NCBI GenBank assembly: GCA_019247515.1
Contig: JAFAOS010000529.1
Span: forward strand, 1-64,000
Reading direction: 5' to 3'
DNA: 64,000 nt
Source of the DNA: Chloroflexota bacterium
Lineage (GTDB): Bacteria > Chloroflexota > UBA6077 > CF-72
Shown here: positions 1-64,000 of the stretch, in pieces
Numbering within the stretch: the stretch's first letter is position 1
How the letters are laid out: every line of letters starts with the position of its first letter
Made by a program: the position numbers and the translations under genes
The notes under the pieces: model-generated
What the model was told of the DNA's origin: nothing
The model's input: only the letters and a program-made list of their open reading frames with translations
The model's database searches: none

Positions 1-798
1 CAGCAGCTCCGCGAGCCGGGTCACGGCAGTCTCGAACATCACCTTCCCTTTTTCGGGCGATGACAGGTGTGGATTGCCGATCGCTCCGGTTGGCGCGAGG
101 TCGGAGGTGATCCACGCTTCGATGACGTCCTGGCCTTTGAACGAGTAACCGATCAGCGGATTGGTCTCGTAGACGTAGCCCTCGGCACGCTCCATGTGGA
201 CCAGCTCCGGCGCGAGGTGGCGGACCATCGAGGTCTCCGAATCCCCCGCGTGCATGGCGATCGCGGATTCTTCGGCGCTGACCAGGCCGGGCACGCTGCC
301 GATGCTGCCGCTGTGAATCTTGAAGATGCGCATGTCCGTTTCCAGACGCAGGTCGCGGAAGAAATCGTCGATCGCGCCGACGTTGCCGCCGTGGCTACCG
401 AACAGCACCAGCTTGTTGAATCCGCTTCTGGCAACCGAAGTGGCGATATCGAGCATGACCATGCGCAACGTCTCGCCGCGGAAGCTCAACGTGCCCGCAA
501 AATTGCGATGCTCCTCACTTTTGCCCAGATTGGTGGGCGGCAGCGCCAGCACCACGACGTCCTCCGGCAATCGGCCCAGCGCGGCGCCGAGCGTTTCCAT
601 GCCGTTGAGCGTGTCGGTGATCGTCGGCAGGTGCGGTCCATGCTGCTCGACGGCGCCGACGTTCAACACCGCGGTGGCATTCGGGTCCGACCGCGCGAGC
701 TCCGCGATCTCGGGACCGGTGTAGTAACCCCAGAAGCGGTTGGGCGGCACCGGTCCGTGGACGCTCACCTGCAGGTGAGCGGGCAGCTTCTTCAACAT
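1..798 (-). CDS. Creatininase-family amidohydrolase, 3' end cut by window edge
   Basis: Absent from the ORF track because it runs off the left edge. My translation of the reverse strand from the ATG at 798 stays open for 266 codons. Hallmarks of the creatininase / creatinine amidohydrolase family (metal-dependent C-N amide hydrolases; MftE belongs here too) are EQHGPHLPTITD near residues 51-62, FGSHGGN near 133-139 and HAGDSETS near 183-190. These carry the Glu/His/Asp metal ligands. The start lies 2 nt after the stop of the LLM gene, so the two form an operon read leftward. No mycofactocin gene is visible, so I do not call it MftE. The substrate is unknown; a cyclic or linear amide is likely. 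Confidence 0.88.
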   Translation of the reverse strand, partial: MLKKLPAHLQVSVHGPVPPNRFWGYYTGPEIAELARSDPNATAVLNVGAVEQHGPHLPTITDTLNGMETLGAALGRLPEDVVVLALPPTNLGKSEEHRNFAGTLSFRGETLRMVMLDIATSVARSGFNKLVLFGSHGGNVGAIDDFFRDLRLETDMRIFKIHSGSIGSVPGLVSAEESAIAMHAGDSETSMVRHLAPELVHMERAEGYVYETNPLIGYSFKGQDVIEAWITSDLAPTGAIGNPHLSSPEKGKVMFETAVTRLAELL

Positions 799-800
799 CG

Positions 801-1958
801 TCACGCGCTCCTTGACAGCTCGCCAAGCGCCTCACCGCTCAGGACCGGCATGATGTCGCGGCAAAACCGATCGAGCTGGTCGAGCGTGTCGCGCTGGGTC
901 ATGCCCGGATAATGCGGAAAAATGGTCAAATACTCCACGCCGAGCTGCTCGCACATCGCCACCAGCTCGTCGCGCACCGCGCTGCTGGTGCCCACGAGAT
1001 ACGAGCCCTGCTCCATGGATTCCTCGAGCGAAAACGGCGGCCGATTCGCCAGCGCCGGATTCGACCTGACGGTGTTCGGCCAGATCAGCTTGCGCAGCTC
1101 ATCGTGTCCCGGCCGCGCCACGCGTTTGGCCTCCTCCAGCGAGTCGCCGATATGCGTGTTGACCACCAGCATGCGGTCTTCACCCGGTCGCAGCCGGACC
1201 CCGTGGAATTCCTTGACAAGCTCCGCATACCGATTCCAGACCTGGGCCAGGCGGTCCCTGGGCGTTTGCCAGAACACCGCCACGTGCCGCTGGCGAGCGG
1301 CGTACGTCAGCGTGTCGTCGCTCCTGACCGCCTGATAAATGCGGACCGGGTCCGTCAGGGGTCGGGGTACGAGCGAAAGTCGCGTGACCGGTGCGTCGCG
1401 GAACTCCAGGCCGTTGGGCGGCAGATCGTAGTGCTTGCCGTGGAAGCTGAACTCCTCCATGCCGATCGCCGCTTTGAAGATGGCGACCTGCTCTTCGAAG
1501 ACCTCGCGATTGTGGACGTCGTCGGGATCGCCGGCCCAGCCGACATTCACGCCGAACGGGTTGGACTCTTTCGGCTCGGTGCCACGGCCCAGTCCGCACA
1601 ACAGGCGGCCACCGGAGAGCACGTCGGCGAGCGCGTAGTCTTCGGCGAAGCGTACCGGGTGCCAGGAGGTCAGGACGTGTACCAGCGAGCCGAAGCGCAT
1701 GCGCGTGGTGCGTTCGGCAAGCACCGCGTTGAGCAGGACCACGTTCGGGACGACTTCGAAACCGTGGTGCTGGAAGTGGTGCTCGGCCGTCCACATCGAG
1801 TCGAAGCCCAGCTTCTCAGCGTGCTGGGCGTAGACGGTCAGATCGCGGTAGACCCGCCGATAGTCGGCCTGGGTGTAGCGGCGATGTTCCGCCCGCGGAC
1901 CGCCGACGCCGGCGTCGGGCATGTCGACGGTGCCGAAGAAGAAAGTCCCGAATTTCAA
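801..1958 (-). CDS. LLM-class flavin-dependent oxidoreductase
   Basis: A 385-aa protein with the bacterial-luciferase-like TIM barrel: N-terminal MKFGTFFFGTV strand, then 'GFDSMWTAEHHFQ' (the W-x-x-E-H-H segment typical of LLM proteins) and 'LSGGRLLCGLGRGT' further on. Family members use FMN or F420 to oxidise or monooxygenate small organics. The start is TTG (codon at 1958-1956), chosen because a strong AGGAGG lies about 11 nt upstream and the protein begins at the first barrel strand. It is the first gene of a two-gene operon with the creatininase-family gene 2 nt downstream, which suggests sequential attack on one nitrogen-containing compound (inference). Divergent from the NUDIX gene across about 100 bp. 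Confidence 0.9.
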   Translation of the reverse strand: MKFGTFFFGTVDMPDAGVGGPRAEHRRYTQADYRRVYRDLTVYAQHAEKLGFDSMWTAEHHFQHHGFEVVPNVVLLNAVLAERTTRMRFGSLVHVLTSWHPVRFAEDYALADVLSGGRLLCGLGRGTEPKESNPFGVNVGWAGDPDDVHNREVFEEQVAIFKAAIGMEEFSFHGKHYDLPPNGLEFRDAPVTRLSLVPRPLTDPVRIYQAVRSDDTLTYAARQRHVAVFWQTPRDRLAQVWNRYAELVKEFHGVRLRPGEDRMLVVNTHIGDSLEEAKRVARPGHDELRKLIWPNTVRSNPALANRPPFSLEESMEQGSYLVGTSSAVRDELVAMCEQLGVEYLTIFPHYPGMTQRDTLDQLDRFCRDIMPVLSGEALGELSRSA

Positions 1959-2061
1959 GCTTGAGCAAACCTCCTGGCGCGTGCCTGGCGCTCCCAGTTG
2001 AAGAGCCTACACGGCCAGGCGGCCCGCCCGCACACGCGCGGGTACCCTGTGAGCCTCAGAG

Positions 2062-2577
2062 GTGTACGTATTTCGCTTCTGCCCCGACTGCGGCAGCCCA
2101 CTCCCGCCGCCCGAGGACGCGTCCGGGCGATTGAGTGCCCAGGTGTGCAGTGCCTGCGGCTCGATCCACTTTCGCAACGCCAAGCCGTGCGCTGGCGCGC
2201 TCGTCGTGCGTGATGGCCAGGTGCTGCTCGGTCGCCGCGCGATCGAACCCGGGCTGGGTCTCTGGGACATTCCCGGCGGCTTCCTCGAACCCTGGGAGCA
2301 CCCCGCGGACGGCGCCGCGCGCGAGATCGCCGAGGAAACGGGCCTCCGCGTCCGGATGGCGGCACTGCTGACCGTGGTCATGGACAGCTACCACGACCAG
2401 TTCTACACGCTCAACATCTACTACCTGGCCGAAATTGTGGACGGTGAGGTCCAGGCCGCAGACGACCTCGCTGAGCTGCGCTGGTTTGGGGCCGACGCGC
2501 TGCCGGACGAGTTCGCCTTCGCCCACTGCGCGGCAGTGATGGACACTTGGCTCTCCACGTTGAAGAGCGGAGCCTGA
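2062..2577 (+). CDS. NUDIX hydrolase with N-terminal zinc ribbon
   Basis: A 171-aa protein. Two CxxC pairs at the N-terminus (CPDCG and CSACG) form a zinc ribbon as in NADH pyrophosphatase NudC-like and ADP-ribose pyrophosphatase-like proteins. The NUDIX box is complete: GFLEPWEHPADGAAREIAEE followed by TGL fits Gx5Ex7REUxEExGU. The enzyme should hydrolyse a nucleoside diphosphate linked to another moiety with Mg2+. Start is GTG at 2062, just before the first cysteine pair; no clear Shine-Dalgarno. The stop codon abuts the stop codon of the convergent MFS gene (TGATCA at the junction), leaving no terminator space. Confidence 0.9.
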   Translation: MYVFRFCPDCGSPLPPPEDASGRLSAQVCSACGSIHFRNAKPCAGALVVRDGQVLLGRRAIEPGLGLWDIPGGFLEPWEHPADGAAREIAEETGLRVRMAALLTVVMDSYHDQFYTLNIYYLAEIVDGEVQAADDLAELRWFGADALPDEFAFAHCAAVMDTWLSTLKSGA

Positions 2578-3864
2578 TCAGGAGCCGGAGCCGGCGTGGG
2601 CCATGGCGGTGGACTCTTCACTGGCGTGATGCGTCCGCAGGTAGTACAGCCCGAGCCCGATGCCCAGCAGGCAGCACGCGGCGTTGGTGACCAGCGCGGC
2701 GCGGATGTCCCAGCGGTCGGCCACCGCGCCCGTCAGGCCGGCCCCGAGCGGAGTCGTGCCTACAAAGACCAGGTTGTAAATCCCCATGACCCGACCGCGC
2801 AGCTCGGATGGCGCCGCGAGCTGCACGCGCGTATTGGCCGTCGTCGAGAACGAGACACTCCAGAACCCCTGGGCCAGCAGCAGGACGATGGCCGCCAGAT
2901 AAAACGGCGCCAGACCCAGTAAGCCCAGGACCACCGAAAACGCCGTCGCGGTGAACGTCAGCGCCCGAACCGTGCTGCGACCCTGCCCCGCCGCGAAGAA
3001 CGCGCCCGCGATGGAGCCAATGCCCAGTGCCGAGTTCAGACCGCCGAAGCCGAGCGCGCTCGAGTCCAGCGCGAAACGCGCCAGCAGCGGCAGGACGACG
3101 TTGAAGTTGTAGCCGAACGTCCCGAGCGCGCAGACAAGGATCAGCGTGAAGGCCACATCGGGGGTCCGCCAGGAATAGACAAAGCCTTCGATGATCTGTC
3201 CGGCCAGTCCGGTTCGTCGGGTGTTGAGCACCAGCCGAAACTCCGACGATCGCATCATCAGCAAAGCGACGATCACGGCCAGGAAGCTCACGCCGTTCAG
3301 CAGAAAGCAGCCCGCGACTCCGACCAGCACGATGCCGAGTCCGCCCAACGCCGGGCCCACCACGCGCGCCGCGTTCAGCATGGCGGAGTTGAGCGCCACC
3401 GCGCTCGCCACGTATTCGCGATCGACCAGCTCTGAGGCCAGCGCCCGGCGCGCGGGCTGGTCCACGGCCGACGTGATCCCCAGCATCAGCGCCAGGGCGT
3501 AGACCTGCCATAACTGGACCGCGCCGGTCAGGACCAGGAATCCCAGCGCGAAGGCCTGCAGCATTTGCAGCGTCTGCGTCACGACCAGGAGGTCGCGCTT
3601 GGCGACACGGTCGGCGAGCGCGCCGCCGCCCCAGAGCGTGAAGAACAGCACTGGCACGAACTGCACGGCGGTCACCGTGCCGAGCGCCAGCGGCGAGCCG
3701 GTCAGGTCGAGCACCAGCCACGCCTGCGCGGTGCGCTGCATCCACGTCCCGACCTGGGAGACCAACTGGCCGATCAGATACAGGGGATAGTTCCGCTCGT
3801 GGAGCGCGCCCAACGAGCGCTGCATGCGCTCGGAGCGGAACGTCCTGCTGCTCAGTACCGCCAC
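2578..3864 (-). CDS. MFS transporter (MFS_3 / EntS-like exporter)
   Basis: A 428-aa hydrophobic protein with about 12 predicted membrane segments. The opening 'NYPLYLIGQLVSQVGTWMQ' and 'AQAWLVLDLTGSPLALGTV' are characteristic of the MFS_3 group (enterobactin exporter EntS-like and macrolide-efflux-like), followed by the 'ADRVAKRDLL' cytoplasmic loop motif and 'LNSAMLNAARVVGPALGG' in TM5. Likely a proton-driven exporter of small molecules; the substrate cannot be told. The ORF starts with GTG at 3864; an internal ATG 13 codons later (3825) is equally credible since family members start just before the first helix. The upstream gap holds a family A repeat. Confidence 0.88.
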   Translation of the reverse strand: MAVLSSRTFRSERMQRSLGALHERNYPLYLIGQLVSQVGTWMQRTAQAWLVLDLTGSPLALGTVTAVQFVPVLFFTLWGGGALADRVAKRDLLVVTQTLQMLQAFALGFLVLTGAVQLWQVYALALMLGITSAVDQPARRALASELVDREYVASAVALNSAMLNAARVVGPALGGLGIVLVGVAGCFLLNGVSFLAVIVALLMMRSSEFRLVLNTRRTGLAGQIIEGFVYSWRTPDVAFTLILVCALGTFGYNFNVVLPLLARFALDSSALGFGGLNSALGIGSIAGAFFAAGQGRSTVRALTFTATAFSVVLGLLGLAPFYLAAIVLLLAQGFWSVSFSTTANTRVQLAAPSELRGRVMGIYNLVFVGTTPLGAGLTGAVADRWDIRAALVTNAACCLLGIGLGLYYLRTHHASEESTAMAHAGSGS

Positions 3865-3885
3865 TCTAGATCAAAAAATGTTCTG

Positions 3886-4015
3886 CTTCTCTTTCAAGAG
3901 AAGATTTTGCCCCTTCATGCGGTACAGACGCGCCAGCGAACTGCATCACGCTGGCGCGCCCGTTCGGCCCTCAGGGTCACAGATTCCACCTGCGGTGGAG
4001 CCCTTCAGCTGAGCT
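3886..4015 (-). repeat. Family A intergenic repeat, diverged copy
   Basis: Single diverged copy of the two-hairpin element. It has CTTCTCTTTCAAGAGAAG (3886-3903, perfect palindrome), a private inner hairpin GCGCCAGCG...CGCTGGCGC (3930-3957, 9-bp stem) and TCCACCTGCGGTGGA (3985-3999). Read on the minus strand it follows the stop of the PEP-type gene and precedes the MFS gene, the same orientation relative to its neighbours as most other copies. Confidence 0.75.
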
Positions 4016-4038
4016 TGCATGACCACCATAGCTACAGG

Positions 4039-5676
4039 CTAGCGCGAGTCGATACGCACGAGCCCCCGACCCCCGTCGACGGTAATGGTCATGCCGTCAC
4101 GCAGCACGGCCGTGCCGACGTGCGTGCCCACCACCGCGGGCAGTCCAAACTCGCGCGCGACGATCGCGCAGTGGCTCAGGATGCCGCCGGAGTCGGCAAC
4201 CACCGCGCGTACGGTCGCGAACAGGGGCACCCAGGTGGGCACCGTCATCTCGCACACCATGATGTCGCCTTGCTGGAGCTTGCTGGCTTCCACGAGCGTG
4301 CGCACGACCTTGGCAGTGCCCTGGGCGGTGCCGGGCGAGGCGGGGACGCCGTTGATGATGCTGGGGTCGGTACTGGGCTCGATCGGCAGGAATCCCAGCA
4401 TCTTGTCGACGATTGCGACGAAGAACGGATCCGGGTTGGCGGGCGTCGGCTCGCCGAGGTGGTCTGGCGGCACGATGCTGGTGGCTGCCTGAAAGGCGGC
4501 GCGACGCTCCGCCACCTGCGCGCGGAAATCCACCTTCTCGTTAAGCGCCTTTCGAATTTCATCCTTGTACAGGTACAGCACGTCATCGGCGCGCTCCACC
4601 ACTCCGCGCTGCACCAGCCGCTTGCCGACGCTGAGAAAGAAGCGGCGCAACGCGGCGACTCCCATCTGGTCGATCCAGTAACTGTGGTCCTCCACCACGC
4701 GCGTGTTGTATTTGGATGCCTCCATCAGCTCGTCGAAGCGACGCACTTTTGCGGGGTCGGAGGCCAGCCTGGCGCGCGCCGCGCTCGCCAGCGCCTCGCG
4801 TCGCTCGCTGGCTCGCACCATCGCCAGCGCCGGATTGTGCTCCTCGCCGAGACGCACATAACCCTGAATGGTGTTGAGCGGAATGGTCAGATCTTCGCGC
4901 CAGGTCGCGTCGCCAACCTCGTAGATGCCGTCGCTGCGCCAGCCGAATTCGTCGAGGTACGTGTGTAGCTGGTCCAGCAGGGCTTTGCCTTCGGCGGATG
5001 TCTCGAGGGCAGCCGGGATCTCTGCCGGGTCCAGCTCGAAAATCTTTGAAAGCGCCGGACTGGCTTTGACGGTCCGACTCAAGCGCCAGAGGCCGGAGCC
5101 CGCGTCGATGGACTTTGTCTTGTAACCCTGGAGCAACTGCCACGCTTCATTGCGATCCGCGGGTTGGATTTCCGCGTTGTAGAACTCGGTGAGGGCGGTC
5201 GCGGGCAGCAGCGACAGGTTGATCCAGCCATGGATTTCCCACATGTAGACGTGGTTTTTCATCTGCTCTTCGAAGGCCGCGCGGAGCTCCGCATCGCTCA
5301 TCGCGTCGAAGTCCGTGGTGCGGAGCTTCTGGAGGATGGGAATCAACGACGGTTCCCATTCGTTGATCCAGCGGTCGCCGGTGCGGAACGCGATCTTCTC
5401 GAGTGACTGGGAGTACTCGTTCAGGTCGGTGGTCGGCGGGGTGAAATCCGCGTCGGGCGTGAAGGCGGCGTACAGGTAGTTGTTGACCATTCGACACCGC
5501 AGGGCCAGCGGCGAACCGAAGCCGTGCTGGGCGATGGTAAAGCCCTCGCTCATACCCATGACCACCGCGTCGCCCGCGAGTGGGGTCAGCGGGCGCGGCG
5601 CATGGATCTTGTCCCAATCCCAGTACCCGGGGATCTCCTGCGGAGACGGAAACGCGATCTGGGCTTCCGACGTCAT
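4039..5676 (-). CDS. PEP-utilising enzyme swivel-domain protein (stand-alone)
   Basis: A 545-aa protein with the start moved to the ATG at 5676, which is preceded by GGGAGGT at 7 nt; the longer ORF start at 5787 lacks this. The C-terminus holds the mobile phosphohistidine domain of PEP synthase / PPDK / rifampin phosphotransferase: GGILSHCAIVAREFGLPAVV at about residues 497-516, with His502 as the expected phospho-carrier, then 'DGMTITVDGGRGLV'. No ATP-grasp nucleotide domain and no PEP/pyruvate barrel are present. The N-terminal 400 residues are helical and Trp/Tyr-rich ('YWDWDKIHAPRPLTPL'), as in uncharacterised PEP-utilising proteins and the larger subunit of phenylphosphate synthase. It probably needs a separate ATP-grasp partner not found in this window. 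Confidence 0.8.
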   Translation of the reverse strand: MTSEAQIAFPSPQEIPGYWDWDKIHAPRPLTPLAGDAVVMGMSEGFTIAQHGFGSPLALRCRMVNNYLYAAFTPDADFTPPTTDLNEYSQSLEKIAFRTGDRWINEWEPSLIPILQKLRTTDFDAMSDAELRAAFEEQMKNHVYMWEIHGWINLSLLPATALTEFYNAEIQPADRNEAWQLLQGYKTKSIDAGSGLWRLSRTVKASPALSKIFELDPAEIPAALETSAEGKALLDQLHTYLDEFGWRSDGIYEVGDATWREDLTIPLNTIQGYVRLGEEHNPALAMVRASERREALASAARARLASDPAKVRRFDELMEASKYNTRVVEDHSYWIDQMGVAALRRFFLSVGKRLVQRGVVERADDVLYLYKDEIRKALNEKVDFRAQVAERRAAFQAATSIVPPDHLGEPTPANPDPFFVAIVDKMLGFLPIEPSTDPSIINGVPASPGTAQGTAKVVRTLVEASKLQQGDIMVCEMTVPTWVPLFATVRAVVADSGGILSHCAIVAREFGLPAVVGTHVGTAVLRDGMTITVDGGRGLVRIDSR

Positions 5677-5748
5677 CTGCGCACCTCCCTCTGTGGTTGC
5701 CAGCGTTCTGGTGAGCGTATCAGCCCACGTGCCTGCGATCATGAGCGA

Positions 5749-6870
5749 GTGTCCGATTCGTTCGCGACCAGGGGCATCGTCGAGCACGTACTCGGCAATC
5801 GCCTGAATATCCTGCTTGTCGCGCTGCCGTTCGCCCTGGTGCTGGACTTCGCCGGCGCCAGCGACGTGCTGGTGTTTTTGTTGTCAGCCGTTGCCGTGGT
5901 GCCGCTGGCGGGACTCATCGGCAATGCCACGGACCAGGCGGCGCGCTACGTTGGGCCCAGCCTGGGCGGATTCTTGAACGCGACGTTCGGCAACGCAGCG
6001 GAACTGATCATCGCGGTAGTGGCGCTGCGTGCCGGCCTGGTCGAAGTGGTGAAGGCCTCCCTGACCGGCAGCCTGCTGGGCAATGTGCTGCTGGTCCTGG
6101 GCGCGGCGATGCTGGTCGGCGGCTGGGGACGCGAGCGACAGGTCTTCAACCGGACCGCCGTGGGCGTCAGCGGCGGCCTGCTGCTGCTCACGGTGGGCGC
6201 CGTGCTCATGCCGGACATCTACGCGGAAACCCTCAACGGCGACCAACCCGTGCGTTCGCCAAACATCCTGGTCATCAGCGTGCTGGTCTCGATCGTCATG
6301 CTCGGCGCGTACGGCGCCAGCCTGGTGTTCTCGCTGAAGACGCACCGGCCGATGCTGGGCGCGGCGGCGCCCGAGGAGCAGGCGCTGCCCATGTTGACGC
6401 GTCGGAACGCCATCGTGCTGCTGGCGGTCGCGACCGTATTGACGGCGGTCGCCGCGGAGGTCCTCGTCGGTTCCGTCGAGGATGCCGCCAGGACACTGGG
6501 GTTGTCGGACCTCTTTGTCGGCGCGGTGATCGTCGCCATCGTCGGCAACGCGGCCGAACACTTCTCGGCTGTCATGTTCGCGCGGCGGGACCACATGGAC
6601 CTGACAGTCGGCATCGCCCTGGGCTCCGCCAGCCAGGTAGCCCTGCTGGTTGCGCCGGTGGCCGTGCTCGTATCGCTCGTGGTGGGCCATCCAATGGCGC
6701 TGGTGTTCGACCACTTCGAGCTGGGTGCGATCCTGATCGCGGTCCTGGGCGTGTGCTTCCTGAGCCTGGACGGCGAGTCGAACTGGTTCGAGGGTGTGCT
6801 GCTCCTGGCGATCTATCTGATCATCGCCATCATCTTCTTCTTCGTGCCTGAAACCAGCATCACGCCCTGA
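5749..6870 (+). CDS. Ca2+/H+ antiporter, CaCA superfamily (Cax/ChaA type)
   Basis: About 373 aa with 10-11 predicted membrane helices. Two inverted CaCA repeats are visible: 'GGFLNATFGNAAELIIAVVA' in the first half and 'VGAVIVAIVGNAAEHFSAVM' in the second, each with the conserved GNAAE carrying the Glu that coordinates the cation. The acidic loop typical of this family separates the halves. I start at GTG 5749 (VSDSFATRGIVEHV) because the ORF upstream (from 5524) is the antisense shadow of the PEP-type gene; the divergent gap is then 72 bp. It should expel Ca2+ (or other cations) in exchange for protons across the inner membrane. Family A repeats follow its stop codon. Confidence 0.9.
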   Translation: MSDSFATRGIVEHVLGNRLNILLVALPFALVLDFAGASDVLVFLLSAVAVVPLAGLIGNATDQAARYVGPSLGGFLNATFGNAAELIIAVVALRAGLVEVVKASLTGSLLGNVLLVLGAAMLVGGWGRERQVFNRTAVGVSGGLLLLTVGAVLMPDIYAETLNGDQPVRSPNILVISVLVSIVMLGAYGASLVFSLKTHRPMLGAAAPEEQALPMLTRRNAIVLLAVATVLTAVAAEVLVGSVEDAARTLGLSDLFVGAVIVAIVGNAAEHFSAVMFARRDHMDLTVGIALGSASQVALLVAPVAVLVSLVVGHPMALVFDHFELGAILIAVLGVCFLSLDGESNWFEGVLLLAIYLIIAIIFFFVPETSITP

Positions 6871-6877
6871 CGGGGTT

Positions 6878-7350
6878 GCTGACCAGGTCTGCTGTCTGTT
6901 CGGAGAAGAATTGCCGGCACTGCGAAATATGGCGGCCATAAACGTGAGCTAGCGCCCTCTCCACGAACGCAGGTTCAGTGATTCCACCTACGGTGGAGCC
7001 CTTCGAGAGGTTTTTCGTCGACCTGCTACGGTGGAGCCCTTCGAGAGGTTTTCATCGACCTGATAACGGGCTGCTGACGAAGATCTGCTTCTCTGCAGAG
7101 AAGATTTGTCGGCACCGCGAAAGGTGGCGGCCACAAGCGGCAGCTAGCGCCCTGTCGACGAACGCAGGTTCAGTGATTCCACCTACGGTGGAGCCCTTCG
7201 AGAGCGTTCCAGCAACCTGCTACGGTGGAGCCTTCGAGAGGTTTTTCGTCAACCTGCCAACGGCTTGCTGACGAGGTCTGCTTCTCTGCAGAAAAGAATT
7301 GCCGGCACTTCGAGAGGTTTCCATCAACCTGCCACCTTGAGCCCGTCGAA
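6878..7350. repeat. Family A repeat block, two full copies plus fragments
   Basis: This fills the 540-bp gene-free gap. It holds TCCACCTACGGTGGA at 6983-6997 and 7178-7192, CTTCTCTGCAGAGAAG at 7088-7103, a decayed version of the same hairpin at 7281-7296, and extra fragments of the 'CTACGGTGGAGCCCTTCGAG' end at about 7025 and 7218. The copies are degenerate relative to those at 17.1 and 21 kb, so this block looks older. Its orientation is opposite to that of both flanking plus-strand genes, the only such case in the window. The ORF-track proteins here (6978..7271 and the first 62 codons of 7225..7935) are repeat translations, not genes. Confidence 0.8.
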
Positions 7351-7410
7351 CGGTTTCATCAAGCTGCTGAGGCCTTGTTACGCCGGAGGCGGCTTCGCCG
7401 TGAACTTCGT

Positions 7411-7935
7411 ATGAAACATGTGCTCATGGCCGCCGGAGGCGCGGCCTTGCTTCTGCTCGGCGCACTCGGAGTGGGTTACGCACAATCCACCCCTGCTCAA
7501 ACGCCGACCGCGACCCAGACTGCCGCCAAACAGCGGCGCCAGGCAATCATCTCCGATGCCGCGAGCCAGCTCGGCGTGAGCGCCGATCAGCTCCAGCAGG
7601 CGCTGACCCAGGCTCGCAAAAATGTCGGCGGCCGCGCCAGACCCCTGGCCGACCTTCGCAAAGACGAGCTGCAGGTCGCGGCCAGGGCGCTCGGCGTGAG
7701 CGACGTCAAAGCACTCCGCGCTCAGCTCGCGGGCACGACGCTGACCGCCGTGGCCCAGACCCACAACGTCCAGCCCTCGAGCGTCTCGGCCGCGATCATG
7801 TCCGACATTACCAGCAAGCTCCAGGCCGACGTCGCCGCGGGTAGCGTCAACGCCAATCAGGTGGCGACACTGACGCAGCGCGCACAGAACCGGGTCAACG
7901 CGTTGATGACCCATCAGTGGCCGGCATCACGCTAG
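7411..7935 (+). CDS. Small secreted protein with LGVSxDQLQ / LTAVAQ helical repeats
   Basis: A 174-aa protein from ATG 7411 (the ORF upstream is family A repeat). The signal peptide is clear: MKHVLMAAGGAALLLLGALG with cleavage near GYAQS. The mature part carries short helical modules: 'SQLGVSADQLQQALTQARK' and 'ALGVSDVKALRAQLAGTTL' followed by 'TAVAQTHNVQPSSVSAAI'. The same module (LGIS-DQLQ, SLAQV-QQHG) occurs in the secreted protein at 32981-33421, so the two are distant paralogues. No enzymatic motif is visible; an extracellular or cell-wall-associated structural or inhibitory role is possible. The stop codon lies inside a tandem duplication (7921-8000). Confidence 0.8.
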   Translation: MKHVLMAAGGAALLLLGALGVGYAQSTPAQTPTATQTAAKQRRQAIISDAASQLGVSADQLQQALTQARKNVGGRARPLADLRKDELQVAARALGVSDVKALRAQLAGTTLTAVAQTHNVQPSSVSAAIMSDITSKLQADVAAGSVNANQVATLTQRAQNRVNALMTHQWPASR

Positions 7936-8000
7936 CGGACCACGCATATTGAGACCTGCGTGGCCGGCCTTACGCTAGCGGACCACGCATAATGAAACCG
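7921..8000 (+). repeat. 36-bp imperfect tandem duplication across a stop codon
   Basis: Two copies, 43 bp apart (7921-7956 and 7964-7999), share ACGCTAGCGGACCACGCATA followed by WTGARACC. The first copy carries the stop codon of the secreted protein gene. The second ends just before the ATG of the monooxygenase and contains CATAAT, a possible -10 element for that gene (inference). Confidence 0.7.
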
Positions 8001-8002
8001 GC

Positions 8003-9667
8003 ATGCCGCGAGTACAAGCGCCATTGGTGGCGGCGGGCGCACCATCGCGTGCTGCACCGCAACACGGGCCCGCCACCCAGGTGCTCATCGTCGGCGCAGG
8101 ACCGGTTGGGCTGACCCTGGCGCTCGACCTCGGCCAGCGCGGCGTGCGCTGCACCCTCGTCGAGCGCAATCCGACCTCGATTCAGTTACCCAAGATGGAG
8201 CGCTGCAACGGCCGCACGATGGAGATCTACCGTCGTCTGGGAATTGCCGAGACCGTGCGTGCGGCGGGCCTGCCGCGCGAAGCGCCGATGGACGTATTTC
8301 TCACAACTTCGCTTGCCGACCCGCCGCTGGTCCACCTGCCGTACCCATCAGTTGCGGACGCCAGAGCCGACATCGCGGCTCATAATGACGGCACGCGGTT
8401 GCTGGAGCCGTACCAGCTCATCTCGCAGTACACACTCGAGCCACTGCTGCGGTCGCTCGTCGAAAGACTGCCGAGCGTGGACGTGAGATTCGGATGTGAA
8501 TTGCTGGCGTATACCCAGAATTCTGACGGTGTGGTCGCCTCGATCGACTCGGGCAAGGGCCCGACCACGCTGCAAGCGAGTTATCTCGTCGGCTGCGACG
8601 GCGGCTCCAGCACCGTCCGCAAGCAGGCCGGTATTCAGCTCCACGGCCGCGGCGGGATCCGCACGCTGCGCCAGGCGCTGTTTTATTGCCCCGACCTCTA
8701 CGAGCGTCTCCCGTTCGGCAAGGGCCGCCACTACCACATCGCCAGGCCGCCGTTGTTCCCCTTCATCATCCTGCAGGACAGCACCCGTCACTGGACCCTG
8801 CACGCGGCGGCCGCCAGCGACGCCGAGCTGGCGCGGATTTTCGCCGCCAGCCTGGGGATGCCACTCCCGTTCGACGTGCTGTCTGTCAATGAATGGACAC
8901 AGCACCTGCTGTGCGCCGACCGCTACCGGGATGGACGCGCGTTCATCGCCGGCGACGCGGCCCACCTGGTAATCCCCACCGGCGGACTGGGCATGAATAC
9001 CGGCGTCGGCGACGCGGTCGACCTGGCCTGGAAACTGGCTGGCACCCTCGCCGGGTGGGGCGGACCTGGCTTGCTGGAGTCCTACGAACCGGAGCGCCGG
9101 CCAATTGGACTCCGCAATATCAAGGCCTCCGGAGCCGCGATGGCCGGCCGCGACTCGTGGCGCGCGGCGCGTGGCGCGGAGATGGCGCGTCTGTTCGACG
9201 CCGAGCAGCGCAAGGTGACGGAGATCCAGGGGATCGAAGCCGGCTACCAGTACGTCGATTCGCCCATCATCTGGCCCGAAGACGGCGAGCGACCGGACCC
9301 TGACGCCGCCCGATACACGCCGACTACGTGGCCCGGGGCGCGACTGCCGCACGTCTGGTTAGAGGATGGAACCGCGCTGCACGACCGGCTCGGAGTGGGG
9401 TACACGCTGCTGCGGCTCGGCGGCACGAGCGACACCTGGGGTTTGGAAAATGCAGTCCGCCAGACCGGTGCGCCGCTGGACGTGCTCGAGATCGGCGACC
9501 GCGCGGCGCGCGAAGTGTACGGATGCGACCTGGTGCTTGTGCGTCCGGACCTCCACGTCGCCTGGCGGGGCAATTCCGCGCCGGCGGAGGCGGAGGCAAT
9601 CGCCAGTCGAGTCACCGGTTGGGAGGGGCATCGACCACCTCTCCCACGCGGAGAGGGAGAAGCCTAA
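8003..9667 (+). CDS. FAD-dependent aromatic monooxygenase (MhpA / PHBH fold)
   Basis: A 554-aa class A flavoprotein monooxygenase. The FAD Rossmann motif is 'VLIVGAGPVGLTLALDLGQR' near residues 27-46; 'LVGCDGGSSTVRKQAG' is the DG motif, and 'RAFIAGDAAHLVIPTGGLGM' the second FAD-binding GD motif. The C-terminal 130 residues ('LGVGYTLLRLGG', 'DLVLVRPDLHVAWRG') match the thioredoxin-like dimerisation domain of phenol and 3-(3-hydroxyphenyl)propionate hydroxylases. Expected reaction: NAD(P)H- and O2-dependent ring hydroxylation of a phenolic compound. The N-terminus has about 25 extra residues before the FAD motif. The last residues (PPLPRGEGEA) are encoded by a family C repeat, so the natural C-terminus was probably altered by repeat insertion. 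Confidence 0.9.
   Translation: MPRVQAPLVAAGAPSRAAPQHGPATQVLIVGAGPVGLTLALDLGQRGVRCTLVERNPTSIQLPKMERCNGRTMEIYRRLGIAETVRAAGLPREAPMDVFLTTSLADPPLVHLPYPSVADARADIAAHNDGTRLLEPYQLISQYTLEPLLRSLVERLPSVDVRFGCELLAYTQNSDGVVASIDSGKGPTTLQASYLVGCDGGSSTVRKQAGIQLHGRGGIRTLRQALFYCPDLYERLPFGKGRHYHIARPPLFPFIILQDSTRHWTLHAAAASDAELARIFAASLGMPLPFDVLSVNEWTQHLLCADRYRDGRAFIAGDAAHLVIPTGGLGMNTGVGDAVDLAWKLAGTLAGWGGPGLLESYEPERRPIGLRNIKASGAAMAGRDSWRAARGAEMARLFDAEQRKVTEIQGIEAGYQYVDSPIIWPEDGERPDPDAARYTPTTWPGARLPHVWLEDGTALHDRLGVGYTLLRLGGTSDTWGLENAVRQTGAPLDVLEIGDRAAREVYGCDLVLVRPDLHVAWRGNSAPAEAEAIASRVTGWEGHRPPLPRGEGEA
9638..9657. terminator. Family C hairpin at a convergent junction
   Basis: CCTCTCC (9638-9644) pairs with GGAGAGG (9650-9656). 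It lies inside the last codons of the monooxygenase and 17 bp from the stop of the convergent LysM gene, so it may serve as a bidirectional terminator (inference). Confidence 0.5.
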
Positions 9668-9673
9668 TTTAAT

Positions 9674-10273
9674 TTAAGAATCCGGTGGTTTGCCGGTTGG
9701 AATGAACAGCCGGAGTCCGGCGACAATGTGATCTGGGTCCGCCAGCGCATTGGCGGTCACCACCGCGGTCACATCCACGTTGTATTCCAGGGCAATGGAG
9801 CGGAGTGTCTCCCCCGGCGCCACGATGTGCAGGACTCCGTCGGTACTCGGAATCTCCAGCTCTGAACCCGGCTGGAGCAGATCAGGATCATCCAGCTCGT
9901 TGACCGACGCGAGCGTCGCCGGACTCAACCCTGCCCGAGCGGCGATCGACTCCAGGCTATCCCCCGCTTGCACCACGTAGCGGCGTCGCGCGGCCTGTGG
10001 GGCCGTCGTCGCCGCGGGCCGCGCCGCCGAGGTGGCGTTGGCCTGGCTTCTGACGGCCCCGGCGGCCGCCGCCGACGTTCCGACGGCCGCTGGACGAGGC
10101 GCCGGCACGCCACCTACCCCACTCGTGCCGACAATTCGGAACAGGATGCCGACGACCGCGACGACCAGGACCAGGCTGCCGAGCAGCAGCCAGTTCGATC
10201 CTGGCCCCCGACCACGCCCATGCGCGCTGCGCTCGGCGAGCACCTGGCTGAGCAGCCGCTCATTACCGTCCAT
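9674..10273 (-). CDS. Membrane-anchored protein with two LysM domains
   Basis: About 199 aa from ATG 10273; the ORF track start (TTG 10315) adds 14 residues with no extra support. One membrane anchor near the N-terminus ('WLLLGSLVLVVAVVGILFRI') is followed by a low-complexity Ala/Pro linker, then two LysM modules: 'RYVVQAGDSLESIAARAGLS...LLQPGSELEIP' and 'LHIVAPGETLRSIALEYNVD...IVAGLRLFIP'. LysM domains bind N-acetylglucosamine-containing glycans such as peptidoglycan, so the protein probably tethers the membrane to the wall. No catalytic domain is attached. It ends 6 bp from the convergent monooxygenase. Confidence 0.88.
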   Translation of the reverse strand: MDGNERLLSQVLAERSAHGRGRGPGSNWLLLGSLVLVVAVVGILFRIVGTSGVGGVPAPRPAAVGTSAAAAGAVRSQANATSAARPAATTAPQAARRRYVVQAGDSLESIAARAGLSPATLASVNELDDPDLLQPGSELEIPSTDGVLHIVAPGETLRSIALEYNVDVTAVVTANALADPDHIVAGLRLFIPTGKPPDS

Positions 10274-10354
10274 GCCGTCGGCGTCAATCGTAGACCAAGT
10301 GCGTGCCGCGTCCAAGGCTTGAGCAGGAGCCTGGACGGGCCGCCGCTCAACTGC

Positions 10355-10984
10355 TCAAGGGCTCGGGCAATCGGCGCGGGTCGACGACCCGAGCTGGATA
10401 TCGGCCACCTGCCAGTCAACGCCTGGCTTCTGCAGGATGTAGGTCTGCTCGCTGGTCTCGATCAGGCAACGGGCGCGATGATCGTCGGCGCCGCGCTCGT
10501 CGTAGGTCCAGCGTTCGCGCGTCTGCACCTGCGCCTCGTCCGGTCCAGGGCTCGTGGTGGTGACCACGTTCAGGTCGTAGCCTGAATCATCGGCCAGGTG
10601 CAGCCCGCCCGACAGCAGGTGTTCGACCTCGGGGCGCACCACGCTGAGCGCGGATGGCCCGAACGCGTCGCTCAGCGCTCGCAAGCGCTGATCGGTCGGT
10701 TCGCGTTCGGCGGCGAGCACCAGGCTCAAGCTGCGATCGACCGCGGCCGCGGGGCTGCTGGTGTACGCCAGCGCGGTGGCCGTCGCCGCCTGCATCTCGG
10801 CCTGCGCGGTGACCGCGGCTTCGGCGGTCGCCGCGCGGGCCTCGGCCTGGCCGACCCGCGCCTCGCTGACCTGCAAGGCCTGATCGCGCTGATTTGCCCA
10901 GAGCACGACCGCGACCAGCAACAGCAGCGCGATCAGCGTCATCCAGGCGGGAACGACAGTGGACATTGCCATAGACGGCCCCAT
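10355..10984 (-). CDS. Single-pass membrane protein with coiled coil, unknown function
   Basis: I do not recognise the family. From ATG 10984 (GGGGGAT 6 nt upstream) it encodes 209 aa: a short N-terminus, one membrane helix ('PAWMTLIALLLLVAVVLWAN'), an Ala/Glu-rich coiled coil ('SEARVGQAEARAATAEAAV'), then a soluble domain of about 120 residues with several Trp and two Cys ('TRERWTYDERGADDHRARC', 'TYILQKPGVDWQVADIQLG'). The final domain resembles a SnoaL / nuclear-transport-factor-like fold in its pattern (inference, weak). The ORF-track start at 11449 is the shadow of the NAT gene. It lies 31 bp downstream of the NAT gene in the same direction and may be the fourth gene of that operon. Confidence 0.7.
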   Translation of the reverse strand: MGPSMAMSTVVPAWMTLIALLLLVAVVLWANQRDQALQVSEARVGQAEARAATAEAAVTAQAEMQAATATALAYTSSPAAAVDRSLSLVLAAEREPTDQRLRALSDAFGPSALSVVRPEVEHLLSGGLHLADDSGYDLNVVTTTSPGPDEAQVQTRERWTYDERGADDHRARCLIETSEQTYILQKPGVDWQVADIQLGSSTRADCPSP

Positions 10985-11015
10985 TGTGCATCCCCCGAGG
11001 CATGCGAGCGAAGAG

Positions 11016-11810
11016 CTAGCGAGCCGCGAGGACGTTTCTGGCGCGCTGGATGGGCAATGCCGGCACGTGGAACACGTCCGCGGCGAGCCGCGCGTACTCG
11101 TCTGAGTCGGCGATGCGCGTGACTGACTTGCCGTCAGGCGTGAAGTGGCGCAGCTCATCATCGCGCAGTGACCAGACTTCCTCGGCGTCGCAGCGGGTGA
11201 GCACGAGGTTGTCCACGACCCAGCTCTGGCCCACGGTGTGGTGGTGCTGATAGGCGGCCTCGCGAATGCTGACGTCTGCCTCGCGCAGGTCGTATCTGCA
11301 GAACGGCACCCAGGCGTCGTCGATCCAGCGGTCCTGGATCCAGTCATCGGAATCCGGGTCCGGACCGAACCGATACGCGAGACCGGCGTAGCGGACCTCA
11401 CTCTGACCATCGAGTGGAATCGGATCCAGAAATGGTGCGCCATTCCCAACGTCGACCAGGTAGCGGGACCCCTCGAGGTCCACGATCAGCGCCTGGTGTG
11501 AGCCTGGCCAACTGATCTGGGCATTGATGGGTCGGGCTTGAAACCCGAAGGAGCGGAGGACGCGAAGGAACGTCGCGACCACTTCGAAGCAGACGCCACC
11601 ACCGCGCCGGTCGACCCATGCTTGCAGGAGCGCGTCGGTGTCGAGGCCGGGCACCGGGCCGAACGGATGCGCGGCGCGGCGCAAGATCGAGGTGATGCTT
11701 TCGAACGGGACGGTGCGGACCTGGGCGCGCGTCAGCTGCCCGAGCCCTTCCAGCGTCACCGGAGGTTGTCCCTTGAAACCAGGTCTGAGAAGATTCAGGT
11801 ACGCCTGCAC
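11016..11810 (-). CDS. Arylamine N-acetyltransferase (NAT)
   Basis: The Cys-His-Asp triad is visible: RGGGVCFE (Cys about 74), 'PGSHQALIVDL' (His about 105) and 'YLVDVGNGAPF' (Asp about 120), with the family's 'VRTVPFESI' segment at 31-39. NATs transfer an acetyl group from acetyl-CoA to arylamines, arylhydrazines or related substrates in the cytosol. I place the start at GTG 11810 (VQAYLNLLRPG, about 264 aa) because family members begin a few residues before the AYL motif. GTG at 11858 or 11861, overlapping the stop of the FUSC gene, is a good alternative that would couple translation. Third gene of the PTPS-FUSC-NAT operon. Confidence 0.88.
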   Translation of the reverse strand: MQAYLNLLRPGFKGQPPVTLEGLGQLTRAQVRTVPFESITSILRRAAHPFGPVPGLDTDALLQAWVDRRGGGVCFEVVATFLRVLRSFGFQARPINAQISWPGSHQALIVDLEGSRYLVDVGNGAPFLDPIPLDGQSEVRYAGLAYRFGPDPDSDDWIQDRWIDDAWVPFCRYDLREADVSIREAAYQHHHTVGQSWVVDNLVLTRCDAEEVWSLRDDELRHFTPDGKSVTRIADSDEYARLAADVFHVPALPIQRARNVLAAR

Positions 11811-11848
11811 GCGATCACTGTAGCGGCTTTCTAGCGGCGACGGAGCGA

Positions 11849-14074
11849 CTAACGCCACCACGGCATTCGGCTGGCGGCGAGTGTCTCGGCCACTGGAGTC
11901 TCCAGATCGTGGAGCAGGCTCTCCAGCTGGCCAATCCAATCGGCGCTGGAGGCCAGCCCGATGGCCGAGCGCAGCGCCTCCGGCGAGGCCGCTGTCGCCG
12001 CGGCTGACAGACCGGCGAGCGCGGCATTGCGCAGCTCCATCGACGCGTCGTCGGGCTCCGTCACCCGCAACGCCCGGCCACTCCGAATCTCCGCGGCCAT
12101 CCGCACGATGCTGTCCACCGCGTCCCCCGCAACTCTCCCCACAACATGGGCCGGAGGTCCCGCTTCCGCGGCCCTGTAGTCGCGCGCCGTCAGCGAGTCG
12201 ATCACTTCGCCGATCAGTCGGAAGTGCTTGCCACCGCTCAGCAGTGTCGCCCACACTTCAATGGCAGGCGACTGCCGACCTCGCTCGTGGAGAAAAAGCT
12301 CGAAAACCTCCTGTGCGCGGATCGCTTGTGTGTGCGCCAGGTCGTGCGCATCCTCAGCCGCACCGTCGTCGGAATCTGCGCTGTTGTCCACCAGCATCTG
12401 CCGGAAGCTGAAGGACAGTGAGCCCGCTCCCGCGTCATAGAGCGAGGCGACCGCGTCGCGGAGCTGACCCCGCGCACCCCGCGGCCACAGCATCAGCGCC
12501 ACCAGAGCGCTGATCCCGACGCCCAGCGCCGCGTTTTGTAAGCGTACGAACCCGATCTGCCAATCCGCCGGAGCCAGAATGTTGAAGATCACCACCACCA
12601 GCATGCTGAATGCCGCCTGTCCGACCACGAAGTGGACCGCCGCGGGCGTGTACGCAGCCAGAAAAACGAGAATTGGCAGCACAATCCAGAGCACCCACGG
12701 TTCGCTGCCCGTCACTCCGACGAATGGCATCGCGATCAGCACACCCACGGCGGTGCCACTGACCGCCTGGAGCGCGGTCCGGCCGGTAGCAGACGCGTTG
12801 CTGCGCAGCGCGGAGAGCGTGCCGAGCACCACCCAGAACGCAAACGAGAGTCCCAGCAAGCCAGTCACCAGCACAGCCAGGGTCACCGCCAGCGACGTCC
12901 GCAACGTGTTGCGCAGCGCGATGGACGCCGGCGTCAGCTCTTCCCAGAACGTGCTCCAGACGCCGCGACGGGTGGCGACCTGATCCGGTCCGGTTGGCGG
13001 TAAACCGGCCACCACCTCCGCATTCTGCGCAATGCTCAGCACCATGAACGACATCCGCCGCATCGGATACGAAGCTGAGAGTCCATCGAGCACGGACTCC
13101 GGCGTCGCGCCCGCCTGCAGTTGCTCCGCCGCCCAGCGGTCCAGGGCGGTGCGATGCGCGTCGCGGGCCGCGACCAGAGGCTCGATGTCGTGGGCGTCAC
13201 CGCCACCCTCCAGCAGGTCGGCGCTGGCGTGCAATGCGCGAACAACCGCTGCTTGCAGCACGCGCTCGTCGTCCACCACGACGGTGGACTCCACCGCCGT
13301 CGCGGACTCCGCGAAGGTGAGGGCTCGGCTCAACTCCGGTGCCAGCTCCGCCAGCGCGCGGTCACGCCGCGTAGCGCCGGACGGGCGCCGCTGCGCGACG
13401 ACGAATCCGCGCTGCAACACGGCCAATTGCTGACGCGCGGCGGACTCCAGGCGCGGAGTCGCCTGGTTGGGGGCGGCAATGGTGTCGGCGACCGCGCGGA
13501 TTACCGACGCCGCGGTGGCCCGCAGCGCCACGTGACCCGAACGCGGCCAGAGCAGCCAGGCCGCCAGCACCGCCGCGATGCCGGCGGTGGACCAGCCCGC
13601 GATGCGCGTCGGCAGCGCGTCGATACCGGCCGGGCTGGTGACGGACAGGACGACTGCCAGCAGGAGTGCCATCTGCGCGCTCAGGTAATAGCCGCCGAGT
13701 ATCCCCAGGCCGGCGACGCCAAATGCGACCACCGCCGCGACGCCGACCGCGAGCGGCAAGCTGACGGAGGCCAGCGTCCCGATCACGATCAGAACGATGC
13801 CAGCCAACGCCGTCAACACGTAGGCGAGCAGACGATCGCGTGTCTTGCCGCCGAAATCGGCGAAGACCAGGAGCGCCATCGCGCCAAAGACCAGGAATGT
13901 TGAAAACGCGCGCCCGAGATCCATGATCGTCGCGAACCCGAGCAGCGACGGCACGACGACGCCCGCGCGCAAACCGCGGCGCAGGCTGGCGTAGCCCGGA
14001 TCGTGCACCGATTCGAGCAGAAGGCCCGGCGCGTGCGTGAGCCAGTGCCAGCGGCGGCTTTCAGCCAGGGTCAC
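11849..14074 (-). CDS. FUSC family membrane protein (aromatic acid exporter-like)
   Basis: About 741 aa. I start at GTG 14074, whose GTGA overlaps the stop of the PTPS-like gene; the ORF-track start at 14629 reads through that gene in another frame. Architecture is the two-half FUSC layout: an N-terminal cluster of about six helices ('LDLGRAFSTFLVFGAMALLV' to 'AGIAAVLAAWLLWPRSG'), a soluble helical region, a second cluster ('RNTLRTSLAVTLAVLVTGLL' to 'VALMLWPRGARGQLRDA') and a soluble C-terminal tail. Relatives include YccS/AaeB and plant ALMT-like proteins that move aromatic carboxylates. Lying between a pterin-like enzyme and an arylamine acetyltransferase, it may export a pterin or aryl compound (inference). 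Confidence 0.85.
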   Translation of the reverse strand: MTLAESRRWHWLTHAPGLLLESVHDPGYASLRRGLRAGVVVPSLLGFATIMDLGRAFSTFLVFGAMALLVFADFGGKTRDRLLAYVLTALAGIVLIVIGTLASVSLPLAVGVAAVVAFGVAGLGILGGYYLSAQMALLLAVVLSVTSPAGIDALPTRIAGWSTAGIAAVLAAWLLWPRSGHVALRATAASVIRAVADTIAAPNQATPRLESAARQQLAVLQRGFVVAQRRPSGATRRDRALAELAPELSRALTFAESATAVESTVVVDDERVLQAAVVRALHASADLLEGGGDAHDIEPLVAARDAHRTALDRWAAEQLQAGATPESVLDGLSASYPMRRMSFMVLSIAQNAEVVAGLPPTGPDQVATRRGVWSTFWEELTPASIALRNTLRTSLAVTLAVLVTGLLGLSFAFWVVLGTLSALRSNASATGRTALQAVSGTAVGVLIAMPFVGVTGSEPWVLWIVLPILVFLAAYTPAAVHFVVGQAAFSMLVVVIFNILAPADWQIGFVRLQNAALGVGISALVALMLWPRGARGQLRDAVASLYDAGAGSLSFSFRQMLVDNSADSDDGAAEDAHDLAHTQAIRAQEVFELFLHERGRQSPAIEVWATLLSGGKHFRLIGEVIDSLTARDYRAAEAGPPAHVVGRVAGDAVDSIVRMAAEIRSGRALRVTEPDDASMELRNAALAGLSAAATAASPEALRSAIGLASSADWIGQLESLLHDLETPVAETLAASRMPWWR

Positions 14075-14454
14075 GGATTGAATGTCTGGTGATACGCCGC
14101 CGACGCGCGCTCGTTCTCCCAGAGCCGCACGCCGATACTTGACAGATTCGGGGCTGCGAGCTCGTCCGCGAGCCGCCGGCACACGATCCGCGCGAAATGC
14201 TCGAGACTCGGGTTCAGCCCGCCGAACTCCGGCAGGTCGTTGAGTAACCGATCGGCGTAGCTGGCACGCAGGTCGGCGAGGGCGCCTTCCACCTTGACGA
14301 TGTCGACCAGATAGCCGTGCTCGTCCAGGGTCGGTCCATCGAGCCGAACCTCGAGGACGTAATGGTGCGAGTTGCGCTGGTTTTCGGGTCCCCAGTCGCC
14401 ACCAAACAAAAAATGCTGGGCGATAAAGTCGGTGCGGAGAATGACGGAGTACAT
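14071..14454 (-). CDS. 6-pyruvoyl-tetrahydropterin synthase-like protein, variant active site
   Basis: A 127-aa protein of the 6-PTPS / QueD family (T-fold): 'DFIAQHFLFGGDWGPENQ', 'HHYVLEVRLDGPTLDEHGYL', 'VDIVKVEGAL', 'LNDLPEFGGLNPSLEHFARI' and 'VRLWENERASAAY' follow the family's conserved order. The catalytic Cys expected before the HGHNY zinc motif is absent (sequence ENQRNSHHY), the first His of that motif is Asn, and the DH of the usual LDHxxLND is ADR. It is therefore either a divergent synthase or a non-canonical pterin binder. First gene of the operon; its start is 41 bp from the divergent GT-C gene and its stop overlaps the FUSC start by 4 nt. Confidence 0.82.
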   Translation of the reverse strand: MYSVILRTDFIAQHFLFGGDWGPENQRNSHHYVLEVRLDGPTLDEHGYLVDIVKVEGALADLRASYADRLLNDLPEFGGLNPSLEHFARIVCRRLADELAAPNLSSIGVRLWENERASAAYHQTFNP

Positions 14455-14495
14455 CTCGGCGATCTTCCGAATGGTAACTTACTATCCTCTGATAC

Positions 14496-16064
14496 GTGTG
14501 GCGTCGCGGTATTGCGGTGCAGTTGGGTGCACTGGTCGCCATCGGATTGAGCCTGCGCGTGTGGGTCCTGCTGGGCACGCAACGCCTCAGCGCCGACGAG
14601 GCCATCCCCGGCTTGATGGCGCGCCACATCTTCTACGCGCACGAGCTACCGGTCTTTTACTGGGGGCAGACGTACTTTGGCGCCCTCGAATCCTATCTGC
14701 TGGCGGCCCTCTTCGGCGTGCTGGGCTTCCATCCCTGGCTCGTTTTCGCTCCAGCGACGCTGGCGTCGGTGGCCCTCATCCCACTGACGTGGATGTTGGC
14801 CGAGTACCTGGGACCGTCGCCGGCCGGCCTGATTGCCGCGGTGCCAGTCGCGATCACTCCACCTGTCCTGGGCAGACTCCTCGTCAACGCGGGCGGTGGT
14901 TTCGCACTCGGATTTGCGCTGCAGTTGACAACCCTGCTGCTGGTCATGCGCAGCATGCGCGCGTCCTCACCGCGGTTCGGCACACTTGCGCTGGCCGGAC
15001 TCGCGGGCGGCGCGGCTGCCTGGGTGTGGCAGCCAGCCATGCTCACTCTGCCCCTGCTGTTGATCGTTCCGTTCGCGTCAGTACACCAGTTTCGCAGTAC
15101 CCGAGGTCTGGCGTGCGTGACGCCGGTGTTGGTTGGGTTGCTCCCAATGCTGGTGTACAACGCCGCCTCCGACTGGCCGACGGCGACCGCGCTACTCCGC
15201 AAGTTCGACCAGCAGTCACTACCGGTCGCCGGGCTGTTGGCCCAGATCCAGCAGTTCACTTCGACGACCCTCGTCGCCCTGGGCGGAGGCGACGAGTCTT
15301 TCGGTGGCTCCAATCCAGCGGAGTCCGTGGTCCTCGCGGCGGTGCTGATTGTCGGTCCCGTGCTGATGACGTGGCACGCGTGGCGACGCCCGTGCAGCGT
15401 GTCGCGACAACGGGTGACCTCGATGGCCGTCCTGGTGGTGGCCACCACGGTCGGACTCGTGGTGGCGCACGGCGGTGCTCGTTACCTGGTGGGGGTGTTC
15501 CTCGCCGCGGCGGCGCTGAGTGGCGCGACGTGGGGCCTGCTCGTCCAGCGCGCGCCGCGAGCAGGTCACGCGCTCGTCTCGGTGTGGCTGGTGGCATGCG
15601 TGATCCCCAACTTGGCGGGTTACGCCAACCTCCGGGTTGTCATGCCGCCCGACCACCTGTCGGGGCTGGATGAGACGCACGCGGCGCTGGAAGCGCTCGA
15701 GCAACGCGGTCTTACAACCGGCTATGCAGATTACTGGACCGCGTATCCAATCACCTACGTTTCGGGCGAGCAGGTCATCGCGGCCCCCTCGCTGCCACCC
15801 CTGTATTCGGGTCGCCTCGATCGATACCCCGCGTACACCGCTCAGGTCGACGCGGTGGCCGACGCGCGGCGTCTGTTCCTGCTCGTGGATGCGCGCTGCG
15901 CGGCGCAGGCCTACCTGGACTCACTGACATCCGAAGGTGCCACCTACCGGGCAGATCCCGTGGCGCGCTGGGTGTTGATCTGGGATATCCAGCCGCCGCG
16001 TGGCGACGAGGGCGGTGTCCTTGCCGCCGTGCGCGCGGCGATAAGTTCGCAGCAAACGTGCTGA
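14496..16064 (+). CDS. GT-C fold membrane glycosyltransferase-like protein
   Basis: A 522-aa protein with about 10-12 hydrophobic segments. The N-terminus matches the GT-C / PMT-like pattern: TM1 'LVAIGLSLRVWVLLGTQ' then a periplasmic acidic motif 'LSADEAIPGLMARHI' where the Asp-Glu pair is the expected catalytic or metal site, then 'FYWGQTYFGALESYLLAALF'. A soluble extracytoplasmic C-terminal domain of about 150 residues follows the last helix ('DYWTAYPITYVSGEQVIAAP'). Family members transfer sugars from polyprenyl-phosphate donors outside the membrane; acceptor unknown. Start is GTG 14496. Nearby upstream ACTATCCTCTGATAC could hold a -10 (weak). Confidence 0.78.
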   Translation: MWRRGIAVQLGALVAIGLSLRVWVLLGTQRLSADEAIPGLMARHIFYAHELPVFYWGQTYFGALESYLLAALFGVLGFHPWLVFAPATLASVALIPLTWMLAEYLGPSPAGLIAAVPVAITPPVLGRLLVNAGGGFALGFALQLTTLLLVMRSMRASSPRFGTLALAGLAGGAAAWVWQPAMLTLPLLLIVPFASVHQFRSTRGLACVTPVLVGLLPMLVYNAASDWPTATALLRKFDQQSLPVAGLLAQIQQFTSTTLVALGGGDESFGGSNPAESVVLAAVLIVGPVLMTWHAWRRPCSVSRQRVTSMAVLVVATTVGLVVAHGGARYLVGVFLAAAALSGATWGLLVQRAPRAGHALVSVWLVACVIPNLAGYANLRVVMPPDHLSGLDETHAALEALEQRGLTTGYADYWTAYPITYVSGEQVIAAPSLPPLYSGRLDRYPAYTAQVDAVADARRLFLLVDARCAAQAYLDSLTSEGATYRADPVARWVLIWDIQPPRGDEGGVLAAVRAAISSQQTC

Positions 16065-16084
16065 ATTCGGGGCATCATACGGGC

Positions 16085-16513
16085 ATGCCACTTTCCGACT
16101 CCCTGATCACTCCTCAGCTCGAGCAGCTGTTGAAGGAGCCGTCGTATGCCCAGATTGCGACGCTCATGCCCGACGGCTCGCCACAAGTGACACAGGTCTG
16201 GGTCGACACGGATGGCACCTACGTCATTGTCAACAGCGTCGCCACCCATCAGAAGGTGAGAAACATCCGACGCGATCCGCGGGTTGCGATCAACGTCCAC
16301 GATCCGTCGAAACCGTTTCGGGTGGCCAACATCCGCGGCCGGGTAGTGGAGATCACCGTCGACGGCGCGGACCAGCACATTGACCAGCTTGCCAGGAAGT
16401 ACATGGGCGCCGACGCGTACCCGTTTCGCAGGCCGGGCCAGCAGCGGGTGGTGCTGAAGATCCGCCCGCAGACGATCCATTCGATGGGCCTCGACGGCGA
16501 CAGAACCATTTGA
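16085..16513 (+). CDS. PPOX-class (probably F420-dependent) oxidoreductase
   Basis: About 142 aa with a split-barrel flavin-binding fold: 'SYAQIATLMPDGSPQVTQVW' is the typical N-terminal strand pair of the PPOX class TIGR03618-like proteins, followed by 'TYVIVNSVATHQKVRNIRRD', 'VAINVHDPSKPFRVANIRGR' and 'QQRVVLKIRPQTIHSMG'. Members reduce or oxidise small substrates with F420 or FMN. I start at ATG 16085 (MPLSDSLITP); the ORF track adds nine residues read from the leader. Lies 20 bp after the GT-C gene in the same direction. Confidence 0.87.
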   Translation: MPLSDSLITPQLEQLLKEPSYAQIATLMPDGSPQVTQVWVDTDGTYVIVNSVATHQKVRNIRRDPRVAINVHDPSKPFRVANIRGRVVEITVDGADQHIDQLARKYMGADAYPFRRPGQQRVVLKIRPQTIHSMGLDGDRTI

Positions 16514-16572
16514 TTCGTGCTGCAAATGAGTTCCAATTGCCGCTCAGCCGGAACACGCGATATTGTGTGCCG

Positions 16573-17142
16573 ATGCGGACGCTTGCTTCTGGCGCGCTTT
16601 CGGCTCTCGCTTTGATCCTGGCCCTGCTCCCTGGCTCGGCCGCCGCTGACGGCGGTTGGCTCGACCAGCCGCTCGGGAACTGGAACAAGGCCGGCATGGA
16701 TATTCCTCAGGCGCCGGCGATGGACCCGTCGACGAACCCGCAGTGCTTGCCTCAGAAACGGCCTGTCGATACCGCGGCCGACCAGGCGCTCAGCGACGCA
16801 GGCTGGACGCTGTACGCTGGTTACAACGCCGGCTGGGACACGTACGTGGTCCGCGGGTTGTCTGGGTATGACGGCATGTGTCGCCCGCTGGGGTACAACG
16901 TGTTCGTTTTCGTCGACGGCCAGTTTGCGGGCACGATCTCACCCGATCTGATGGATTCGCGCACCGACGGTACCGGGGACGTCACCTCATTCGCCGCCAA
17001 AGACGCGATCAGCGCCGAGTTTCAGCGCTACGCGCCCACGGACCCGCTGTGCTGTCCATCTGGCGGCGCCAGCGTGTTCTATCAGGTGAATCGAACTCCC
17101 AACGGCCCCGTGCTGGTCCCGCAAAACGTGACAGCTCACTAG
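16573..17142 (+). CDS. Secreted LppP/LprE-domain protein
   Basis: About 189 aa from ATG 16573. The signal peptide MRTLASGALSALALILALLP ends near GSAAADGG; there is no lipobox Cys, unlike mycobacterial LppP/LprE lipoproteins. The conserved core is clear: 'DQALSDAGWTLYAGYNAGWD', 'CRPLGYNVFVFVDGQFAGTI', 'SPDLMDSRTDGTGDV', and a Cys-Cys pair in 'TDPLCCPSGGASVFYQVN'. The function of the domain is unknown; in actinobacteria these proteins sit on the cell surface. A pair of family A repeats starts 3 nt after its stop. Confidence 0.78.
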   Translation: MRTLASGALSALALILALLPGSAAADGGWLDQPLGNWNKAGMDIPQAPAMDPSTNPQCLPQKRPVDTAADQALSDAGWTLYAGYNAGWDTYVVRGLSGYDGMCRPLGYNVFVFVDGQFAGTISPDLMDSRTDGTGDVTSFAAKDAISAEFQRYAPTDPLCCPSGGASVFYQVNRTPNGPVLVPQNVTAH

Positions 17143-17145
17143 CAA

Positions 17146-17421
17146 CGATGAAAAACGTCCCGCAGGGCTCCACCGTAGGTGGATTCACTGAACCTGCGTT
17201 CCTCAGCGGCGCGCTAGCTCACGTTTGTGGCCGTCACCTTCCGACGTGGCGGCAATACTTCTCTGGAGAGAAGCAGACTGACAGGCAGGTGATGAAAAAC
17301 GTCCCGAAGGGCTCCACCGTAGGTGGATTCACTGAAGCTGCGTTCCTCAGCGGCGCGCTAGCTCACGTTTGTGGCCGTCACCTTCCGACGTGGCGGCAAT
17401 TCTTCTCTGGAGAGAAGCAGA
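17146..17421 (+). repeat. Family A repeat, tandem pair (period 144 bp)
   Basis: Two nearly identical copies. TCCACCGTAGGTGGA occurs at 17169-17183 and 17313-17327, CTTCTCTGGAGAGAAG at 17258-17273 and 17402-17417. The copies differ at only a few positions, so the duplication is recent. The element begins right after the stop of the LppP-like gene and ends about 40 bp before the amidohydrolase start; both genes are on the plus strand. Reverse orientation to the copies at 6.9 and 21 kb, matching the reversed gene direction here. Confidence 0.88.
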
Positions 17422-17461
17422 TCAATTCAGCAACGTGCTGAGCAGCAAGGAGTCAAACGGC

Positions 17462-18979
17462 ATGGCGACAATCGTTCGGGGGAGCCGCTCGGCGGACATT
17501 CACAGGCAGCTCGACCATCCGGTGGTGGACGGCGACGCGCACTGGCTCGAGTCGGTCCCCGTCTTCCACGATTACCTGAAAGCCACCGGCGGGCAGAGCA
17601 TGCTCGACGAGTACGTCAAGACGCAGGATGGCGCCGACCGCTGGTTCCAGACGCCGGCCGAGGAGCGCTTCCGCCAGCGCATGGGCCGCCCCAACTACTG
17701 GTTCGGCCCCGGCAATACCGTGGACCGCGCGACGTCGATGATCCCGCGACTCATGTACGAGCGACTGCCGGACTTCGGCATCGACTTCGCGGTTGTCTAC
17801 CCCACCATGGGACTGGGCGGCTTTCAGGGCGCCAATCGGGTGCAGGGCGCCGGTCTGACCAGCGACCTGCGGCGCTGCTGCGTGCGCGCCTACAACATCA
17901 TGGCCGCCGACATGTTCCGCGCGTATGCCGATCGCATGACGCCGGCGGCAATTATCCCGACCGTCACGCCGCAAGAAGGCGTCGAAGAGGCTGAGTACGC
18001 CGTGAACACCCTGGGCCTGAAGGTCGGCATGTTGCACGGCGTCATCCAGCGACCCATTCCCGCCGACGAGGACTGGCAACCGGACCCGCGCCGACGCCGC
18101 CACTACTTCGACAACCTGGCGCTCGACAGTCCCTACGACTACGACCCGTTGTGGGCCAAAATGGTGGAGCTTGGCCTGGCCTACACCAGTCACAGCGGCA
18201 GCAGCAGCGACACGGCAACCCGCACCTCACCCAGCAGCGTCGTCCAGAGCCGGGTGGGCCACTTCGCGCAGGCGCATCAAATCGCGCTGAAAGGCCTTCT
18301 GCTGGGGGGAGTTCCGCACCGGTTCCCGACGCTGAATTTCGCGTTCCTGGAGGCCGGCATCGCGTGGGCCGTGAACGTGTGCATCGACCTGATGCTGATC
18401 TTCACCAAGTTTGGCCGAGAAGGTCTGGAGCGCGATCTTCATCCGCACAACCTGGACCCCCGCCAGTTGCGCGAGCTGTTCGACGAATACGCTACCGACG
18501 AGCAGTTCCGGGGCAGGATCGACCGCGTCTTCGACGAAAACAATTTGTGGCCCAATCAGCCGGGGAAGACGGCGGAAGACCTGATCGTGCGCGCCGCGGA
18601 CTGGGACGAGTTCGCCGCCGCGCACATCACACGTCCAGAGCAGATCCGCGAGCTGTTCATGCACCAGTTCTATTTCGGCTGCGAGTCAGACGATCCGACC
18701 GTCCGCTGGGCATTCGACGAGCACTCGTCGATGGGCACGCGCTTCAAGCCGATCTTCAGCTCGGATATTTCACACTTTGATGTGACGGACATGACCGAGG
18801 TGCTGGAGGAAGCCTGGGAGCTGGTGGAGCACGAGCTGGTGGACGAACAGGGCTTCCGCGAGCTGACGTTCACGAATCCGGTGACGCTCCATGGCCGCAT
18901 GAATCCTGACTTCTTCAAAGGCACGGTAGTGGAAGCGGAGGCCGAGCGCGAGCTGGCCAGCCCCGCGGTCGGAGTTTAA
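17462..18979 (+). CDS. Amidohydrolase_2 family metal-dependent hydrolase (505 aa)
   Basis: Start ATG 17462 is set by AAGGAG 9 nt upstream; the ORF track's 31 extra residues come from the repeat. The N-terminal 'HPVVDGDAHWLESVPVF' carries the D-x-D/H-x-H-like metal motif (here DGDAHW), as in Amidohydro_2 proteins such as ACMSD and gamma-resorcylate decarboxylase. 'LAYTSHSGSSSD' and 'RFPTLNFAFLEAGIAWAVNV' (equivalent of the FPxLxFxxxExG segment) and 'FKPIFSSDISHFDVTDM' (SDxxH) complete the barrel. It is longer than the typical 330-400 aa member. Expected role: hydrolysis or decarboxylation of a cyclic organic acid. The cupin gene follows after 6 nt, suggesting that they act together. Confidence 0.86.
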   Translation: MATIVRGSRSADIHRQLDHPVVDGDAHWLESVPVFHDYLKATGGQSMLDEYVKTQDGADRWFQTPAEERFRQRMGRPNYWFGPGNTVDRATSMIPRLMYERLPDFGIDFAVVYPTMGLGGFQGANRVQGAGLTSDLRRCCVRAYNIMAADMFRAYADRMTPAAIIPTVTPQEGVEEAEYAVNTLGLKVGMLHGVIQRPIPADEDWQPDPRRRRHYFDNLALDSPYDYDPLWAKMVELGLAYTSHSGSSSDTATRTSPSSVVQSRVGHFAQAHQIALKGLLLGGVPHRFPTLNFAFLEAGIAWAVNVCIDLMLIFTKFGREGLERDLHPHNLDPRQLRELFDEYATDEQFRGRIDRVFDENNLWPNQPGKTAEDLIVRAADWDEFAAAHITRPEQIRELFMHQFYFGCESDDPTVRWAFDEHSSMGTRFKPIFSSDISHFDVTDMTEVLEEAWELVEHELVDEQGFRELTFTNPVTLHGRMNPDFFKGTVVEAEAERELASPAVGV

Positions 18980-18985
18980 TGCACT

Positions 18986-19465
18986 ATGGCCACGATCATC
19001 GCCAACGCGCAACCGGTAACCGACCGAGCCAGCACGTTCAGCGTGCGCGACGCGCCGCTGTTGTCGGAAGGCCAGACGATGACGTTGCTGGCGCAGGCCA
19101 CGGACCTGAAGATCCACCTGAAGGTCCACGCTCCGGGTTGGAATGGCGAGCTGGTCCAGCACCATCATCCGCACGAGGACCACATGTTTTTTGTGCTGGC
19201 GGGCGAGGCGACGTTCCAGGATGAACGCGGCAAGCAGACCCGGGTCGGCCCGATGGAGGGCATCATGCTGCCCAAAGGCGTGATCTATTCGTTCGAAAAC
19301 AGTGGCACTGAGAACCTGGTCATCCTGCGAGCGGGCCTGGTCATCAGGCCCTCGAGCGGCGTGGTGCTGACCGATAAAAGCGCCGACCGGGCGGCGATGC
19401 GCCACGTCATCGACCACTTCGTGGCCAGCGGCACGACCTTCGCCGAGGGCCGCCCTGAGAAGTAG
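18986..19465 (+). CDS. Cupin_2 domain protein
   Basis: A 159-aa protein with one cupin barrel: motif 1 'QHHHPHEDHMFFVLAGEATF' carries the His/Glu metal ligands, and motif 2 'MLPKGVIYSFENSGTENLV' follows. Small cupins act as dioxygenases, isomerases or ligand sensors. It is 6 nt after the amidohydrolase and clearly co-transcribed with it, so it probably works on the same compound. Its stop codon touches the large family C inverted repeat. Confidence 0.88.
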   Translation: MATIIANAQPVTDRASTFSVRDAPLLSEGQTMTLLAQATDLKIHLKVHAPGWNGELVQHHHPHEDHMFFVLAGEATFQDERGKQTRVGPMEGIMLPKGVIYSFENSGTENLVILRAGLVIRPSSGVVLTDKSADRAAMRHVIDHFVASGTTFAEGRPEK

Positions 19466-19546
19466 CCCTCACCCCAGCCCTCTCCCAGAGGAAGAGGGAG
19501 GGCTACTTGGCCTCCCTCTCCCTCTGGGAGAGGGTCGGGGTGAGGG
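19466..19546. terminator. Family C long inverted repeat, 36-bp arms, convergent junction
   Basis: Left arm 19466-19501 and right arm 19511-19546 are inverted copies with only about three mismatches, separated by a 9-nt loop (GCTACTTGG). The arms fill the whole space between the cupin stop codon (plus) and the DUF4331 stop codon (minus). A cruciform or strong bidirectional terminator is the obvious reading, though there is no U-tract. Confidence 0.8.
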
Positions 19547-19555
19547 AGCAGTTGC

Positions 19556-20926
19556 TTACGCTGCCGCGAACTGGTGGGCGTAGCCTTCGTTGGGCGTCCC
19601 CACGTACGGGAAGCTGGCAAGAAAGGGGGAGGTGGGCGACGGCATGGTGCCGTCCTTGAGCTGTCCGGCAGCGTCGTCGGGCTTGTAGCTGGGTGCAACC
19701 AGGGGCAGCGTGACACCGGCGATGGCCCGCAGCTCGATCGCGACGATGTCGTCGACCAGGCGTCGACCGTTCGGGAAGCCGGCCGCGTCGCCCGCCACGA
19801 GACCAATCGGATTCGGCTGCTGCGTCGGAGGTACGGCGACATTCAATCGCAGCATGTCCGCCTGGGTCGCGCTGGTGAAGTTCTGGAACCCGGGCACGAC
19901 GCCGGCCGGAATACCGGTCAGCAAAATGGCTACCAGGTCAGCTCGCGGCATGTTGACCGCTGCCAGGTTGGGAAACACATTCGGGTACAGCACCGGCAGC
20001 AGCTTCTGGAGCTCAGGCGTTTGATAGTGCTGAAGGAACTGGCTCTCCTGGTTGACGGGTGTCTGGTTCCACAAGTCCTTGGACCACAGCGGGATCAGGA
20101 CCTCGTTGACCAGTGGATTGCCCAGACGCGAAACCTGGATCCACGGCCCCATGTCCTGCGGCGCGGTGCCCATGTTGCGCACGCGTGACTGCTGGCGACT
20201 GGCGGTGGACCACACCCCGATGGTGGCGGTGGAGTCCATCACTCCGTCTGGCCTGGCGCCAGTGCTCGTCAGCTGTTCGATCGGGACCTGAATGGCAATC
20301 GTATGCACGTTGAAGCCCTGCAGCTCGTTGAGTCCGTTGGCGGCAGCCGTTGGAATCAGGTGCAGGTTCTGGAAGGGTCGCAGGTCGCCGAGGTCGAAGA
20401 TGGAACCCAGGTCCACCCAGAAGGGGTCCGCGCGTTGGCCGGCGAAGACCTTGATGCCACCCGGCAGCGAGTGGATCGCCGCGTTGGCCAGGTCGTCGTA
20501 CTTGGGAGTAGAGCGCGGCCCGATGCGACACGGCGGAGTGGCCAGGTCCATGCCGAGGACGTCTGACCTGTCGCCCTGCACGCGTGTGACCGAGTAGAGC
20601 TGGCGCAGGTTCCAGTTGGGGTCCGTCAGCGACGTGATGGGACCCGTGTTGTACAGGAATGTGGTCTGGCTCTGGATATCGGTGGTGAAGCGGAATTGAA
20701 AGCTGATGTCCGGGTTGGCGCCAGGTGCATTGGAGACGTTGATCGAATACAGGACCGAGTCGCCGAAACGATAGAAATTCGGGCCGCCGGCCGGGTCCTG
20801 GCCGGGAATGAAGTTGGCGATCAACGTGACGGTGTCCGGCGCATCCGGACTGACGAACGCGTAGACGTCGGTATTGTCGGCCACGGGATCGGAGGCGATC
20901 TCGGGCGCTTCTCGGTGTGAGGACAT
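19556..20926 (-). CDS. DUF4331 domain protein
   Basis: About 456 aa from ATG 20926; the ORF track's first 29 residues come from the family A repeat. The N-terminus 'MSSHREAPEIASDPVADNTD' followed by 'VYAFVSPDAPDTVTLIANFI' and 'DPAGGPNFYRFGDSVLYSI' is the DUF4331 signature; the C-terminal 'FPNGRRLVDDIVAIELRAIA' also fits. The family is widespread in environmental bacteria and has no known activity. No signal peptide is visible, although many relatives are predicted extracellular. A small Tat protein gene lies upstream in the same direction, and family A repeats occupy the gap. Confidence 0.9.
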   Translation of the reverse strand: MSSHREAPEIASDPVADNTDVYAFVSPDAPDTVTLIANFIPGQDPAGGPNFYRFGDSVLYSINVSNAPGANPDISFQFRFTTDIQSQTTFLYNTGPITSLTDPNWNLRQLYSVTRVQGDRSDVLGMDLATPPCRIGPRSTPKYDDLANAAIHSLPGGIKVFAGQRADPFWVDLGSIFDLGDLRPFQNLHLIPTAAANGLNELQGFNVHTIAIQVPIEQLTSTGARPDGVMDSTATIGVWSTASRQQSRVRNMGTAPQDMGPWIQVSRLGNPLVNEVLIPLWSKDLWNQTPVNQESQFLQHYQTPELQKLLPVLYPNVFPNLAAVNMPRADLVAILLTGIPAGVVPGFQNFTSATQADMLRLNVAVPPTQQPNPIGLVAGDAAGFPNGRRLVDDIVAIELRAIAGVTLPLVAPSYKPDDAAGQLKDGTMPSPTSPFLASFPYVGTPNEGYAHQFAAA

Positions 20927-20939
20927 GGGAGTCTTGAAT

Positions 20940-21254
20940 CTCCTGACAGGTTGCTCAAAAAATCTGCTTCTCTTTAGAGAAGAATTGCCGGCACTGCGTA
21001 AGCTGGCGGCCACAAACGTGAGCTAGCGCCCTCGGACGAACGCAGGTTCAGTGATTCCACCTACGGTGGAGCCCTTCGGGAGGTTTTCATCAACTTGCTA
21101 AACAGGTTCCTGAAAAAAGGCTGCTTCTCTTTAGAGAAGAATTGCCGGCATTGCGTAAGCTGGCGGCCACAAACGTGAGCTAGCGCCCTCGGACGAACGC
21201 AGGTTCAGTGATTCCACCTACGGTGGAGCCCTTCGGGAGGTTTTCATCAACCTG
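20940..21254 (-). repeat. Family A repeat, tandem pair (period 157 bp)
   Basis: The best preserved pair. CTTCTCTTTAGAGAAG occurs at 20967-20982 and 21124-21139; TCCACCTACGGTGGA at 21056-21070 and 21213-21227. The period of 157 bp is exact for both hairpins. The sequence between the hairpins ('GCGGCCACAAACGTGAGCTA' and on) is identical in both copies. It runs precisely from the stop codon of the Tat mini-protein gene (21255) to just before the DUF4331 start, and both genes are on the minus strand. Confidence 0.9.
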
Positions 21255-21560
21255 CTAAGCGATCGCCTGATGCAGACTCTGCACGATGGCGCTGTTGGTG
21301 AACGGGATCGCCTGCTCGCCGACCAGGATGGTGCCCGCGCCCGTGGACGGGTCGTCGATATACACGACGAACGGCCGCCCGCCGACGACATTGACGACCG
21401 GCATGGGCGCTGGCGAGCTGGGCGCGGGCACCGGCTGGGCCGGCGTGCGCGTCCGCGAGTCGGCCAGAACTGGCAGCGGCGCTATGGCGCTGAGCGCGCC
21501 AATGGCCGCGACGCTGAGAGACGTCCGTGTGATGAATCCGCGGCGTGTAACAGATGGCAT
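21255..21560 (-). CDS. Small Tat-exported protein, unknown function
   Basis: A 101-aa protein from ATG 21560 (MPSVTRRGFITRTSLSVAAI). It has a twin-arginine signal (RRGFI), a hydrophobic stretch, and cleavage likely near 'PLPVLADS'. The mature part is a Pro-rich linker plus about 45 residues ('VVGGRPFVVYIDDPSTGAGT', 'ILVGEQAIPFTNSAIVQSLH'). I do not recognise a domain. The first 26 residues of the ORF-track protein are upstream sequence. Co-directional with DUF4331, so it may be exported for the same pathway. Confidence 0.72.
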   Translation of the reverse strand: MPSVTRRGFITRTSLSVAAIGALSAIAPLPVLADSRTRTPAQPVPAPSSPAPMPVVNVVGGRPFVVYIDDPSTGAGTILVGEQAIPFTNSAIVQSLHQAIA

Positions 21561-21664
21561 CGTCGCCTGCTCCTCGTGCGTGATGTCGAGACACAAGCCA
21601 GTACGTCGTCCCCAGCGAGTCGGATCAACGCCGTTCACGTACTGGTGTCCGCGCTGGTATCTTT

Positions 21665-22681
21665 GTGGGCGCGGCGGTGGAATGGAGCACGGACCAGCAA
21701 CAGTTTCAACAGCTCGCCGAGCCGCATCGGTACCAGCTCCAGGTGCATTGCTATCGCATGCTCGGGTCGTTGCACGAAGCGGAGGACCTGGTCCAGGAGA
21801 CTTTCCTGCGCGCGTGGCGCGCGCGGGAACAGTTCGAGGGCCGCGCGTCGTTTCGCAACTGGCTGTACCGGATTGCGACCAACGCCTGTCTGAATGTCAT
21901 CGCGAGCCGCGCGCACGCGCGCAGACTGCTGCCCGATGCGTACGGACCAGCGGCGCACGGCCCGCTGACGGGCTCGCCGCCTGGCGAAGCGGAGGTCGCC
22001 TGGCTGGAGCCCTATCCAGGTATGCTCGTCGACGAGATTGTCGACGTCGAGCCCGGGCCCGAAGCGCTCTACGAGCTGCGCGAGTCCGTCCAACTGGCGT
22101 TCGTCGCCGCCATCCAGCAGCTACCAGCCCGCCAGCGCGCGGTACTGCTGCTGCGCGACGTGTTGGGCTGGTCTGCCATCGAAACGGCGCGGCTGCTGGA
22201 TACCTCCGTGGCTTCGGTCAACAGCGCCCTGCAACGCGCGCGGGCGACGCTGGAGCGCATCGGAGGAGCACGCGAGCAGCTGTCACCGACTGCCACGGAT
22301 GAGCGGCAGCGTGAGCTTCTAGAGCGCTACCTCGAGACCTGGGAAGCCTCCGACATGGACGGGTTCGCGGCCCTGCTCAAAGAAGACGCGATCCTGAGAA
22401 TGCCACCGTGGATCGAGTGGTATCGCGGACGGGAGGCGATCGCCGCTCTCTTCCGCTCGATCCGCCAACCGCGGCCGGCGGGTGGCTCGCGCGCGGTGCT
22501 GACGAGTGCCAACGGGCAGCCAGCCTTCGCCCACTACACGCTCGCCAGCGACGGTTCCGCGTTCCAAGCACAGGCGATTCAGGTCGTCACGTTCGAACAG
22601 GATGCCATCGGCGCGCTGACCGCGTTCCTGGACACCGGGCTTTTCCCGAAGTTCGGACTACCAACAACCCTGCCGCTCTAG
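21665..22681 (+). CDS. ECF sigma factor, SigX5-like (TIGR02960) with SnoaL-like tail
   Basis: A 338-aa protein. Region 2 '[20 protein letters not shown]' plus '[20 protein letters not shown]' and '[17 protein letters not shown]' is followed by region 4 '[20 protein letters not shown]' with helix-turn-helix '[20 protein letters not shown]'. The '[20 protein letters not shown]' linker is typical of TIGR02960. The C-terminal about 120 residues ('[20 protein letters not shown]') form a SnoaL/NTF2-like domain that in related ECF groups controls activity in place of an anti-sigma factor. Start GTG 21665, divergent from the Tat gene. It ends 68 bp before gltB in the same direction, so read-through or regulation of gltBD is possible. 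Confidence 0.9.
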
Positions 22682-22749
22682 TATCCTTATCACCCCGCGG
22701 CCGGGCCAATGTCGTCCCTCGCGAAGGAACTTTTGCGACAGGGTGCGAC

Positions 22750-25700
22750 ATGCCGAAGGCCAAGCTTCGCTTTGACCAGACAACTCAACGACTGCCCTTC
22801 AGTTGTCTGCCTGAACGGGATGGCCTGTACGACCCGCGCTTCGAGCACGACGCGTGCGGCGTCTCGTTCGTCGCCGATATCAAGGGCCGCGCCAGTCGCG
22901 AGATCGTCGACACCGCGCTCAGCGCGCTCTGCAACCTGGATCATCGCGGCGCCCAGGGCGCCGAGCCCAATACCGGTGACGGCGCAGGCATCCTGGTCCA
23001 GGTCCCGGACGACTTCCTGAGGCCGATTGTCGACTTCGACCTTCCAGCGCGCGGCGCCTACGCCGTCGGCCTGTGCTTCGTGCCAGCCCAACCCCAGCTC
23101 GCCGCCCGTTCGATGGCCGGCGTCGAAGCAATCGTCCGTGACGAGGGCCTGCGCGTGCTCGGCTGGCGAGACGTGCCGATCAATCCTGCGAGCGTCGGCA
23201 AGACCGCGCGCGGGGTGATGCCCAGCTTCAAGCACCTGTTCCTCGACGACCCCGACGGCGCGCAGGGCGTCGAGCTGGACCGCAAGGTTTTCGTGGCGCG
23301 CAAGCGCTGCGAGCACGAGTTGTCGAGCGCCGAGGCGGTCTACTTCCCGTCGCTTTCGGCGCGAACGCTCATCTATAAAGGAATGCTCACCACGCCGCAG
23401 CTGGCGGAGTTCTTTCCCGACCTGTGCGATCCACGCCTCAGCTCCGCGCTGGCGCTGGTCCACAGCCGCTTTTCGACCAACACCTTCCCGTCGTGGCCGC
23501 TGGCGCATCCGTACCGGATGATCGCCCACAACGGCGAGATCAACACGCTGCAGGGCAACCGCAACTGGTTGCGGGCGCGCGAAGCGCTGATGTCGACGCC
23601 GTGCATCCCCGGTCTGGAGCGCGCATTCCCGATTGTCACCGCCTCGGGTTCGGACACCGCCAGCTTCGACGAATGCCTCGAGCTGCTCCACCTCGCGGGG
23701 CGGCCCATCTGGCACGCCGTGCTGATGATGATCCCCGAAGCCTGGGAAAACCACGCGAGCATGTCGCCGGAGAAGCGGGCCTTTTACCGCTTCCACGCCT
23801 CGCTCATGGAGCCCTGGGACGGCCCCGCGTCGATCGCGTTCACCGACGGCAGCGTCATCGGCGCGGTGCTCGACAGAAATGGCCTGCGCCCGAGCCGCTA
23901 CTGGATTACGGACGACGAGCGAGTCATCATGGCCAGCGAGACCGGCGTCGTGCCCGTCGAGCCGGCGCGGGTGGTCAAGAAAGGCCGCCTGCAGCCCGGG
24001 CGGATGTTCCTGGTGGACACGCGTCAGGGTCGGATCGTCGAGGACGCCGAGCTCAAGGCGCAGCTGGCGTGCGACCAACCGTACGCTCGCTGGCTGGACG
24101 ATGGGCTCATCCACCTGAACGACCTGCCCGCGCGCCAGCACGTGGCGGCCAGCCACGCGTCCGTGCGACGACGCCAGCAGGTCTTCGGCTACACGCACGA
24201 GGAGCTCAAAATTCTGGTGGCGCCGATGGCCCGCGACGGTAGCGAGGCGGTCGGCTCGATGGGTACCGATACGCCGGTGGCGGTGCTATCCGAGCGGCCG
24301 CGTCTGCTGTTCGACTACTTCCAGCAGTTGTTTGCGCAGGTCACCAACCCACCCCTGGATGCCATTCGCGAAGAGCTGGTGACGTCGCTGTCGTCCACGC
24401 TCGGACCAGAAGCAAACCTCCTGCAACCAGGTCCAGAGTCATGCCGACAGGTGGAGCTGCCGTTTCCGATCATCGACAACGACGATCTGGCACGGCTCAT
24501 CCACGTCGACGACGACGGGAACTATCCGCACCTGGCGGCGCACGTCGTCTCGGGTCTGTTCCGCGTGGCGGACGGCGGCGCTGGATTGCGCGTCGCTCTC
24601 GACCGGGCGTGTCTCGAATCGTCCGCCGCTATCGCCGACGGCTGCCGCATCCTGGTCCTGTCCGACCGCAACTCCGATGCGGAGTGGGCGCCAATCCCGT
24701 CACTGTTGCTGACCTCGGCCGTACATCACCATCTGATTCGCGAAAAGACGCGCACGCGGGTTGGCCTGATTGTCGAGACGGGCGACGCGCGCGAGGTCCA
24801 CCACATGGCGCTGCTCATCGGCTACGGCGCGGGCGCCGTCAACCCGTACCTCGCCTTCGAAACCGTCGACGACCTGATCGACAACTCCAGATTCGGGCTG
24901 GGCGGAGCCGACCCGCACGCCGCGATCAAGAAGTACATCAAGTCTGCCGGTAAGGGCGTGCTGAAAGTGATGTCCAAAATGGGCATCTCGACTGTTGCGT
25001 CGTACACGGGCGCGCAGGTGTTCGAGGCGATCGGTTTGTCGCGGGCGCTGGTCGACGAATACTTCACCGGCACCGTTTCTCGTCTGGACGGCATCGGTCT
25101 CGACGAGATCGCTCGCGAGGTCGCGCTGCGCCACGAGGTGGCGTACCCGCGCCGACCGGAGCAGCGCGCGCACCGCGACCTGGAGCTTGGCGGCGAATAC
25201 CAGTGGCGGCGCGAAGGCGAGTACCACCTGTTCAATCCGGAGACGGTCTTCAAGCTCCAGCATGCCACGCGCGCCAGGCGCTACGACGTCTACAAAGAGT
25301 ACACGCGTCTGGTCGACGACCAGGCCCGCCGACTCGCGACGCTGCGCGGCCTGTTCAGCTTCCGCGAGGGCGCGCGCCAGCCGGTGCCGCTTGACGAAGT
25401 GGAGCCGGTCAGCGAGATCGTCAAGCGCTTCGCAACCGGAGCAATGTCCTACGGGTCGATCTCGAAAGAAGCCCACGAAACGCTGGCCATCGCCATGAAC
25501 CGCATCGGTGGCAAGTCCAACACCGGCGAAGGTGGCGAAGACGCCGACCGCTACGTGCCCGATCCCAATGGCGACTGGCGGCGTTCGGCCATCAAGCAGG
25601 TCGCGTCCGGTCGCTTCGGCGTCACTTCGGAGTACCTGGTCAACGCCGACGACCTGCAGATCAAGATGGCGCAGGGGGCCAAGCCCGGCGAAGGCGGCCA

Positions 25701-27349
25701 GTTGCCGGGTCACAAGGTCTATCCGTGGATCGCTCGCACGCGGCATTCGACACCCGGCGTGGGGCTGATCAGTCCGCCACCGCACCACGATATTTACTCC
25801 ATCGAAGACATCAAACAGCTCATCCACGACCTGAAGAACTCGAATCCCCGCGCGCGGGTCCACGTCAAGCTGGTGGCCCAGGTGGGCGTTGGCACGGTGG
25901 CGGCCGGCGTGGCCAAGGCTCGCAGCGACGTGGTGCTGATCTCGGGTCACGACGGCGGCACCGGCGCGTCGCCGCTGACCTCGATCAAGCACGCCGGCGC
26001 ACCGTGGGAGCTGGGCATCGCCGAGACGCAGCAGACGCTGCTCAAGAATGGCTTGCGCGACCGGATTGTCGTCCAGTGCGACGGGCAGCTCAAGACCGGG
26101 CGCGACGTGGTCATTGCCGCGCTGCTCGGCGCGGAGGAGTTCGGTTTCGCGAGCGCGCCGCTGGTGGTGAGCGGCTGCGTGATGATGCGCGTCTGTCACC
26201 TGGACACGTGTCCGGTAGGCGTGGCGACCCAGAACCCGGAGCTTCGAAAACGGTTCTCGGGTAAGCCGGAGTTTGTGGTCAATTTCTTCGAGTTCATCGC
26301 CCAGGAAGTGCGCGAGCACCTGGCGGCGCTCGGCTTCCGGTCGATCGCCGAAGCGGTGGGACACGCCGAAGTCCTCGACATGCGCGCGGCGGTCACGCAC
26401 TGGAAAGCGAACGGGCTGGACCTCTCGCCGATTTTGAAGGTCGCCGACAATCCGTACCCCGGCCAGGACCTGCTGTGCACGCGCAAGCAGAATCACTACC
26501 TCGATCTCGCCCTGGACCAGGAGCTGATCGAGCAAGCCCGGCTGGCGCTCGAGGTTGGCTGGCGGGTAAAGATCGACCTGCCAATCCGCAACGTGAACCG
26601 CAGCGTGGGCACGCTGCTTGGCTCGGAAGTCACCCGCCGCTGGGGCGGCGAAGGACTGCCGGACGATACGATCGAAATCCATTTGCGCGGTTCCGCCGGT
26701 CAGAGCTTCGGCGCGTTTCTGCCGCGCGGGATCACGCTGCACCTGGAGGGCGACGCCAACGACTACACCGCCAAGGGTCTGTCTGGCGGACGCGTGATCC
26801 TGAATCCGGACCGCGACGCGACTTTCGCGGCTGAAGACAACATCATCGCTGGCAACGTCATCCTCTACGGGGCCACGTCCGGCGAAGCCTTCATCCGCGG
26901 CGTCGTCGGCGAGCGCTTCGCGGTGCGCAACTCTGGCGCGACGGCGGTCGTCGAGGGCGTGGGCGATCACGCGTGCGAGTACATGACCGGCGGCCGCGTC
27001 GTGGTGCTGGGACCCACCGGGCGCAATTTCGCGGCCGGCATGTCGGGCGGCATCGCGTACGTCTTCGACTCTGACGGCGCTTTCGAAACCCGTGTCAATC
27101 CAGAGATGGTGGACCTCGAGCCCCTAAACGCGGAGGACCGCGACTGGCTGCTCGGGATCATCGCTCGTCATCGCGAATTGACGGGCTCGCCAGTGGCCGC
27201 GTATATCCTCTCGGACTGGGGCGCGGTGATGCACCGCATGCAGAAGGTGATGCCGCGCGACTACAAGCGCGTGCTGGGCGTCATGCGCCTGGCGGAAGCC
27301 GACGGCATGTCGATCGACGAGGCTCACGATCGGGTGATGGTGGCCGCGC

Positions 27350-27357
<8 letters not shown>
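22750..27357 (+). CDS. gltB: Glutamate synthase, large (alpha) subunit
   Basis: A 1535-aa protein from ATG 22750; the preceding 114 ORF codons are the shadow of the sigma-factor gene. Domains in order: class II glutamine amidotransferase with the nucleophile Cys36 in 'HDACGVSF' after a removable propeptide; the central domain; the FMN-binding barrel ('[20 protein letters not shown]', '[16 protein letters not shown]', '[20 protein letters not shown]'); a 3Fe-4S motif '[20 protein letters not shown]'; and the C-terminal GXGXG beta-helix ('[20 protein letters not shown]'). It makes two glutamates from glutamine and 2-oxoglutarate, channelling ammonia to the FMN site. Length fits the NADPH-dependent bacterial enzyme. 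Its end overlaps gltD by 8 nt. Confidence 0.97.
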
Positions 27358-28798
<1,441 letters not shown>

Positions 28799-28895
28799 AA
28801 AATCGGGAATTGGCAGGTCGGCGGCACCGTTGAGGGTGGTGTCGACACACGCTCACCTCGGGTAGGGCGGCGTCGACAGGGAAACACTTTCAGCT

Positions 28896-29939
28896 ATGAC
28901 GCAACTTCTTCCAATCGGCGACGAGGGTGGCGTGCTGGACGCGGGGGCGCTTGTGCCCACCCCGCCGACAGAGGATGCCGAACTTCTCGACGCGTACTCT
29001 CAGGCTGTCGTCGGCGCCGCCGAACACGTGGCGCCGTCAGTGGTCAAGATCGACGTCCGACAGCGACTGGTCCGACCTGGCAGCCCGCAACGCTCACCCG
29101 TTGAGGTGGGCGGTAGCGGCTCGGGCTTCGTCTTCACGCCCGACGGACTGATTCTCACCAACAGTCACGTGGTGCACAACTCCAGCTCCATCGAGGTCAC
29201 GCTGGCCGACGCGCGCCGCCTGCGGGCGGACCTGGTCGGGGAAGACCCGGACACGGACCTGGCGGTGGTGCGCATCGCCGCCCCCGACCTGGTTCCCGCT
29301 ACGCTGGGTGACTCGGCAAGCCTGCGCCCCGGTCAACTGGTCGTCGCCATCGGCAATCCGCTGGGGTTTCAGGCGACGGTGACCGCGGGTGTGGTCAGCG
29401 CATTGGGCCGCTCGCTGCGGTCGCGCTCGGGACGGCTGATGGACAACATCATTCAAACCGACGCCGCGCTCAACCCCGGCAATTCCGGCGGACCACTTGT
29501 CGACAGCCGCGGCCGCGTCGTCGGCGTCAATACCGCCGTCATCATGCCCGCCCAGGGCATCGCCTTCGCCGTGGCCATCAACACCGCCAAATTCGTCGCC
29601 GGGCGATTGATTCGGGACGGTCGGATTCGGCGCGGCTATATCGGCGTCGCCGGCCAGACGGTCGTCCTCCACCCGCGCATCAGCCGCGCCTGGGGGCTCG
29701 CCGCTCGCTCTGGCGCGCTGATCGTCTCGATCGAACCGAATAGCCCGGCCCAGCAGGCCGGACTGCATGAGCGAGACATCATCGTGGCGCTCGACGGTCA
29801 ACCGGTGGCCAACGTCGACGATTTGCAGCGACTGCTCACCGAACGCCCAGTCGGCGCCCGGCTGCCGATCGTCATCCTGCGCGGCGCCGAGCGGCGCGAG
29901 CTCGACATCCTGCCAGGCGAGTACCAACCGGGGCGTTAG
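28896..29939 (+). CDS. HtrA/DegP-type serine protease with PDZ domain
   Basis: A 347-aa protein. Catalytic triad in a trypsin fold: His in 'LILTNSHVVHNSS', Asp in 'GEDPDTDLAVVRI' and Ser in 'ALNPGNSGGPLVDSRGRVVG'. One PDZ domain follows ('RRGYIGVAGQTVVLHPRISR' to 'ERDIIVALDGQPVANVDDLQ'). No signal peptide or membrane helix is visible at the N-terminus ('MTQLLPIGDEGGVLDAGALV'), unlike periplasmic HtrA proteins, so it is either cytoplasmic or misses a leader because of a wrong start. Role: degradation or chaperoning of misfolded proteins. It lies 97 bp after gltD in the same direction; the gap has two GTCGACA repeats. Confidence 0.9.
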   Translation: MTQLLPIGDEGGVLDAGALVPTPPTEDAELLDAYSQAVVGAAEHVAPSVVKIDVRQRLVRPGSPQRSPVEVGGSGSGFVFTPDGLILTNSHVVHNSSSIEVTLADARRLRADLVGEDPDTDLAVVRIAAPDLVPATLGDSASLRPGQLVVAIGNPLGFQATVTAGVVSALGRSLRSRSGRLMDNIIQTDAALNPGNSGGPLVDSRGRVVGVNTAVIMPAQGIAFAVAINTAKFVAGRLIRDGRIRRGYIGVAGQTVVLHPRISRAWGLAARSGALIVSIEPNSPAQQAGLHERDIIVALDGQPVANVDDLQRLLTERPVGARLPIVILRGAERRELDILPGEYQPGR

Positions 29940-30022
29940 ACCAACGCTCTCATCCCCTCTCCATGAGAATATTTGTCACTTCCTGAGGTACGCCGCGCGA
30001 GCGTGAAGCGTTTGTGGCGCGT

Positions 30023-30949
30023 TCAACGGCGCGGGCGGGCGAAGCGCGCGCCCTGCTCCGCGGCGGTCTCGACCGTCCACTCACCGTCCTTGAGCGTCTG
30101 CGCGTAAGCGTCCAGCTCTTCGAGGATCTCGATCTCCCACCAGTTCGTGTCGCGATCCTGCATGTAGAACGAATAGCTGCCATGCTGGTACGTCGCCGGC
30201 AGGATCTTCATCACCCCAAACTCCGCGGCGCTGGTCTCGGCGCTCTTGCGCAGGTCGTCGATCAGCGCCTCGCGACCGCTGTACACCGTAATGCCGTGGT
30301 GGTTCAGCAGTGGCTGGGGGTACTCCATCGCGGGCACGTGGATGCCGATCACGTTCACTCCGCCGTTGCCGCGGCTGACGAAGTAGTGGCCGCGTGACTC
30401 CGCATCCAGCCCCAGAAAGTCGCGGAAAAAGCGTACCGACTGCTCCACGTCGACGCTTTCGAGTGTCACATAGCTGATGGGTCCCGCCGGCACCAGCGAG
30501 CCGCTCGGCTCCGCATCTGACGGAATCGCGACAGGTCCGAACGGCCCGTCGTTGTCCTCCACCCGCCACCAGTTGCCATCCACGTCGAGCAGGTAGAAAC
30601 CATACGTACCGACGCCGAACTGGCGCGGGTCTTCGGTCGCCGGTTCGGTGATGCACTGAATGGCGTACTCGTCCTGCGCCGCCACCAGCCGGGCGTGCAC
30701 GCGATCGACTTCGTCACGGTCCTGGACCGGACGCGCGTAGAAATTGTGCAACGGCTGCGGCGCGGGCCTCGGCACCTGGATGGACGCGGCGATGACACCG
30801 TTGCTGGCGCGGAAGACGGCGGCCATCTTCAAGCGTCGCAGCGTCGGCAGACCCATGACGTCGCGGTAGAAGCGAATACTCTGGGCCACGTCGCGGCACT
30901 CGAGCGTGGTGTGCGTGGCGAGCGTGGGCGCAAACAGTACGGGGTTCAT
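30023..30949 (-). CDS. Two-module VOC (glyoxalase / extradiol dioxygenase-like) protein
   Basis: About 308 aa from ATG 30949, which has GGAGGAG 5 nt upstream and overlaps the stop of the monooxygenase (ATGA). The ORF-track start at 31303 is a shadow. Two VOC modules are visible: 'LECRDVAQSIRFYRDVMGLP' ending with 'GFYLLDVDGNWWRVEDND', and 'LESVDVEQSVRFFRDFLGLD' ending with 'YSFYMQDRDTNWWEIEILEE'. This double layout is that of type I extradiol dioxygenases; the putative metal ligands are His in LLNHHGITVYSG and Glu in WWEIE, but the first His of module 2 is not conserved. It probably cleaves or processes the product of the coupled monooxygenase. Confidence 0.85.
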   Translation of the reverse strand: MNPVLFAPTLATHTTLECRDVAQSIRFYRDVMGLPTLRRLKMAAVFRASNGVIAASIQVPRPAPQPLHNFYARPVQDRDEVDRVHARLVAAQDEYAIQCITEPATEDPRQFGVGTYGFYLLDVDGNWWRVEDNDGPFGPVAIPSDAEPSGSLVPAGPISYVTLESVDVEQSVRFFRDFLGLDAESRGHYFVSRGNGGVNVIGIHVPAMEYPQPLLNHHGITVYSGREALIDDLRKSAETSAAEFGVMKILPATYQHGSYSFYMQDRDTNWWEIEILEELDAYAQTLKDGEWTVETAAEQGARFARPRR

Positions 30950-32112
30950 CGAGCTCCTCCAGAAGGTGCCATCGCGATTGTCGCCGAGAGGTCGACCTCC
31001 CAGGCATCGTAGCCGTACAGCCACTCGGTGTCTGGCTCGTGCTTGCGCAGCCAGGTGTTGGCGCTGGAAATCGCCTGAATCCGCGACGTGCGCGGCTTCC
31101 GATGCGCCTCGAACCGCCGGAACGCGGCTTCGACATCGTCTTGCTCGAGGCAGCGCGCCAGGACAACCGCGTCTTCTATCGCCGTGGCGCCCCCCTGGGC
31201 CATGTACGGCGTCATCGGATGGCACGCGTCGCCCAGCAGCACGACGCGTCCATCGCTCCAGCGCGGCAGCGGCTCGCGCTCGAGAATCGCCCACTTGTGG
31301 CAATCCGGACAGGCGGCGAGCGTGGCCTGCACGTCCGGGTGAAAGCCGACGTACGCCTTGCGCAGCTCACGGATGTCGCCTTTGGCCGACCACGATTCGC
31401 TCGTGAGCCAATCCAGCGGCTCTGGCACGCTGGTGACGAAGTACACCTCGTCGTGCGTGCGCGTCGTGTAGTACACGACGATATGGCGGTCCGGTCCCCA
31501 CCACTTCGTTCGCGAGGGGCCGAGGTCCAGTCCTCCGAGCAAGGCGGACGGAAACACCGCTCGGTAGGCCACCCGGCCACGGTGGATCGGACGATCCGGC
31601 CCGAGAAGCAGCTCGCGGACCAGCGAGTGCACCCCGTCGGCGCCGACCACGGCGTCCGCCTGCGCCCGCGTGCCGTCCGCGAAGGCCAGCGCGACACTTT
31701 CGCCGCGCGGCTCGAGCCCGACCAGACGCTTGTCGAGGTGAATCTGACGTGGGGGCACCATGTCCGCGAGCGCGCCGTGGAGCTCGGCACGATGCAGGCA
31801 GAGATATGGCGCTCCGAAGCGTTCCTCGGGCATCGGCATATCGTTGGTGACGTCGCCCGTGTCCCAATCGCGATCCAGGTGCGAGACTGGCGCAAAGGCG
31901 ATGTCGCGCAGTCGGTCTTCGAGCCCGAGGCGGCGCAGCACCTTCATCGGGTTGGGCAGCATCTGAATGCCGGCCCCCACGCGCGTGAACTGGCTGGCCT
32001 GCTCGAACACGTGAACGTCGAAACCCGCGCGCGAGAGGGTGATCGCCGCGGTCAGTCCGCCGATACCGGCGCCGACCACCGCGATCGAGCGCTGTGAAGT
32101 GCCTACGGCCAT
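30946..32112 (-). CDS. FAD-dependent monooxygenase (salicylate / 3-hydroxybenzoate hydroxylase-like)
   Basis: A 388-aa protein from ATG 32112 (MAVGTSQRSIAVVGAGIGGL). FAD motif 'IAVVGAGIGGLTAAITLSRA', then 'VGAGIQMLPNPMKVLRRLGL', DG motif 'DAVVGADGVHSLVRELLLGP' and GD motif 'VVLLGDACHPMTPYMAQGGA'. This spacing matches salicylate 1-monooxygenase and 3-hydroxybenzoate 6-hydroxylase. Reaction: NAD(P)H-dependent hydroxylation of an aromatic acid. The ATGA overlap with the VOC gene shows a two-gene operon, logically hydroxylation followed by ring cleavage (inference). The 22 residues before ATG 32112 in the ORF track have no support. Confidence 0.92.
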   Translation of the reverse strand: MAVGTSQRSIAVVGAGIGGLTAAITLSRAGFDVHVFEQASQFTRVGAGIQMLPNPMKVLRRLGLEDRLRDIAFAPVSHLDRDWDTGDVTNDMPMPEERFGAPYLCLHRAELHGALADMVPPRQIHLDKRLVGLEPRGESVALAFADGTRAQADAVVGADGVHSLVRELLLGPDRPIHRGRVAYRAVFPSALLGGLDLGPSRTKWWGPDRHIVVYYTTRTHDEVYFVTSVPEPLDWLTSESWSAKGDIRELRKAYVGFHPDVQATLAACPDCHKWAILEREPLPRWSDGRVVLLGDACHPMTPYMAQGGATAIEDAVVLARCLEQDDVEAAFRRFEAHRKPRTSRIQAISSANTWLRKHEPDTEWLYGYDAWEVDLSATIAMAPSGGAR

Positions 32113-32162
32113 ATTGGAAAATGCTAGCCGACTACTTCCTCGCCGCCTGGTATAGCATCCCC

Positions 32163-32216
32163 TCAGTGGTGATTCCACCTGTGGTGGAGCCCTTCGAGAG
32201 GTTTTTCATCGACCCG
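32163..32216 (-). repeat. Family A repeat fragment
   Basis: Only the TCCACC hairpin end (TCCACCTGTGGTGGA at 32174-32188) and the GAGCCCTTCGAGAGG-TTTTTCATCGACCCG tail remain. It ends exactly at the stop codon of the minus-strand gene at 32217, the same junction as at 21255. Confidence 0.75.
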
Positions 32217-32957
32217 TCAGGGGTAGTAGTCGTAGTGGCCGATACTGGGGATGTACATCCCCGAGTGGATCATCTCTCGGGCTCGGTCGATCTCGGCGAA
32301 GTGCTTGTCCGTGTGCCGCCACGACCGTGAGACCGTGTGGAACTCGCGATACGCGGCGCACGGGTCCGGGTGGTCTGTGTAATACAGCAGCACCATCAGG
32401 TCGGGATCGCTGGGCGAGGCCAGTTTGACGGCGGCGGTGAACAGGCCGGTGTCCAGGATCATCGGCAGGTGGACAGACTCGTGCCACCTGGCGTAGCCGT
32501 CGCGCGCATCCGAATCAAGCAGCTTCATGACCACCAGCATCAGCGCCGAGGTCTGCGGCGCGAAGGTCGCCGCCTCGGCCGAGAGCTGCAGGCCGCGTCG
32601 CGCGTGGGCCGCAACCGGCACCAGGCGTTGGCCCCACGTGCGGTGGATGAATTGCATCGGCTGCATGCGTCCGAGCAGCGTCAGACGCTGCCCGAGCACC
32701 GAGAAATTGGACTCCAGCTCCGCCGGAGTGCCGCTGCTCCAGTACAGGTTGACGTATTCGCCGCCGTGGTGCTCCAGCCGACTCGCCGGCTGCTCCGCCA
32801 GCAGCTCGGGGGTAGCGACCCACCGTTGTGAGATGAAGATGTACGGCACGGTGCCGATCACTTCCGGCTTGTGATCCTGGTCGTGCCACAGACACACCTC
32901 GCGATGATGGCCCGCTTCGAAGTGGTACAGCGTCAGCGACGCGCTTCTGGCTTTCAT
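32217..32957 (-). CDS. Protein with dimeric alpha/beta-barrel (EthD-like) segment, unknown function
   Basis: A 246-aa protein, ATG 32957. I do not recognise a named family. It seems to contain two similar ferredoxin-like halves: residues 1-110 ('ASLTLYHFEAGHHREVCLWH', 'YIFISQRWVATPELLAEQPA') and 125-246 ('LMLVVMKLLDSDARDGYARW', 'HESVHLPMILDTGLFTAAVK', 'LLYYTDHPDPCAAYREFHTV'). The second, with W-H-xx-H-LP, resembles EthD/Dabb-type dimeric barrels that bind or modify aromatic or polyketide compounds. It lies upstream of the monooxygenase/VOC operon in the same direction, with a family A fragment between, so a link to that pathway is plausible. Confidence 0.65.
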   Translation of the reverse strand: MKARSASLTLYHFEAGHHREVCLWHDQDHKPEVIGTVPYIFISQRWVATPELLAEQPASRLEHHGGEYVNLYWSSGTPAELESNFSVLGQRLTLLGRMQPMQFIHRTWGQRLVPVAAHARRGLQLSAEAATFAPQTSALMLVVMKLLDSDARDGYARWHESVHLPMILDTGLFTAAVKLASPSDPDLMVLLYYTDHPDPCAAYREFHTVSRSWRHTDKHFAEIDRAREMIHSGMYIPSIGHYDYYP

Positions 32958-32980
32958 GGCTCGTCGCTCTACGCTATCAG

Positions 32981-33421
32981 TTACGACCCGACCGCTTGCA
33001 GGGCCATCGCGCTTGCCTCGGGCGAGTTGACCAGGAACGGCGCGAAAAAGCCGATCTGGTTCCCGTACTGCGCCGCCGCGTCACTTGACAGCTGACCCTG
33101 GCTGACCGCGGCATCCAGCTGCTGATCCGCCGAATCGACGACCACGTTCGTGACGTCCGATACGCTCTTGCCGTGCTGCTGGGTGACCTGCGCCAGAGAC
33201 TTGCCCACCAGCTCGCTCTGCAGCTGGTCCGTCGAGATGCCCAGGAACTGGGCCACCGCCGTTGCTTCGCCGGCGAGCACCACCTGTTTCAGCTGGTCGT
33301 TGCCGTCGAGGGATGGCAGGCCGCCTGGCAGCGTCTGGGCCGAAGCGACGCCGCCCAGCGCGACGGACAGGAGCGCCGCGCCCGCGAGCGCCGCGACTCT
33401 GGTCGAATGAAAGCGTTTCAT
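32981..33421 (-). CDS. Small secreted protein, paralogue of the 7411-7935 product
   Basis: A 146-aa protein from ATG 33421; upstream ORF codons lie in the leader. Signal peptide MKRFHSTRVAALAGAALLSV with cleavage near 'GVASAQT'. The mature part holds 'AQFLGISTDQLQSELVGKSL' and 'AQVTQQHGKSVSDVTNVVVD', the same LG-S-DQLQ / SLAQV-QQHG module as in the other secreted protein, then 'QQLDAAVSQGQLSSDAAAQY'. No catalytic motif. The module looks like a short helical hairpin; the function is unknown. Divergent from the alpha-hydroxy-acid oxidase gene. Confidence 0.75.
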   Translation of the reverse strand: MKRFHSTRVAALAGAALLSVALGGVASAQTLPGGLPSLDGNDQLKQVVLAGEATAVAQFLGISTDQLQSELVGKSLAQVTQQHGKSVSDVTNVVVDSADQQLDAAVSQGQLSSDAAAQYGNQIGFFAPFLVNSPEASAMALQAVGS

Positions 33422-33573
33422 ATTCAATTCAGTTCTCCACGCGAAACGACGTAATTGTCTCGGCCAGTGATTGGCAAACTTTGAACGATTGGCTAAAAGA
33501 CTCGCAAAAGCCGGCGCGGGCTCGCCAGAGCGCACGCCGCGGCAAGGGGCGCGAGGGGTACGCTTGTGAGCCA

Positions 33574-34608
33574 GTGGAGAACTTCATCACCTTGGGTCAG
33601 TACGAGTGCGCGTTCCCGAGCAAAGTCAAGCCGGAGGTCTACGCGTACGTCACCGGCGGCTCCGCCAGCGAGCTCAGCCTGCGTCGCAATCGAGCCGCGC
33701 TCGAGCGCATCGTTGTCGAGCAGCGCATCGGCATGGACGTGCGGGCGATTGACCTGACCACCGCGTTTCTGGACATGCCGTTGCCGGCGCCGTTTGGCGT
33801 GTGTCCGATGGGCGGCATGCCGCAGGTGTGGCCGCGAGGCGACGTGGAGATGGCGCGCGGGGCGACCGTCGGCGGCTTGCTGGGTGTGGCCAACAGCGGT
33901 GGACCTCTGCACGAACGCATCGAGGTCGCCAGCGGGCCGCTGATGTATCAGCTGTACAACTACGGGGATCGCGACTGGGCTGCCGCGCGGGTGGAGGAGA
34001 TTCAGTCCGCCGGCTACAAAGCGATCACCGTTACCGTGGACACGGGGGTGCAGAGTCGGCGTGATGTCCACCTGGAAGCGCTGTACCGTGCCGGCGGCGG
34101 CCAGCTACCGGCGCCGCGCCCGGTCCAGCCGGGCAGTGACCCGATGTACCTGTCGATGATCACCTGGGAATACGTGAGATTCCTGCGCGACCTGATCAAG
34201 GTGCCGTTCGGCTTGAAAGGCGTCATGCACCCGGACGACGCGCGCGCGTGCCTGGATTGCGGGCTGGACTTCATCTGGATCTCCAACCACGGGGGACGCC
34301 AGCTCGATTCGGGCCGCGCCACGATCGACGCCTTGCCGCGCGTCGCCGCGGCTGTCGGCAATCGCGCGCCGATCATCGTCGACGGGGGCTTTCGACGCGG
34401 AACTGACATCATCAAAGGCCTGGCCCTCGGGGCAACCGTTGTCGCCATCGGCCGACCGTACATGTGGGGCCTGGCCCACGCTGGGGCGGAAGGCGCCGCG
34501 GCGATCAGCAGACTGCTCGAAGCGGAGCTTCGAGTCGACATGGCGCTGGCCGGCCAGACGTCCGTGCGGGGCATCACGCGCGACGCCGTCGACTACGTCA
34601 ACTACTGA
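33574..34608 (+). CDS. FMN-dependent alpha-hydroxy-acid oxidase / L-lactate dehydrogenase family
   Basis: About 344 aa. Start GTG 33574 (VENFITLGQYE) fits the family, which opens a few residues before the 'VYAYVTGGSASELSLRRNR' segment; the longer ORF includes a divergent promoter region. The catalytic His is at about residue 239 in 'ISNHGGRQLDSG', the hallmark of the family (glycolate oxidase, lactate and mandelate dehydrogenases). FMN-phosphate binding is at 'PIIVDGGFRRGTDIIKGLAL' and 'AIGRPYMWGLAH'. It oxidises an alpha-hydroxy acid to the alpha-keto acid. PPK2 follows after 15 bp and may be co-transcribed. Confidence 0.92.
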   Translation: MENFITLGQYECAFPSKVKPEVYAYVTGGSASELSLRRNRAALERIVVEQRIGMDVRAIDLTTAFLDMPLPAPFGVCPMGGMPQVWPRGDVEMARGATVGGLLGVANSGGPLHERIEVASGPLMYQLYNYGDRDWAAARVEEIQSAGYKAITVTVDTGVQSRRDVHLEALYRAGGGQLPAPRPVQPGSDPMYLSMITWEYVRFLRDLIKVPFGLKGVMHPDDARACLDCGLDFIWISNHGGRQLDSGRATIDALPRVAAAVGNRAPIIVDGGFRRGTDIIKGLALGATVVAIGRPYMWGLAHAGAEGAAAISRLLEAELRVDMALAGQTSVRGITRDAVDYVNY

Positions 34609-34623
34609 GAGACCGCGAGCGGC

Positions 34624-35469
34624 ATGGACTTCCGCGAGGAATTCTTCGTCCGACCTGAACACCGCCTCCACCTGAGCCACATCGACCCCGGCTACAAGGG
34701 CGACCATGACACCGAAAAGTTGGCGGAGGAGCAGACGGCGAAGTACCACGCGAGCATTGGACGCCTGCAGTCCGTCATGGCGGCGCAGAAAGAGCACGCG
34801 CTGCTGATCGTCCTCCAGGGGCTGGACGCCGCGGGAAAGGACGGGACCATCAAACACGTCTTCTCGGCACTGAACCCGCAGGGCGTGTCGACGGTGGCCT
34901 TCAAGGAACCAACTGCTGTCGAGCTGGAGCACGACTTCCTGTGGCGTGTCCATCCGCACACTCCGGGCAGAGGTCAGATTGCGATTTTCAATCGCTCGCA
35001 TTATGAGGACGTGCTGGTCGCGCGGGTCCACGGGCTGGTCGACAAAGCGACCTGGACGGAGCGTTATGCGCTGATCCAGAATTTCGAACGCGGGCTGCTG
35101 GCCGCTGGCACCGTGGTGTTGAAATTCTTCCTGCACATCAGTCGGCACGAGCAGCTGCAGCGCTTCAAAGAACGTCTGGATGACCCTGCTCGCAACTGGA
35201 AGATCAGCGAAGCGGATTATCTCGAACGCGAGCGTTGGAATGCGTACAGGCATGCCTACGAGGATGCGCTGGCGGCCACGAGCACCCGCCACGCGCCGTG
35301 GTACGTGATTCCTGCCAATCACAAGTGGTTCCGCAACCTGGCGGTCTCGCAGATCGTGGCCTCCGCGCTGGAGGACCTGGACCTCGCGTATCCGGCGGCC
35401 ACGGTGGACCTGGAGCAGATACGCCGCCAGTACGAGCGCGCGCTCGAGGCCGAGCGGAAAGGCGAGTAG
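34624..35469 (+). CDS. ppk2: Polyphosphate kinase 2 family protein (polyphosphate:nucleotide phosphotransferase)
   Basis: A 281-aa protein in the PPK2 length range. Walker A 'GLDAAGKDG' at residues 66-74, Walker B region 'FNRSHYEDV' at 122-130, and the lid region 'WKISEADYLERERWNAYRHA' with the conserved basic residues; 'APWYVIPANHKWFRNLAVSQ' is typical of the C-terminus. It transfers phosphate between polyphosphate and nucleotides; the class (NDP- or NMP-kinase) cannot be decided by eye. Cytosolic. The next gene is convergent across a 470-bp gap rich in hairpins. Confidence 0.93.
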   Translation: MDFREEFFVRPEHRLHLSHIDPGYKGDHDTEKLAEEQTAKYHASIGRLQSVMAAQKEHALLIVLQGLDAAGKDGTIKHVFSALNPQGVSTVAFKEPTAVELEHDFLWRVHPHTPGRGQIAIFNRSHYEDVLVARVHGLVDKATWTERYALIQNFERGLLAAGTVVLKFFLHISRHEQLQRFKERLDDPARNWKISEADYLERERWNAYRHAYEDALAATSTRHAPWYVIPANHKWFRNLAVSQIVASALEDLDLAYPAATVDLEQIRRQYERALEAERKGE

Positions 35470-35940
35470 CGCAAGCCTAAAATTTGAACTGCTCATAGCA
35501 AGTTTTCTGGGAACAAGTTTTTTATGCAGTCGCAAGCCTGCGGGCTTGCTCCCCAGGGCTACTCGCCCTGGACCTCGCTCGCGTCAATTGGGAAAAATCG
35601 GCTCTTGCCGACTTTTCGCTCGCGTCGCACGTCCATGACAGACGACCACCGATCGAGAGTGTCACCACATGGTGGTGTTGTCACGCCGTCCGTCCACGAC
35701 CTCTCACATCGTGTCGACCAGGTCGTGACAGAGACTCGGCGCGAGCCGATTGCCAGCCGACCGGGAGTTGTCAGCCATCGAGCAACGGGCCGTCAGGATG
35801 CGCGGGTCCAGGGCGAGTAGCCAGACTATTCCCCAGAGGGGACCCAACGGGATAGCGCGAACGGGAGTTTCGCTGCCTGAGACGGCACGGATCCGGGCGG
35901 CAAATCTCCGGCGGGACCCCAATGGGGAACACGAGCCCCG
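35470..35940. other. Gene-free convergent gap with stacked hairpins and family D repeats
   Basis: No credible gene in 470 bp. It contains GCAAGCC-TGCG-GGCTTGC (35532-35549), CCAGGGC-TACTC-GCCCTGG (35553-35571) and AAAATCGGC-TCTT-GCCGACTTTT (35594-35616). The last has a U-tract on both strands and looks like a bidirectional intrinsic terminator for ppk2 and the ClC-type gene. It also contains CACCACATGGTGGTG near 35664, a direct family D copy (TTCCCCAGAGGGGACCC from about 35828) and an inverted family D copy near 35914-35932. Confidence 0.75.
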
Positions 35941-37209
35941 CTACTTATTCTCCGCCTGGATTTGCATCTGGGGTCTGCCGGTGACCAGCAGCCAGGCGGG
36001 CAGCATCACCAGGGTCAGGATCGGGATCAGGTTGATGTCCGGCACCATGACCGCGGCCATGAACAGGCTCAGCCAGCCCTGGCGGGTAATGGCGAGCAGG
36101 AAGCCGAGGACGGCGCACGCGACGGTCAGGGCGGGCGGGACAAACGGGAGAAACGCGTTGAAGGCCAGTCCAGCGGCCACGCCAATGAAGACCGACGGAA
36201 AAATGCGGCCGCCGCGAAACGCGCACGTGCCGGCGATGACCAGGGCCGCCATCTTGACCAGGGTCACCAGCACCAGGCCGGCAGCGGAGTACTGACTGGC
36301 GTCTTGCGCCAGCTCTTTCATCTGATCGAGCCCCTTGAAGAGCGTGATGGGTCCACCCACGGCGCCAAGGATTCCCAGTAGCACCCCGCCGAGCGTCAGC
36401 GCCAGGAGCGTATTGGTGACGCGCTTGAACAGCGGATACACGCCGCGAAAGGCGTAGACGGTCACCAGGCCGAGCAACGCGGCGACCGACGCGAGGACCG
36501 CCCCGATGAGCAGGTCGGGCAGATTGGCGCCGGGGTACGGCGGCAGTGAGACCGACATCGACAGTTGGCCACCGCTGAGCGCATCGGTGGTCAACGAGCC
36601 AGCCCCAGCCGCCACCATCGGTCCAAACAGCCGGTCCCACAGTGGCACCTGGGAATCGCCCGCGGCCATCGATTCGGTCAGGACCAGCGCGGCGGCCACC
36701 GGTGTTCCGAACATCGCGCCGAGCATGCCGGCGGTGGCCAGCCCAACCCAGATCTGCGCGCCAACGACGGGGATGAGCCGGCTGCCGAGGGCGTACACCA
36801 CGGCAATCGTGATGCCCATGATCGGATTCTCGGGCCCAAGGCTGATCCCGCCCGCCAGCATCAGGATCAACGCCAGCAGCAGGCTGGGCAGAATCGAGAG
36901 CGCGAGTGGCGGCTCAACAAGGCCGAGGGTCGCCGGGTCCGGACCGGCGTGGCCGGGCATTTTCCACACGATCAGGCCGACCGCGACACCCGTCAGCGTC
37001 AGAATCAGGACGATCCACGCAGGCGCATTACCCGAGACGCCGAATGCTTGGGGAATAACGCTCCACAACACGTGCTCGAGCTGATTGGCAACGTCGGTCA
37101 CCACCAGCAGGATCACGCTGGCGGCGACGCCCACCACCAGTGCCGGCACCGATAGTCGCAACAGCTGGCGAACCGGGGACGGACGCGTAGCGGGCAGGGT
37201 GTCGGTCAT
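35941..37209 (-). CDS. ClC-family ion channel/transporter (YfeO-like)
   Basis: A 422-aa membrane protein with about 10-11 hydrophobic segments. ClC selectivity-filter-like motifs are visible: 'LAGGISLGPENPIMGITIAV' (equivalent of the GREGP helix) and 'GTCAFRGGRIFPSVFIGVAA' (GxFxP helix). In the first motif the usual Arg-Glu is replaced by Leu-Gly (SLGPENP), as in YfeO-type proteins, so the external gating Glu of CLC exchangers may be shifted or absent. Expected role: anion (chloride or fluoride-type) passage across the inner membrane. It lies 27 bp downstream of the TetR gene in the same direction and may be co-transcribed. Confidence 0.83.
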   Translation of the reverse strand: MTDTLPATRPSPVRQLLRLSVPALVVGVAASVILLVVTDVANQLEHVLWSVIPQAFGVSGNAPAWIVLILTLTGVAVGLIVWKMPGHAGPDPATLGLVEPPLALSILPSLLLALILMLAGGISLGPENPIMGITIAVVYALGSRLIPVVGAQIWVGLATAGMLGAMFGTPVAAALVLTESMAAGDSQVPLWDRLFGPMVAAGAGSLTTDALSGGQLSMSVSLPPYPGANLPDLLIGAVLASVAALLGLVTVYAFRGVYPLFKRVTNTLLALTLGGVLLGILGAVGGPITLFKGLDQMKELAQDASQYSAAGLVLVTLVKMAALVIAGTCAFRGGRIFPSVFIGVAAGLAFNAFLPFVPPALTVACAVLGFLLAITRQGWLSLFMAAVMVPDINLIPILTLVMLPAWLLVTGRPQMQIQAENK

Positions 37210-37236
37210 GGCAGGTCAAGGATAGTCGGCGTCGCG

Positions 37237-37836
37237 TCAGGATCGCGGAGTGGCGGCGACCCAGTCTTCCATCAGGTCCGCGAGCGCCTGAACCACCGGC
37301 GCGACCTGCGCGGGATCCTCGGCGATCATCGCCTGCATGCCAACCCCACGAATCGCACTCATGATCGTGTGTGCGACCAGGGCCACGTCCAGGTCGGCGC
37401 GGAGCACGCCGGACTGTCGGCCGCGCTCCAGGATGCTGCAGAGCCAGCCATGCCAGGCCGCGTCGATGTCGCGCAGGATCGCGGCGACCGACGCGTCGCG
37501 CTGGGCGCGCGCCACCAGCTCGGTGTAGACGACGGCGGCCTGATCCTGGAGGTGCTCGCCTGCATCGACGAACTCCCAGCGGATGGCCGCGAGCGGGTCG
37601 ACCGGCGCCCCGGGATTGTTGGGCGCCGCGGTCTGGCTGAACTGGTCGACCATCAGGCTGCCGACGGCGCGAATCAGGGCGTCCTTGCTGTCGAAGTAGT
37701 AGAGCAGGGTGCCGTTGTTGATGCCGGCCGCGCGGGCGACGTCGGCGAAGCGCAGGCCTTCGAGGCCGCGTTCGGCGATGAGGCGGTAGGCGACGTGGAC
37801 GATCTGGGCGCGGCGGTCGGTGCGGGGAGTCGGCAC
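37237..37836 (-). CDS. TetR/AcrR family transcriptional regulator
   Basis: About 199 aa from GTG 37836. The helix-turn-helix is 'LRFADVARAAGINNGTLLYY' followed by 'FDSKDALIRAVGSLMVDQF', the standard TetR N-terminal domain, and the ligand-binding domain follows ('LARAQRDASVAAILRDIDAA' region). The ORF-track start (GTG 37881) overlaps one of two near-identical palindromes that I read as operators, so the downstream GTG, adjacent to the conserved 'RTDRRAQIVHVAYRLI', is preferred. The gene diverges from the FAD monooxygenase, so it probably represses both itself and that enzyme. Confidence 0.88.
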   Translation of the reverse strand: MPTPRTDRRAQIVHVAYRLIAERGLEGLRFADVARAAGINNGTLLYYFDSKDALIRAVGSLMVDQFSQTAAPNNPGAPVDPLAAIRWEFVDAGEHLQDQAAVVYTELVARAQRDASVAAILRDIDAAWHGWLCSILERGRQSGVLRADLDVALVAHTIMSAIRGVGMQAMIAEDPAQVAPVVQALADLMEDWVAATPRS

Positions 37837-37860
37837 GCGGGCAGCGTACCACAGGTTCTC

Positions 37861-37879
37861 GTTCAACCAGACAGTTGAC
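37861..37879. promoter_or_regulatory. Putative TetR operator 1
   Basis: GTTCAACCAGACAGTTGAC contains the palindrome TCAAC-n6-GTTGA. It is nearly the reverse complement of operator 2, from which it differs at 3 of 19 positions. It lies between the TetR start and operator 2. Confidence 0.65.
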
Positions 37880-37914
37880 ACCGGCTCACGCTCGGGTTAG
37901 AGTGGTGATCAGCA

Positions 37915-37933
37915 GTCAACCATCTAGTTGAAC
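37915..37933. promoter_or_regulatory. Putative TetR operator 2
   Basis: GTCAACCATCTAGTTGAAC contains TCAAC-n6-GTTGA. It ends 14 bp before the ATG of the FAD monooxygenase, where bound repressor would block transcription or translation initiation. Centre-to-centre distance to operator 1 is about 54 bp, roughly five helical turns. Confidence 0.65.
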
Positions 37934-37947
37934 GAAAGTGAGTTCTG

Positions 37948-39219
37948 ATGACCCTGCGCGTCCTCATCGCCGGTGGCGGCCTCGGCGGCCTCACCCTCGC
38001 GCATGCCCTCCGCTCCGCCGGCCTCCAGCCCGCCGTCTTCGAACGCAGCCCCGCGCACCTCGATCCCTCCACCAGCTACCGCATCCACATCGACGCCAAC
38101 GGCAGTCGCGCCCTGCACCAGTGTCTGCCGCCCGCGCTGTGGCGCGAGTTCGAGGCGCGCTCCGCCGCCGCCCCGCTCGGCATCGCCTTCGCTACGGAAC
38201 GCCTCAAGCAGCTCGCGTTTATTCCGGATCCAGCTTCGAACTCTGATCCCGCCGCGCACTCGCATCCGATCAGTCGCTCGGGGCTGCGCCAGCTGCTCTG
38301 CACGGGTCTGGAGGACGTGGTGAGCTTCGAGACGCGCGTCACCGGCTTCCAGCCGCACGCCGACGGCGTCGAGCTGTGCTTTGCCGACGGCACTTCCGCC
38401 CGCGGCGACGTGCTGGTCGGCGCCGACGGTTCGGCCTCTCCGATTCGCAAGCAGCTTCTGCCCGCTGCTCGCGTGTGCGACACCGGCGTCGGCGGTGTTG
38501 CCGGCAAGGTGTATCTCGACGAGCGGATGCGCCAACGCATCGGCGAGCGGCTGCTGCGCCAGATGACCATGGTCCTGCCCGTCCGCGGATTCGGGATGTT
38601 CCTCGCGCCGTTCTTGCGCCAGGACGCAGCCTCGGCGCTGGATTTGCCCGAGCACCTCTTCTGGGTCGTCCTCGGGCGATCAGCTGCTTTTGGACTGGAC
38701 TCGGACGCACACCGCGCGTCCGGAACCGGGCTGCAGCGGCTGGCCCTGCGCACCGCCGAGCGCTGGCATCCGCTGCTGCGCATGTTGATCGCCGCGGCTG
38801 ACGTGAGCACTGTCGTGGGCGTGCCGCTTCATTCGGCGGAGCCCGTGGCGGCCTGGCCCACCACGCGCGTCACCCTGCTCGGCGACGCGATCCACACGAT
38901 GACGCCGCTCCAGGGGCTCGGGGGCAACACCGCGCTGCAGGACGCGGCCGTCCTGGCCCGGCACCTGGCGCTCGCCGACCGCGGGCAGACGGATGTGCTC
39001 TCGGCGATCGGCGCCTACGAAGCCGAGATGCGGCTGTACGCCTTCGACGCGGTGCGACGTTCGCTGCAGGTCTCCGAGTCGGTGGCGACTACCAACGTGC
39101 TCGGGCGGATCGGTTTTCGAACGGTGCTGGAGCTTGTCAACGCGGTGCCGGCGCTCGGCAAGGTGATGTTCCAGCGCCCCGCCCGGCAGGCGGACGACTT
39201 CGGCCGTGTCGATTGGTAG
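37948..39219 (+). CDS. FAD-dependent monooxygenase, TetR-controlled
   Basis: A 423-aa class A flavin monooxygenase: 'VLIAGGGLGGLTLAHALRSA' (FAD Rossmann), 'DVLVGADGSASPIRKQLLPA' (DG motif) and 'VTLLGDAIHTMTPLQGLGGN' (GD motif). The general architecture is shared with tetracycline-destructase-like and aromatic-ring hydroxylases, so it may oxidise a toxic or signal molecule that also releases the divergent TetR repressor (inference). ATG 37948 follows operator 2 closely. The last residues (GRVDW and stop) come from a family B repeat (GTGTCGATTGGTAG...), so the original C-terminus may have been replaced. Confidence 0.9.
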   Translation: MTLRVLIAGGGLGGLTLAHALRSAGLQPAVFERSPAHLDPSTSYRIHIDANGSRALHQCLPPALWREFEARSAAAPLGIAFATERLKQLAFIPDPASNSDPAAHSHPISRSGLRQLLCTGLEDVVSFETRVTGFQPHADGVELCFADGTSARGDVLVGADGSASPIRKQLLPAARVCDTGVGGVAGKVYLDERMRQRIGERLLRQMTMVLPVRGFGMFLAPFLRQDAASALDLPEHLFWVVLGRSAAFGLDSDAHRASGTGLQRLALRTAERWHPLLRMLIAAADVSTVVGVPLHSAEPVAAWPTTRVTLLGDAIHTMTPLQGLGGNTALQDAAVLARHLALADRGQTDVLSAIGAYEAEMRLYAFDAVRRSLQVSESVATTNVLGRIGFRTVLELVNAVPALGKVMFQRPARQADDFGRVDW

Positions 39220-39345
39220 GGGAGACCCCTACAACCCCGATGGGTGGGGTCATCGACGGCGACGCTCGGGGGCGACCGACTGGTGGCGGATGACTTGGGT
39301 CGCGTCGACGGGTAGGGGAGACCCCTACGACCCCCAGTGGGATGG
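39205..39345 (+). repeat. Family B repeats (GTAGGGGAGACCCCTAC), two copies
   Basis: Perfect hairpins GTAGGGG-AGA-CCCCTAC at 39216-39232 and 39312-39328, each inside a longer shared unit (GTGTCGATNGGTAGGGGAGA...CCCCTACRACCCC). The first copy contains the stop codon of the monooxygenase gene. Confidence 0.88.
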
Positions 39346-39357
39346 GCCCTGTCGATG

Positions 39358-39478
39358 TGAGACCTTCCTCTGTCACTACACGTGTTGACAGGGAGCGATG
39401 TGAGACTTCTCTCTTACTACACGTGTTGACACTGGCGACGTTAGACCCTCACCTCTCACTTCACGTGTTGACACGGCC
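39358..39478 (+). repeat. Family E: three tandem 41-42 bp units with CACGTGTTGACA
   Basis: CACGTGTTGACA occurs at 39379-39390, 39420-39431 and 39462-39473, each preceded by a pyrimidine-rich stretch and GTGAGAC/GTTAGAC. TTGACA equals a consensus -35 box and CACGTG is a perfect 6-bp palindrome. The rest of the gap up to 39556 shows nothing I can name. The block lies between the convergent monooxygenase and Rieske genes. Confidence 0.8.
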
Positions 39479-39556
39479 TGTCGTCCTGAGCGATCGCGAA
39501 AACTCGCGCCTCTTTGCGAAGGCAGAGAGTTATTGGGACACGCGGTCGTTCGACCC

Positions 39557-40090
39557 TCAGCCTGAACCTAGCAGGTCCGCCAGTTCCAGCGTTAAATACA
39601 GGTAGCCGTCGTCGACCACCGTCTGGTACGTCGGCACCGTGTACGGGCCTTTGACCATGCCTTCCGCTGGCGGCTCTTCTGGTTGGTCATTCGCGGTGAC
39701 GATCATGCGATTCTTCACGCGATCGACCTCCGCCACGCGCAGGTCCGCTGGCAGTGCCGCCGGCTCGTCGACGCCCACCGCGTAGCTGCGGACGCGCAGG
39801 CGCTGTGGGTCGCACCACGACTGGCCGGTCTTGAGGTCGAATTCCCAGCCGTGCCAGACGCAGGTCAGGATCTCTTTGCGACTCTCATACTCGAACGCGC
39901 CAGGCACAGACGCCCGCAAAGCGCCCCACAGTTTGCCTTCGCACAGCGGGGCGCCCTGGTGCGGGCAGCGGTTGCGGATCGCGTAAAAGTTCCCGTCGAC
40001 GTTGAAAACGCCGATCGACCGCCCGGCAATGCGGACGATCTTGCGGCTGCCGGGCGGGATCTCGTCCACCCGCCCAACCAGGAACTTCAC
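39557..40090 (-). CDS. Rieske [2Fe-2S] protein
   Basis: A 177-aa protein. Rieske ligands: CPHQGAPLC (CxH) and CVWHGWEF (CxxH), separated by about 30 residues as in non-haem oxygenase ferredoxin components. There is no catalytic oxygenase domain, so it is an electron-transfer or regulatory partner. The C-terminal 60 residues ('MVKGPYTVPTYQTVVDDGYL') are an addition not typical of simple Rieske ferredoxins. Last gene of a minus-strand run after the amidohydrolase (15 bp gap). Confidence 0.9.
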   Translation of the reverse strand: MKFLVGRVDEIPPGSRKIVRIAGRSIGVFNVDGNFYAIRNRCPHQGAPLCEGKLWGALRASVPGAFEYESRKEILTCVWHGWEFDLKTGQSWCDPQRLRVRSYAVGVDEPAALPADLRVAEVDRVKNRMIVTANDQPEEPPAEGMVKGPYTVPTYQTVVDDGYLYLTLELADLLGSG

Positions 40091-40105
40091 GTTCGCGGAG
40101 CGTCC

Positions 40106-41191
40106 TCAGAGCCCGTACAGCTTGCGTCCGTTCTCCGCGTAGATCTTCTGCTTGACGTCATCCGGCAGGAAGTTCGGCACCGCGAAATCCGGGTCGTCGC
40201 TGTCCCAGTGCGGATAGTCACTCGCAAACAGAATGTGATCGACCATATCGCCGAACTGATCCAGCAACTGCACGAATTGCTGCGGTTTGTGCGGCTCCTC
40301 CACCGGCTGAGTCGTCAGCCACACGTGCTCGCGGATGTACTCCGACGGCAAGCGCTTCAAGTGGGGCACCTCGCTCTTGAGCAGCGACCACGCGGAATCC
40401 ATGCGCCACATCAGCGACGGAATCCACCCGAAGCCGTTTTCGACGGACACCAGCTTCAGGTCCGGGAAGTGTTCGAAGACGCCCTCGGTGACCAGCGACA
40501 CGATATTGGCCTGCATGGCCTGGGCTGGTCCGACGTGGTCCTCCAGGTAAAAAGAAGCCCAGCCGCTGCCGGTGATCGGATTGCCGTACGAGCCGAACGC
40601 GTGCGACATGATGTGCAGTCCGTACTTCGCCGCCGCCTCGTAGATCGGCCAGTACTTGCGCCGACCCATCGGCTCCTGCGGACGTCCCGAGAACTGGATC
40701 TGGACGAAGCGCTTGTCGTGGGCCACCCGCTCGATCTCGGCGACGGACGCTTGCGGGTCCTCGTGGGCGATCGTCAGCGACGCGCGCAGGCGCGGCTCCT
40801 TGTCGAGCCACTCCTCGATTTGCCAGTCATTGACGGCGCTGGCCAGCGCGGCGCCCAGTTCGAGGTTCATCTGGCGTGAGGCCGGGTTCAAGGGGATGCA
40901 GATCGCGTGCGCGACGTTGTAGGGATCGAGGTAGTCCCTGGCCGAATGGCCGACCTCCGAGCCACTGACGCGGCCCGAGGGTGGGCGCGCGTCCTCGCGA
41001 TGGTCCATGAACCGCGGGTAGTAGGCGCCCTGCGGCCCGCGCATGCCGTGCGTCTCGATGTGCTCCTGCCAGCGGCGCGACAGGTAGGGGTACAGGTCCT
41101 TGATCGAGTTGAGCTCGTTGTGAAAGTCGCAGTCGATCAGCGCGGGGCGCGATCGCAGCCGCGCCTCTGAACGGGTCAAGGTCTGGACCAT
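40106..41191 (-). CDS. Amidohydrolase_2 family protein (copy 1)
   Basis: A 361-aa TIM-barrel hydrolase: N-terminal 'ALIDCDFHNELNSIKDLYPY' (D-x-D-x-H metal motif region), 'HIMSHAFGSYGNPITGSGWA' (metal His), 'HFPDLKLVSVENGFGWIPSL' and 'HILFASDYPHWDSDDPDF' (catalytic Asp in SDYPH). Clearly paralogous to the next upstream gene, sharing 'AVNDWQIEEWLDKEPRLRAS' and 'LPSEYIREHVWLTTQPVEEP'. ACMSD-like enzymes of this family hydrolyse or decarboxylate ring-cleavage products. Co-directional with the Rieske gene. Confidence 0.9.
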   Translation of the reverse strand: MVQTLTRSEARLRSRPALIDCDFHNELNSIKDLYPYLSRRWQEHIETHGMRGPQGAYYPRFMDHREDARPPSGRVSGSEVGHSARDYLDPYNVAHAICIPLNPASRQMNLELGAALASAVNDWQIEEWLDKEPRLRASLTIAHEDPQASVAEIERVAHDKRFVQIQFSGRPQEPMGRRKYWPIYEAAAKYGLHIMSHAFGSYGNPITGSGWASFYLEDHVGPAQAMQANIVSLVTEGVFEHFPDLKLVSVENGFGWIPSLMWRMDSAWSLLKSEVPHLKRLPSEYIREHVWLTTQPVEEPHKPQQFVQLLDQFGDMVDHILFASDYPHWDSDDPDFAVPNFLPDDVKQKIYAENGRKLYGL

Positions 41192-41249
41192 CAGTATCTC
41201 CTGGTGCTAGTCATACCACGTTCCGCGCGTCATACCTCGCGCAAGGTCG

Positions 41250-41275
41250 CCAATTCCACCTACGGTGGAGCCCTC
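41250..41275 (-). repeat. Family A repeat fragment
   Basis: Contains TCCACCTACGGTGGA (41255-41269) and GAGCCC, with no second hairpin. It lies in the 146-bp gap between the two paralogous minus-strand amidohydrolase genes and has the usual orientation relative to them. Confidence 0.7.
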
Positions 41276-41337
41276 ACGTACCCTGGTCAGCGTCATCAAC
41301 CTCCACCTACGCTGGTCACGCTGTCTTCGGCGATTCG

Positions 41338-42432
41338 TCAGCTTGGTATCCCGAACAGGGCGCGAGCGTTGTCGGTGCGAATCTTACGCGCGACCCAATC
41401 GGGCAGGTGGCCGAGGAGCACCGTCTCGGGATCGGCCGCGTGCACGCGCGGGTAGTGGCTGGCGTACAGCAGCATGTCATCCGAGCCGAGCTGATCGACC
41501 ACGTCCAGCAGCTGGTGGGGATCGGCCGGCGCGTCCAGCGGCTGAACGGTGAGCCGCACGTGCTCGCGGATGTACTCCGAAGGCGGCCGCTTGACCCAGG
41601 GCACGAGGCGGCGCAGGTTGCGCCATTCTTTGTCGAAGCGCCACATGTGCGCCGGCAGCCAGGTGAAACCGGATTCGACGAGCACGACGCGCACCGACGG
41701 AAACTGATCGAACACGCCTTCCGCGACGATGTTGGTGAGCTGACTTGCGAAGGTGAAGGCGGCGCCGACGTACTCTTCATAGAAGTAGGACGGCCAGCCG
41801 GATGGCGTCGGCGGATTGCCGGGCACGCCTCCAAACTGGATCGCCGCGACCAGGTTGTGGCGCTCGATCGCCTGCCACACCGGGTGATACAGGCGACTGC
41901 CGAGCGGCCGCTCGGTGCGGACCGGCAGCGCAACCTGCACGAAGCCGGGGTGGTCGGCGACGCGTTCGATCTCCTCGGCGGCCTGCGCCGGCAACTGGAT
42001 CGGCACCACGATCGAGCCGCGCAAGCGCGGCTCTTTGTCGAGCCATTCGGCGATCTGCCAGTCGTTGAAGGCTCGGGCGAAGGCGATCGCGGCGTCCGGA
42101 TTGTGCAGGCTGTCGACCGGGTAGGGAGAACACAGGATCGCCGCCTCGACGTGTGGCTCGTCGAGCACCTGGCGGCGCACCGTGTCCAGGTCCGAGGCGG
42201 CCGGTATGACATTGGGCACGTTCGCCGCTGGACGGCCCTCCACTGGCTTGTAATCGGCGGGCATCGCCGGACGGCTGCCATCTCGCGCCGCGATCGGCGA
42301 CGTCGGCGGGTAATAGAACTCGGTTGGGCCCTTGAACATCGTGTTCTGCACGTGTTCGATCCAGTACGGGGGCAGGTACGGGAAGAGGGCCCGACTGGAT
42401 GGGACGTCGTTGTGGACCGCCGCGTCAATCAC
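41338..42432 (-). CDS. Amidohydrolase_2 family protein (copy 2)
   Basis: A 364-aa paralogue of the downstream gene: 'AFNDWQIAEWLDKEPRLRGS', 'FPSVRVVLVESGFTWLPAHM' and 'PPSEYIREHVRLTVQPLDAP'. The N-terminal motif is 'MIDAAVHNDVPSSRALFPYL' and the C-terminal catalytic segment reads 'LLYASHYPRVHAADPE', where the conserved SDYPH is SHYPR: the Asp is replaced by His. That change may abolish or alter activity. Start is GTG 42432 (no clear Shine-Dalgarno). Confidence 0.88.
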   Translation of the reverse strand: MIDAAVHNDVPSSRALFPYLPPYWIEHVQNTMFKGPTEFYYPPTSPIAARDGSRPAMPADYKPVEGRPAANVPNVIPAASDLDTVRRQVLDEPHVEAAILCSPYPVDSLHNPDAAIAFARAFNDWQIAEWLDKEPRLRGSIVVPIQLPAQAAEEIERVADHPGFVQVALPVRTERPLGSRLYHPVWQAIERHNLVAAIQFGGVPGNPPTPSGWPSYFYEEYVGAAFTFASQLTNIVAEGVFDQFPSVRVVLVESGFTWLPAHMWRFDKEWRNLRRLVPWVKRPPSEYIREHVRLTVQPLDAPADPHQLLDVVDQLGSDDMLLYASHYPRVHAADPETVLLGHLPDWVARKIRTDNARALFGIPS

Positions 42433-42467
42433 GACAAGCTCGCCTCATCGAAGGATAGTTGTTCCGG

Positions 42468-43619
42468 TCATCGCCAGACTTCGTCCGCCACGCGCTGGAT
42501 GAGCTCCAGCTTGCCCCACTGCTGCTCTTCGGTCAGTGCCGAGCCGAAGCCACAGCGCGGGCAGATCGCCAACTGTTCCAGTGGCAGATAGCGCGTCGCC
42601 TCGTCCAGTCGTTGCCGAAGGTAGTCGGGCGATTCCACGTCGCCGTGATTGCTCACCAGGCCCAGGACGGCGGTTTTGTCAGGCGGCATGAAGCGGAGCG
42701 CCTCGAGCGATCCGGCCGCGTCGCTATCGTATTCGAGCAGGAAGCGATCGAAATTGAGCTCGCGGAATAGTTCTTCGGCGATCGCGTCGTAGCTGCCTTC
42801 GCGGTGCCAGCCCGGCCCGCCCCGGCCGCCGCCGTTGCCGCGGCAGATGTGGACGGCGAACGTCACGTCCGGAAAACCGGCGATCAGCGCGTTGTCGGCG
42901 CGGATAGAGCGCTGCATGTTCAGGCGCGGGTCCTCGCCGCGGGCGTGCATGCGCTCGACGAGCGGTGGGTCGACATACGCGGTATAGCCCGGTTCGTCGA
43001 TCTGGATGTAACGACACCCGGCCGCGATCACCTCGGAGAGCATCCGCCGCTCGATGTCGATCACGTCCGCCAGAAATGCGTCCATGTCGGGGTATACATC
43101 GCGCGAATGCTCGTACTCGAAACGCTGCGAGATACGGTCGGGTCCGATCAGCGTGAGCTTGACCGGATGCGTGGCGAGGCTGCTGGAGAGCGCATACTCG
43201 TCCGCGAGCAGGTTGTGGACCAGCTCGAGGCGATGTTTGACGGGCAAACGGTTGTAGATCGCGGTGCCCGGCCCGCTGACGCCAGACTCGACGCGATGCG
43301 GCGTGGCGACCGCCGCCTGTCGGGCGGCTGCCGACGAGCGGCGGGTGGGCACGTACGGCAGCGCATCGAAACCTTCGACCGCGCCGCCGAAGCTCTGCTG
43401 GAAACCCGCGAAGCGCAACAACTCGCCGTCGGTGACCACCGGCAGACCGATCTGTTCCTGGCGACGCAGCACGTCGCGCACGGCGCGCACCTGGCCGCTC
43501 CGCAACGCGCCATCGTCGATCTGGCCCGCGTGGTGCTCGACGTACAGGTCGCGGAGCCAGTCTGGGGTGCGCAGCGCGCCCGTGTGATCGCTACGCGCGG
43601 TATGAAATGGCGAGCGCAT
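42468..43619 (-). CDS. MetE C-terminal-domain-like protein (cobalamin-independent methyltransferase fold)
   Basis: About 383 aa from ATG 43619 (AGGA 6 nt upstream); the ORF-track start adds 21 unsupported residues. The fold is the C-terminal barrel of methionine synthase MetE: 'RYIQIDEPGYTAYVDPPLVE', 'VHICRGNGGGRGGPGWHREG' (zinc-ligand His and Cys), 'FLLEYDSDAAGSLEALRFMP' and 'CPRCGFGSALTEEQQWGKLE' (second zinc Cys). Only one barrel is present (MetE has two), as in alkylthiol:CoM-like and other single-domain relatives. It may demethylate or transfer a thiol-linked alkyl group. First gene of the run that continues with the amidohydrolases and the Rieske protein. Confidence 0.88.
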   Translation of the reverse strand: MRSPFHTARSDHTGALRTPDWLRDLYVEHHAGQIDDGALRSGQVRAVRDVLRRQEQIGLPVVTDGELLRFAGFQQSFGGAVEGFDALPYVPTRRSSAAARQAAVATPHRVESGVSGPGTAIYNRLPVKHRLELVHNLLADEYALSSSLATHPVKLTLIGPDRISQRFEYEHSRDVYPDMDAFLADVIDIERRMLSEVIAAGCRYIQIDEPGYTAYVDPPLVERMHARGEDPRLNMQRSIRADNALIAGFPDVTFAVHICRGNGGGRGGPGWHREGSYDAIAEELFRELNFDRFLLEYDSDAAGSLEALRFMPPDKTAVLGLVSNHGDVESPDYLRQRLDEATRYLPLEQLAICPRCGFGSALTEEQQWGKLELIQRVADEVWR

Positions 43620-43839
43620 GGGTCCTGCCACGCTCCGCATGCTACGCCGCGAATGTAGCGGGTTGTTGACCTGTGGCTGCACTCGACGCGTGGTTCAATG
43701 TGGTTCTTCGGCGATGGCCTGCTACCCCGGTGTCTGGGAGCCCGTCGCTAACATGCATGCATCACGAGCGTTAACCAACTGATCCACGGCAGTCGCACGT
43801 CGGGCCGGTCTTCGCGTGCCTGTCAGAAGGGGTGGAGCT

Positions 43840-45663
43840 ATGCAGACAAACGTCAAGCTAGAACAACCGCAAGCCGGGACAAGAGGGGTGCCCGGACTTT
43901 GGGGCCGCTTCGCATTACGGGTGATCCTGCCTCTGGCGCTGGCGGCCATCGGGCTGGCCGCGCTGAGCGGCACCGCGCTGGCCCAGGCAACCTCGACGCC
44001 GACGCCACCCGCCGCAACGGCGACGCCACCGCCCACCTCGACAGCGGTGGTCGTCACGGCGACGCCGACGGCCACGCCGGCCGTCGTCACCGCGACACCC
44101 ACCTCGACGCCATCGGGTCCGACGCCCACGCCGGTGCCAGGCCTCACGCTGAGCACGCAGCAGGGACCGGCCGGCACATCGGTCGGGGCGACGGGCACGA
44201 ACTTTGCGCCGAACGACACGGTCCAGTTGCTGTTCAACGGCACGCAGGTCGATTCACAGCAGTCCGATTCGAGCGGTCTGGTCAATTTCCAGTTCTCCGT
44301 GCCGAACCTGGGCAACGGGCAGTATCCGGTGCTGGCCACGGGTAAGACCCGCGGCTCGGCCAGCGTGACGTTCACGATTTCTGGCACGTCGCTGGCGCTT
44401 TCGTCCCAGCAGGGACCGCCAGGCACGTCGCTGACGGCGACGGGCGCCGGCTTCCAGGCTGGCGAGACCGTGCTCGTCTTCTTCAATGGAGCGCAGGTTG
44501 CCTCGGCGGTGGCGGACACCACGGGTGGCCTCAAGGCGACCTTCACCATCCCGACACTCGGCAACGGCAGCTACCAGGTGGATGCCAAAGGTCAGAGCAG
44601 CGGCGACACCGCGTCCGCGCCGTTCACGGTGGGCGCGGTGACGGTGGCGCTCTCGACGAACTCGGGCGGCGTCGGAAGCTCGCTGACGGTCAATGGCTCT
44701 GGCTTCAATCCGGGTGACGCCATTCGTCTGGTCTTCGCTGGCTCGCTGGTGAATACGATGAACGCCGACACGAACGGCAACGTCACGTTCAACTTCGCGA
44801 TCCCCCAGGTGGCGGCCGGGACGTACCTGGTGGTGCTCACCGGTACCAACGGTGCAACGGCGAGCGCCTCCTTCAGCGTGACCGGGCCGTCCGGCACGCC
44901 CACGCCGGCAGTCACGCCAACCGCGGGGCCGACGCAGACGGCGCCGCCGATCACGCACGACGATCGCTACTTCGCGCAGACCGGCTACCGCATTGACAAC
45001 GACCAGATTTACAACTTCTTCCAGACGTATGGCCAGGTGCAGACGTTCGGATTCCCGACCTCGCGCACCTTCAACTTCCTGGGCTGTCCGGTGCAGTTCT
45101 TCCAGCGCCAGGTCATCCAGAACTGTCCCGGGGCGGGCGCGGCGCTGATCAATATCCTGGACCCCGACATCTTCCCGTACACCAGGGTCAACGGCAGCAC
45201 CTTCCCTGCCCCTGACGAGACGATGAAGGCCAACACGCCGCCGGTCAGCGACCCGAACTACTCGACCAACATCATCAGCTTCATCAACTCCAATGTCCCC
45301 AACACTTTCTCGGGGCAGCCGGTCAACTTCCTCAACTACTTCAACAACCAGGGCGCTCTGACCATCTGGGGCGCACCGATCTCACAACCGGCGCCGGACC
45401 CGAGCAACAGCAATTTCATCTACCAGCGCTTCCAGCGCGGGATCATGCACTACATCCAGGGCACCGGGACCGAGAGCATCCTGGTGGCCGACTACCTCAA
45501 ATCGTTGATCCTCGATCAGAACGTGCCGCTGGACCTGCGAGCCCAGGCGGTGGCGATGAACAGTCCATTCCTGAAGTCCTACTGCCCGGGCCAGCCCTTG
45601 TGGCTGTGCCAGCCGAATCAGGTCTCGGGGACGGACTACACCTTCGCCTTCGTCCCGGGCTGA
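43840..45663 (+). CDS. Secreted surface protein: TIG-like repeats plus FGxP aromatic domain
   Basis: About 607 aa from ATG 43840 (GGGGTGGAGCT just upstream). The signal segment 'VILPLALAAIGLAALSGTAL' ends near AQATS. A Thr/Pro-rich linker (residues about 50-100) is followed by three Ig/TIG-like repeats starting 'TLSTQQGPAGTSVGATGTNF', 'ALSSQQGPPGTSLTATGAGF' and 'ALSTNSGGVGSSLTVNGSGF', a second linker, and a C-terminal domain with 'YNFFQTYGQVQTFGFPTSRT', 'GCPVQFFQRQVIQNC' and a related second half ('IWGAPISQ', 'NFIYQRFQRGIMHYI'). That domain resembles the FGxP/QFFQR repeats of Chloroflexota exported proteins (from memory, not searched). Probably a cell-surface adhesin or wall-anchored protein. 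Confidence 0.82.
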   Translation: MQTNVKLEQPQAGTRGVPGLWGRFALRVILPLALAAIGLAALSGTALAQATSTPTPPAATATPPPTSTAVVVTATPTATPAVVTATPTSTPSGPTPTPVPGLTLSTQQGPAGTSVGATGTNFAPNDTVQLLFNGTQVDSQQSDSSGLVNFQFSVPNLGNGQYPVLATGKTRGSASVTFTISGTSLALSSQQGPPGTSLTATGAGFQAGETVLVFFNGAQVASAVADTTGGLKATFTIPTLGNGSYQVDAKGQSSGDTASAPFTVGAVTVALSTNSGGVGSSLTVNGSGFNPGDAIRLVFAGSLVNTMNADTNGNVTFNFAIPQVAAGTYLVVLTGTNGATASASFSVTGPSGTPTPAVTPTAGPTQTAPPITHDDRYFAQTGYRIDNDQIYNFFQTYGQVQTFGFPTSRTFNFLGCPVQFFQRQVIQNCPGAGAALINILDPDIFPYTRVNGSTFPAPDETMKANTPPVSDPNYSTNIISFINSNVPNTFSGQPVNFLNYFNNQGALTIWGAPISQPAPDPSNSNFIYQRFQRGIMHYIQGTGTESILVADYLKSLILDQNVPLDLRAQAVAMNSPFLKSYCPGQPLWLCQPNQVSGTDYTFAFVPG

Positions 45664-45707
45664 ACTACATCAAGGTGAGGGAAATGTACGCGCGGTATGA
45701 CGCGTAC

Positions 45708-45749
45708 CCCTCACCCGCGCTTCGCGCGACCTCTCCCAGCGGGAGAGGT
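45708..45749. terminator. Family C repeat at a convergent junction
   Basis: CCCTCACCCGCGCTTCGCGC is followed by the perfect hairpin CCTCTCCC-AGC-GGGAGAGG (45730-45748). It lies 45 bp after the surface-protein stop and 30 bp from the stop of the convergent NHL gene. Confidence 0.65.
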
Positions 45750-45778
45750 GATCGGCGGCGGCTCCCGCTGATTACAAC

Positions 45779-46768
45779 TCAGAAGTCGTCGTATGCGACG
45801 CGGTTGTAGACCTGCAGCCGGTGGCGGCAGCTGTCCACCACGAACAGGTGGTTCGCCCCGTCGAGTGTGACGCCCGTTGGACCCCAGAAATACTTCTCGG
45901 GCTCCAGACTCGCCACCGCACGGCCGCGGAGGATGTCTTCACTGGCTGAGATGTACTCCGCGCCCCACTTCGACAGGTCCGCGTCGCCCACCAGCGTCGT
46001 CAGCGGATAGCCATCCGGCTCGAAGACGCTCACCCGCTCGTTGCCCCAGTCGGCGACGTACACGTTGCCCGTGTAATCCACGGCTACATCGGCCGGTCGC
46101 CTGAGCTGGCCGACTTCGCTGCCCGAGGACCCGAACGTGCTCAGATACTTGCCGTCCGGGCTGAACTTCTGGACCCGGTCATTGCGCCAGTCGGCGACGT
46201 AGACCGCACCTTCGGCGTCCACGCCAACGCCCCACGGCATGTTGAGCTCGCCGTCGCCGGCGCCAGGCGCGCCCCACTTTGCGAGCAGCTTGCCTTCCGG
46301 GGAAAACCGCAGAATGCGATTGTTCAGCGTATCGGCAACGAGCACGTTGTCGTTGGAGTCAACGGCCAGGCCAGCCGGCCGGTTCATGTGCGCGTCGTCG
46401 GCGCCCAGGCCGCCCCACTTGCGCACGAACTTGTGGTCCGCGTCCCACACCTGCACGTCGTGACGGTGCTCATCGGCGAGATAGGTATTCCCCCGGCTGT
46501 CGACGTCGATGGCGGTGGGCCAGACAAATTCGCCGTCACCCATGCCGTACTTGCCGAACTCGCCAAGGTAGTCACCGGCCACGTTGCAGATGGTGATGCG
46601 CACCGCGCCCTGCAGAGCTTGCGTGGAGTTGGAGCGATTGGCGACGTAGACCGTTCCGTCGCTGGTGACCGCGGCGTTCATCGGATTGCTGAAGCCACGT
46701 CCGGTGAGCGCCAGCAAGCCGATCGTGTGCGAGTACTCGAGTGGTGGTGGCGGAACAACAACCATCAT
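45779..46768 (-). CDS. NHL-repeat beta-propeller protein
   Basis: A 329-aa protein made of about six NHL blades: 'GNTYLADEHRHDVQVWD', 'DNVLVADTLNNRILRFSPEG', 'GAVYVADWRNDRVQKFSPDG', 'GNVYVADWGNERVSVFEPDG', each joined by 'G-GDGEL--P-GVAVD'-type turns. No signal peptide. NHL propellers bind proteins or RNA or act as lyases. The start has GGGAGGT upstream. It is the last gene of the DUF1800-DUF1501-NHL operon (22 bp after DUF1501), so it may form a complex with them. Confidence 0.9.
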   Translation of the reverse strand: MMVVVPPPPLEYSHTIGLLALTGRGFSNPMNAAVTSDGTVYVANRSNSTQALQGAVRITICNVAGDYLGEFGKYGMGDGEFVWPTAIDVDSRGNTYLADEHRHDVQVWDADHKFVRKWGGLGADDAHMNRPAGLAVDSNDNVLVADTLNNRILRFSPEGKLLAKWGAPGAGDGELNMPWGVGVDAEGAVYVADWRNDRVQKFSPDGKYLSTFGSSGSEVGQLRRPADVAVDYTGNVYVADWGNERVSVFEPDGYPLTTLVGDADLSKWGAEYISASEDILRGRAVASLEPEKYFWGPTGVTLDGANHLFVVDSCRHRLQVYNRVAYDDF

Positions 46769-46790
46769 GGCGACTTACCTCCCTCCGCGG

Positions 46791-47963
46791 CTAAACGATC
46801 GCGAACTCCTCGAACTTGCCGTTCACGATCGGCTCCGACTCGATGTGCATCCACTGATCCAGGATGGTGGCGTACGCCGATCGGAAGTCCACGTTGTATT
46901 TCAGGTTGCCGAGCGTCAATTCATCGGCTTTCAGCGACGGATACTCACCGTACATGCCGCCCTTGACGTGGTCACCCAGGATGAACGCGACGCCGCCCGC
47001 GCCATGGTCGGTGCCGGCGCCGTTGTCCTTCACCCGCCGGCCGAACTCCGACCAGATCAGCAGCATCACGTCGTCCGCGGCGTCCTGCGCGCGCAGGTCG
47101 TCGAAGAACGCCGCGACGCCCTCAGAGACGTCCTGCCAGAGCTTGGCATGTGCTGGCAGCTGGGTCGCGTGGGTGTCGAATCCGAACAGCGAGGTATAGA
47201 AGACGCGGGTGCCGAGATCGGCCAGCTTTACCTGCGCGATGCCTTTGAGATTCTGCGCAATCGAGCTGTTGGGGTACTGCACGCTGGACTGGTACTTGCC
47301 GAGCGCCGTCCGCAGGATGTCCGCGCCCTTCTGCGCGTCCAGTCCGGTCTGCCCCATGTAGCGCAGCACCTCGTCTCCAGGTCCGGCGGCGTCCGGGGGT
47401 CTGGCTGACTGGCCCTGGTCGTTCCAGCCATCGTCGTACAGACACGAGAACACTTCGAGGGCCGATTGGCGCTGCGGCACGCTGGACAGACTGGTCAGCA
47501 GTCCATACGTGTCGAGCTGCGCGACGGAAGCCACCGGCACTCCAGACAGCGACAGCGCCCTTGGCAAGCCGCGGCCGAAGTTCACCGCGGTCAGCACGTT
47601 TTCCGCCTTGGGGTCGATCTCTTTGACGGCCTTGCCGAGCCAGCCGTCGGTAGCGATCTTGTCGGGCTCGCACGTGTACCAGATGTCCATCGAGCGGAAG
47701 TGCGAGTAGTTGGGGTTCGGATAGCCAACGCCCTGGATGATGGCCATGTTGCCCGCGTCCCAGAAGGGTTTGATGGCCTGCATCGAGGGATGGAATCCGA
47801 AGCGATTGTCGATGGGCAGCACGTCATCCTGGGCGATGCGCACCGTCTTGCGGAGGTCGTAGTACAGACCTTCGCCGTAGGGGACGATGGTGTTGAGCGG
47901 ATCGTTGCCGCCGGTGAGCTGCAGGACAACGAGTGTGGGTGGTTGTTTGGAGTTGTCAGACAT
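46791..47963 (-). CDS. DUF1501 family protein
   Basis: A 390-aa protein. The family's opening 'LVVLQLTGGNDPLNTIVPYG' and 'GNMAIIQGVGYPNPNYSHFR' (GxxYPxPxxSH) and the closing 'MLLIWSEFGRRVKDNGAGTD' with 'HGAGGVAFILGDHVKGGMYG' are clear. The fold is alkaline-phosphatase/sulfatase-like, with His and Asp metal ligands. Most members carry a Tat signal; this one starts directly at MSDNSKQPPTLV and has none. DUF1501 and DUF1800 genes are found together in many genomes. Confidence 0.92.
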   Translation of the reverse strand: MSDNSKQPPTLVVLQLTGGNDPLNTIVPYGEGLYYDLRKTVRIAQDDVLPIDNRFGFHPSMQAIKPFWDAGNMAIIQGVGYPNPNYSHFRSMDIWYTCEPDKIATDGWLGKAVKEIDPKAENVLTAVNFGRGLPRALSLSGVPVASVAQLDTYGLLTSLSSVPQRQSALEVFSCLYDDGWNDQGQSARPPDAAGPGDEVLRYMGQTGLDAQKGADILRTALGKYQSSVQYPNSSIAQNLKGIAQVKLADLGTRVFYTSLFGFDTHATQLPAHAKLWQDVSEGVAAFFDDLRAQDAADDVMLLIWSEFGRRVKDNGAGTDHGAGGVAFILGDHVKGGMYGEYPSLKADELTLGNLKYNVDFRSAYATILDQWMHIESEPIVNGKFEEFAIV

Positions 47964-48026
47964 ATTCAGAGCGTTCTCCTCTGGAGCGCTACGCGATCTC
48001 GCGTCGGGTGGCCACTGAAAAGCGAA

Positions 48027-49427
48027 CTACACCAGTTGAAACTCGCGAGTGGCGACGATCATCGACAGCATGGCGCCGACGCGCTCCTCGGCGGCGCGAT
48101 CGCCAGGCGTGAGCGTGAGATTGCCGTCCTTCCTGGCGAAATCCACCAGCGCCGCGCGCGTCTGGTCGCCAAGCTGGAGTGGTCCCATCAGATCGGCACA
48201 GGCATCCACCAGCTGCTCTGGAGTGAGCGTGCCCATGTCCCGCAGCCGGCCGACGAGCTTCTGAACCCCGGGTTTGTCGACGTTCCCGACCTGGGCGGCG
48301 GCGAAGTTGATGCGCTCCACCAGGATGCCCGTGTCGATCCACTCCTTACCGACGTGCCAGCCTTCGACACTCGGCGGGTTCATCAGGTCCTGGCCCATGT
48401 ACCGACATTCGAGCGCGATGTCGCGGATGCCGTGCTTCGGATACGTGAAGTCCTCCACCAGCCGCATGATGCCTACGACGTGCTCGGCTGGACTCTTGAC
48501 CTTCGCGTAATACGCGTTCTCCGAGCGGAAAGCATCGGACAGGAACAGCCAGCGCAGCATGGAGCGAATGTCGTAGTTGGAGTCGCGCGAGACCTGCGCG
48601 AGCTGGTCGATGGTGTCCTCGTCGGGCGTATCCGACACGAAGAACTTGTACAGGCGCATGGCCACGAACTGCGCGGTGGCCGGTTGGCGGACGATGATGT
48701 CGATGATGTCCGTGCCGTCGAAGGCGCCTTTTTCTCCGAGGAACTCCTTGTCGCTGTAATCGTGCAGGTCCGGCCGGAACTCGAACTCCCAGTCGAAGCG
48801 ACCGTACGGCTGCGCGGCGGGGATGGTCGGCTTGAGCGTCCAGCCGGTAAAGGCGCGTGCGCAATTCTTGACGTCGTCTTCGCTGTAGTTGCCGATCCCC
48901 ATCGAGAACAGCTCCAACAGCTCACGGCCGTAGTTTTCGTTGTGAACGCGCTTGGTGTTGGTGTGATTGTCCAGCCAGAAGATCATGGCGGGATCGCGCG
49001 AGATTTCGACCAGGAGTGACCGAAAGTCACTGAGTCCGAAAGTGCGCAACATCGCCACCTGGTTGGTCATCACCTTGGCGTGGTTCAGCTTGGCGAAGCC
49101 GGTGGCAAACAAGTGATGCCAGAACAGCGCCATCTTCTCCTCGAGCGGTCGCTGGGTGTTGATCATCCGATACACCCACAGCGACTGGGCGGGATCGATC
49201 TGACGCGCCTCCTTCATGTCCGGCCAGTAGCGGTAGATGAGATCCTCCTCGAGGGGCGGGGCCTGCTCGGGATGCAGCAGCTCCTCGACGCTCGCCTCGT
49301 AGCCGCGGGCGAGCGCGGCCTCGAGTTGATCGCGAGTCGCGCCGAAGCCGGCACGACGGTACAGGTGGGCCATCAGCTCGATCCCGGTGAGCTGCCTGGC
49401 TTCAGGTGGGCGGACCGCAACGACCAT
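48027..49427 (-). CDS. DUF1800 family protein
   Basis: About 466 aa from ATG 49427, with GGGAGGT 6 nt upstream; two ORF-track residues before it are dropped. Typical segments: 'HLYRRAGFGATRDQLEAALA', 'MALFWHHLFATGFAKLNHAK', 'NENYGRELLELFSMGIGNYS' and 'ARAFTGWTLKPTIPAAQPYG'. Family function is unknown; it is usually encoded beside DUF1501. No signal peptide is visible here, matching the signal-less DUF1501 partner. First gene of the three-gene operon. Confidence 0.92.
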   Translation of the reverse strand: MVVAVRPPEARQLTGIELMAHLYRRAGFGATRDQLEAALARGYEASVEELLHPEQAPPLEEDLIYRYWPDMKEARQIDPAQSLWVYRMINTQRPLEEKMALFWHHLFATGFAKLNHAKVMTNQVAMLRTFGLSDFRSLLVEISRDPAMIFWLDNHTNTKRVHNENYGRELLELFSMGIGNYSEDDVKNCARAFTGWTLKPTIPAAQPYGRFDWEFEFRPDLHDYSDKEFLGEKGAFDGTDIIDIIVRQPATAQFVAMRLYKFFVSDTPDEDTIDQLAQVSRDSNYDIRSMLRWLFLSDAFRSENAYYAKVKSPAEHVVGIMRLVEDFTYPKHGIRDIALECRYMGQDLMNPPSVEGWHVGKEWIDTGILVERINFAAAQVGNVDKPGVQKLVGRLRDMGTLTPEQLVDACADLMGPLQLGDQTRAALVDFARKDGNLTLTPGDRAAEERVGAMLSMIVATREFQLV

Positions 49428-49624
49428 GAGCACACCTCCCTACGATGTGGGCGACCACGGTGTCCACCGCTCAGGTTGCCACTGCCCGTGTCCGAGGGCA
49501 AGGTTTTGGACGCCAGGATTTCAACGGAAATGAGTCGGCATCGAAACGTGTGCGCGACCTGGCGGTGACTACGCTAGGTGATCATCAGACGTGGTCACTG
49601 ACAACGACGTCAGGAAGCTGGTCC

Positions 49625-49843
49625 ATGACCTTGCCAATCGTTGGCGCGCACAACGCGGTGCCGCCCTATCCATACGCACAGATTCGTCTGCCGACACCCA
49701 GCTCGGCCGTCTGCGGCTGCGGCGCCGTGTACGACCGGGGCAACGTGGTCGTGCCGGCGGAATTTCTTGGCCTGTGCGGCCGCTGCGCCTTCGACCGCGG
49801 GCTGCGGCCCGGCGACTGCACACGGCCGGCGTTCGAGACGTGA
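49625..49843 (+). CDS. Cysteine-rich mini-protein (72 aa), unknown function
   Basis: ATG 49625 has AGGAAG 7-8 nt upstream. The protein contains CGC (about residue 30), 'FLGLCGRCAFDRG' and a final Cys, which together could bind one zinc ion. Third-position GC is very high from about residue 30 on, so that part is truly coding. The first 30 residues have weaker codon bias, and another frame just upstream (GTG 49591, 'VTDNDVRKLVHDLANRWRAQ') looks protein-like, so a frameshift or short overlapping start is possible. No homologue recognised. Confidence 0.55.
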   Translation: MTLPIVGAHNAVPPYPYAQIRLPTPSSAVCGCGAVYDRGNVVVPAEFLGLCGRCAFDRGLRPGDCTRPAFET

Positions 49844-49849
49844 GCTCTG

Positions 49850-50000
49850 GCCGTGTCGATGAGTAGGGGGGACCCCTACAACCCCGACGGGGAGGGGCTA
49901 CGGACGACGTCCACGTGACACCCGAGGAGTCGCAGGATCGCTGACGTTGGCTGTGTCGATGAGTAGGGGAGACCCTACAACCCCCATGGGGACTGCGCCA
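49850..50000 (+). repeat. Family B repeats, two copies
   Basis: GTAGGGGGGACCCCTAC at 49863-49879 and GTAGGGGAGACCCTAC at 49963-49978, each with the GTGTCGATGA leader. They fill the gap between the mini-protein and the MBL-rhodanese gene; the remaining sequence to 50127 shows no gene. Confidence 0.82.
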
Positions 50001-50127
50001 CTGTTCGGGCTCGACCCTACAAGCTGATGCGTCTCCGCAAAACGCCGGTTCAAAGTTTGCCGCCGGCGGCGTCGGCGAGCGATCATCGCCGTCCTGAACA
50101 TGCTGATGGGCTGAGGTGGGCACCAGG

Positions 50128-51189
50128 ATGTACTTCAAGCAATTCCTTCACGACGAGACAGGCTGCGCCTCCTACTTCGTGGCCTCGCGGCAGTCACGCG
50201 AGGCGGCGGTCATCGATCCGCAGCGCCACATCCAGGCCTACCTGGACCTGGCCCAGGAGCGCGAGTACCGCATCGTGCAGGTCATCGATACCCATCTCCA
50301 CGCCGACCACCTCTCGGGCAACCGCGCCCTCGCGGCCGCGACCGGCGCAGTGCTCATGCTGCACGAGCTTGCCGACGTGGACTTCCCGTTTCAGCCTTTG
50401 CGCGACGGTCAGGAAGTTCGCCTGGGGCAGATCGTCATGCGCGTGGTGCACACGCCCGGCCATCGGCCGGAGTCGATCTCACTGGTGCTGACCAATCCCA
50501 TTCGCAGTCCCGCGCCGTCGATGGTCCTGAGCGGCGACACACTGTTCGTCGGCGACGTGGGTCGGCCTGACTTCGGTGGCGACGAAGGAGCGCTGGCGCA
50601 ATACGCCAGCGTGCAGCGGCTCCTCCGACTCGAGGATTACGTCGAAGTCTTTCCGGCCCATTTCGAAGGCTCGTGCGGCAAGGGCATGTGCGGCCGGCCC
50701 AGCACGACCATTGGTTTCGAGCGGCGCTTCAATCCCGTGCTGCAGTTGTCGCGCACTGACTTCCTGGCGAGCACCGGTGAGGTGCCGCCACGCCCGCTTA
50801 ACATGGCCGCCATCCTTGCGACGAACCAGGGGCGGGGTGACTACGGCTGGGTTGGCGAAGGAATGGCGTCAAGCAGCGAAGTCCCGTCGGTGTCGCCTAC
50901 CGCCGCGCCGGCGTGGATCGCCGAGCACCATGCGCTGGTGGTGGACGTGCGTGAGCCCGACGAGTTTGCCGCGGGGCACGTGCCCGACGCGGTCTCGATC
51001 CCTCAGGCCGAACTGGCCCTGAAGCTGGACCGCGTGCCGCGGGATCGCGACGTGCTGGTGGCGTGTCGGAGCGGGAGCCGGTCGCTGGGCGCGGCGCGGT
51101 TCCTGAAAGGCGTCGGTTATGACAGAGTGGCAAACCTCGAGCGCGGGACGCTGGGCTGGGTTGACGCCGGCAACCCCGTGGATGTCTGA
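50128..51189 (+). CDS. Persulfide dioxygenase-rhodanese fusion (MBL fold)
   Basis: A 353-aa protein from ATG 50128 (GAGGTGG about 9 nt upstream). The N-terminal 230 residues are an ETHE1-like metallo-beta-lactamase domain: 'VIDTHLHADHLSGNRALAA', 'VVHTPGHRPESI', 'MVLSGDTLFVGDVGRPDFGG' and 'VEVFPAHFEGSCGKGMCGRP'. The C-terminal 90 residues are a rhodanese with active-site Cys in 'VLVACRSGSRSLGAARFL'. The fusion oxidises glutathione or other low-molecular persulfides to sulfite and passes sulfane sulfur, detoxifying sulfide. The 3' end overlaps the convergent permease gene by 73 bp. Confidence 0.9.
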   Translation: MYFKQFLHDETGCASYFVASRQSREAAVIDPQRHIQAYLDLAQEREYRIVQVIDTHLHADHLSGNRALAAATGAVLMLHELADVDFPFQPLRDGQEVRLGQIVMRVVHTPGHRPESISLVLTNPIRSPAPSMVLSGDTLFVGDVGRPDFGGDEGALAQYASVQRLLRLEDYVEVFPAHFEGSCGKGMCGRPSTTIGFERRFNPVLQLSRTDFLASTGEVPPRPLNMAAILATNQGRGDYGWVGEGMASSSEVPSVSPTAAPAWIAEHHALVVDVREPDEFAAGHVPDAVSIPQAELALKLDRVPRDRDVLVACRSGSRSLGAARFLKGVGYDRVANLERGTLGWVDAGNPVDV

Positions 51190-52016
51190 CGCGCGTGGGT
51201 GACGGAGCGCGGATCGAGCGCGTCGCGCACCGCGTCGCCGACAAAATTCAGCCCCAGCACGGTTACGAATAGCGCCGCGCCAGGGCCAAAGACGATCCAC
51301 GGCGCCTGCTGCAGGTATCCGCGGCCGGTGTTGATCATGCTGCCCCAGGACGGCTCCGGCGGCTGTATGCCGAGCCCCAGGAACGACAGGGACGCCTCGG
51401 CCAGAATCGCGAAGCCGACACTCAGCGACGCCTGGACCACGATCGGCGTCGAGGAGTTCGGCAAGATATGGCGCAGCAGAATCCGCCAGTCCGCGCCGCC
51501 CAGCACCCGCGCGGCGTGGACGTAGTCGCGCGTGCGGACGGTCAGCACCTGACCGCGCATCAGGCGGGCAAACGTGGGCGTGTAGACCACGCCGAGGGCG
51601 ATCAACACGCCTCCCAGTCCGGCGCCAAGCACCGCGCCGAGCGCCAGGGCCAGCACCAGCGCCGGAAATGACAGCACCGCGTCGATCAGGCGCATCAGGA
51701 CGCCGTCCACGCGACCGCCCCAGTAGCCGGCCGCCAGTCCGATCGCGCAGCCAGCGACGACCGCCAGGGCTACCGACACGAGGCCGGCGATCAGCGACAC
51801 GCGCGTGCCCCAGACCACGCGCGAGAGGACGTCTCGACCGTCGTTATCGGTCCCGAGCAGATGCAGCGTGCTCGGCGGCGCCAGCAGGTTATTGAGGTCC
51901 TGCTTGAGCGGGTCGTACGGCGCCAGCAGTGGTGCGAAGAGCGCCATGAGGACCACCGCCAGCAGCACGATTGCGCCAAAAGCGGCGCCTCTGGCGGTGA
52001 GCGCGCGGCGGAGCAT
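51117..52016 (-). CDS. Oligopeptide-type ABC transporter permease (DppC-like), operon 1
   Basis: A 299-aa protein with about six membrane helices and the permease EAA-like loop 'RTRDYVHAARVLGGADWRIL' with 'LRHILPNSSTPIVVQ', as in DppC/OppC. 'LLGTDNDGRDVLSRVVWGTR' is the family's periplasmic signature. The ATG follows the TAG of the DppB-like gene directly. The family normally ends near 'DALDPR'; here 28 more residues (SVTHARQTSTGL...) run antisense into the rhodanese-domain gene. Confidence 0.93.
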   Translation of the reverse strand: MLRRALTARGAAFGAIVLLAVVLMALFAPLLAPYDPLKQDLNNLLAPPSTLHLLGTDNDGRDVLSRVVWGTRVSLIAGLVSVALAVVAGCAIGLAAGYWGGRVDGVLMRLIDAVLSFPALVLALALGAVLGAGLGGVLIALGVVYTPTFARLMRGQVLTVRTRDYVHAARVLGGADWRILLRHILPNSSTPIVVQASLSVGFAILAEASLSFLGLGIQPPEPSWGSMINTGRGYLQQAPWIVFGPGAALFVTVLGLNFVGDAVRDALDPRSVTHARQTSTGLPASTQPSVPRSRFATLS

Positions 52017-52964
52017 CTAGGCGCTCGTCCGAATGCGCGGGTCGAGCCACCCGTACAGGACGTCGACGACGAGATTGCACACGATGAAGCCGATACAGAT
52101 GAGCAGCACCACGCCCTGCACGAGCGGATAATCGCGCGCAAAGACCGAGTCCACTACGAGCCGGCCGACGCCTGGTATCGCAAAGACGTACTCGGTGATG
52201 ACCGCGCCGCCGATCAGCGTGCCGAACTGGAGTCCGATCACGGTTACGACCGGAATCAGCGCGTTTTTGAGCGCGTGGTGGCGGACCACCGCGGTGGAGT
52301 TCAGACCCTTGGCGCGCGCGGTCTTGATGTACTCCTCGGAGAGCGTTTCCAGCAGGCTGGAGCGCAGCGTTCGGGTGATCACCGCCGCAAGGGCGAGGCC
52401 CAGCGTGATGGCGGGCAGCGTCAATGACTTGATGCCTGCCAGTGGATTTTCGAACGGGTCGGTGTAGCTGGCGATTGGCAGCCAGTGCAGCGAGACGCCG
52501 AAGATGAAGATCAGCAGCAGCGCCAGGACGAAGTTCGGCATGCAGATGCCGAAGAGGGCGAACGACGTGCCGAAACTATCCAGCGGGGAGTTGCGGTGCG
52601 TCGCGGTCAGGATGCCGAGGGGCACCGCGACGGCGGTGGCGATGAGCATGGCGTAGATGGCCAGCTCCAGCGTGGGCCGGATACGCTGCGAGACGTTGTC
52701 GAGCACGGTCTGGTGGGTGCGCACCGAGCGGCCGAGGTCGCCCTGGGCCGCGCGCACCAGCCAGTTGGCGTACTGGACGTACAGTGGCTGGTCCAGACCC
52801 AGGTCATGCCGCAAGGCCTGCATCGCCACGGGGTCCTGATTTTCGCCCAGCATCACCACCACGGGGTCGCCCGGCACCAGGTGAATGAGCATGAACACCC
52901 CGATCGTCACCAGGAACAGAACAGGAACAGTAGCCAGCAGCCGGCGCAGAATCAGGCGGAGCAT
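52017..52964 (-). CDS. Oligopeptide-type ABC transporter permease (DppB-like), operon 1
   Basis: A 315-aa protein. N-terminal 'VFMLIHLVPGDPVVVMLGEN' and 'LGLDQPLYVQYANWLVRAAQ' plus 'GDLGRSVRTHQTVLDNVSQR' are the DppB signatures, and 'EEYIKTARAKGLNSTAVVRH' with 'HALKNALIPVVTVIGLQFG' is the EAA coupling loop that contacts the ATPase. It pairs with the DppC-like product to form the channel. No ATPase gene is present next to it; the solute-binding protein lies 412 bp upstream across family D repeats. Confidence 0.94.
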   Translation of the reverse strand: MLRLILRRLLATVPVLFLVTIGVFMLIHLVPGDPVVVMLGENQDPVAMQALRHDLGLDQPLYVQYANWLVRAAQGDLGRSVRTHQTVLDNVSQRIRPTLELAIYAMLIATAVAVPLGILTATHRNSPLDSFGTSFALFGICMPNFVLALLLIFIFGVSLHWLPIASYTDPFENPLAGIKSLTLPAITLGLALAAVITRTLRSSLLETLSEEYIKTARAKGLNSTAVVRHHALKNALIPVVTVIGLQFGTLIGGAVITEYVFAIPGVGRLVVDSVFARDYPLVQGVVLLICIGFIVCNLVVDVLYGWLDPRIRTSA

Positions 52965-52974
52965 CGAGCGGTCA

Positions 52975-53370
52975 AGGCTTCATTCCCCAGAGGGGACCCA
53001 ATGCCGTTTGCGACGGTGTATTCCCCAGAGAGGACCCTGTAATGTTGGGGCGGTATTCCCCAGGGGTGACCCAGTGCCGTTTGGGACGGTTTTTCCCCAG
53101 AGGAATCCATGGGTCCAACACCCGCCACGGCGATGAAACTCCTCATCGTGAGGGTCGTCACAAGAGGTCTCGACAGACATTTTCGTGGGAGGGGACGCAC
53201 GCTCGGAAGGTATTTTCCCAGATGGGCCCCGCCGGTGTTGCATCCCTTCGGAACCGCGGACCCTGGGTGGCAGATTTGTTCATCAGATTGTCCTCACGGG
53301 ACCGCGCAAACCCTCGGGGGTCCCGTCTCGGGAATCCGGTCCAACCCCTGGGTCCCCTCTGGGGGAACAC
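52975..53370. repeat. Family D repeat block inside ABC operon 1
   Basis: Direct copies of TTCCCCAGAGGGGACCC-like cores begin near 52982, 53020, 53055 and 53094, the first and third followed by GTGCCGTTT-like spacers. An inverted copy (GGTCCCCTCTGGGGGAAC) closes the block near 53345-53362. There is no gene here; the ORFs listed are repeat translations. The block separates the solute-binding protein gene from the two permease genes of the same operon. Confidence 0.82.
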
Positions 53371-53376
53371 GTCCTG

Positions 53377-55008
53377 TCACCCTTTCAAATACGCATCTCT
53401 GAAGCGCAGCATGCCGTCTGGAATCGGCGTGTAGCCCTGCAGTTTGGGGCTCAGCGCTTTCGGTTCCACGGGATGAATCTCCCACACCACCGGCGCCTCC
53501 GCGGTCAGGATCTGGATCGCCTGGCTGTATAGCTGCTTGCGCTGATCGTGGTCGGTCACCTGCCGCGTCTGTTCCAAGAGCTGGTCCAGCTGCGGATTCG
53601 AGATGCCGGACCAGTTGAGAGAAACGCCCGGTGTGGTGTGGAAGAACTGGTAGGTATTGCCGTCCGGGTCCGGCCGCCCACTCCAGTCATAGGAGGTCAT
53701 GTCATACGTCTTGTTGTTGCCGTCCGACAATTGGCGGGCGCCGTCGATCTGGACCACGTTGCAGGTGATGCCGGCTTCGGCCAGCTGCGCCTTGACAACT
53801 TCACCCTCTTGAATGCCAATCGGCACATTGACAACTTCGAAGTCGAAGGAAAAGCCGTTCGGCTGACCGGCCGCCGCCAGGTACTGCCTGGCTTTGTTCA
53901 GGTCGCGCGCAACGGGCTTGATCGAATCGTCGTACGCCCAGCTGGCCGGCGAGATCGGTCCGTTGGCCGGCACGCCAACGCCCAGGTAGACCCCTTTCAC
54001 GAGCGCGTCGACGTCCAGGCCATACACCAACGCGAGCCGCAGATTCTTGTCGCTGAAGGGCGGCCTGGTGGTGTTCAACGTGAACCAGAACGCCGCTAGC
54101 GAGGGCACGTCGATCACCACCAGGTTGGAGTCGGACTTGGCGGTCGAGACGTTGCGCGGCGCCAGATAATCCAGGACGTCGATCTCGTTGTTCTGCAGGC
54201 TCTGCAGCTTGACGGTGTCATCCGGAATGGGCCGGTAGCGAATCTGGTCGAAATATGGTCCGCCGCTCGTGCTCCAGTAGCTGTCATTGCGTTTCAGCAG
54301 CACGTGGTCGTCGGGCACCCACTCCACAAACTGGAAGGGACCGGTGCCGGCTCCGGTGGCGTTGTTGCCCAGGTCGGCGCCGAGTTTGCCGAGCGCCGTT
54401 GGCGAGATCATCATCCCCGCGCGATCGGTCAACGTGGCCAGTAGCGAGCTGTCGGGCTGCTTGAGGCTGAGCTTGAGCGTGAGCGGGTCGACCACCTCCG
54501 CCGACGCGATGTTGGCGACTTCACCCTTGCGGACGGACTTCGGATCGTTCGCCATGCGGTCGAAATTGAACCTGGCCGCTTCGGCGTTCAGGTCGGTACC
54601 GTCGTGGAATTTCAATCCCGAACGGAGCTTGATGAGCAGCGTCTGGGGGTCCGGAGTCTGGTAGGACTCCGCCAGGTTGGGCTGGATGCCGAGCTTCTCG
54701 TCAAGAATGAACAGCGGGTCGTACAGGTTGTGATAGACCTGGCGGTCGAACTTGCTGCCAGACAGATGCGGGTCGAGGGTGACCACGTCGACGCTGAGGC
54801 CGACGCGCAGCGTGCCGCCTCTCGTCGGACTGGCGGCCGCGGCGGCGGCAGTCGGCTGCGACGCGCCGGCGGGCGTGGTCGCCCCGCCGGGGGCGCTAGC
54901 CGCCCCAGGTGTGGAGGGCGCGGAAGGCGCGGGCGCGCAGGCCGCAAGGAGCGCCAGGCCGCCGGACAACAGAAGGGTGCTCCGCAGGAGCTGACGCCGA
55001 TTCAGCAT
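53377..55008 (-). CDS. Peptide-type ABC solute-binding lipoprotein (SBP_bac_5), operon 1
   Basis: A 543-aa protein. The signal MLNRRQLLRSTLLLSGGLAL has twin arginines and a lipobox LAAC (Cys24), so it is a Tat- or Sec-exported lipoprotein. A Pro/Ala/Ser linker follows. The SBP_bac_5 core shows 'VVTLDPHLSGSKFDRQVYHN', 'LRSGLKFHDGTDLNAEAARF' and 'LRLALVYGLDVDALVKGVYL' (family segment FSDKNLRLAL). It delivers a peptide, opine or similar solute to the DppB/DppC-like channel. Confidence 0.94.
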   Translation of the reverse strand: MLNRRQLLRSTLLLSGGLALLAACAPAPSAPSTPGAASAPGGATTPAGASQPTAAAAAASPTRGGTLRVGLSVDVVTLDPHLSGSKFDRQVYHNLYDPLFILDEKLGIQPNLAESYQTPDPQTLLIKLRSGLKFHDGTDLNAEAARFNFDRMANDPKSVRKGEVANIASAEVVDPLTLKLSLKQPDSSLLATLTDRAGMMISPTALGKLGADLGNNATGAGTGPFQFVEWVPDDHVLLKRNDSYWSTSGGPYFDQIRYRPIPDDTVKLQSLQNNEIDVLDYLAPRNVSTAKSDSNLVVIDVPSLAAFWFTLNTTRPPFSDKNLRLALVYGLDVDALVKGVYLGVGVPANGPISPASWAYDDSIKPVARDLNKARQYLAAAGQPNGFSFDFEVVNVPIGIQEGEVVKAQLAEAGITCNVVQIDGARQLSDGNNKTYDMTSYDWSGRPDPDGNTYQFFHTTPGVSLNWSGISNPQLDQLLEQTRQVTDHDQRKQLYSQAIQILTAEAPVVWEIHPVEPKALSPKLQGYTPIPDGMLRFRDAYLKG

Positions 55009-55059
55009 GCGGCCATCTTATGCCCCTGTCGAGCGCATCCCCTTGCGGGGCGGCTCGGC

Positions 55060-55314
55060 TCAGCGCTCGAGCCGTCCGAAGGCCCACCTGCGCATGATGC
55101 CAACGGCAATCAGCGGGAACACCAGGCGGGCGGCGAACAGCATCAGCCGGCCGCCCATCCAGGCCACGCGCCAGTTGCGCTGCAGTCGCCACCATTCGTC
55201 GTCCGAGCCGCCGGTCAAGCCCACGATGAGCGCGGCGGTGGAGGGTCCGAACGTGTTCCGCAAGGTTGCGCGCGAGCGATCAGAAGACAGGGACGCGAGA
55301 GCGGTGTCGGTCAT
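55060..55314 (-). CDS. Small membrane-associated protein, unknown function
   Basis: An 84-aa protein, ATG 55314. It has a Gly/Ser-rich start, 'GGSDDEWWRLQRNWRVAWMG', and a hydrophobic stretch 'GGRLMLFAARLVFPLIAVGI' with a basic end (MRRWAFGRLER). I do not recognise it. It lies between the solute-binding protein gene and the Flp-type prepilin gene, all on the minus strand, so it could be an accessory of either. Confidence 0.5.
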   Translation of the reverse strand: MTDTALASLSSDRSRATLRNTFGPSTAALIVGLTGGSDDEWWRLQRNWRVAWMGGRLMLFAARLVFPLIAVGIMRRWAFGRLER

Positions 55315-55366
55315 CGGGGAGACAGTGTAAGCCGCGCTGCTCAGGACCTGCTCAGGGCAGTAAGCG

Positions 55367-55522
55367 TCAGGTGCCGGTCGTGGTGATGTGCGACGCCAGC
55401 GGCGTGAACCACAGCAACACCTGGTTCCCGAACGAATGCACGCCGAAGAGCACTACCAGCGCAATCGAGGCGATCATCAGACCGTATTCGACGACGTTCT
55501 GCCCGCGGCTCTTCCCACGCAC
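55367..55522 (-). CDS. Flp-type (type IVb) prepilin-like protein, 51 aa
   Basis: Not in the ORF track (too short; the listed 55341..55556 frame is a shadow). Read from GTG 55522: MRGKSRGQNVVEYGLMIASI followed by ALVVLFGVHSFGNQVLLWFT. The segment G-QNVVEYGLMIASIALVVL is a prepilin signature: short basic leader, Gly7 before the cleavage site, Glu at +5 and Tyr at +6, then a hydrophobic helix. This fits Flp/Fap type IVb pilins. No Tad assembly genes are in the window, so the assembly machine or prepilin peptidase must be elsewhere, or this is a minor pseudopilin. Confidence 0.72.
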   Translation of the reverse strand: MRGKSRGQNVVEYGLMIASIALVVLFGVHSFGNQVLLWFTPLASHITTTGT

Positions 55523-55626
55523 GGGCGAAACGATACGGGCTGGTCGTTGCCGTCATGTTCCGCGCGTGTTGAGGAGCAGTATCGGTTTGGGGATGAACTC
55601 ACGAGGGTGAACTATCCTGGCGGATT

Positions 55627-57318
55627 ATGGGCACTGCAGTCCGTCTCGTTCGGCCGTTGCCGCCCGCGTTGGCGGCTCTCAGTCTGTTACTGGCTGCCTG
55701 TCAATCGCAGCCGCCGGCCGCCGCCCCACCCGCGGCGACCTCCGCGCCGAGCAGTGCGGGCGCCGCCGGCAGCACGCCCGCCGCGGGGTCAACCAGCCAA
55801 CCCGCCGCCGCCGCGCCGACCCAGGGCGGGACCGTCACCATCGGCGTCGACCAGGAGCCGCCGACAATGGACCCCGAGGCGTCGCCGTCGGCGATCACCT
55901 TCTACATCACGTCCTCCACCGGTGAGACGTTGCTGTACGTCGACCAGAGTCGCAAGATCCAGCCCTGGCTGGCGCAGTCGTACGAGGTCTCGGAAGACGC
56001 GCGGACCTTCACCTTCCACCTGCGAAACGACGTCACGTTCCAGGACGGGACGCCCTTCAACGCCGCCGCGGTGAAGTGGAACCTGGATCGGGTCGTCGAT
56101 CCCAACTACAAAGCCGGCGGCGCGCTCGCCCAGTTGACTGGCTACCAGGGCACGGACACCCCGGACGACTACACCGCCGTCGTCCACTTCAAGGATCCCT
56201 TCGTCCCCTTCTTGATTTACGCGGGCAGCCCGTACCTGCCCATGCTGTCGCCAACCGCTACGCAACAGCAAGCCGATCAGGTCAACCAGACTCCGGTCAT
56301 GAGCGGCCCATACAAGATCGACGAATGGGTGCCCAAGGATCACATCACGATCTCGCGCTGGGACGGCTACAAGCGTCGGGCGCCGTGGTCCGACCATGAC
56401 GGACCCGGCTACCTGGACAAGGTGGTCTGGAAGTTCATTCCCGAGCCGGGCACCCGCTCGGCGACAGTGGAGTCCGGCGAGACGCAGGTCGCCACGGTGC
56501 TCACCCCGCAGGACATCCCCCGCCTGCAATCGGAGGGTTTGCAAATCAGCAGCACGCCCTGGGTAGGCATGCCATTCATGATGTTCCTGACGATCACCCA
56601 GCCGCCGACCGACGACGCGAATGTGCGACAGGCGGTTGAATACGGCATCGACCGCGACGCGCTCGTTGCGGCCCTGTACCAGGGCATCGGCCAGAAGGCG
56701 ATTGGTCCGCTGGCGGCGATCATGCTCGACGACCCCTCGTTGCGGGCGATGTATCCGCACGACACCACCAAAGCTGGCCAGCTGCTGGATCAGTCGGGCT
56801 GGAGTCCGGGCTCGGACGGCATTCGCACCAAGAACGGTCAGCGGCTCACGTTCTCGATGAACGCCATCGACTACGGCGGTGGTCCGGACCAGAGCAACCA
56901 GCTCATCCAGGGTCAGCTGCGCCAGATCGGCATGGACGTCAGCATCAAAGCGCAAGCGCGTCCGCCCTGGTACGAGGACAACTACAAGTGCGCCAACAAC
57001 GGCATGGAGCTGTTCTTGCGCTCGGGCGAGCTGGACGTGCTGGACGCCGCGTTCGACTCCACCAACGTCGGCGGCAACTTCAACTGGTCGTGTTTGAAGG
57101 ACCCGAGCGTCGACAGCATGCTGCAGCAAGGCCGACAGGAAACTGACGCCACCAAACGCCAGCAGCTCTATCTCCAGCTCGAACAGAAGCTGATGGACCA
57201 GGCGGTCGTGGTGCCGCTGGTCGACCAGTTGTCGGTGTTCGCGCTGCGGCCCAACGTGAGCGGGCTGAAGTTCTCCGGCAACTCGTATCCACTGATTACG
57301 GACATGTCGACGAAGTAA
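55627..57318 (+). CDS. Peptide-type ABC solute-binding lipoprotein (SBP_bac_5), operon 2
   Basis: A 563-aa protein. Lipoprotein signal MGTAVRLVRPLPPALAALSL ends in lipobox LLAAC (Cys25), with a long Ala/Pro/Ser linker after it. Core motifs: 'VTIGVDQEPPTMDPEASPSA', 'TFHLRNDVTFQDGTPFNAAA', 'TPVMSGPYKIDEWVPKDHIT' and 'ANVRQAVEYGIDRDALVAAL'. It binds an oligopeptide-like or glycosidic ligand outside the membrane for the permeases encoded downstream. Divergent from the Flp-type gene. Confidence 0.95.
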   Translation: MGTAVRLVRPLPPALAALSLLLAACQSQPPAAAPPAATSAPSSAGAAGSTPAAGSTSQPAAAAPTQGGTVTIGVDQEPPTMDPEASPSAITFYITSSTGETLLYVDQSRKIQPWLAQSYEVSEDARTFTFHLRNDVTFQDGTPFNAAAVKWNLDRVVDPNYKAGGALAQLTGYQGTDTPDDYTAVVHFKDPFVPFLIYAGSPYLPMLSPTATQQQADQVNQTPVMSGPYKIDEWVPKDHITISRWDGYKRRAPWSDHDGPGYLDKVVWKFIPEPGTRSATVESGETQVATVLTPQDIPRLQSEGLQISSTPWVGMPFMMFLTITQPPTDDANVRQAVEYGIDRDALVAALYQGIGQKAIGPLAAIMLDDPSLRAMYPHDTTKAGQLLDQSGWSPGSDGIRTKNGQRLTFSMNAIDYGGGPDQSNQLIQGQLRQIGMDVSIKAQARPPWYEDNYKCANNGMELFLRSGELDVLDAAFDSTNVGGNFNWSCLKDPSVDSMLQQGRQETDATKRQQLYLQLEQKLMDQAVVVPLVDQLSVFALRPNVSGLKFSGNSYPLITDMSTK

Positions 57319-57363
57319 GGCGCGTGTTGGACTCGGCGGGCGTGGGTTTCGAGTAAGGGTCGG

Positions 57364-58287
57364 GTGAACGCCTATATCGCCCGCCGCGTCCTGGCGACCA
57401 TTCCCGTCCTGTTCGGCGTCTCGCTGCTGGTGTTCCTGATGCTCGAGCTGGTGCCCGGCGACCCGGCCCAGCTGATGTTGAGCGAATTCCAGACCAACCC
57501 GGAACAGATCGCCCGCCTCCGCTCGCAGCTGCACCTCGACGATCCGCTGCCGGTGCAGTTCGGCCGTTTCGTCTGGGACGCCATGCACGGCGACCTGGGC
57601 ACCTCGATTCGCACCCGCCGCCCGGTGTTGCAGGAGATCCAGGACAACTTTCCATCCACCATTGAGCTCGCGGTCGCCGGCCTGGTAGTGGCCGCCATCA
57701 TGGGCGTGGGCTTCGGCATCGCCGCGGCGGCCAATCAGGGCACGTGGCTGGAACTGGGCTCGATGACGGTGGCGTTGATCGGCATTTCGATGCCGAGCTT
57801 CTGGCTGGGACTCCTGCTCATTTTTTCGCTCTCGCTGCGCGTGCCCGTCTTCCCGGCGACCGGCGGCGGCGACCTGCAGCACCTGATACTGCCCGCGATC
57901 ACGCTCGGGCTTGGCGCCGCCGCCATCCTGGCGCGCCTCACGCGCTCCAGCATGCTCGAGATCCTCCGCCAGGAGTACGTCACCACCGCGCGCGCCAAGG
58001 GCCTCGCCGAGTGGGCGGTCATCTTGCGCCACGCGCTCAAAAACGCGCTGATTCCGGTGGTCACCATCTTTGGACTCCAGTTCGGCCAGTTGCTGGCGGG
58101 CACCGTGGTGGTTGAGACGGTCTTCGCGCGGCCCGGACTTGGCCGACTGATCATCGACGGCATCCTGAACAAGGACTTTCCCATGGTGCAGGGCGTCGTG
58201 CTGGTGATCGCCGCTTGCTACGTGGTGGTCAACCTGCTGGTGGACCTGGTGTACGCGGTGCTCGATCCGCGCATCCGCTACACCTGA
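57364..58287 (+). CDS. Oligopeptide-type ABC permease (DppB-like), operon 2
   Basis: A 307-aa protein, GTG start. Signatures: 'LVFLMLELVPGDPAQLMLSE', 'LHLDDPLPVQFGRFVWDAMH', 'GDLGTSIRTRRPVLQEIQDN' and the coupling loop 'RQEYVTTARAKGLAEWAVIL' plus 'RHALKNALIPVVTIFGLQFG'. Six membrane helices. It forms the channel with the DppC-like product 2 nt downstream. Confidence 0.95.
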   Translation: MNAYIARRVLATIPVLFGVSLLVFLMLELVPGDPAQLMLSEFQTNPEQIARLRSQLHLDDPLPVQFGRFVWDAMHGDLGTSIRTRRPVLQEIQDNFPSTIELAVAGLVVAAIMGVGFGIAAAANQGTWLELGSMTVALIGISMPSFWLGLLLIFSLSLRVPVFPATGGGDLQHLILPAITLGLGAAAILARLTRSSMLEILRQEYVTTARAKGLAEWAVILRHALKNALIPVVTIFGLQFGQLLAGTVVVETVFARPGLGRLIIDGILNKDFPMVQGVVLVIAACYVVVNLLVDLVYAVLDPRIRYT

Positions 58288-58289
58288 CG

Positions 58290-59126
58290 GTGCTCGGGAC
58301 CAATCTGCGGCGTTTACTGCGCAACAAGGGCGCGGTGTTCGGCCTGGTCGTTCTCGGCATCATGATCGGCTCGGCGGTGCTTGCGCCGCTGCTGCCGCTG
58401 GCCGATCCGATCCAGATCGACTCGACACACGCGCTGTACAGCCCGGGCACGCCGTTTCTGTTTGGCAGCGACCAGTATGGTCGAGACGTCTTCAGCCGCG
58501 TGATCTATGGTGGGCGCATCTCGCTGCTGGTAGGCCCGATTGCCGTGGCAATTGCGCTGGTGCCCGGGGTGACCATCGGGCTGGTGGCGGGTTACTACGG
58601 ACGCTGGCTCGACTCGGTGCTGATGCGGGTGATCGACGTGATGCTGGCGTTTCCCGGGATTTTGCTGGCGCTGGGCATCGTCGCCGTGCTCGGTCCGAGT
58701 CTGACGAGCCTGATGATCGCCGTCGGCATCGCGGCGATTCCGACCTATGCGCGGCTGACTCGCGCGTCGGTGCTCTCGGCACGCGAGAACCTGTACGTCG
58801 ACGCGGCGCGCGTGGTCGGCGCCCGCGATTCGGCGATCCTGTCGCGGCATATCCTGCCGAATATCGTGGCGCCGATCATCGTGGTGAGCACGCTGGGCGT
58901 CGGCGCGGCGATCCTGGTGGCCGCCACGCTCAGCTTCCTGGGCCTCGGCAGTCAGCCGCCCACGGCCGAGTGGGGCCGAATGCTGAGCGAGGGCCGACAG
59001 TACCTGCGCGAACAGTGGTGGATCGCCACCTTCCCTGGAGTAGCGATCATGCTGACGGTGCTGGCCCTGAACCTGCTGGGCGACGGCCTGCGGGATGCGC
59101 TCGACCCCCGGCTCCTGGATGCATGA
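58290..59126 (+). CDS. Oligopeptide-type ABC permease (DppC-like), operon 2
   Basis: A 278-aa protein from GTG 58290, 2 nt after the DppB stop; the ORF track's first 25 residues overlap that gene and are dropped. 'FLFGSDQYGRDVFSRVIYGG' and the coupling loop 'RENLYVDAARVVGARDSAIL' and 'SRHILPNIVAPIIVV' are typical, as is the end 'LLGDGLRDALDPRLLDA'. No ATPase follows; family D repeats start 12 bp later. Confidence 0.95.
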   Translation: MLGTNLRRLLRNKGAVFGLVVLGIMIGSAVLAPLLPLADPIQIDSTHALYSPGTPFLFGSDQYGRDVFSRVIYGGRISLLVGPIAVAIALVPGVTIGLVAGYYGRWLDSVLMRVIDVMLAFPGILLALGIVAVLGPSLTSLMIAVGIAAIPTYARLTRASVLSARENLYVDAARVVGARDSAILSRHILPNIVAPIIVVSTLGVGAAILVAATLSFLGLGSQPPTAEWGRMLSEGRQYLREQWWIATFPGVAIMLTVLALNLLGDGLRDALDPRLLDA

Positions 59127-59137
59127 CAAGGAGTTGT

Positions 59138-59640
59138 TTCCCCAGAGGGGACCCAGTGGGAGACGTCATGTGTTCCCCAGAGGGGACCCGGCGGGAGATG
59201 GAGTGTTTTTCCCCAGAGGGACGCCAGTGGGAGACGTCATGTGTTCCCAGAGGGGACCCGGCGGGAGATGGAGTGTTTTCCCCAGAGGGACGCCAGTGGG
59301 AGATGTCATGTGTTCCCCAGAGGGGACCCGGCGGGAGATGGAGTGTTTTCCCCAGAGGGACGCCAGTGGGAGACGTCATGTGTTCCCTAGAGGGGACCCA
59401 GTGGGAGATGTCATGTGTTCCCCAGAGGGGACCCGGCGGGAGATGGAGTGCTTTTCCCCAGAGGGACGCCAGTGGGAGATGTCGTCTGTTCCCCACAGGG
59501 GACCCAGTGGAGACGTCATGTGTTACCCAGTAGGCGACGTACTGCGTCCCCTGTGAGTAAGTGATGAGTCTTCCTCCGAGGGGAACCGTATGGTGAACTG
59601 TTGAGAATATATCCCCCCTGGGTCCCCTCTGGGGAACTTG
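59138..59640. repeat. Family D repeat array, about 11 direct units plus inverted closing copy
   Basis: Between 59138 and about 59500 the core TTCCCCAGAGGG(G)ACSCC recurs about every 34-35 bp. Two alternating spacers (GGCGGGAGATGGAGTGTTTT and AGTGGGAGAYGTCATGTG) give a higher-order period of about 68 bp. Degenerate units occur at about 59510-59560, and an inverted copy (GGGTCCCCTCTGGGGAAC) closes the block at about 59620-59640. The ORFs here (58970..59533 and others) are repeat translations. The array lies between the DppC-like gene and the amidohydrolase gene, both plus strand. Confidence 0.88.
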
Positions 59641-59656
59641 TCTTTTGTGAGGTCAA

Positions 59657-60892
59657 ATGCGGACCCTGATCTATCCCGAATGGTTGATTGACGGCACCGG
59701 CGCGGATGCACTCGGTGGCTACGCGCTGGCGTTTGGCGAAAGTGGGCGGATCGCGGCGGTGGCTCCAGCGAGCCAGGTGGCGGAGGCCGCGGCTGACAGC
59801 GTCGTGCGCGCGCCTGGAATGACGCTGCTGCCAGGGCTGATCAACATGCACGTCCACCTCTCGCTGGCCAGCGACAACGCGCCGTTCATCCCGTACATGG
59901 ATGCCCACTCCGACGTGGCCCTTGGCCTGCGCGCCGCGCACAGCGCGGCAGCCTCGCTCCAGGCGGGCGTCACGACGCTGCGCGATTGCGGCTCGCGCGG
60001 ACGCAGCGTGCTGGATCTGCGCGCCGCGCGCGCGGAGGGCCTGCTACACATCCCGCGCGTGCTGGCCGCCGGCCACGCGCTGACCATCTCCGGCGGTCAC
60101 ATGCGACCCTTCGGCGGCGAGGTGGACGGCGTCGACGGCGTGTGCCGAATGGTGCGGCAACTGGTGAGTAACGGCGCCGACTTCATCAAGATGGCCGGCT
60201 CGGGCGGCGGCACGCCCGGCAGTCTGACCGACTACCCGAGCTTTTCGATCGCGGAGTTCCAGGCAGCGGTAGAAACAGCGCACGGACTGGGTCGTCGCGT
60301 GACGGTCCACTGCACCGCGGCCGCCGCCATCGAGCGCGCCGTCTCGGCGGGAGTCGACAGCATCGAGCACGGCTATTTCGGCGCGCCGGGCAACTTCCAG
60401 GCATACGATGCGCGCCTGGCCGACCAGCTGGCGCAGCAGCGGGTGTCGGTGACGCCCACGTTGCAGGTGTTTCGCGACATGGCCGAGCTTCTCCCGGCTG
60501 GAGCGGAGCGAGACTTCTGGCAGAGCCGGCGCGAAATCCTGGTGACGAACGTAGGCCGCCTGCACGCCGCCGGAGTACAACTGACGGCCGGCTCTGACGC
60601 CGGTTGGCGCTTCACCCGCTTCGACAACTACGCCCGCGAGCTCGAGGAGATGGCCAGCGCCGGACTCTCGGCGCTAGAGGTGGTCCACGCCGCCACCGGC
60701 GCCGCCAGTCAGGCGATCGGTCGGGAGGCGGAGTTCGGCACGCTGCGGCCTGGCCTGAGCGCCGACCTGGTGCTGGTCGACGGCAACCTCGCCGAGGACA
60801 TTCGTCACGTTGGCTCAGTGCGCCGCGTGTACGTGGAGGGCGAGCTCATGGCCTCTCCCACTCCCTCTCCCTCTGGGAGAGGGCAGGGGTGA
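59657..60892 (+). CDS. Imidazolonepropionase-like amidohydrolase
   Basis: A 411-aa protein, ATG preceded by GAGG at 6 nt. Subtype with binuclear metal centre: 'LLPGLINMHVHLSLASDNAP' (HxH), 'GADFIKMAGSGGGTPGSLTD' (bridging Lys in FIKM), 'VTVHCTAAAAIERAVSAGVD' and 'SIEHGYFG' (metal His pair), 'LTAGSDAGWRFTRFDNYARE' (catalytic Asp). The pattern matches imidazolonepropionase and Xaa-Pro dipeptidase-like members that cleave cyclic amides or dipeptides, which fits the peptide transporter upstream. The last 14 residues (MASPTPSPSGRGQG) and stop codon are encoded by a family C repeat. Confidence 0.9.
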   Translation: MRTLIYPEWLIDGTGADALGGYALAFGESGRIAAVAPASQVAEAAADSVVRAPGMTLLPGLINMHVHLSLASDNAPFIPYMDAHSDVALGLRAAHSAAASLQAGVTTLRDCGSRGRSVLDLRAARAEGLLHIPRVLAAGHALTISGGHMRPFGGEVDGVDGVCRMVRQLVSNGADFIKMAGSGGGTPGSLTDYPSFSIAEFQAAVETAHGLGRRVTVHCTAAAAIERAVSAGVDSIEHGYFGAPGNFQAYDARLADQLAQQRVSVTPTLQVFRDMAELLPAGAERDFWQSRREILVTNVGRLHAAGVQLTAGSDAGWRFTRFDNYARELEEMASAGLSALEVVHAATGAASQAIGREAEFGTLRPGLSADLVLVDGNLAEDIRHVGSVRRVYVEGELMASPTPSPSGRGQG

Positions 60893-60968
60893 GGGCTGCG
60901 TATGAGCGGCACGGATACGCTAGCCCTCACCCGCGCTGCGCGCGACCTCTCCCAGAGGGAGAGGTGAC
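60851..60968. terminator. Family C double repeat at a convergent junction
   Basis: Left hairpin CCCTCTCCC-TCT-GGGAGAGGG (60863-60883), right hairpin CCTCTCCC-AGA-GGGAGAGG (60946-60964). The two copies are also inverted to each other through GGGGTGAGGG / CCCTCACCC. Between them GCGTAT...ATACGC (about 60898-60920) forms a further inverted repeat. Stop codons of both convergent genes are the TGA in the conserved GGTGAGGG arm. Confidence 0.75.
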
Positions 60969-61856
60969 TCCGCGTTCACGAAACCCACTCTCGAAAACGC
61001 GGTCGGCCATTACCTGACAGCGCTTCATCAGCCGCTCCTCGCCGGGACCGTAGTCCGCCACGGCCATGTGGATCGTGCGGATGTGGTCCCACACGAGCAC
61101 GTCGCCTTCGGACCAGCTGTGCTGATAGCGGAACTTCGGCTGCAGCTGATGCTCGAACAGCGCCTCCAGCACGCGCTCGCTCTCGTCGGGTGACAGCTCG
61201 TTGATGCGGACCGCATACCCCGGATTGCAGTACAGGACGCGACGCCCGGTGATCGGGTGCGACATGAACAGCGGATGCACGGATGGCGGCCGGTTGCTGC
61301 GCTGCGCCGGTGACAGCGGATCGCGCCGACTGCCCGGACGCGTGCGCATCATTTCCCAGAACTTGTTGAAATCGTGTGTGGCGGTGGCGTCCTTCAGGCG
61401 CTCCTTCAGGTCAGGATGCAGGTCGTCGTACGCGGCGCCCATGTCGGAGAAAGCCGTCGCGCCGAGCACCTGATCGCCGCGGCGCGGAACTTTGACCGCG
61501 TACAGCACGTTCAGGAAGCCAATCGTCTCGTTGTAGGACATGTCGGTATGCCAGTCCTGGCCGGCATCCGCCAGTCCGATTGGCTTGCCGTTTTCGACGA
61601 CGTTGGAGAGGATGCCCACTTCGGGCACGCCGGGCTCCGCGAACTGGCCGGTCACCGAACCCTGAATGCTGCCGAAGTTCAGGGAGAAGTCGCGCAGGGC
61701 AGCCGCGTCGAGCCGCTGGTTTGGAAAGCGCAGCACGCCGTAGTCACCCAGCGCTTGCAGGATCGCCCCGAAATCGACGTCGCTGAGTGGCTGGGCCAGG
61801 TCGATGCCGCGCACGGAGGCGCCCAGGACCTTGCCGCTCGGTTCCACGCTGATCAT
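60927..61856 (-). CDS. TauD/TfdA-family Fe(II)/2-oxoglutarate dioxygenase
   Basis: About 309 aa from ATG 61856, overlapping the FAH stop (ATGA). The iron ligands appear as HTD in 'AGQDWHTDMSYNETIGFLN' and the distal His in 'WDHIRTIHMAVADYGPGEER'; the 2-oxoglutarate-binding Arg lies in 'RLMKRCQVM'. The family hydroxylates taurine, 2,4-D and other small acids with O2 and 2-oxoglutarate. Operon with the FAH-family gene upstream. The last 14 residues (GVTSPSGRGRAQRG) are encoded by a family C repeat. The ORF-track start at 62291 is a shadow of FAH. Confidence 0.92.
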   Translation of the reverse strand: MISVEPSGKVLGASVRGIDLAQPLSDVDFGAILQALGDYGVLRFPNQRLDAAALRDFSLNFGSIQGSVTGQFAEPGVPEVGILSNVVENGKPIGLADAGQDWHTDMSYNETIGFLNVLYAVKVPRRGDQVLGATAFSDMGAAYDDLHPDLKERLKDATATHDFNKFWEMMRTRPGSRRDPLSPAQRSNRPPSVHPLFMSHPITGRRVLYCNPGYAVRINELSPDESERVLEALFEHQLQPKFRYQHSWSEGDVLVWDHIRTIHMAVADYGPGEERLMKRCQVMADRVFESGFRERGVTSPSGRGRAQRG

Positions 61857-62713
61857 CGTCTCGATCCTATCGCTTCGGTGACCGGGTTGGTCAGCTCGCC
61901 GACACCCGTCACCCGGATCGTGATCCAGTCGCCGGGCTTGAGGTAGCGGCCCTCCGCGTGGCCGACTCCAGCCGGTGTCCCGGTGGAGACGATGTCCCCG
62001 GGCTCGAGGGTGGTTCGAGCCGACAGGAAGCTCAACAGCTCGGCAACGGGCCAGATCAGCGTACTGGTGCGGCTGTGCTGGCGCTGCTCGCCATTCACGA
62101 AGGTGGTGAGCTCGATGTCGTCTGGACTGGCGAATTCGTCGAGGGTCGCCAGACATGGTCCGCACGGCGTGAAGGTGTCGAAGCTCTTGGCCATCGACGT
62201 ATTCGGCCGCGCGCCCGCCACGTGCTGGCCGCCCTGTATGTCGCGCGCGCTGACGTCGTTCAGAATCGTCACGCCGGCCACGTGCGACCACGCCTGCTCG
62301 GGTGCAATATGGCTCGCCGGGCGACCGATGACGAGAGCCACTTCGCCTTCGTAGTCCACGTGATCGGGCGCCACGCGCGGCAGCACGATGGGCTGGCCGG
62401 CGCCGAGCAGCGACGACGGCGCCTTCAGGAAGAAGAACGGTTCGGCATCCTGCTGGCGGCCCATTTCGCCGACGTGCGAGGCGTACGCCAGACCGAGCGC
62501 CCAGATCTTGCTCGGCCGTACGACCGGCGGCAAGACGCGGACCTGGCTCATCGACAGGCGCTCGCGCGTCGGAGCCGCGGCGATGTCCTGCGCGGTCAGG
62601 CCTCGCTCGAACGCCTCGCCAAGATCACGGACGCCGAGCGTCAGCAGCGTGAGGTTGTCGCCGTCCGCGTCGACCAGGCCAAGGCCCTGGTCGGTGGTCA
62701 TCAGCCGTGCCAT
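61853..62713 (-). CDS. Fumarylacetoacetate hydrolase (FAH) family protein
   Basis: A 286-aa protein. Hallmarks: 'IWALGLAYASHVGEMGRQQ', 'DHVDYEGEVALVIGRPASHI' (metal-binding Glu/Asp), 'TILNDVSARDIQ' and 'LEPGDIVSTGTPAGVGHAEG'. Members cleave C-C bonds of beta-diketo acids or hydrate/isomerise ring-cleavage products such as 2-hydroxyhepta-2,4-dienedioate. The first gene of the FAH-TauD operon, so it may act on the hydroxylated product or precursor of the same pathway. It starts with ATG and is divergent from the DUF3500 gene. Confidence 0.94.
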   Translation of the reverse strand: MARLMTTDQGLGLVDADGDNLTLLTLGVRDLGEAFERGLTAQDIAAAPTRERLSMSQVRVLPPVVRPSKIWALGLAYASHVGEMGRQQDAEPFFFLKAPSSLLGAGQPIVLPRVAPDHVDYEGEVALVIGRPASHIAPEQAWSHVAGVTILNDVSARDIQGGQHVAGARPNTSMAKSFDTFTPCGPCLATLDEFASPDDIELTTFVNGEQRQHSRTSTLIWPVAELLSFLSARTTLEPGDIVSTGTPAGVGHAEGRYLKPGDWITIRVTGVGELTNPVTEAIGSRR

Positions 62714-62744
62714 GGGGTTGCAGGGTAGCGGTCCGGTGGCGGAC

Positions 62745-62950
62745 AGCTTGTCTCGTGTCGATAGGTAGGGGAGACCCCTACGACCCCCACATGTCTAAAT
62801 TGGGAGACAGCGACGACCCCACCGTTGGTCGAAGATCGTCGCCTCTGGCGCGGCCGACGTCCGGCTGGAAAGTTTCGGCGTTGGTTTGGCGGACAACTCG
62901 TGTTGTGTCGATGGGTAGGGAGAAACCCCTACGACCTCGAACGTGGCCGT
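62745..62950 (+). repeat. Family B repeats, two copies in a divergent gap
   Basis: GTAGGGGAGACCCCTAC at 62765-62781 and GTAGGGAGAAACCCCTAC at 62915-62932, each preceded by a longer shared sequence (TGGCGGACARCTYGT...GTGTCGAT). They lie 150 bp apart between the divergent FAH and DUF3500 genes; the 266-bp gap holds nothing else I recognise. Confidence 0.82.
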
Positions 62951-62979
62951 GCCGAGTGGGCTGAGGTAGCCTGAAGAGC

Positions 62980-64000
62980 GTGACTACCACCGCTCCATAC
63001 TACGGCCTGGGTTTACGCGGGCGTCCGCCAGTCTCTGCCAGGAGGCCAGCGCCCGACGTTGGCGAGCGTTTTGGTCGGATGCGCGACAACGGGGAGCGGC
63101 TCGTGCAGGAGCCGTTCAAGGGCATTACCACCGACGGCAACGTCGTCCCCGACCTGTTTCCGCTGGCGAAGACCGGGGTCTCCACGGAGCCGATCCGCCG
63201 CGCCGCTCTCGATTTTCTCGACGCCCTCGACGCCAACCAGCGCCAGCAGGCCCGCTTCGACCTCACGTCTGACGCCTGGCGGCGCTGGTGGAACATCCAC
63301 CCGTTCCTCATGCGGCATGGTGTGCAACTGGAGGAGCTCAATGATCAGCAGCGCGCGTCGGCGCTGCGGCTGGTTGAAAGCACGCTGAGCGCCAGCGGGG
63401 CCCGCACCGCGCGCGACATCATGCGCCTGAACTACACCATCGGCGAGATCACCGGCAGCTGGACCGAGTATGGGGAGTGGATTTATTTCGTCAGTATCTT
63501 CGGCGAGCCAGCGGCGGACCAGCCGTGGGGCTGGCAGATCGACGGTCACCACCTGATCGTCAACTGCTTCGTCATCGACGATCAGGTCGTGATCACACCC
63601 GTATTCATGGGTTCCGAGCCGGTGGTCGCCGAGACCGGCCTTTACAAAGGCACGAGCGTCCTCCAGACGGAGCAGAACGAAGGGCTGGCGTTCATCAACG
63701 CGCTGAACGCCGAGCAGCGCGGCAAGGCAATTCTGTACGACTCCATCCTGTCGACGGTATTGCCGCCCGAGCGTGGTATTGGCTCGGACGGACGCGTCCA
63801 GACCGCCGCGTTCCGCGACAACATGCAGATCCCGTACGAGGGCATTCGATGCGATGCGCTGACGGCCGGCCAACGCGAGCAACTGGTGCGTTTGGCAGCG
63901 CTGTACACCAATAAATTACGCGCCGGCCACGCCGAGCTGTGGCTGAATTCGGTCCGCCAGTACCTGGATGACACCCATTTCATGTGGATGGGCGGCATCG
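62980..64000 (+). CDS. DUF3500 family protein, 3' end cut by window edge
   Basis: Missing from the ORF track because it runs past the window end. From GTG 62980 my translation stays open for 340 codons (VTTTAPYYGLGLRGRPPVSA...). The DUF3500 signature is clear: 'WGWQIDGHHLIVNCFVIDDQ' followed by 'VVITPVFMGSEPVVAETGLY', with earlier 'DFLDALDANQRQQARFDLTS' and 'WRRWWNIHPFLMRHGVQLEE', and later 'HAELWLNSVRQYLDDTHFMW'. The family is widespread, often near transport genes, with no known activity. No signal peptide is evident. Confidence 0.88.
   Translation, partial: MTTTAPYYGLGLRGRPPVSARRPAPDVGERFGRMRDNGERLVQEPFKGITTDGNVVPDLFPLAKTGVSTEPIRRAALDFLDALDANQRQQARFDLTSDAWRRWWNIHPFLMRHGVQLEELNDQQRASALRLVESTLSASGARTARDIMRLNYTIGEITGSWTEYGEWIYFVSIFGEPAADQPWGWQIDGHHLIVNCFVIDDQVVITPVFMGSEPVVAETGLYKGTSVLQTEQNEGLAFINALNAEQRGKAILYDSILSTVLPPERGIGSDGRVQTAAFRDNMQIPYEGIRCDALTAGQREQLVRLAALYTNKLRAGHAELWLNSVRQYLDDTHFMWMGGI

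Follow-up and report, generated by a model that had tools for sequence, protein, structure and literature searches.

In order to understand what the palindromic repeat at 19466-19546 is, and why it lies between the ends of two converging genes, we examined it within a window of 64,000 nucleotides (the whole stretch of DNA analysed here) from a draft Chloroflexota genome (8.3 Mb, 579 contigs, assembly 93% complete; below, the source genome). The repeat is an inverted pair of units, both of the classic type with a short second loop: the left arm occupies 19466-19501 on the minus strand and the right arm 19511-19546 on the plus strand, where it reads CCTCTCCC-TCT-GGGAGAGG-GTCG-GGGTGAGGG (19515-19546). 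The arms are 36 nt long, carry three mismatches (92% complementary) and enclose a 9-nt loop; as RNA, the pair is predicted to fold at -82 kcal/mol (z = -10). They start directly after the TAG (19463-19465) of a plus-strand gene for a cupin-domain protein (PF07883, 18986-19465), whose stop is the last base before the element, and finish 9 bp short of the stop of a converging minus-strand gene for a DUF4331 protein (PF14224, 19556-20926; our own gene calls). The preliminary description had the arms exactly filling the space between the two stop codons; their length and mismatches are as it gave them, but 9 bp are left on one side. The loci of relatives that carry the DUF4331 neighbor (Kribbella and others, scattered) contain the hairpin in no case.

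The core of the repeat, CCTCTCCC-N-GGGAGAGG, is found in the window at 19515-19533, 45730-45748, 60864-60882 and 60946-60964; the palindrome has five matches against 0.00 expected from dinucleotide shuffles, and CCCTCACCC stands at 19466, 19538 (minus strand), 45708, 60887 (minus strand) and 60924. A search across the 64 kb found no copies beyond four sites, which are flanked by convergent gene ends at 9667(+)/9674(-), 19465(+)/19556(-), 45663(+)/45779(-) and 60892(+)/60927(-), respectively, according to our own gene calls. The first site is a decayed hairpin (CCTCTCCCACGCGGAGAGG, 9638-9656) whose stem carries a single mismatch and which overlaps the 3' end of the plus-strand gene stopping at 9667. 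This remnant has no third arm, and the CCCTCACCC arm, described earlier as present at every site, is restricted to the sites at 19466, 45708 and 60851. The third site is a single minus-strand unit (45708-45748) of what we call the H type, in which the linker between the hairpin and the third arm is a hairpin itself (CGCGCGAAGCGCG). The fourth consists of a classic plus-strand unit (60864-60895), a spacer that is itself an inverted repeat (60896-60923, GCGTAT...GATACGC) and an inverted H-type partner on the minus strand (60924-60964). Both stop codons at 60851-60968 lie inside the element and each is the TGA of GGGTGAGGG: one, in the GGGTGAGGG of the classic unit, ends gene 59657-60892, and the other, in the CCCTCACCC of the partner, ends the minus-strand gene 60927-61856. 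Host genes ending at this TGA were seen at 60864-60964 and at loci L098, L028, L030 and L021, and the repeat therefore supplies stop codons and C-terminal residues.

A single loop base separates the segment 19514-19546 from TMECO no. 20 of Escherichia coli K-12 (Table 1, PMC4666352), which places the window repeat in BoxC (alternatively PIT element or TM motif); this G/C-rich motif for intrastrand triplexes has been reported from more than 260 genomes (PMC4666352). The same segment follows the TM-ECO consensus for a class II intrastrand triplex, CCCTCNCCC N3-6 GGGNGAGGG N3 GGGNGAGGG, its first loop being TCT and its second the 3-nt TCG, and the E. coli sequence, from which the window copy is that one loop base removed, forms a triplex in vitro (PMC4666352). 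In a 1.68-Mb sample of the source genome the second loop is exactly 3 nt in 35 units, and the hairpin-linker units, with 13-16 nt, exceed the consensus. An Rfam search of the window returned no match. Taking identity and placement jointly, we consider it highly probable that this is a palindrome of the BoxC/PIT/TM family with a placement biased to gene ends.

The whole source genome contains 244 core hairpins, compared with 6 for a reversed control pattern, and 112 full motifs, compared with 0 in the control. The full motif is distributed patchily, being present in 30 of 61 genomes (the source genome and 60 relatives); one congener (G001) has 112 and another (G002) has none. Of 5,426 E. coli genomes, 4,406 gave BLAST matches to 19440-19570, and phage records gave weak partial matches only. 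In a genome from the same order (G004) classic units occur in pairs 26-29 bp apart, their second loops TTA-like and TCG-like; in E. coli, units of type A and type B are paired and spaced in the same way.

Each BoxC unit consists of CCTCTCCC-(3)-GGGAGAGG, a linker and then GGGTGAGGG. The 1.68 Mb analysed at gene level include 98 hairpins in 66 clusters, and their units are of the two types described above: classic, with a second loop of 3-5 nt, and H, with a hairpin (CGCGCGCAGCGCG and variants) as the linker. Two or three units, mostly classic and H type in inverted orientation, are present in 29 of the 66 clusters. A complete copy is an inverted doublet of about 110 bp, in which one classic and one H unit are joined by a palindromic spacer, and either of its strands can form a single long hairpin. 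The spacer measures 37-39 bp in G001, where it is itself palindromic (GTGCGTACGAGC...GCTCGTACGCAC), and 20 to 43 bp in the source genome, and the same layout is found on Azospirillum and Xanthomonas replicons in a plasmid collection. The H-type helix is preserved in ten distinct sequences, all 138 cells pairing with no broken pair; 3 of its 14 pairs change on both sides, a covariation score reached by no shuffle. As RNA, doublets are predicted to fold at about -82 kcal/mol on either strand (z -7 to -10).

In order to relate these clusters to genes, we called genes with our own dicodon model trained on the genome over 1.68 Mb (20% of the draft), in which some contigs were chosen for holding copies and a subset picked by number agrees with the rest. 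Gene junctions hold 52 of the 66 clusters: 27 are convergent, 21 tandem and 4 divergent, compared with 17%, 55% and 27%, respectively, expected from intergenic bases. Both the convergent excess (P = 1.7e-8) and the divergent shortage (P = 8e-4) are pronounced, and the former persists when the four window sites are removed (23/48, P = 1.3e-6), on contigs picked by number alone (10/19, P = 5e-4) and when the genes are limited to high-scoring ones (P about 2e-5). Under a placement null that allows 40 nt of overhang, 9.0 +/- 2.7 convergent copies are expected against the 27 observed. Three other repeat families of the same genome are convergent at 7/30 (TTCCCCAGAGGGGACCC), 1/13 (GGTAGGGGAGACCCCTAC) and 7/19 (TTCCACCTACGGTGGAGCCCTTCGAGAGGTTTT) of their junction copies, and BoxC differs from them pooled (Fisher P = 0.003; 0.015 without the window sites). 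The convergent enrichment is genuine, and the preliminary description was right to regard the repeat as dispersed and enriched at convergent junctions rather than as random intergenic repeats: the count over 1.68 Mb puts convergent copies above expectation and divergent copies below it, with two of the other families showing no such bias. Its finding that four of four sites are convergent applies to the window; genome-wide the proportion is about half of the junction copies, and the four are a lucky sample of a genuine enrichment. At the finer scale, 60 bp or less remain beside the element in 21 of the 27 convergent copies, and 17 of the 21 tandem copies lie nearer to the upstream stop than to the downstream start. 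About ten clusters are located well inside called ORFs, and a copy is present at 27 of the 234 convergent junctions.

The other families are present in the window as follows. TTCCCCAGAGGGGACCC is repeated about 11 times head to tail, with a period of 35 bp, at 59138-59512, 3' of the plus-strand gene 58290-59126, and its core is also dispersed (41 clusters in 1.68 Mb). TTCCACCTACGGTGGAGCCCTTCGAGAGGTTTT is found at 6895-7332, 17147-17421, 20957-21258, 32161-32233, 41242-41276 and 3972-4006; its copies are long and partly tandem (131-157 bp), have no Rfam match and are absent from divergent junctions. The palindrome GGTAGGGGAGACCCCTAC is located at 39196-39342, 49843-49992 and 62745-62787 and is often paired about 96-100 bp apart.

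The bias recurs outside the source genome. In the congener G001, 9 of about 18 junction sites are convergent, a count in which one site was entered twice (L250/L251) and at least one (L259) is common to the source genome, so that the two samples are not wholly independent. We also looked up the genes flanking 18 published BoxC sites (L269-L285) of E. coli K-12 (NC_000913.3) and found 7 convergent, 9 tandem and 2 divergent; convergent junctions are 14.6% of the 205 junctions in four 50-kb stretches of that genome, which gives P = 0.010 by count. The seven convergent pairs are tauD/hemB, aaeR/tldD, frlR/yhfS, zntA/tusA, ilvC/ppiC, yjdP/phnP and fimH/gntP. This recount, on a small sample, leans against the published statement that BoxC has no correlation with gene orientation.

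The same congener gives a view of how stable the copies are, as flank comparison with the source genome yielded three informative junctions. A doublet of G001 (L266/L137) corresponds in the source genome to convergent genes with overlapping stops (17-bp), and another (L250/L125) to tandem genes with an ATGA overlap; at a shared convergent site (L259/L119) the source genome retains a decayed single unit. Since junctions occupied in G001 are empty in the source genome, BoxC behaves as dispersed DNA that turns over, and these alignments suggest that it is gained and lost at the species scale, empty sites alone not telling gain from loss. Mobilization by a RAYT, as in REP elements, was considered and rejected: the REP transposase domain PF01797 (Y1_Tnp) has no match in the source genome (draft 93% complete; E. 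coli control positive), and its presence is not associated with copy number across 61 genomes (9/19 vs 20/42). Inspection of the flanks of 52 sites revealed no conserved GTAG/CGTC at the hairpin foot. How a palindrome unlinked to any known REP transposase is spread becomes a question in its own right.

The explanation that we find most likely is a mixture, in which BoxC would be mobile palindromic DNA whose symmetric RNA hairpin at 3' ends is tolerated or confers a slight benefit. It would be non-autonomous DNA of the REP type, spreading, decaying and turning over among related species, and its junction copies would land or survive mostly just 3' of stop codons, above all between convergent genes. 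In transcripts a strong symmetric hairpin at the 3' end may protect that end of the mRNA and restrict read-through from both sides; a copy with these effects could be tolerated at 3' ends, or even of slight use, and harmful upstream of genes. The RNA role itself we propose tentatively.

Tolerance alone, with the palindrome inserting anywhere and being purged from promoters and coding sequence so that convergent gaps fill, is possible although we lean against it as the full account. It would explain the depletion of divergent gaps (4/52), the turnover between species and the copies in ORFs. However, most of the free bases belong to long convergent gaps, whereas for 21 of 27 copies the gap leaves no more than 60 bp over, and neither TTCCCCAGAGGGGACCC nor GGTAGGGGAGACCCCTAC shows the bias, the third family (7/19) leaning the same way.

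The preliminary description preferred a bidirectional terminator or transcription-collision element to a random repeat. Its premise of non-random placement stands, but selection for a terminator or collision buffer at convergent junctions is doubtful. The approximately threefold convergent enrichment, the copies abutting both stop codons, the strong hairpin predicted on either strand and the repetition of the bias in the congener and in E. coli are what such a function would lead one to expect, and the description of the palindrome in Enterobacter sp. 638 presumes this role (PMC2869309). On the other hand, 207 of 234 convergent junctions (88%) are empty, one orthologous convergent junction lacks the element, and some copies lie inside ORFs or between operon genes, 21 of the junction copies being tandem. 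The E. coli element had neither terminator nor promoter activity in a study as summarized where PMC4666352 cites it. Judged as a Rho-independent terminator, a GC-rich hairpin followed by a U-tract, BoxC has no U-tract: T residues 3' of convergent copies are about as frequent as in the background and form no run. A canonical intrinsic terminator is unlikely for this reason, and we rejected it also in view of the empty junctions. A terminator scan did not report 19466-19546, and its patterns in 9000-20500 were at shuffled level; a search of the literature for palindromic bidirectional terminators between convergent genes yielded no paper.

A broader version, in which the classic and H doublet is one family across several phyla, spread by an enzyme and selected at tight convergent pairs as a two-way 3'-end element, strikes us as improbable. 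Least probable of all is a role at the DNA level, with a cruciform, an intrastrand triplex or a topoisomerase/gyrase site absorbing positive supercoils between convergent genes. Supercoils do build up between such genes, and a gyrase or topoisomerase-site role has reportedly been proposed for some REP/BIME elements, but we know of no binding protein for BoxC. The purine-motif triplex layout is kept in classic units, in line with the in vitro triplex of the E. coli motif; however, footprinting gave no stable triplex in cells (PMC4666352), and hairpin-linker units would require a second loop of 13-16 nt.

Returning to mobile DNA with a possible RNA role at 3' ends, three known systems offer a comparison. 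REP/BIME/REPIN elements with RAYT are short palindromes in inverted doublets, found mainly between convergent and unidirectional ORFs and turning over between species (PMC3733652, PMC2817692), and conv-REPs are no more than 20 bp away from either 3' end (PMC3733652). BoxC shares the inverted doublets, the convergent 3'-end placement and the turnover, but is here without the GTAG/CGTC tag and without Y1_Tnp. The palindrome of Enterobacter sp. 638, CCCTCTCCCXX(X)GGGAGAGGG, is the same palindrome in another lineage, where it numbers about 100 copies, often grouped in twos or threes at gene 3' ends (PMC2869309). Its 3'-end placement, like the presumed terminator role, is thus already published; the passage that describes it gives no discussion of the third arm and no statistics on convergent junctions (PMC2869309). 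Apart from the placement claim and the question of spreading, the present repeats add a further population to those of a repeat already known. That the source genome, the congener and the E. coli recount share the convergent bias provides a concrete, testable claim on converging 3' ends, and the experiment would be easy in E. coli. BoxC of that species resembles the present repeat in its pyrimidine arm, purine arm and purine third arm GGGTGAGGG, in its inverted pairs of two unlike units, and in being intergenic, widespread and patchy. It differs in that the present population has some units with a hairpin linker, about 244 core hairpins (112 full motifs) against 23 full motifs there, about ten clusters inside called ORFs, unlike the E. 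coli set, and a clear convergent bias where the E. coli papers state no correlation with gene orientation.
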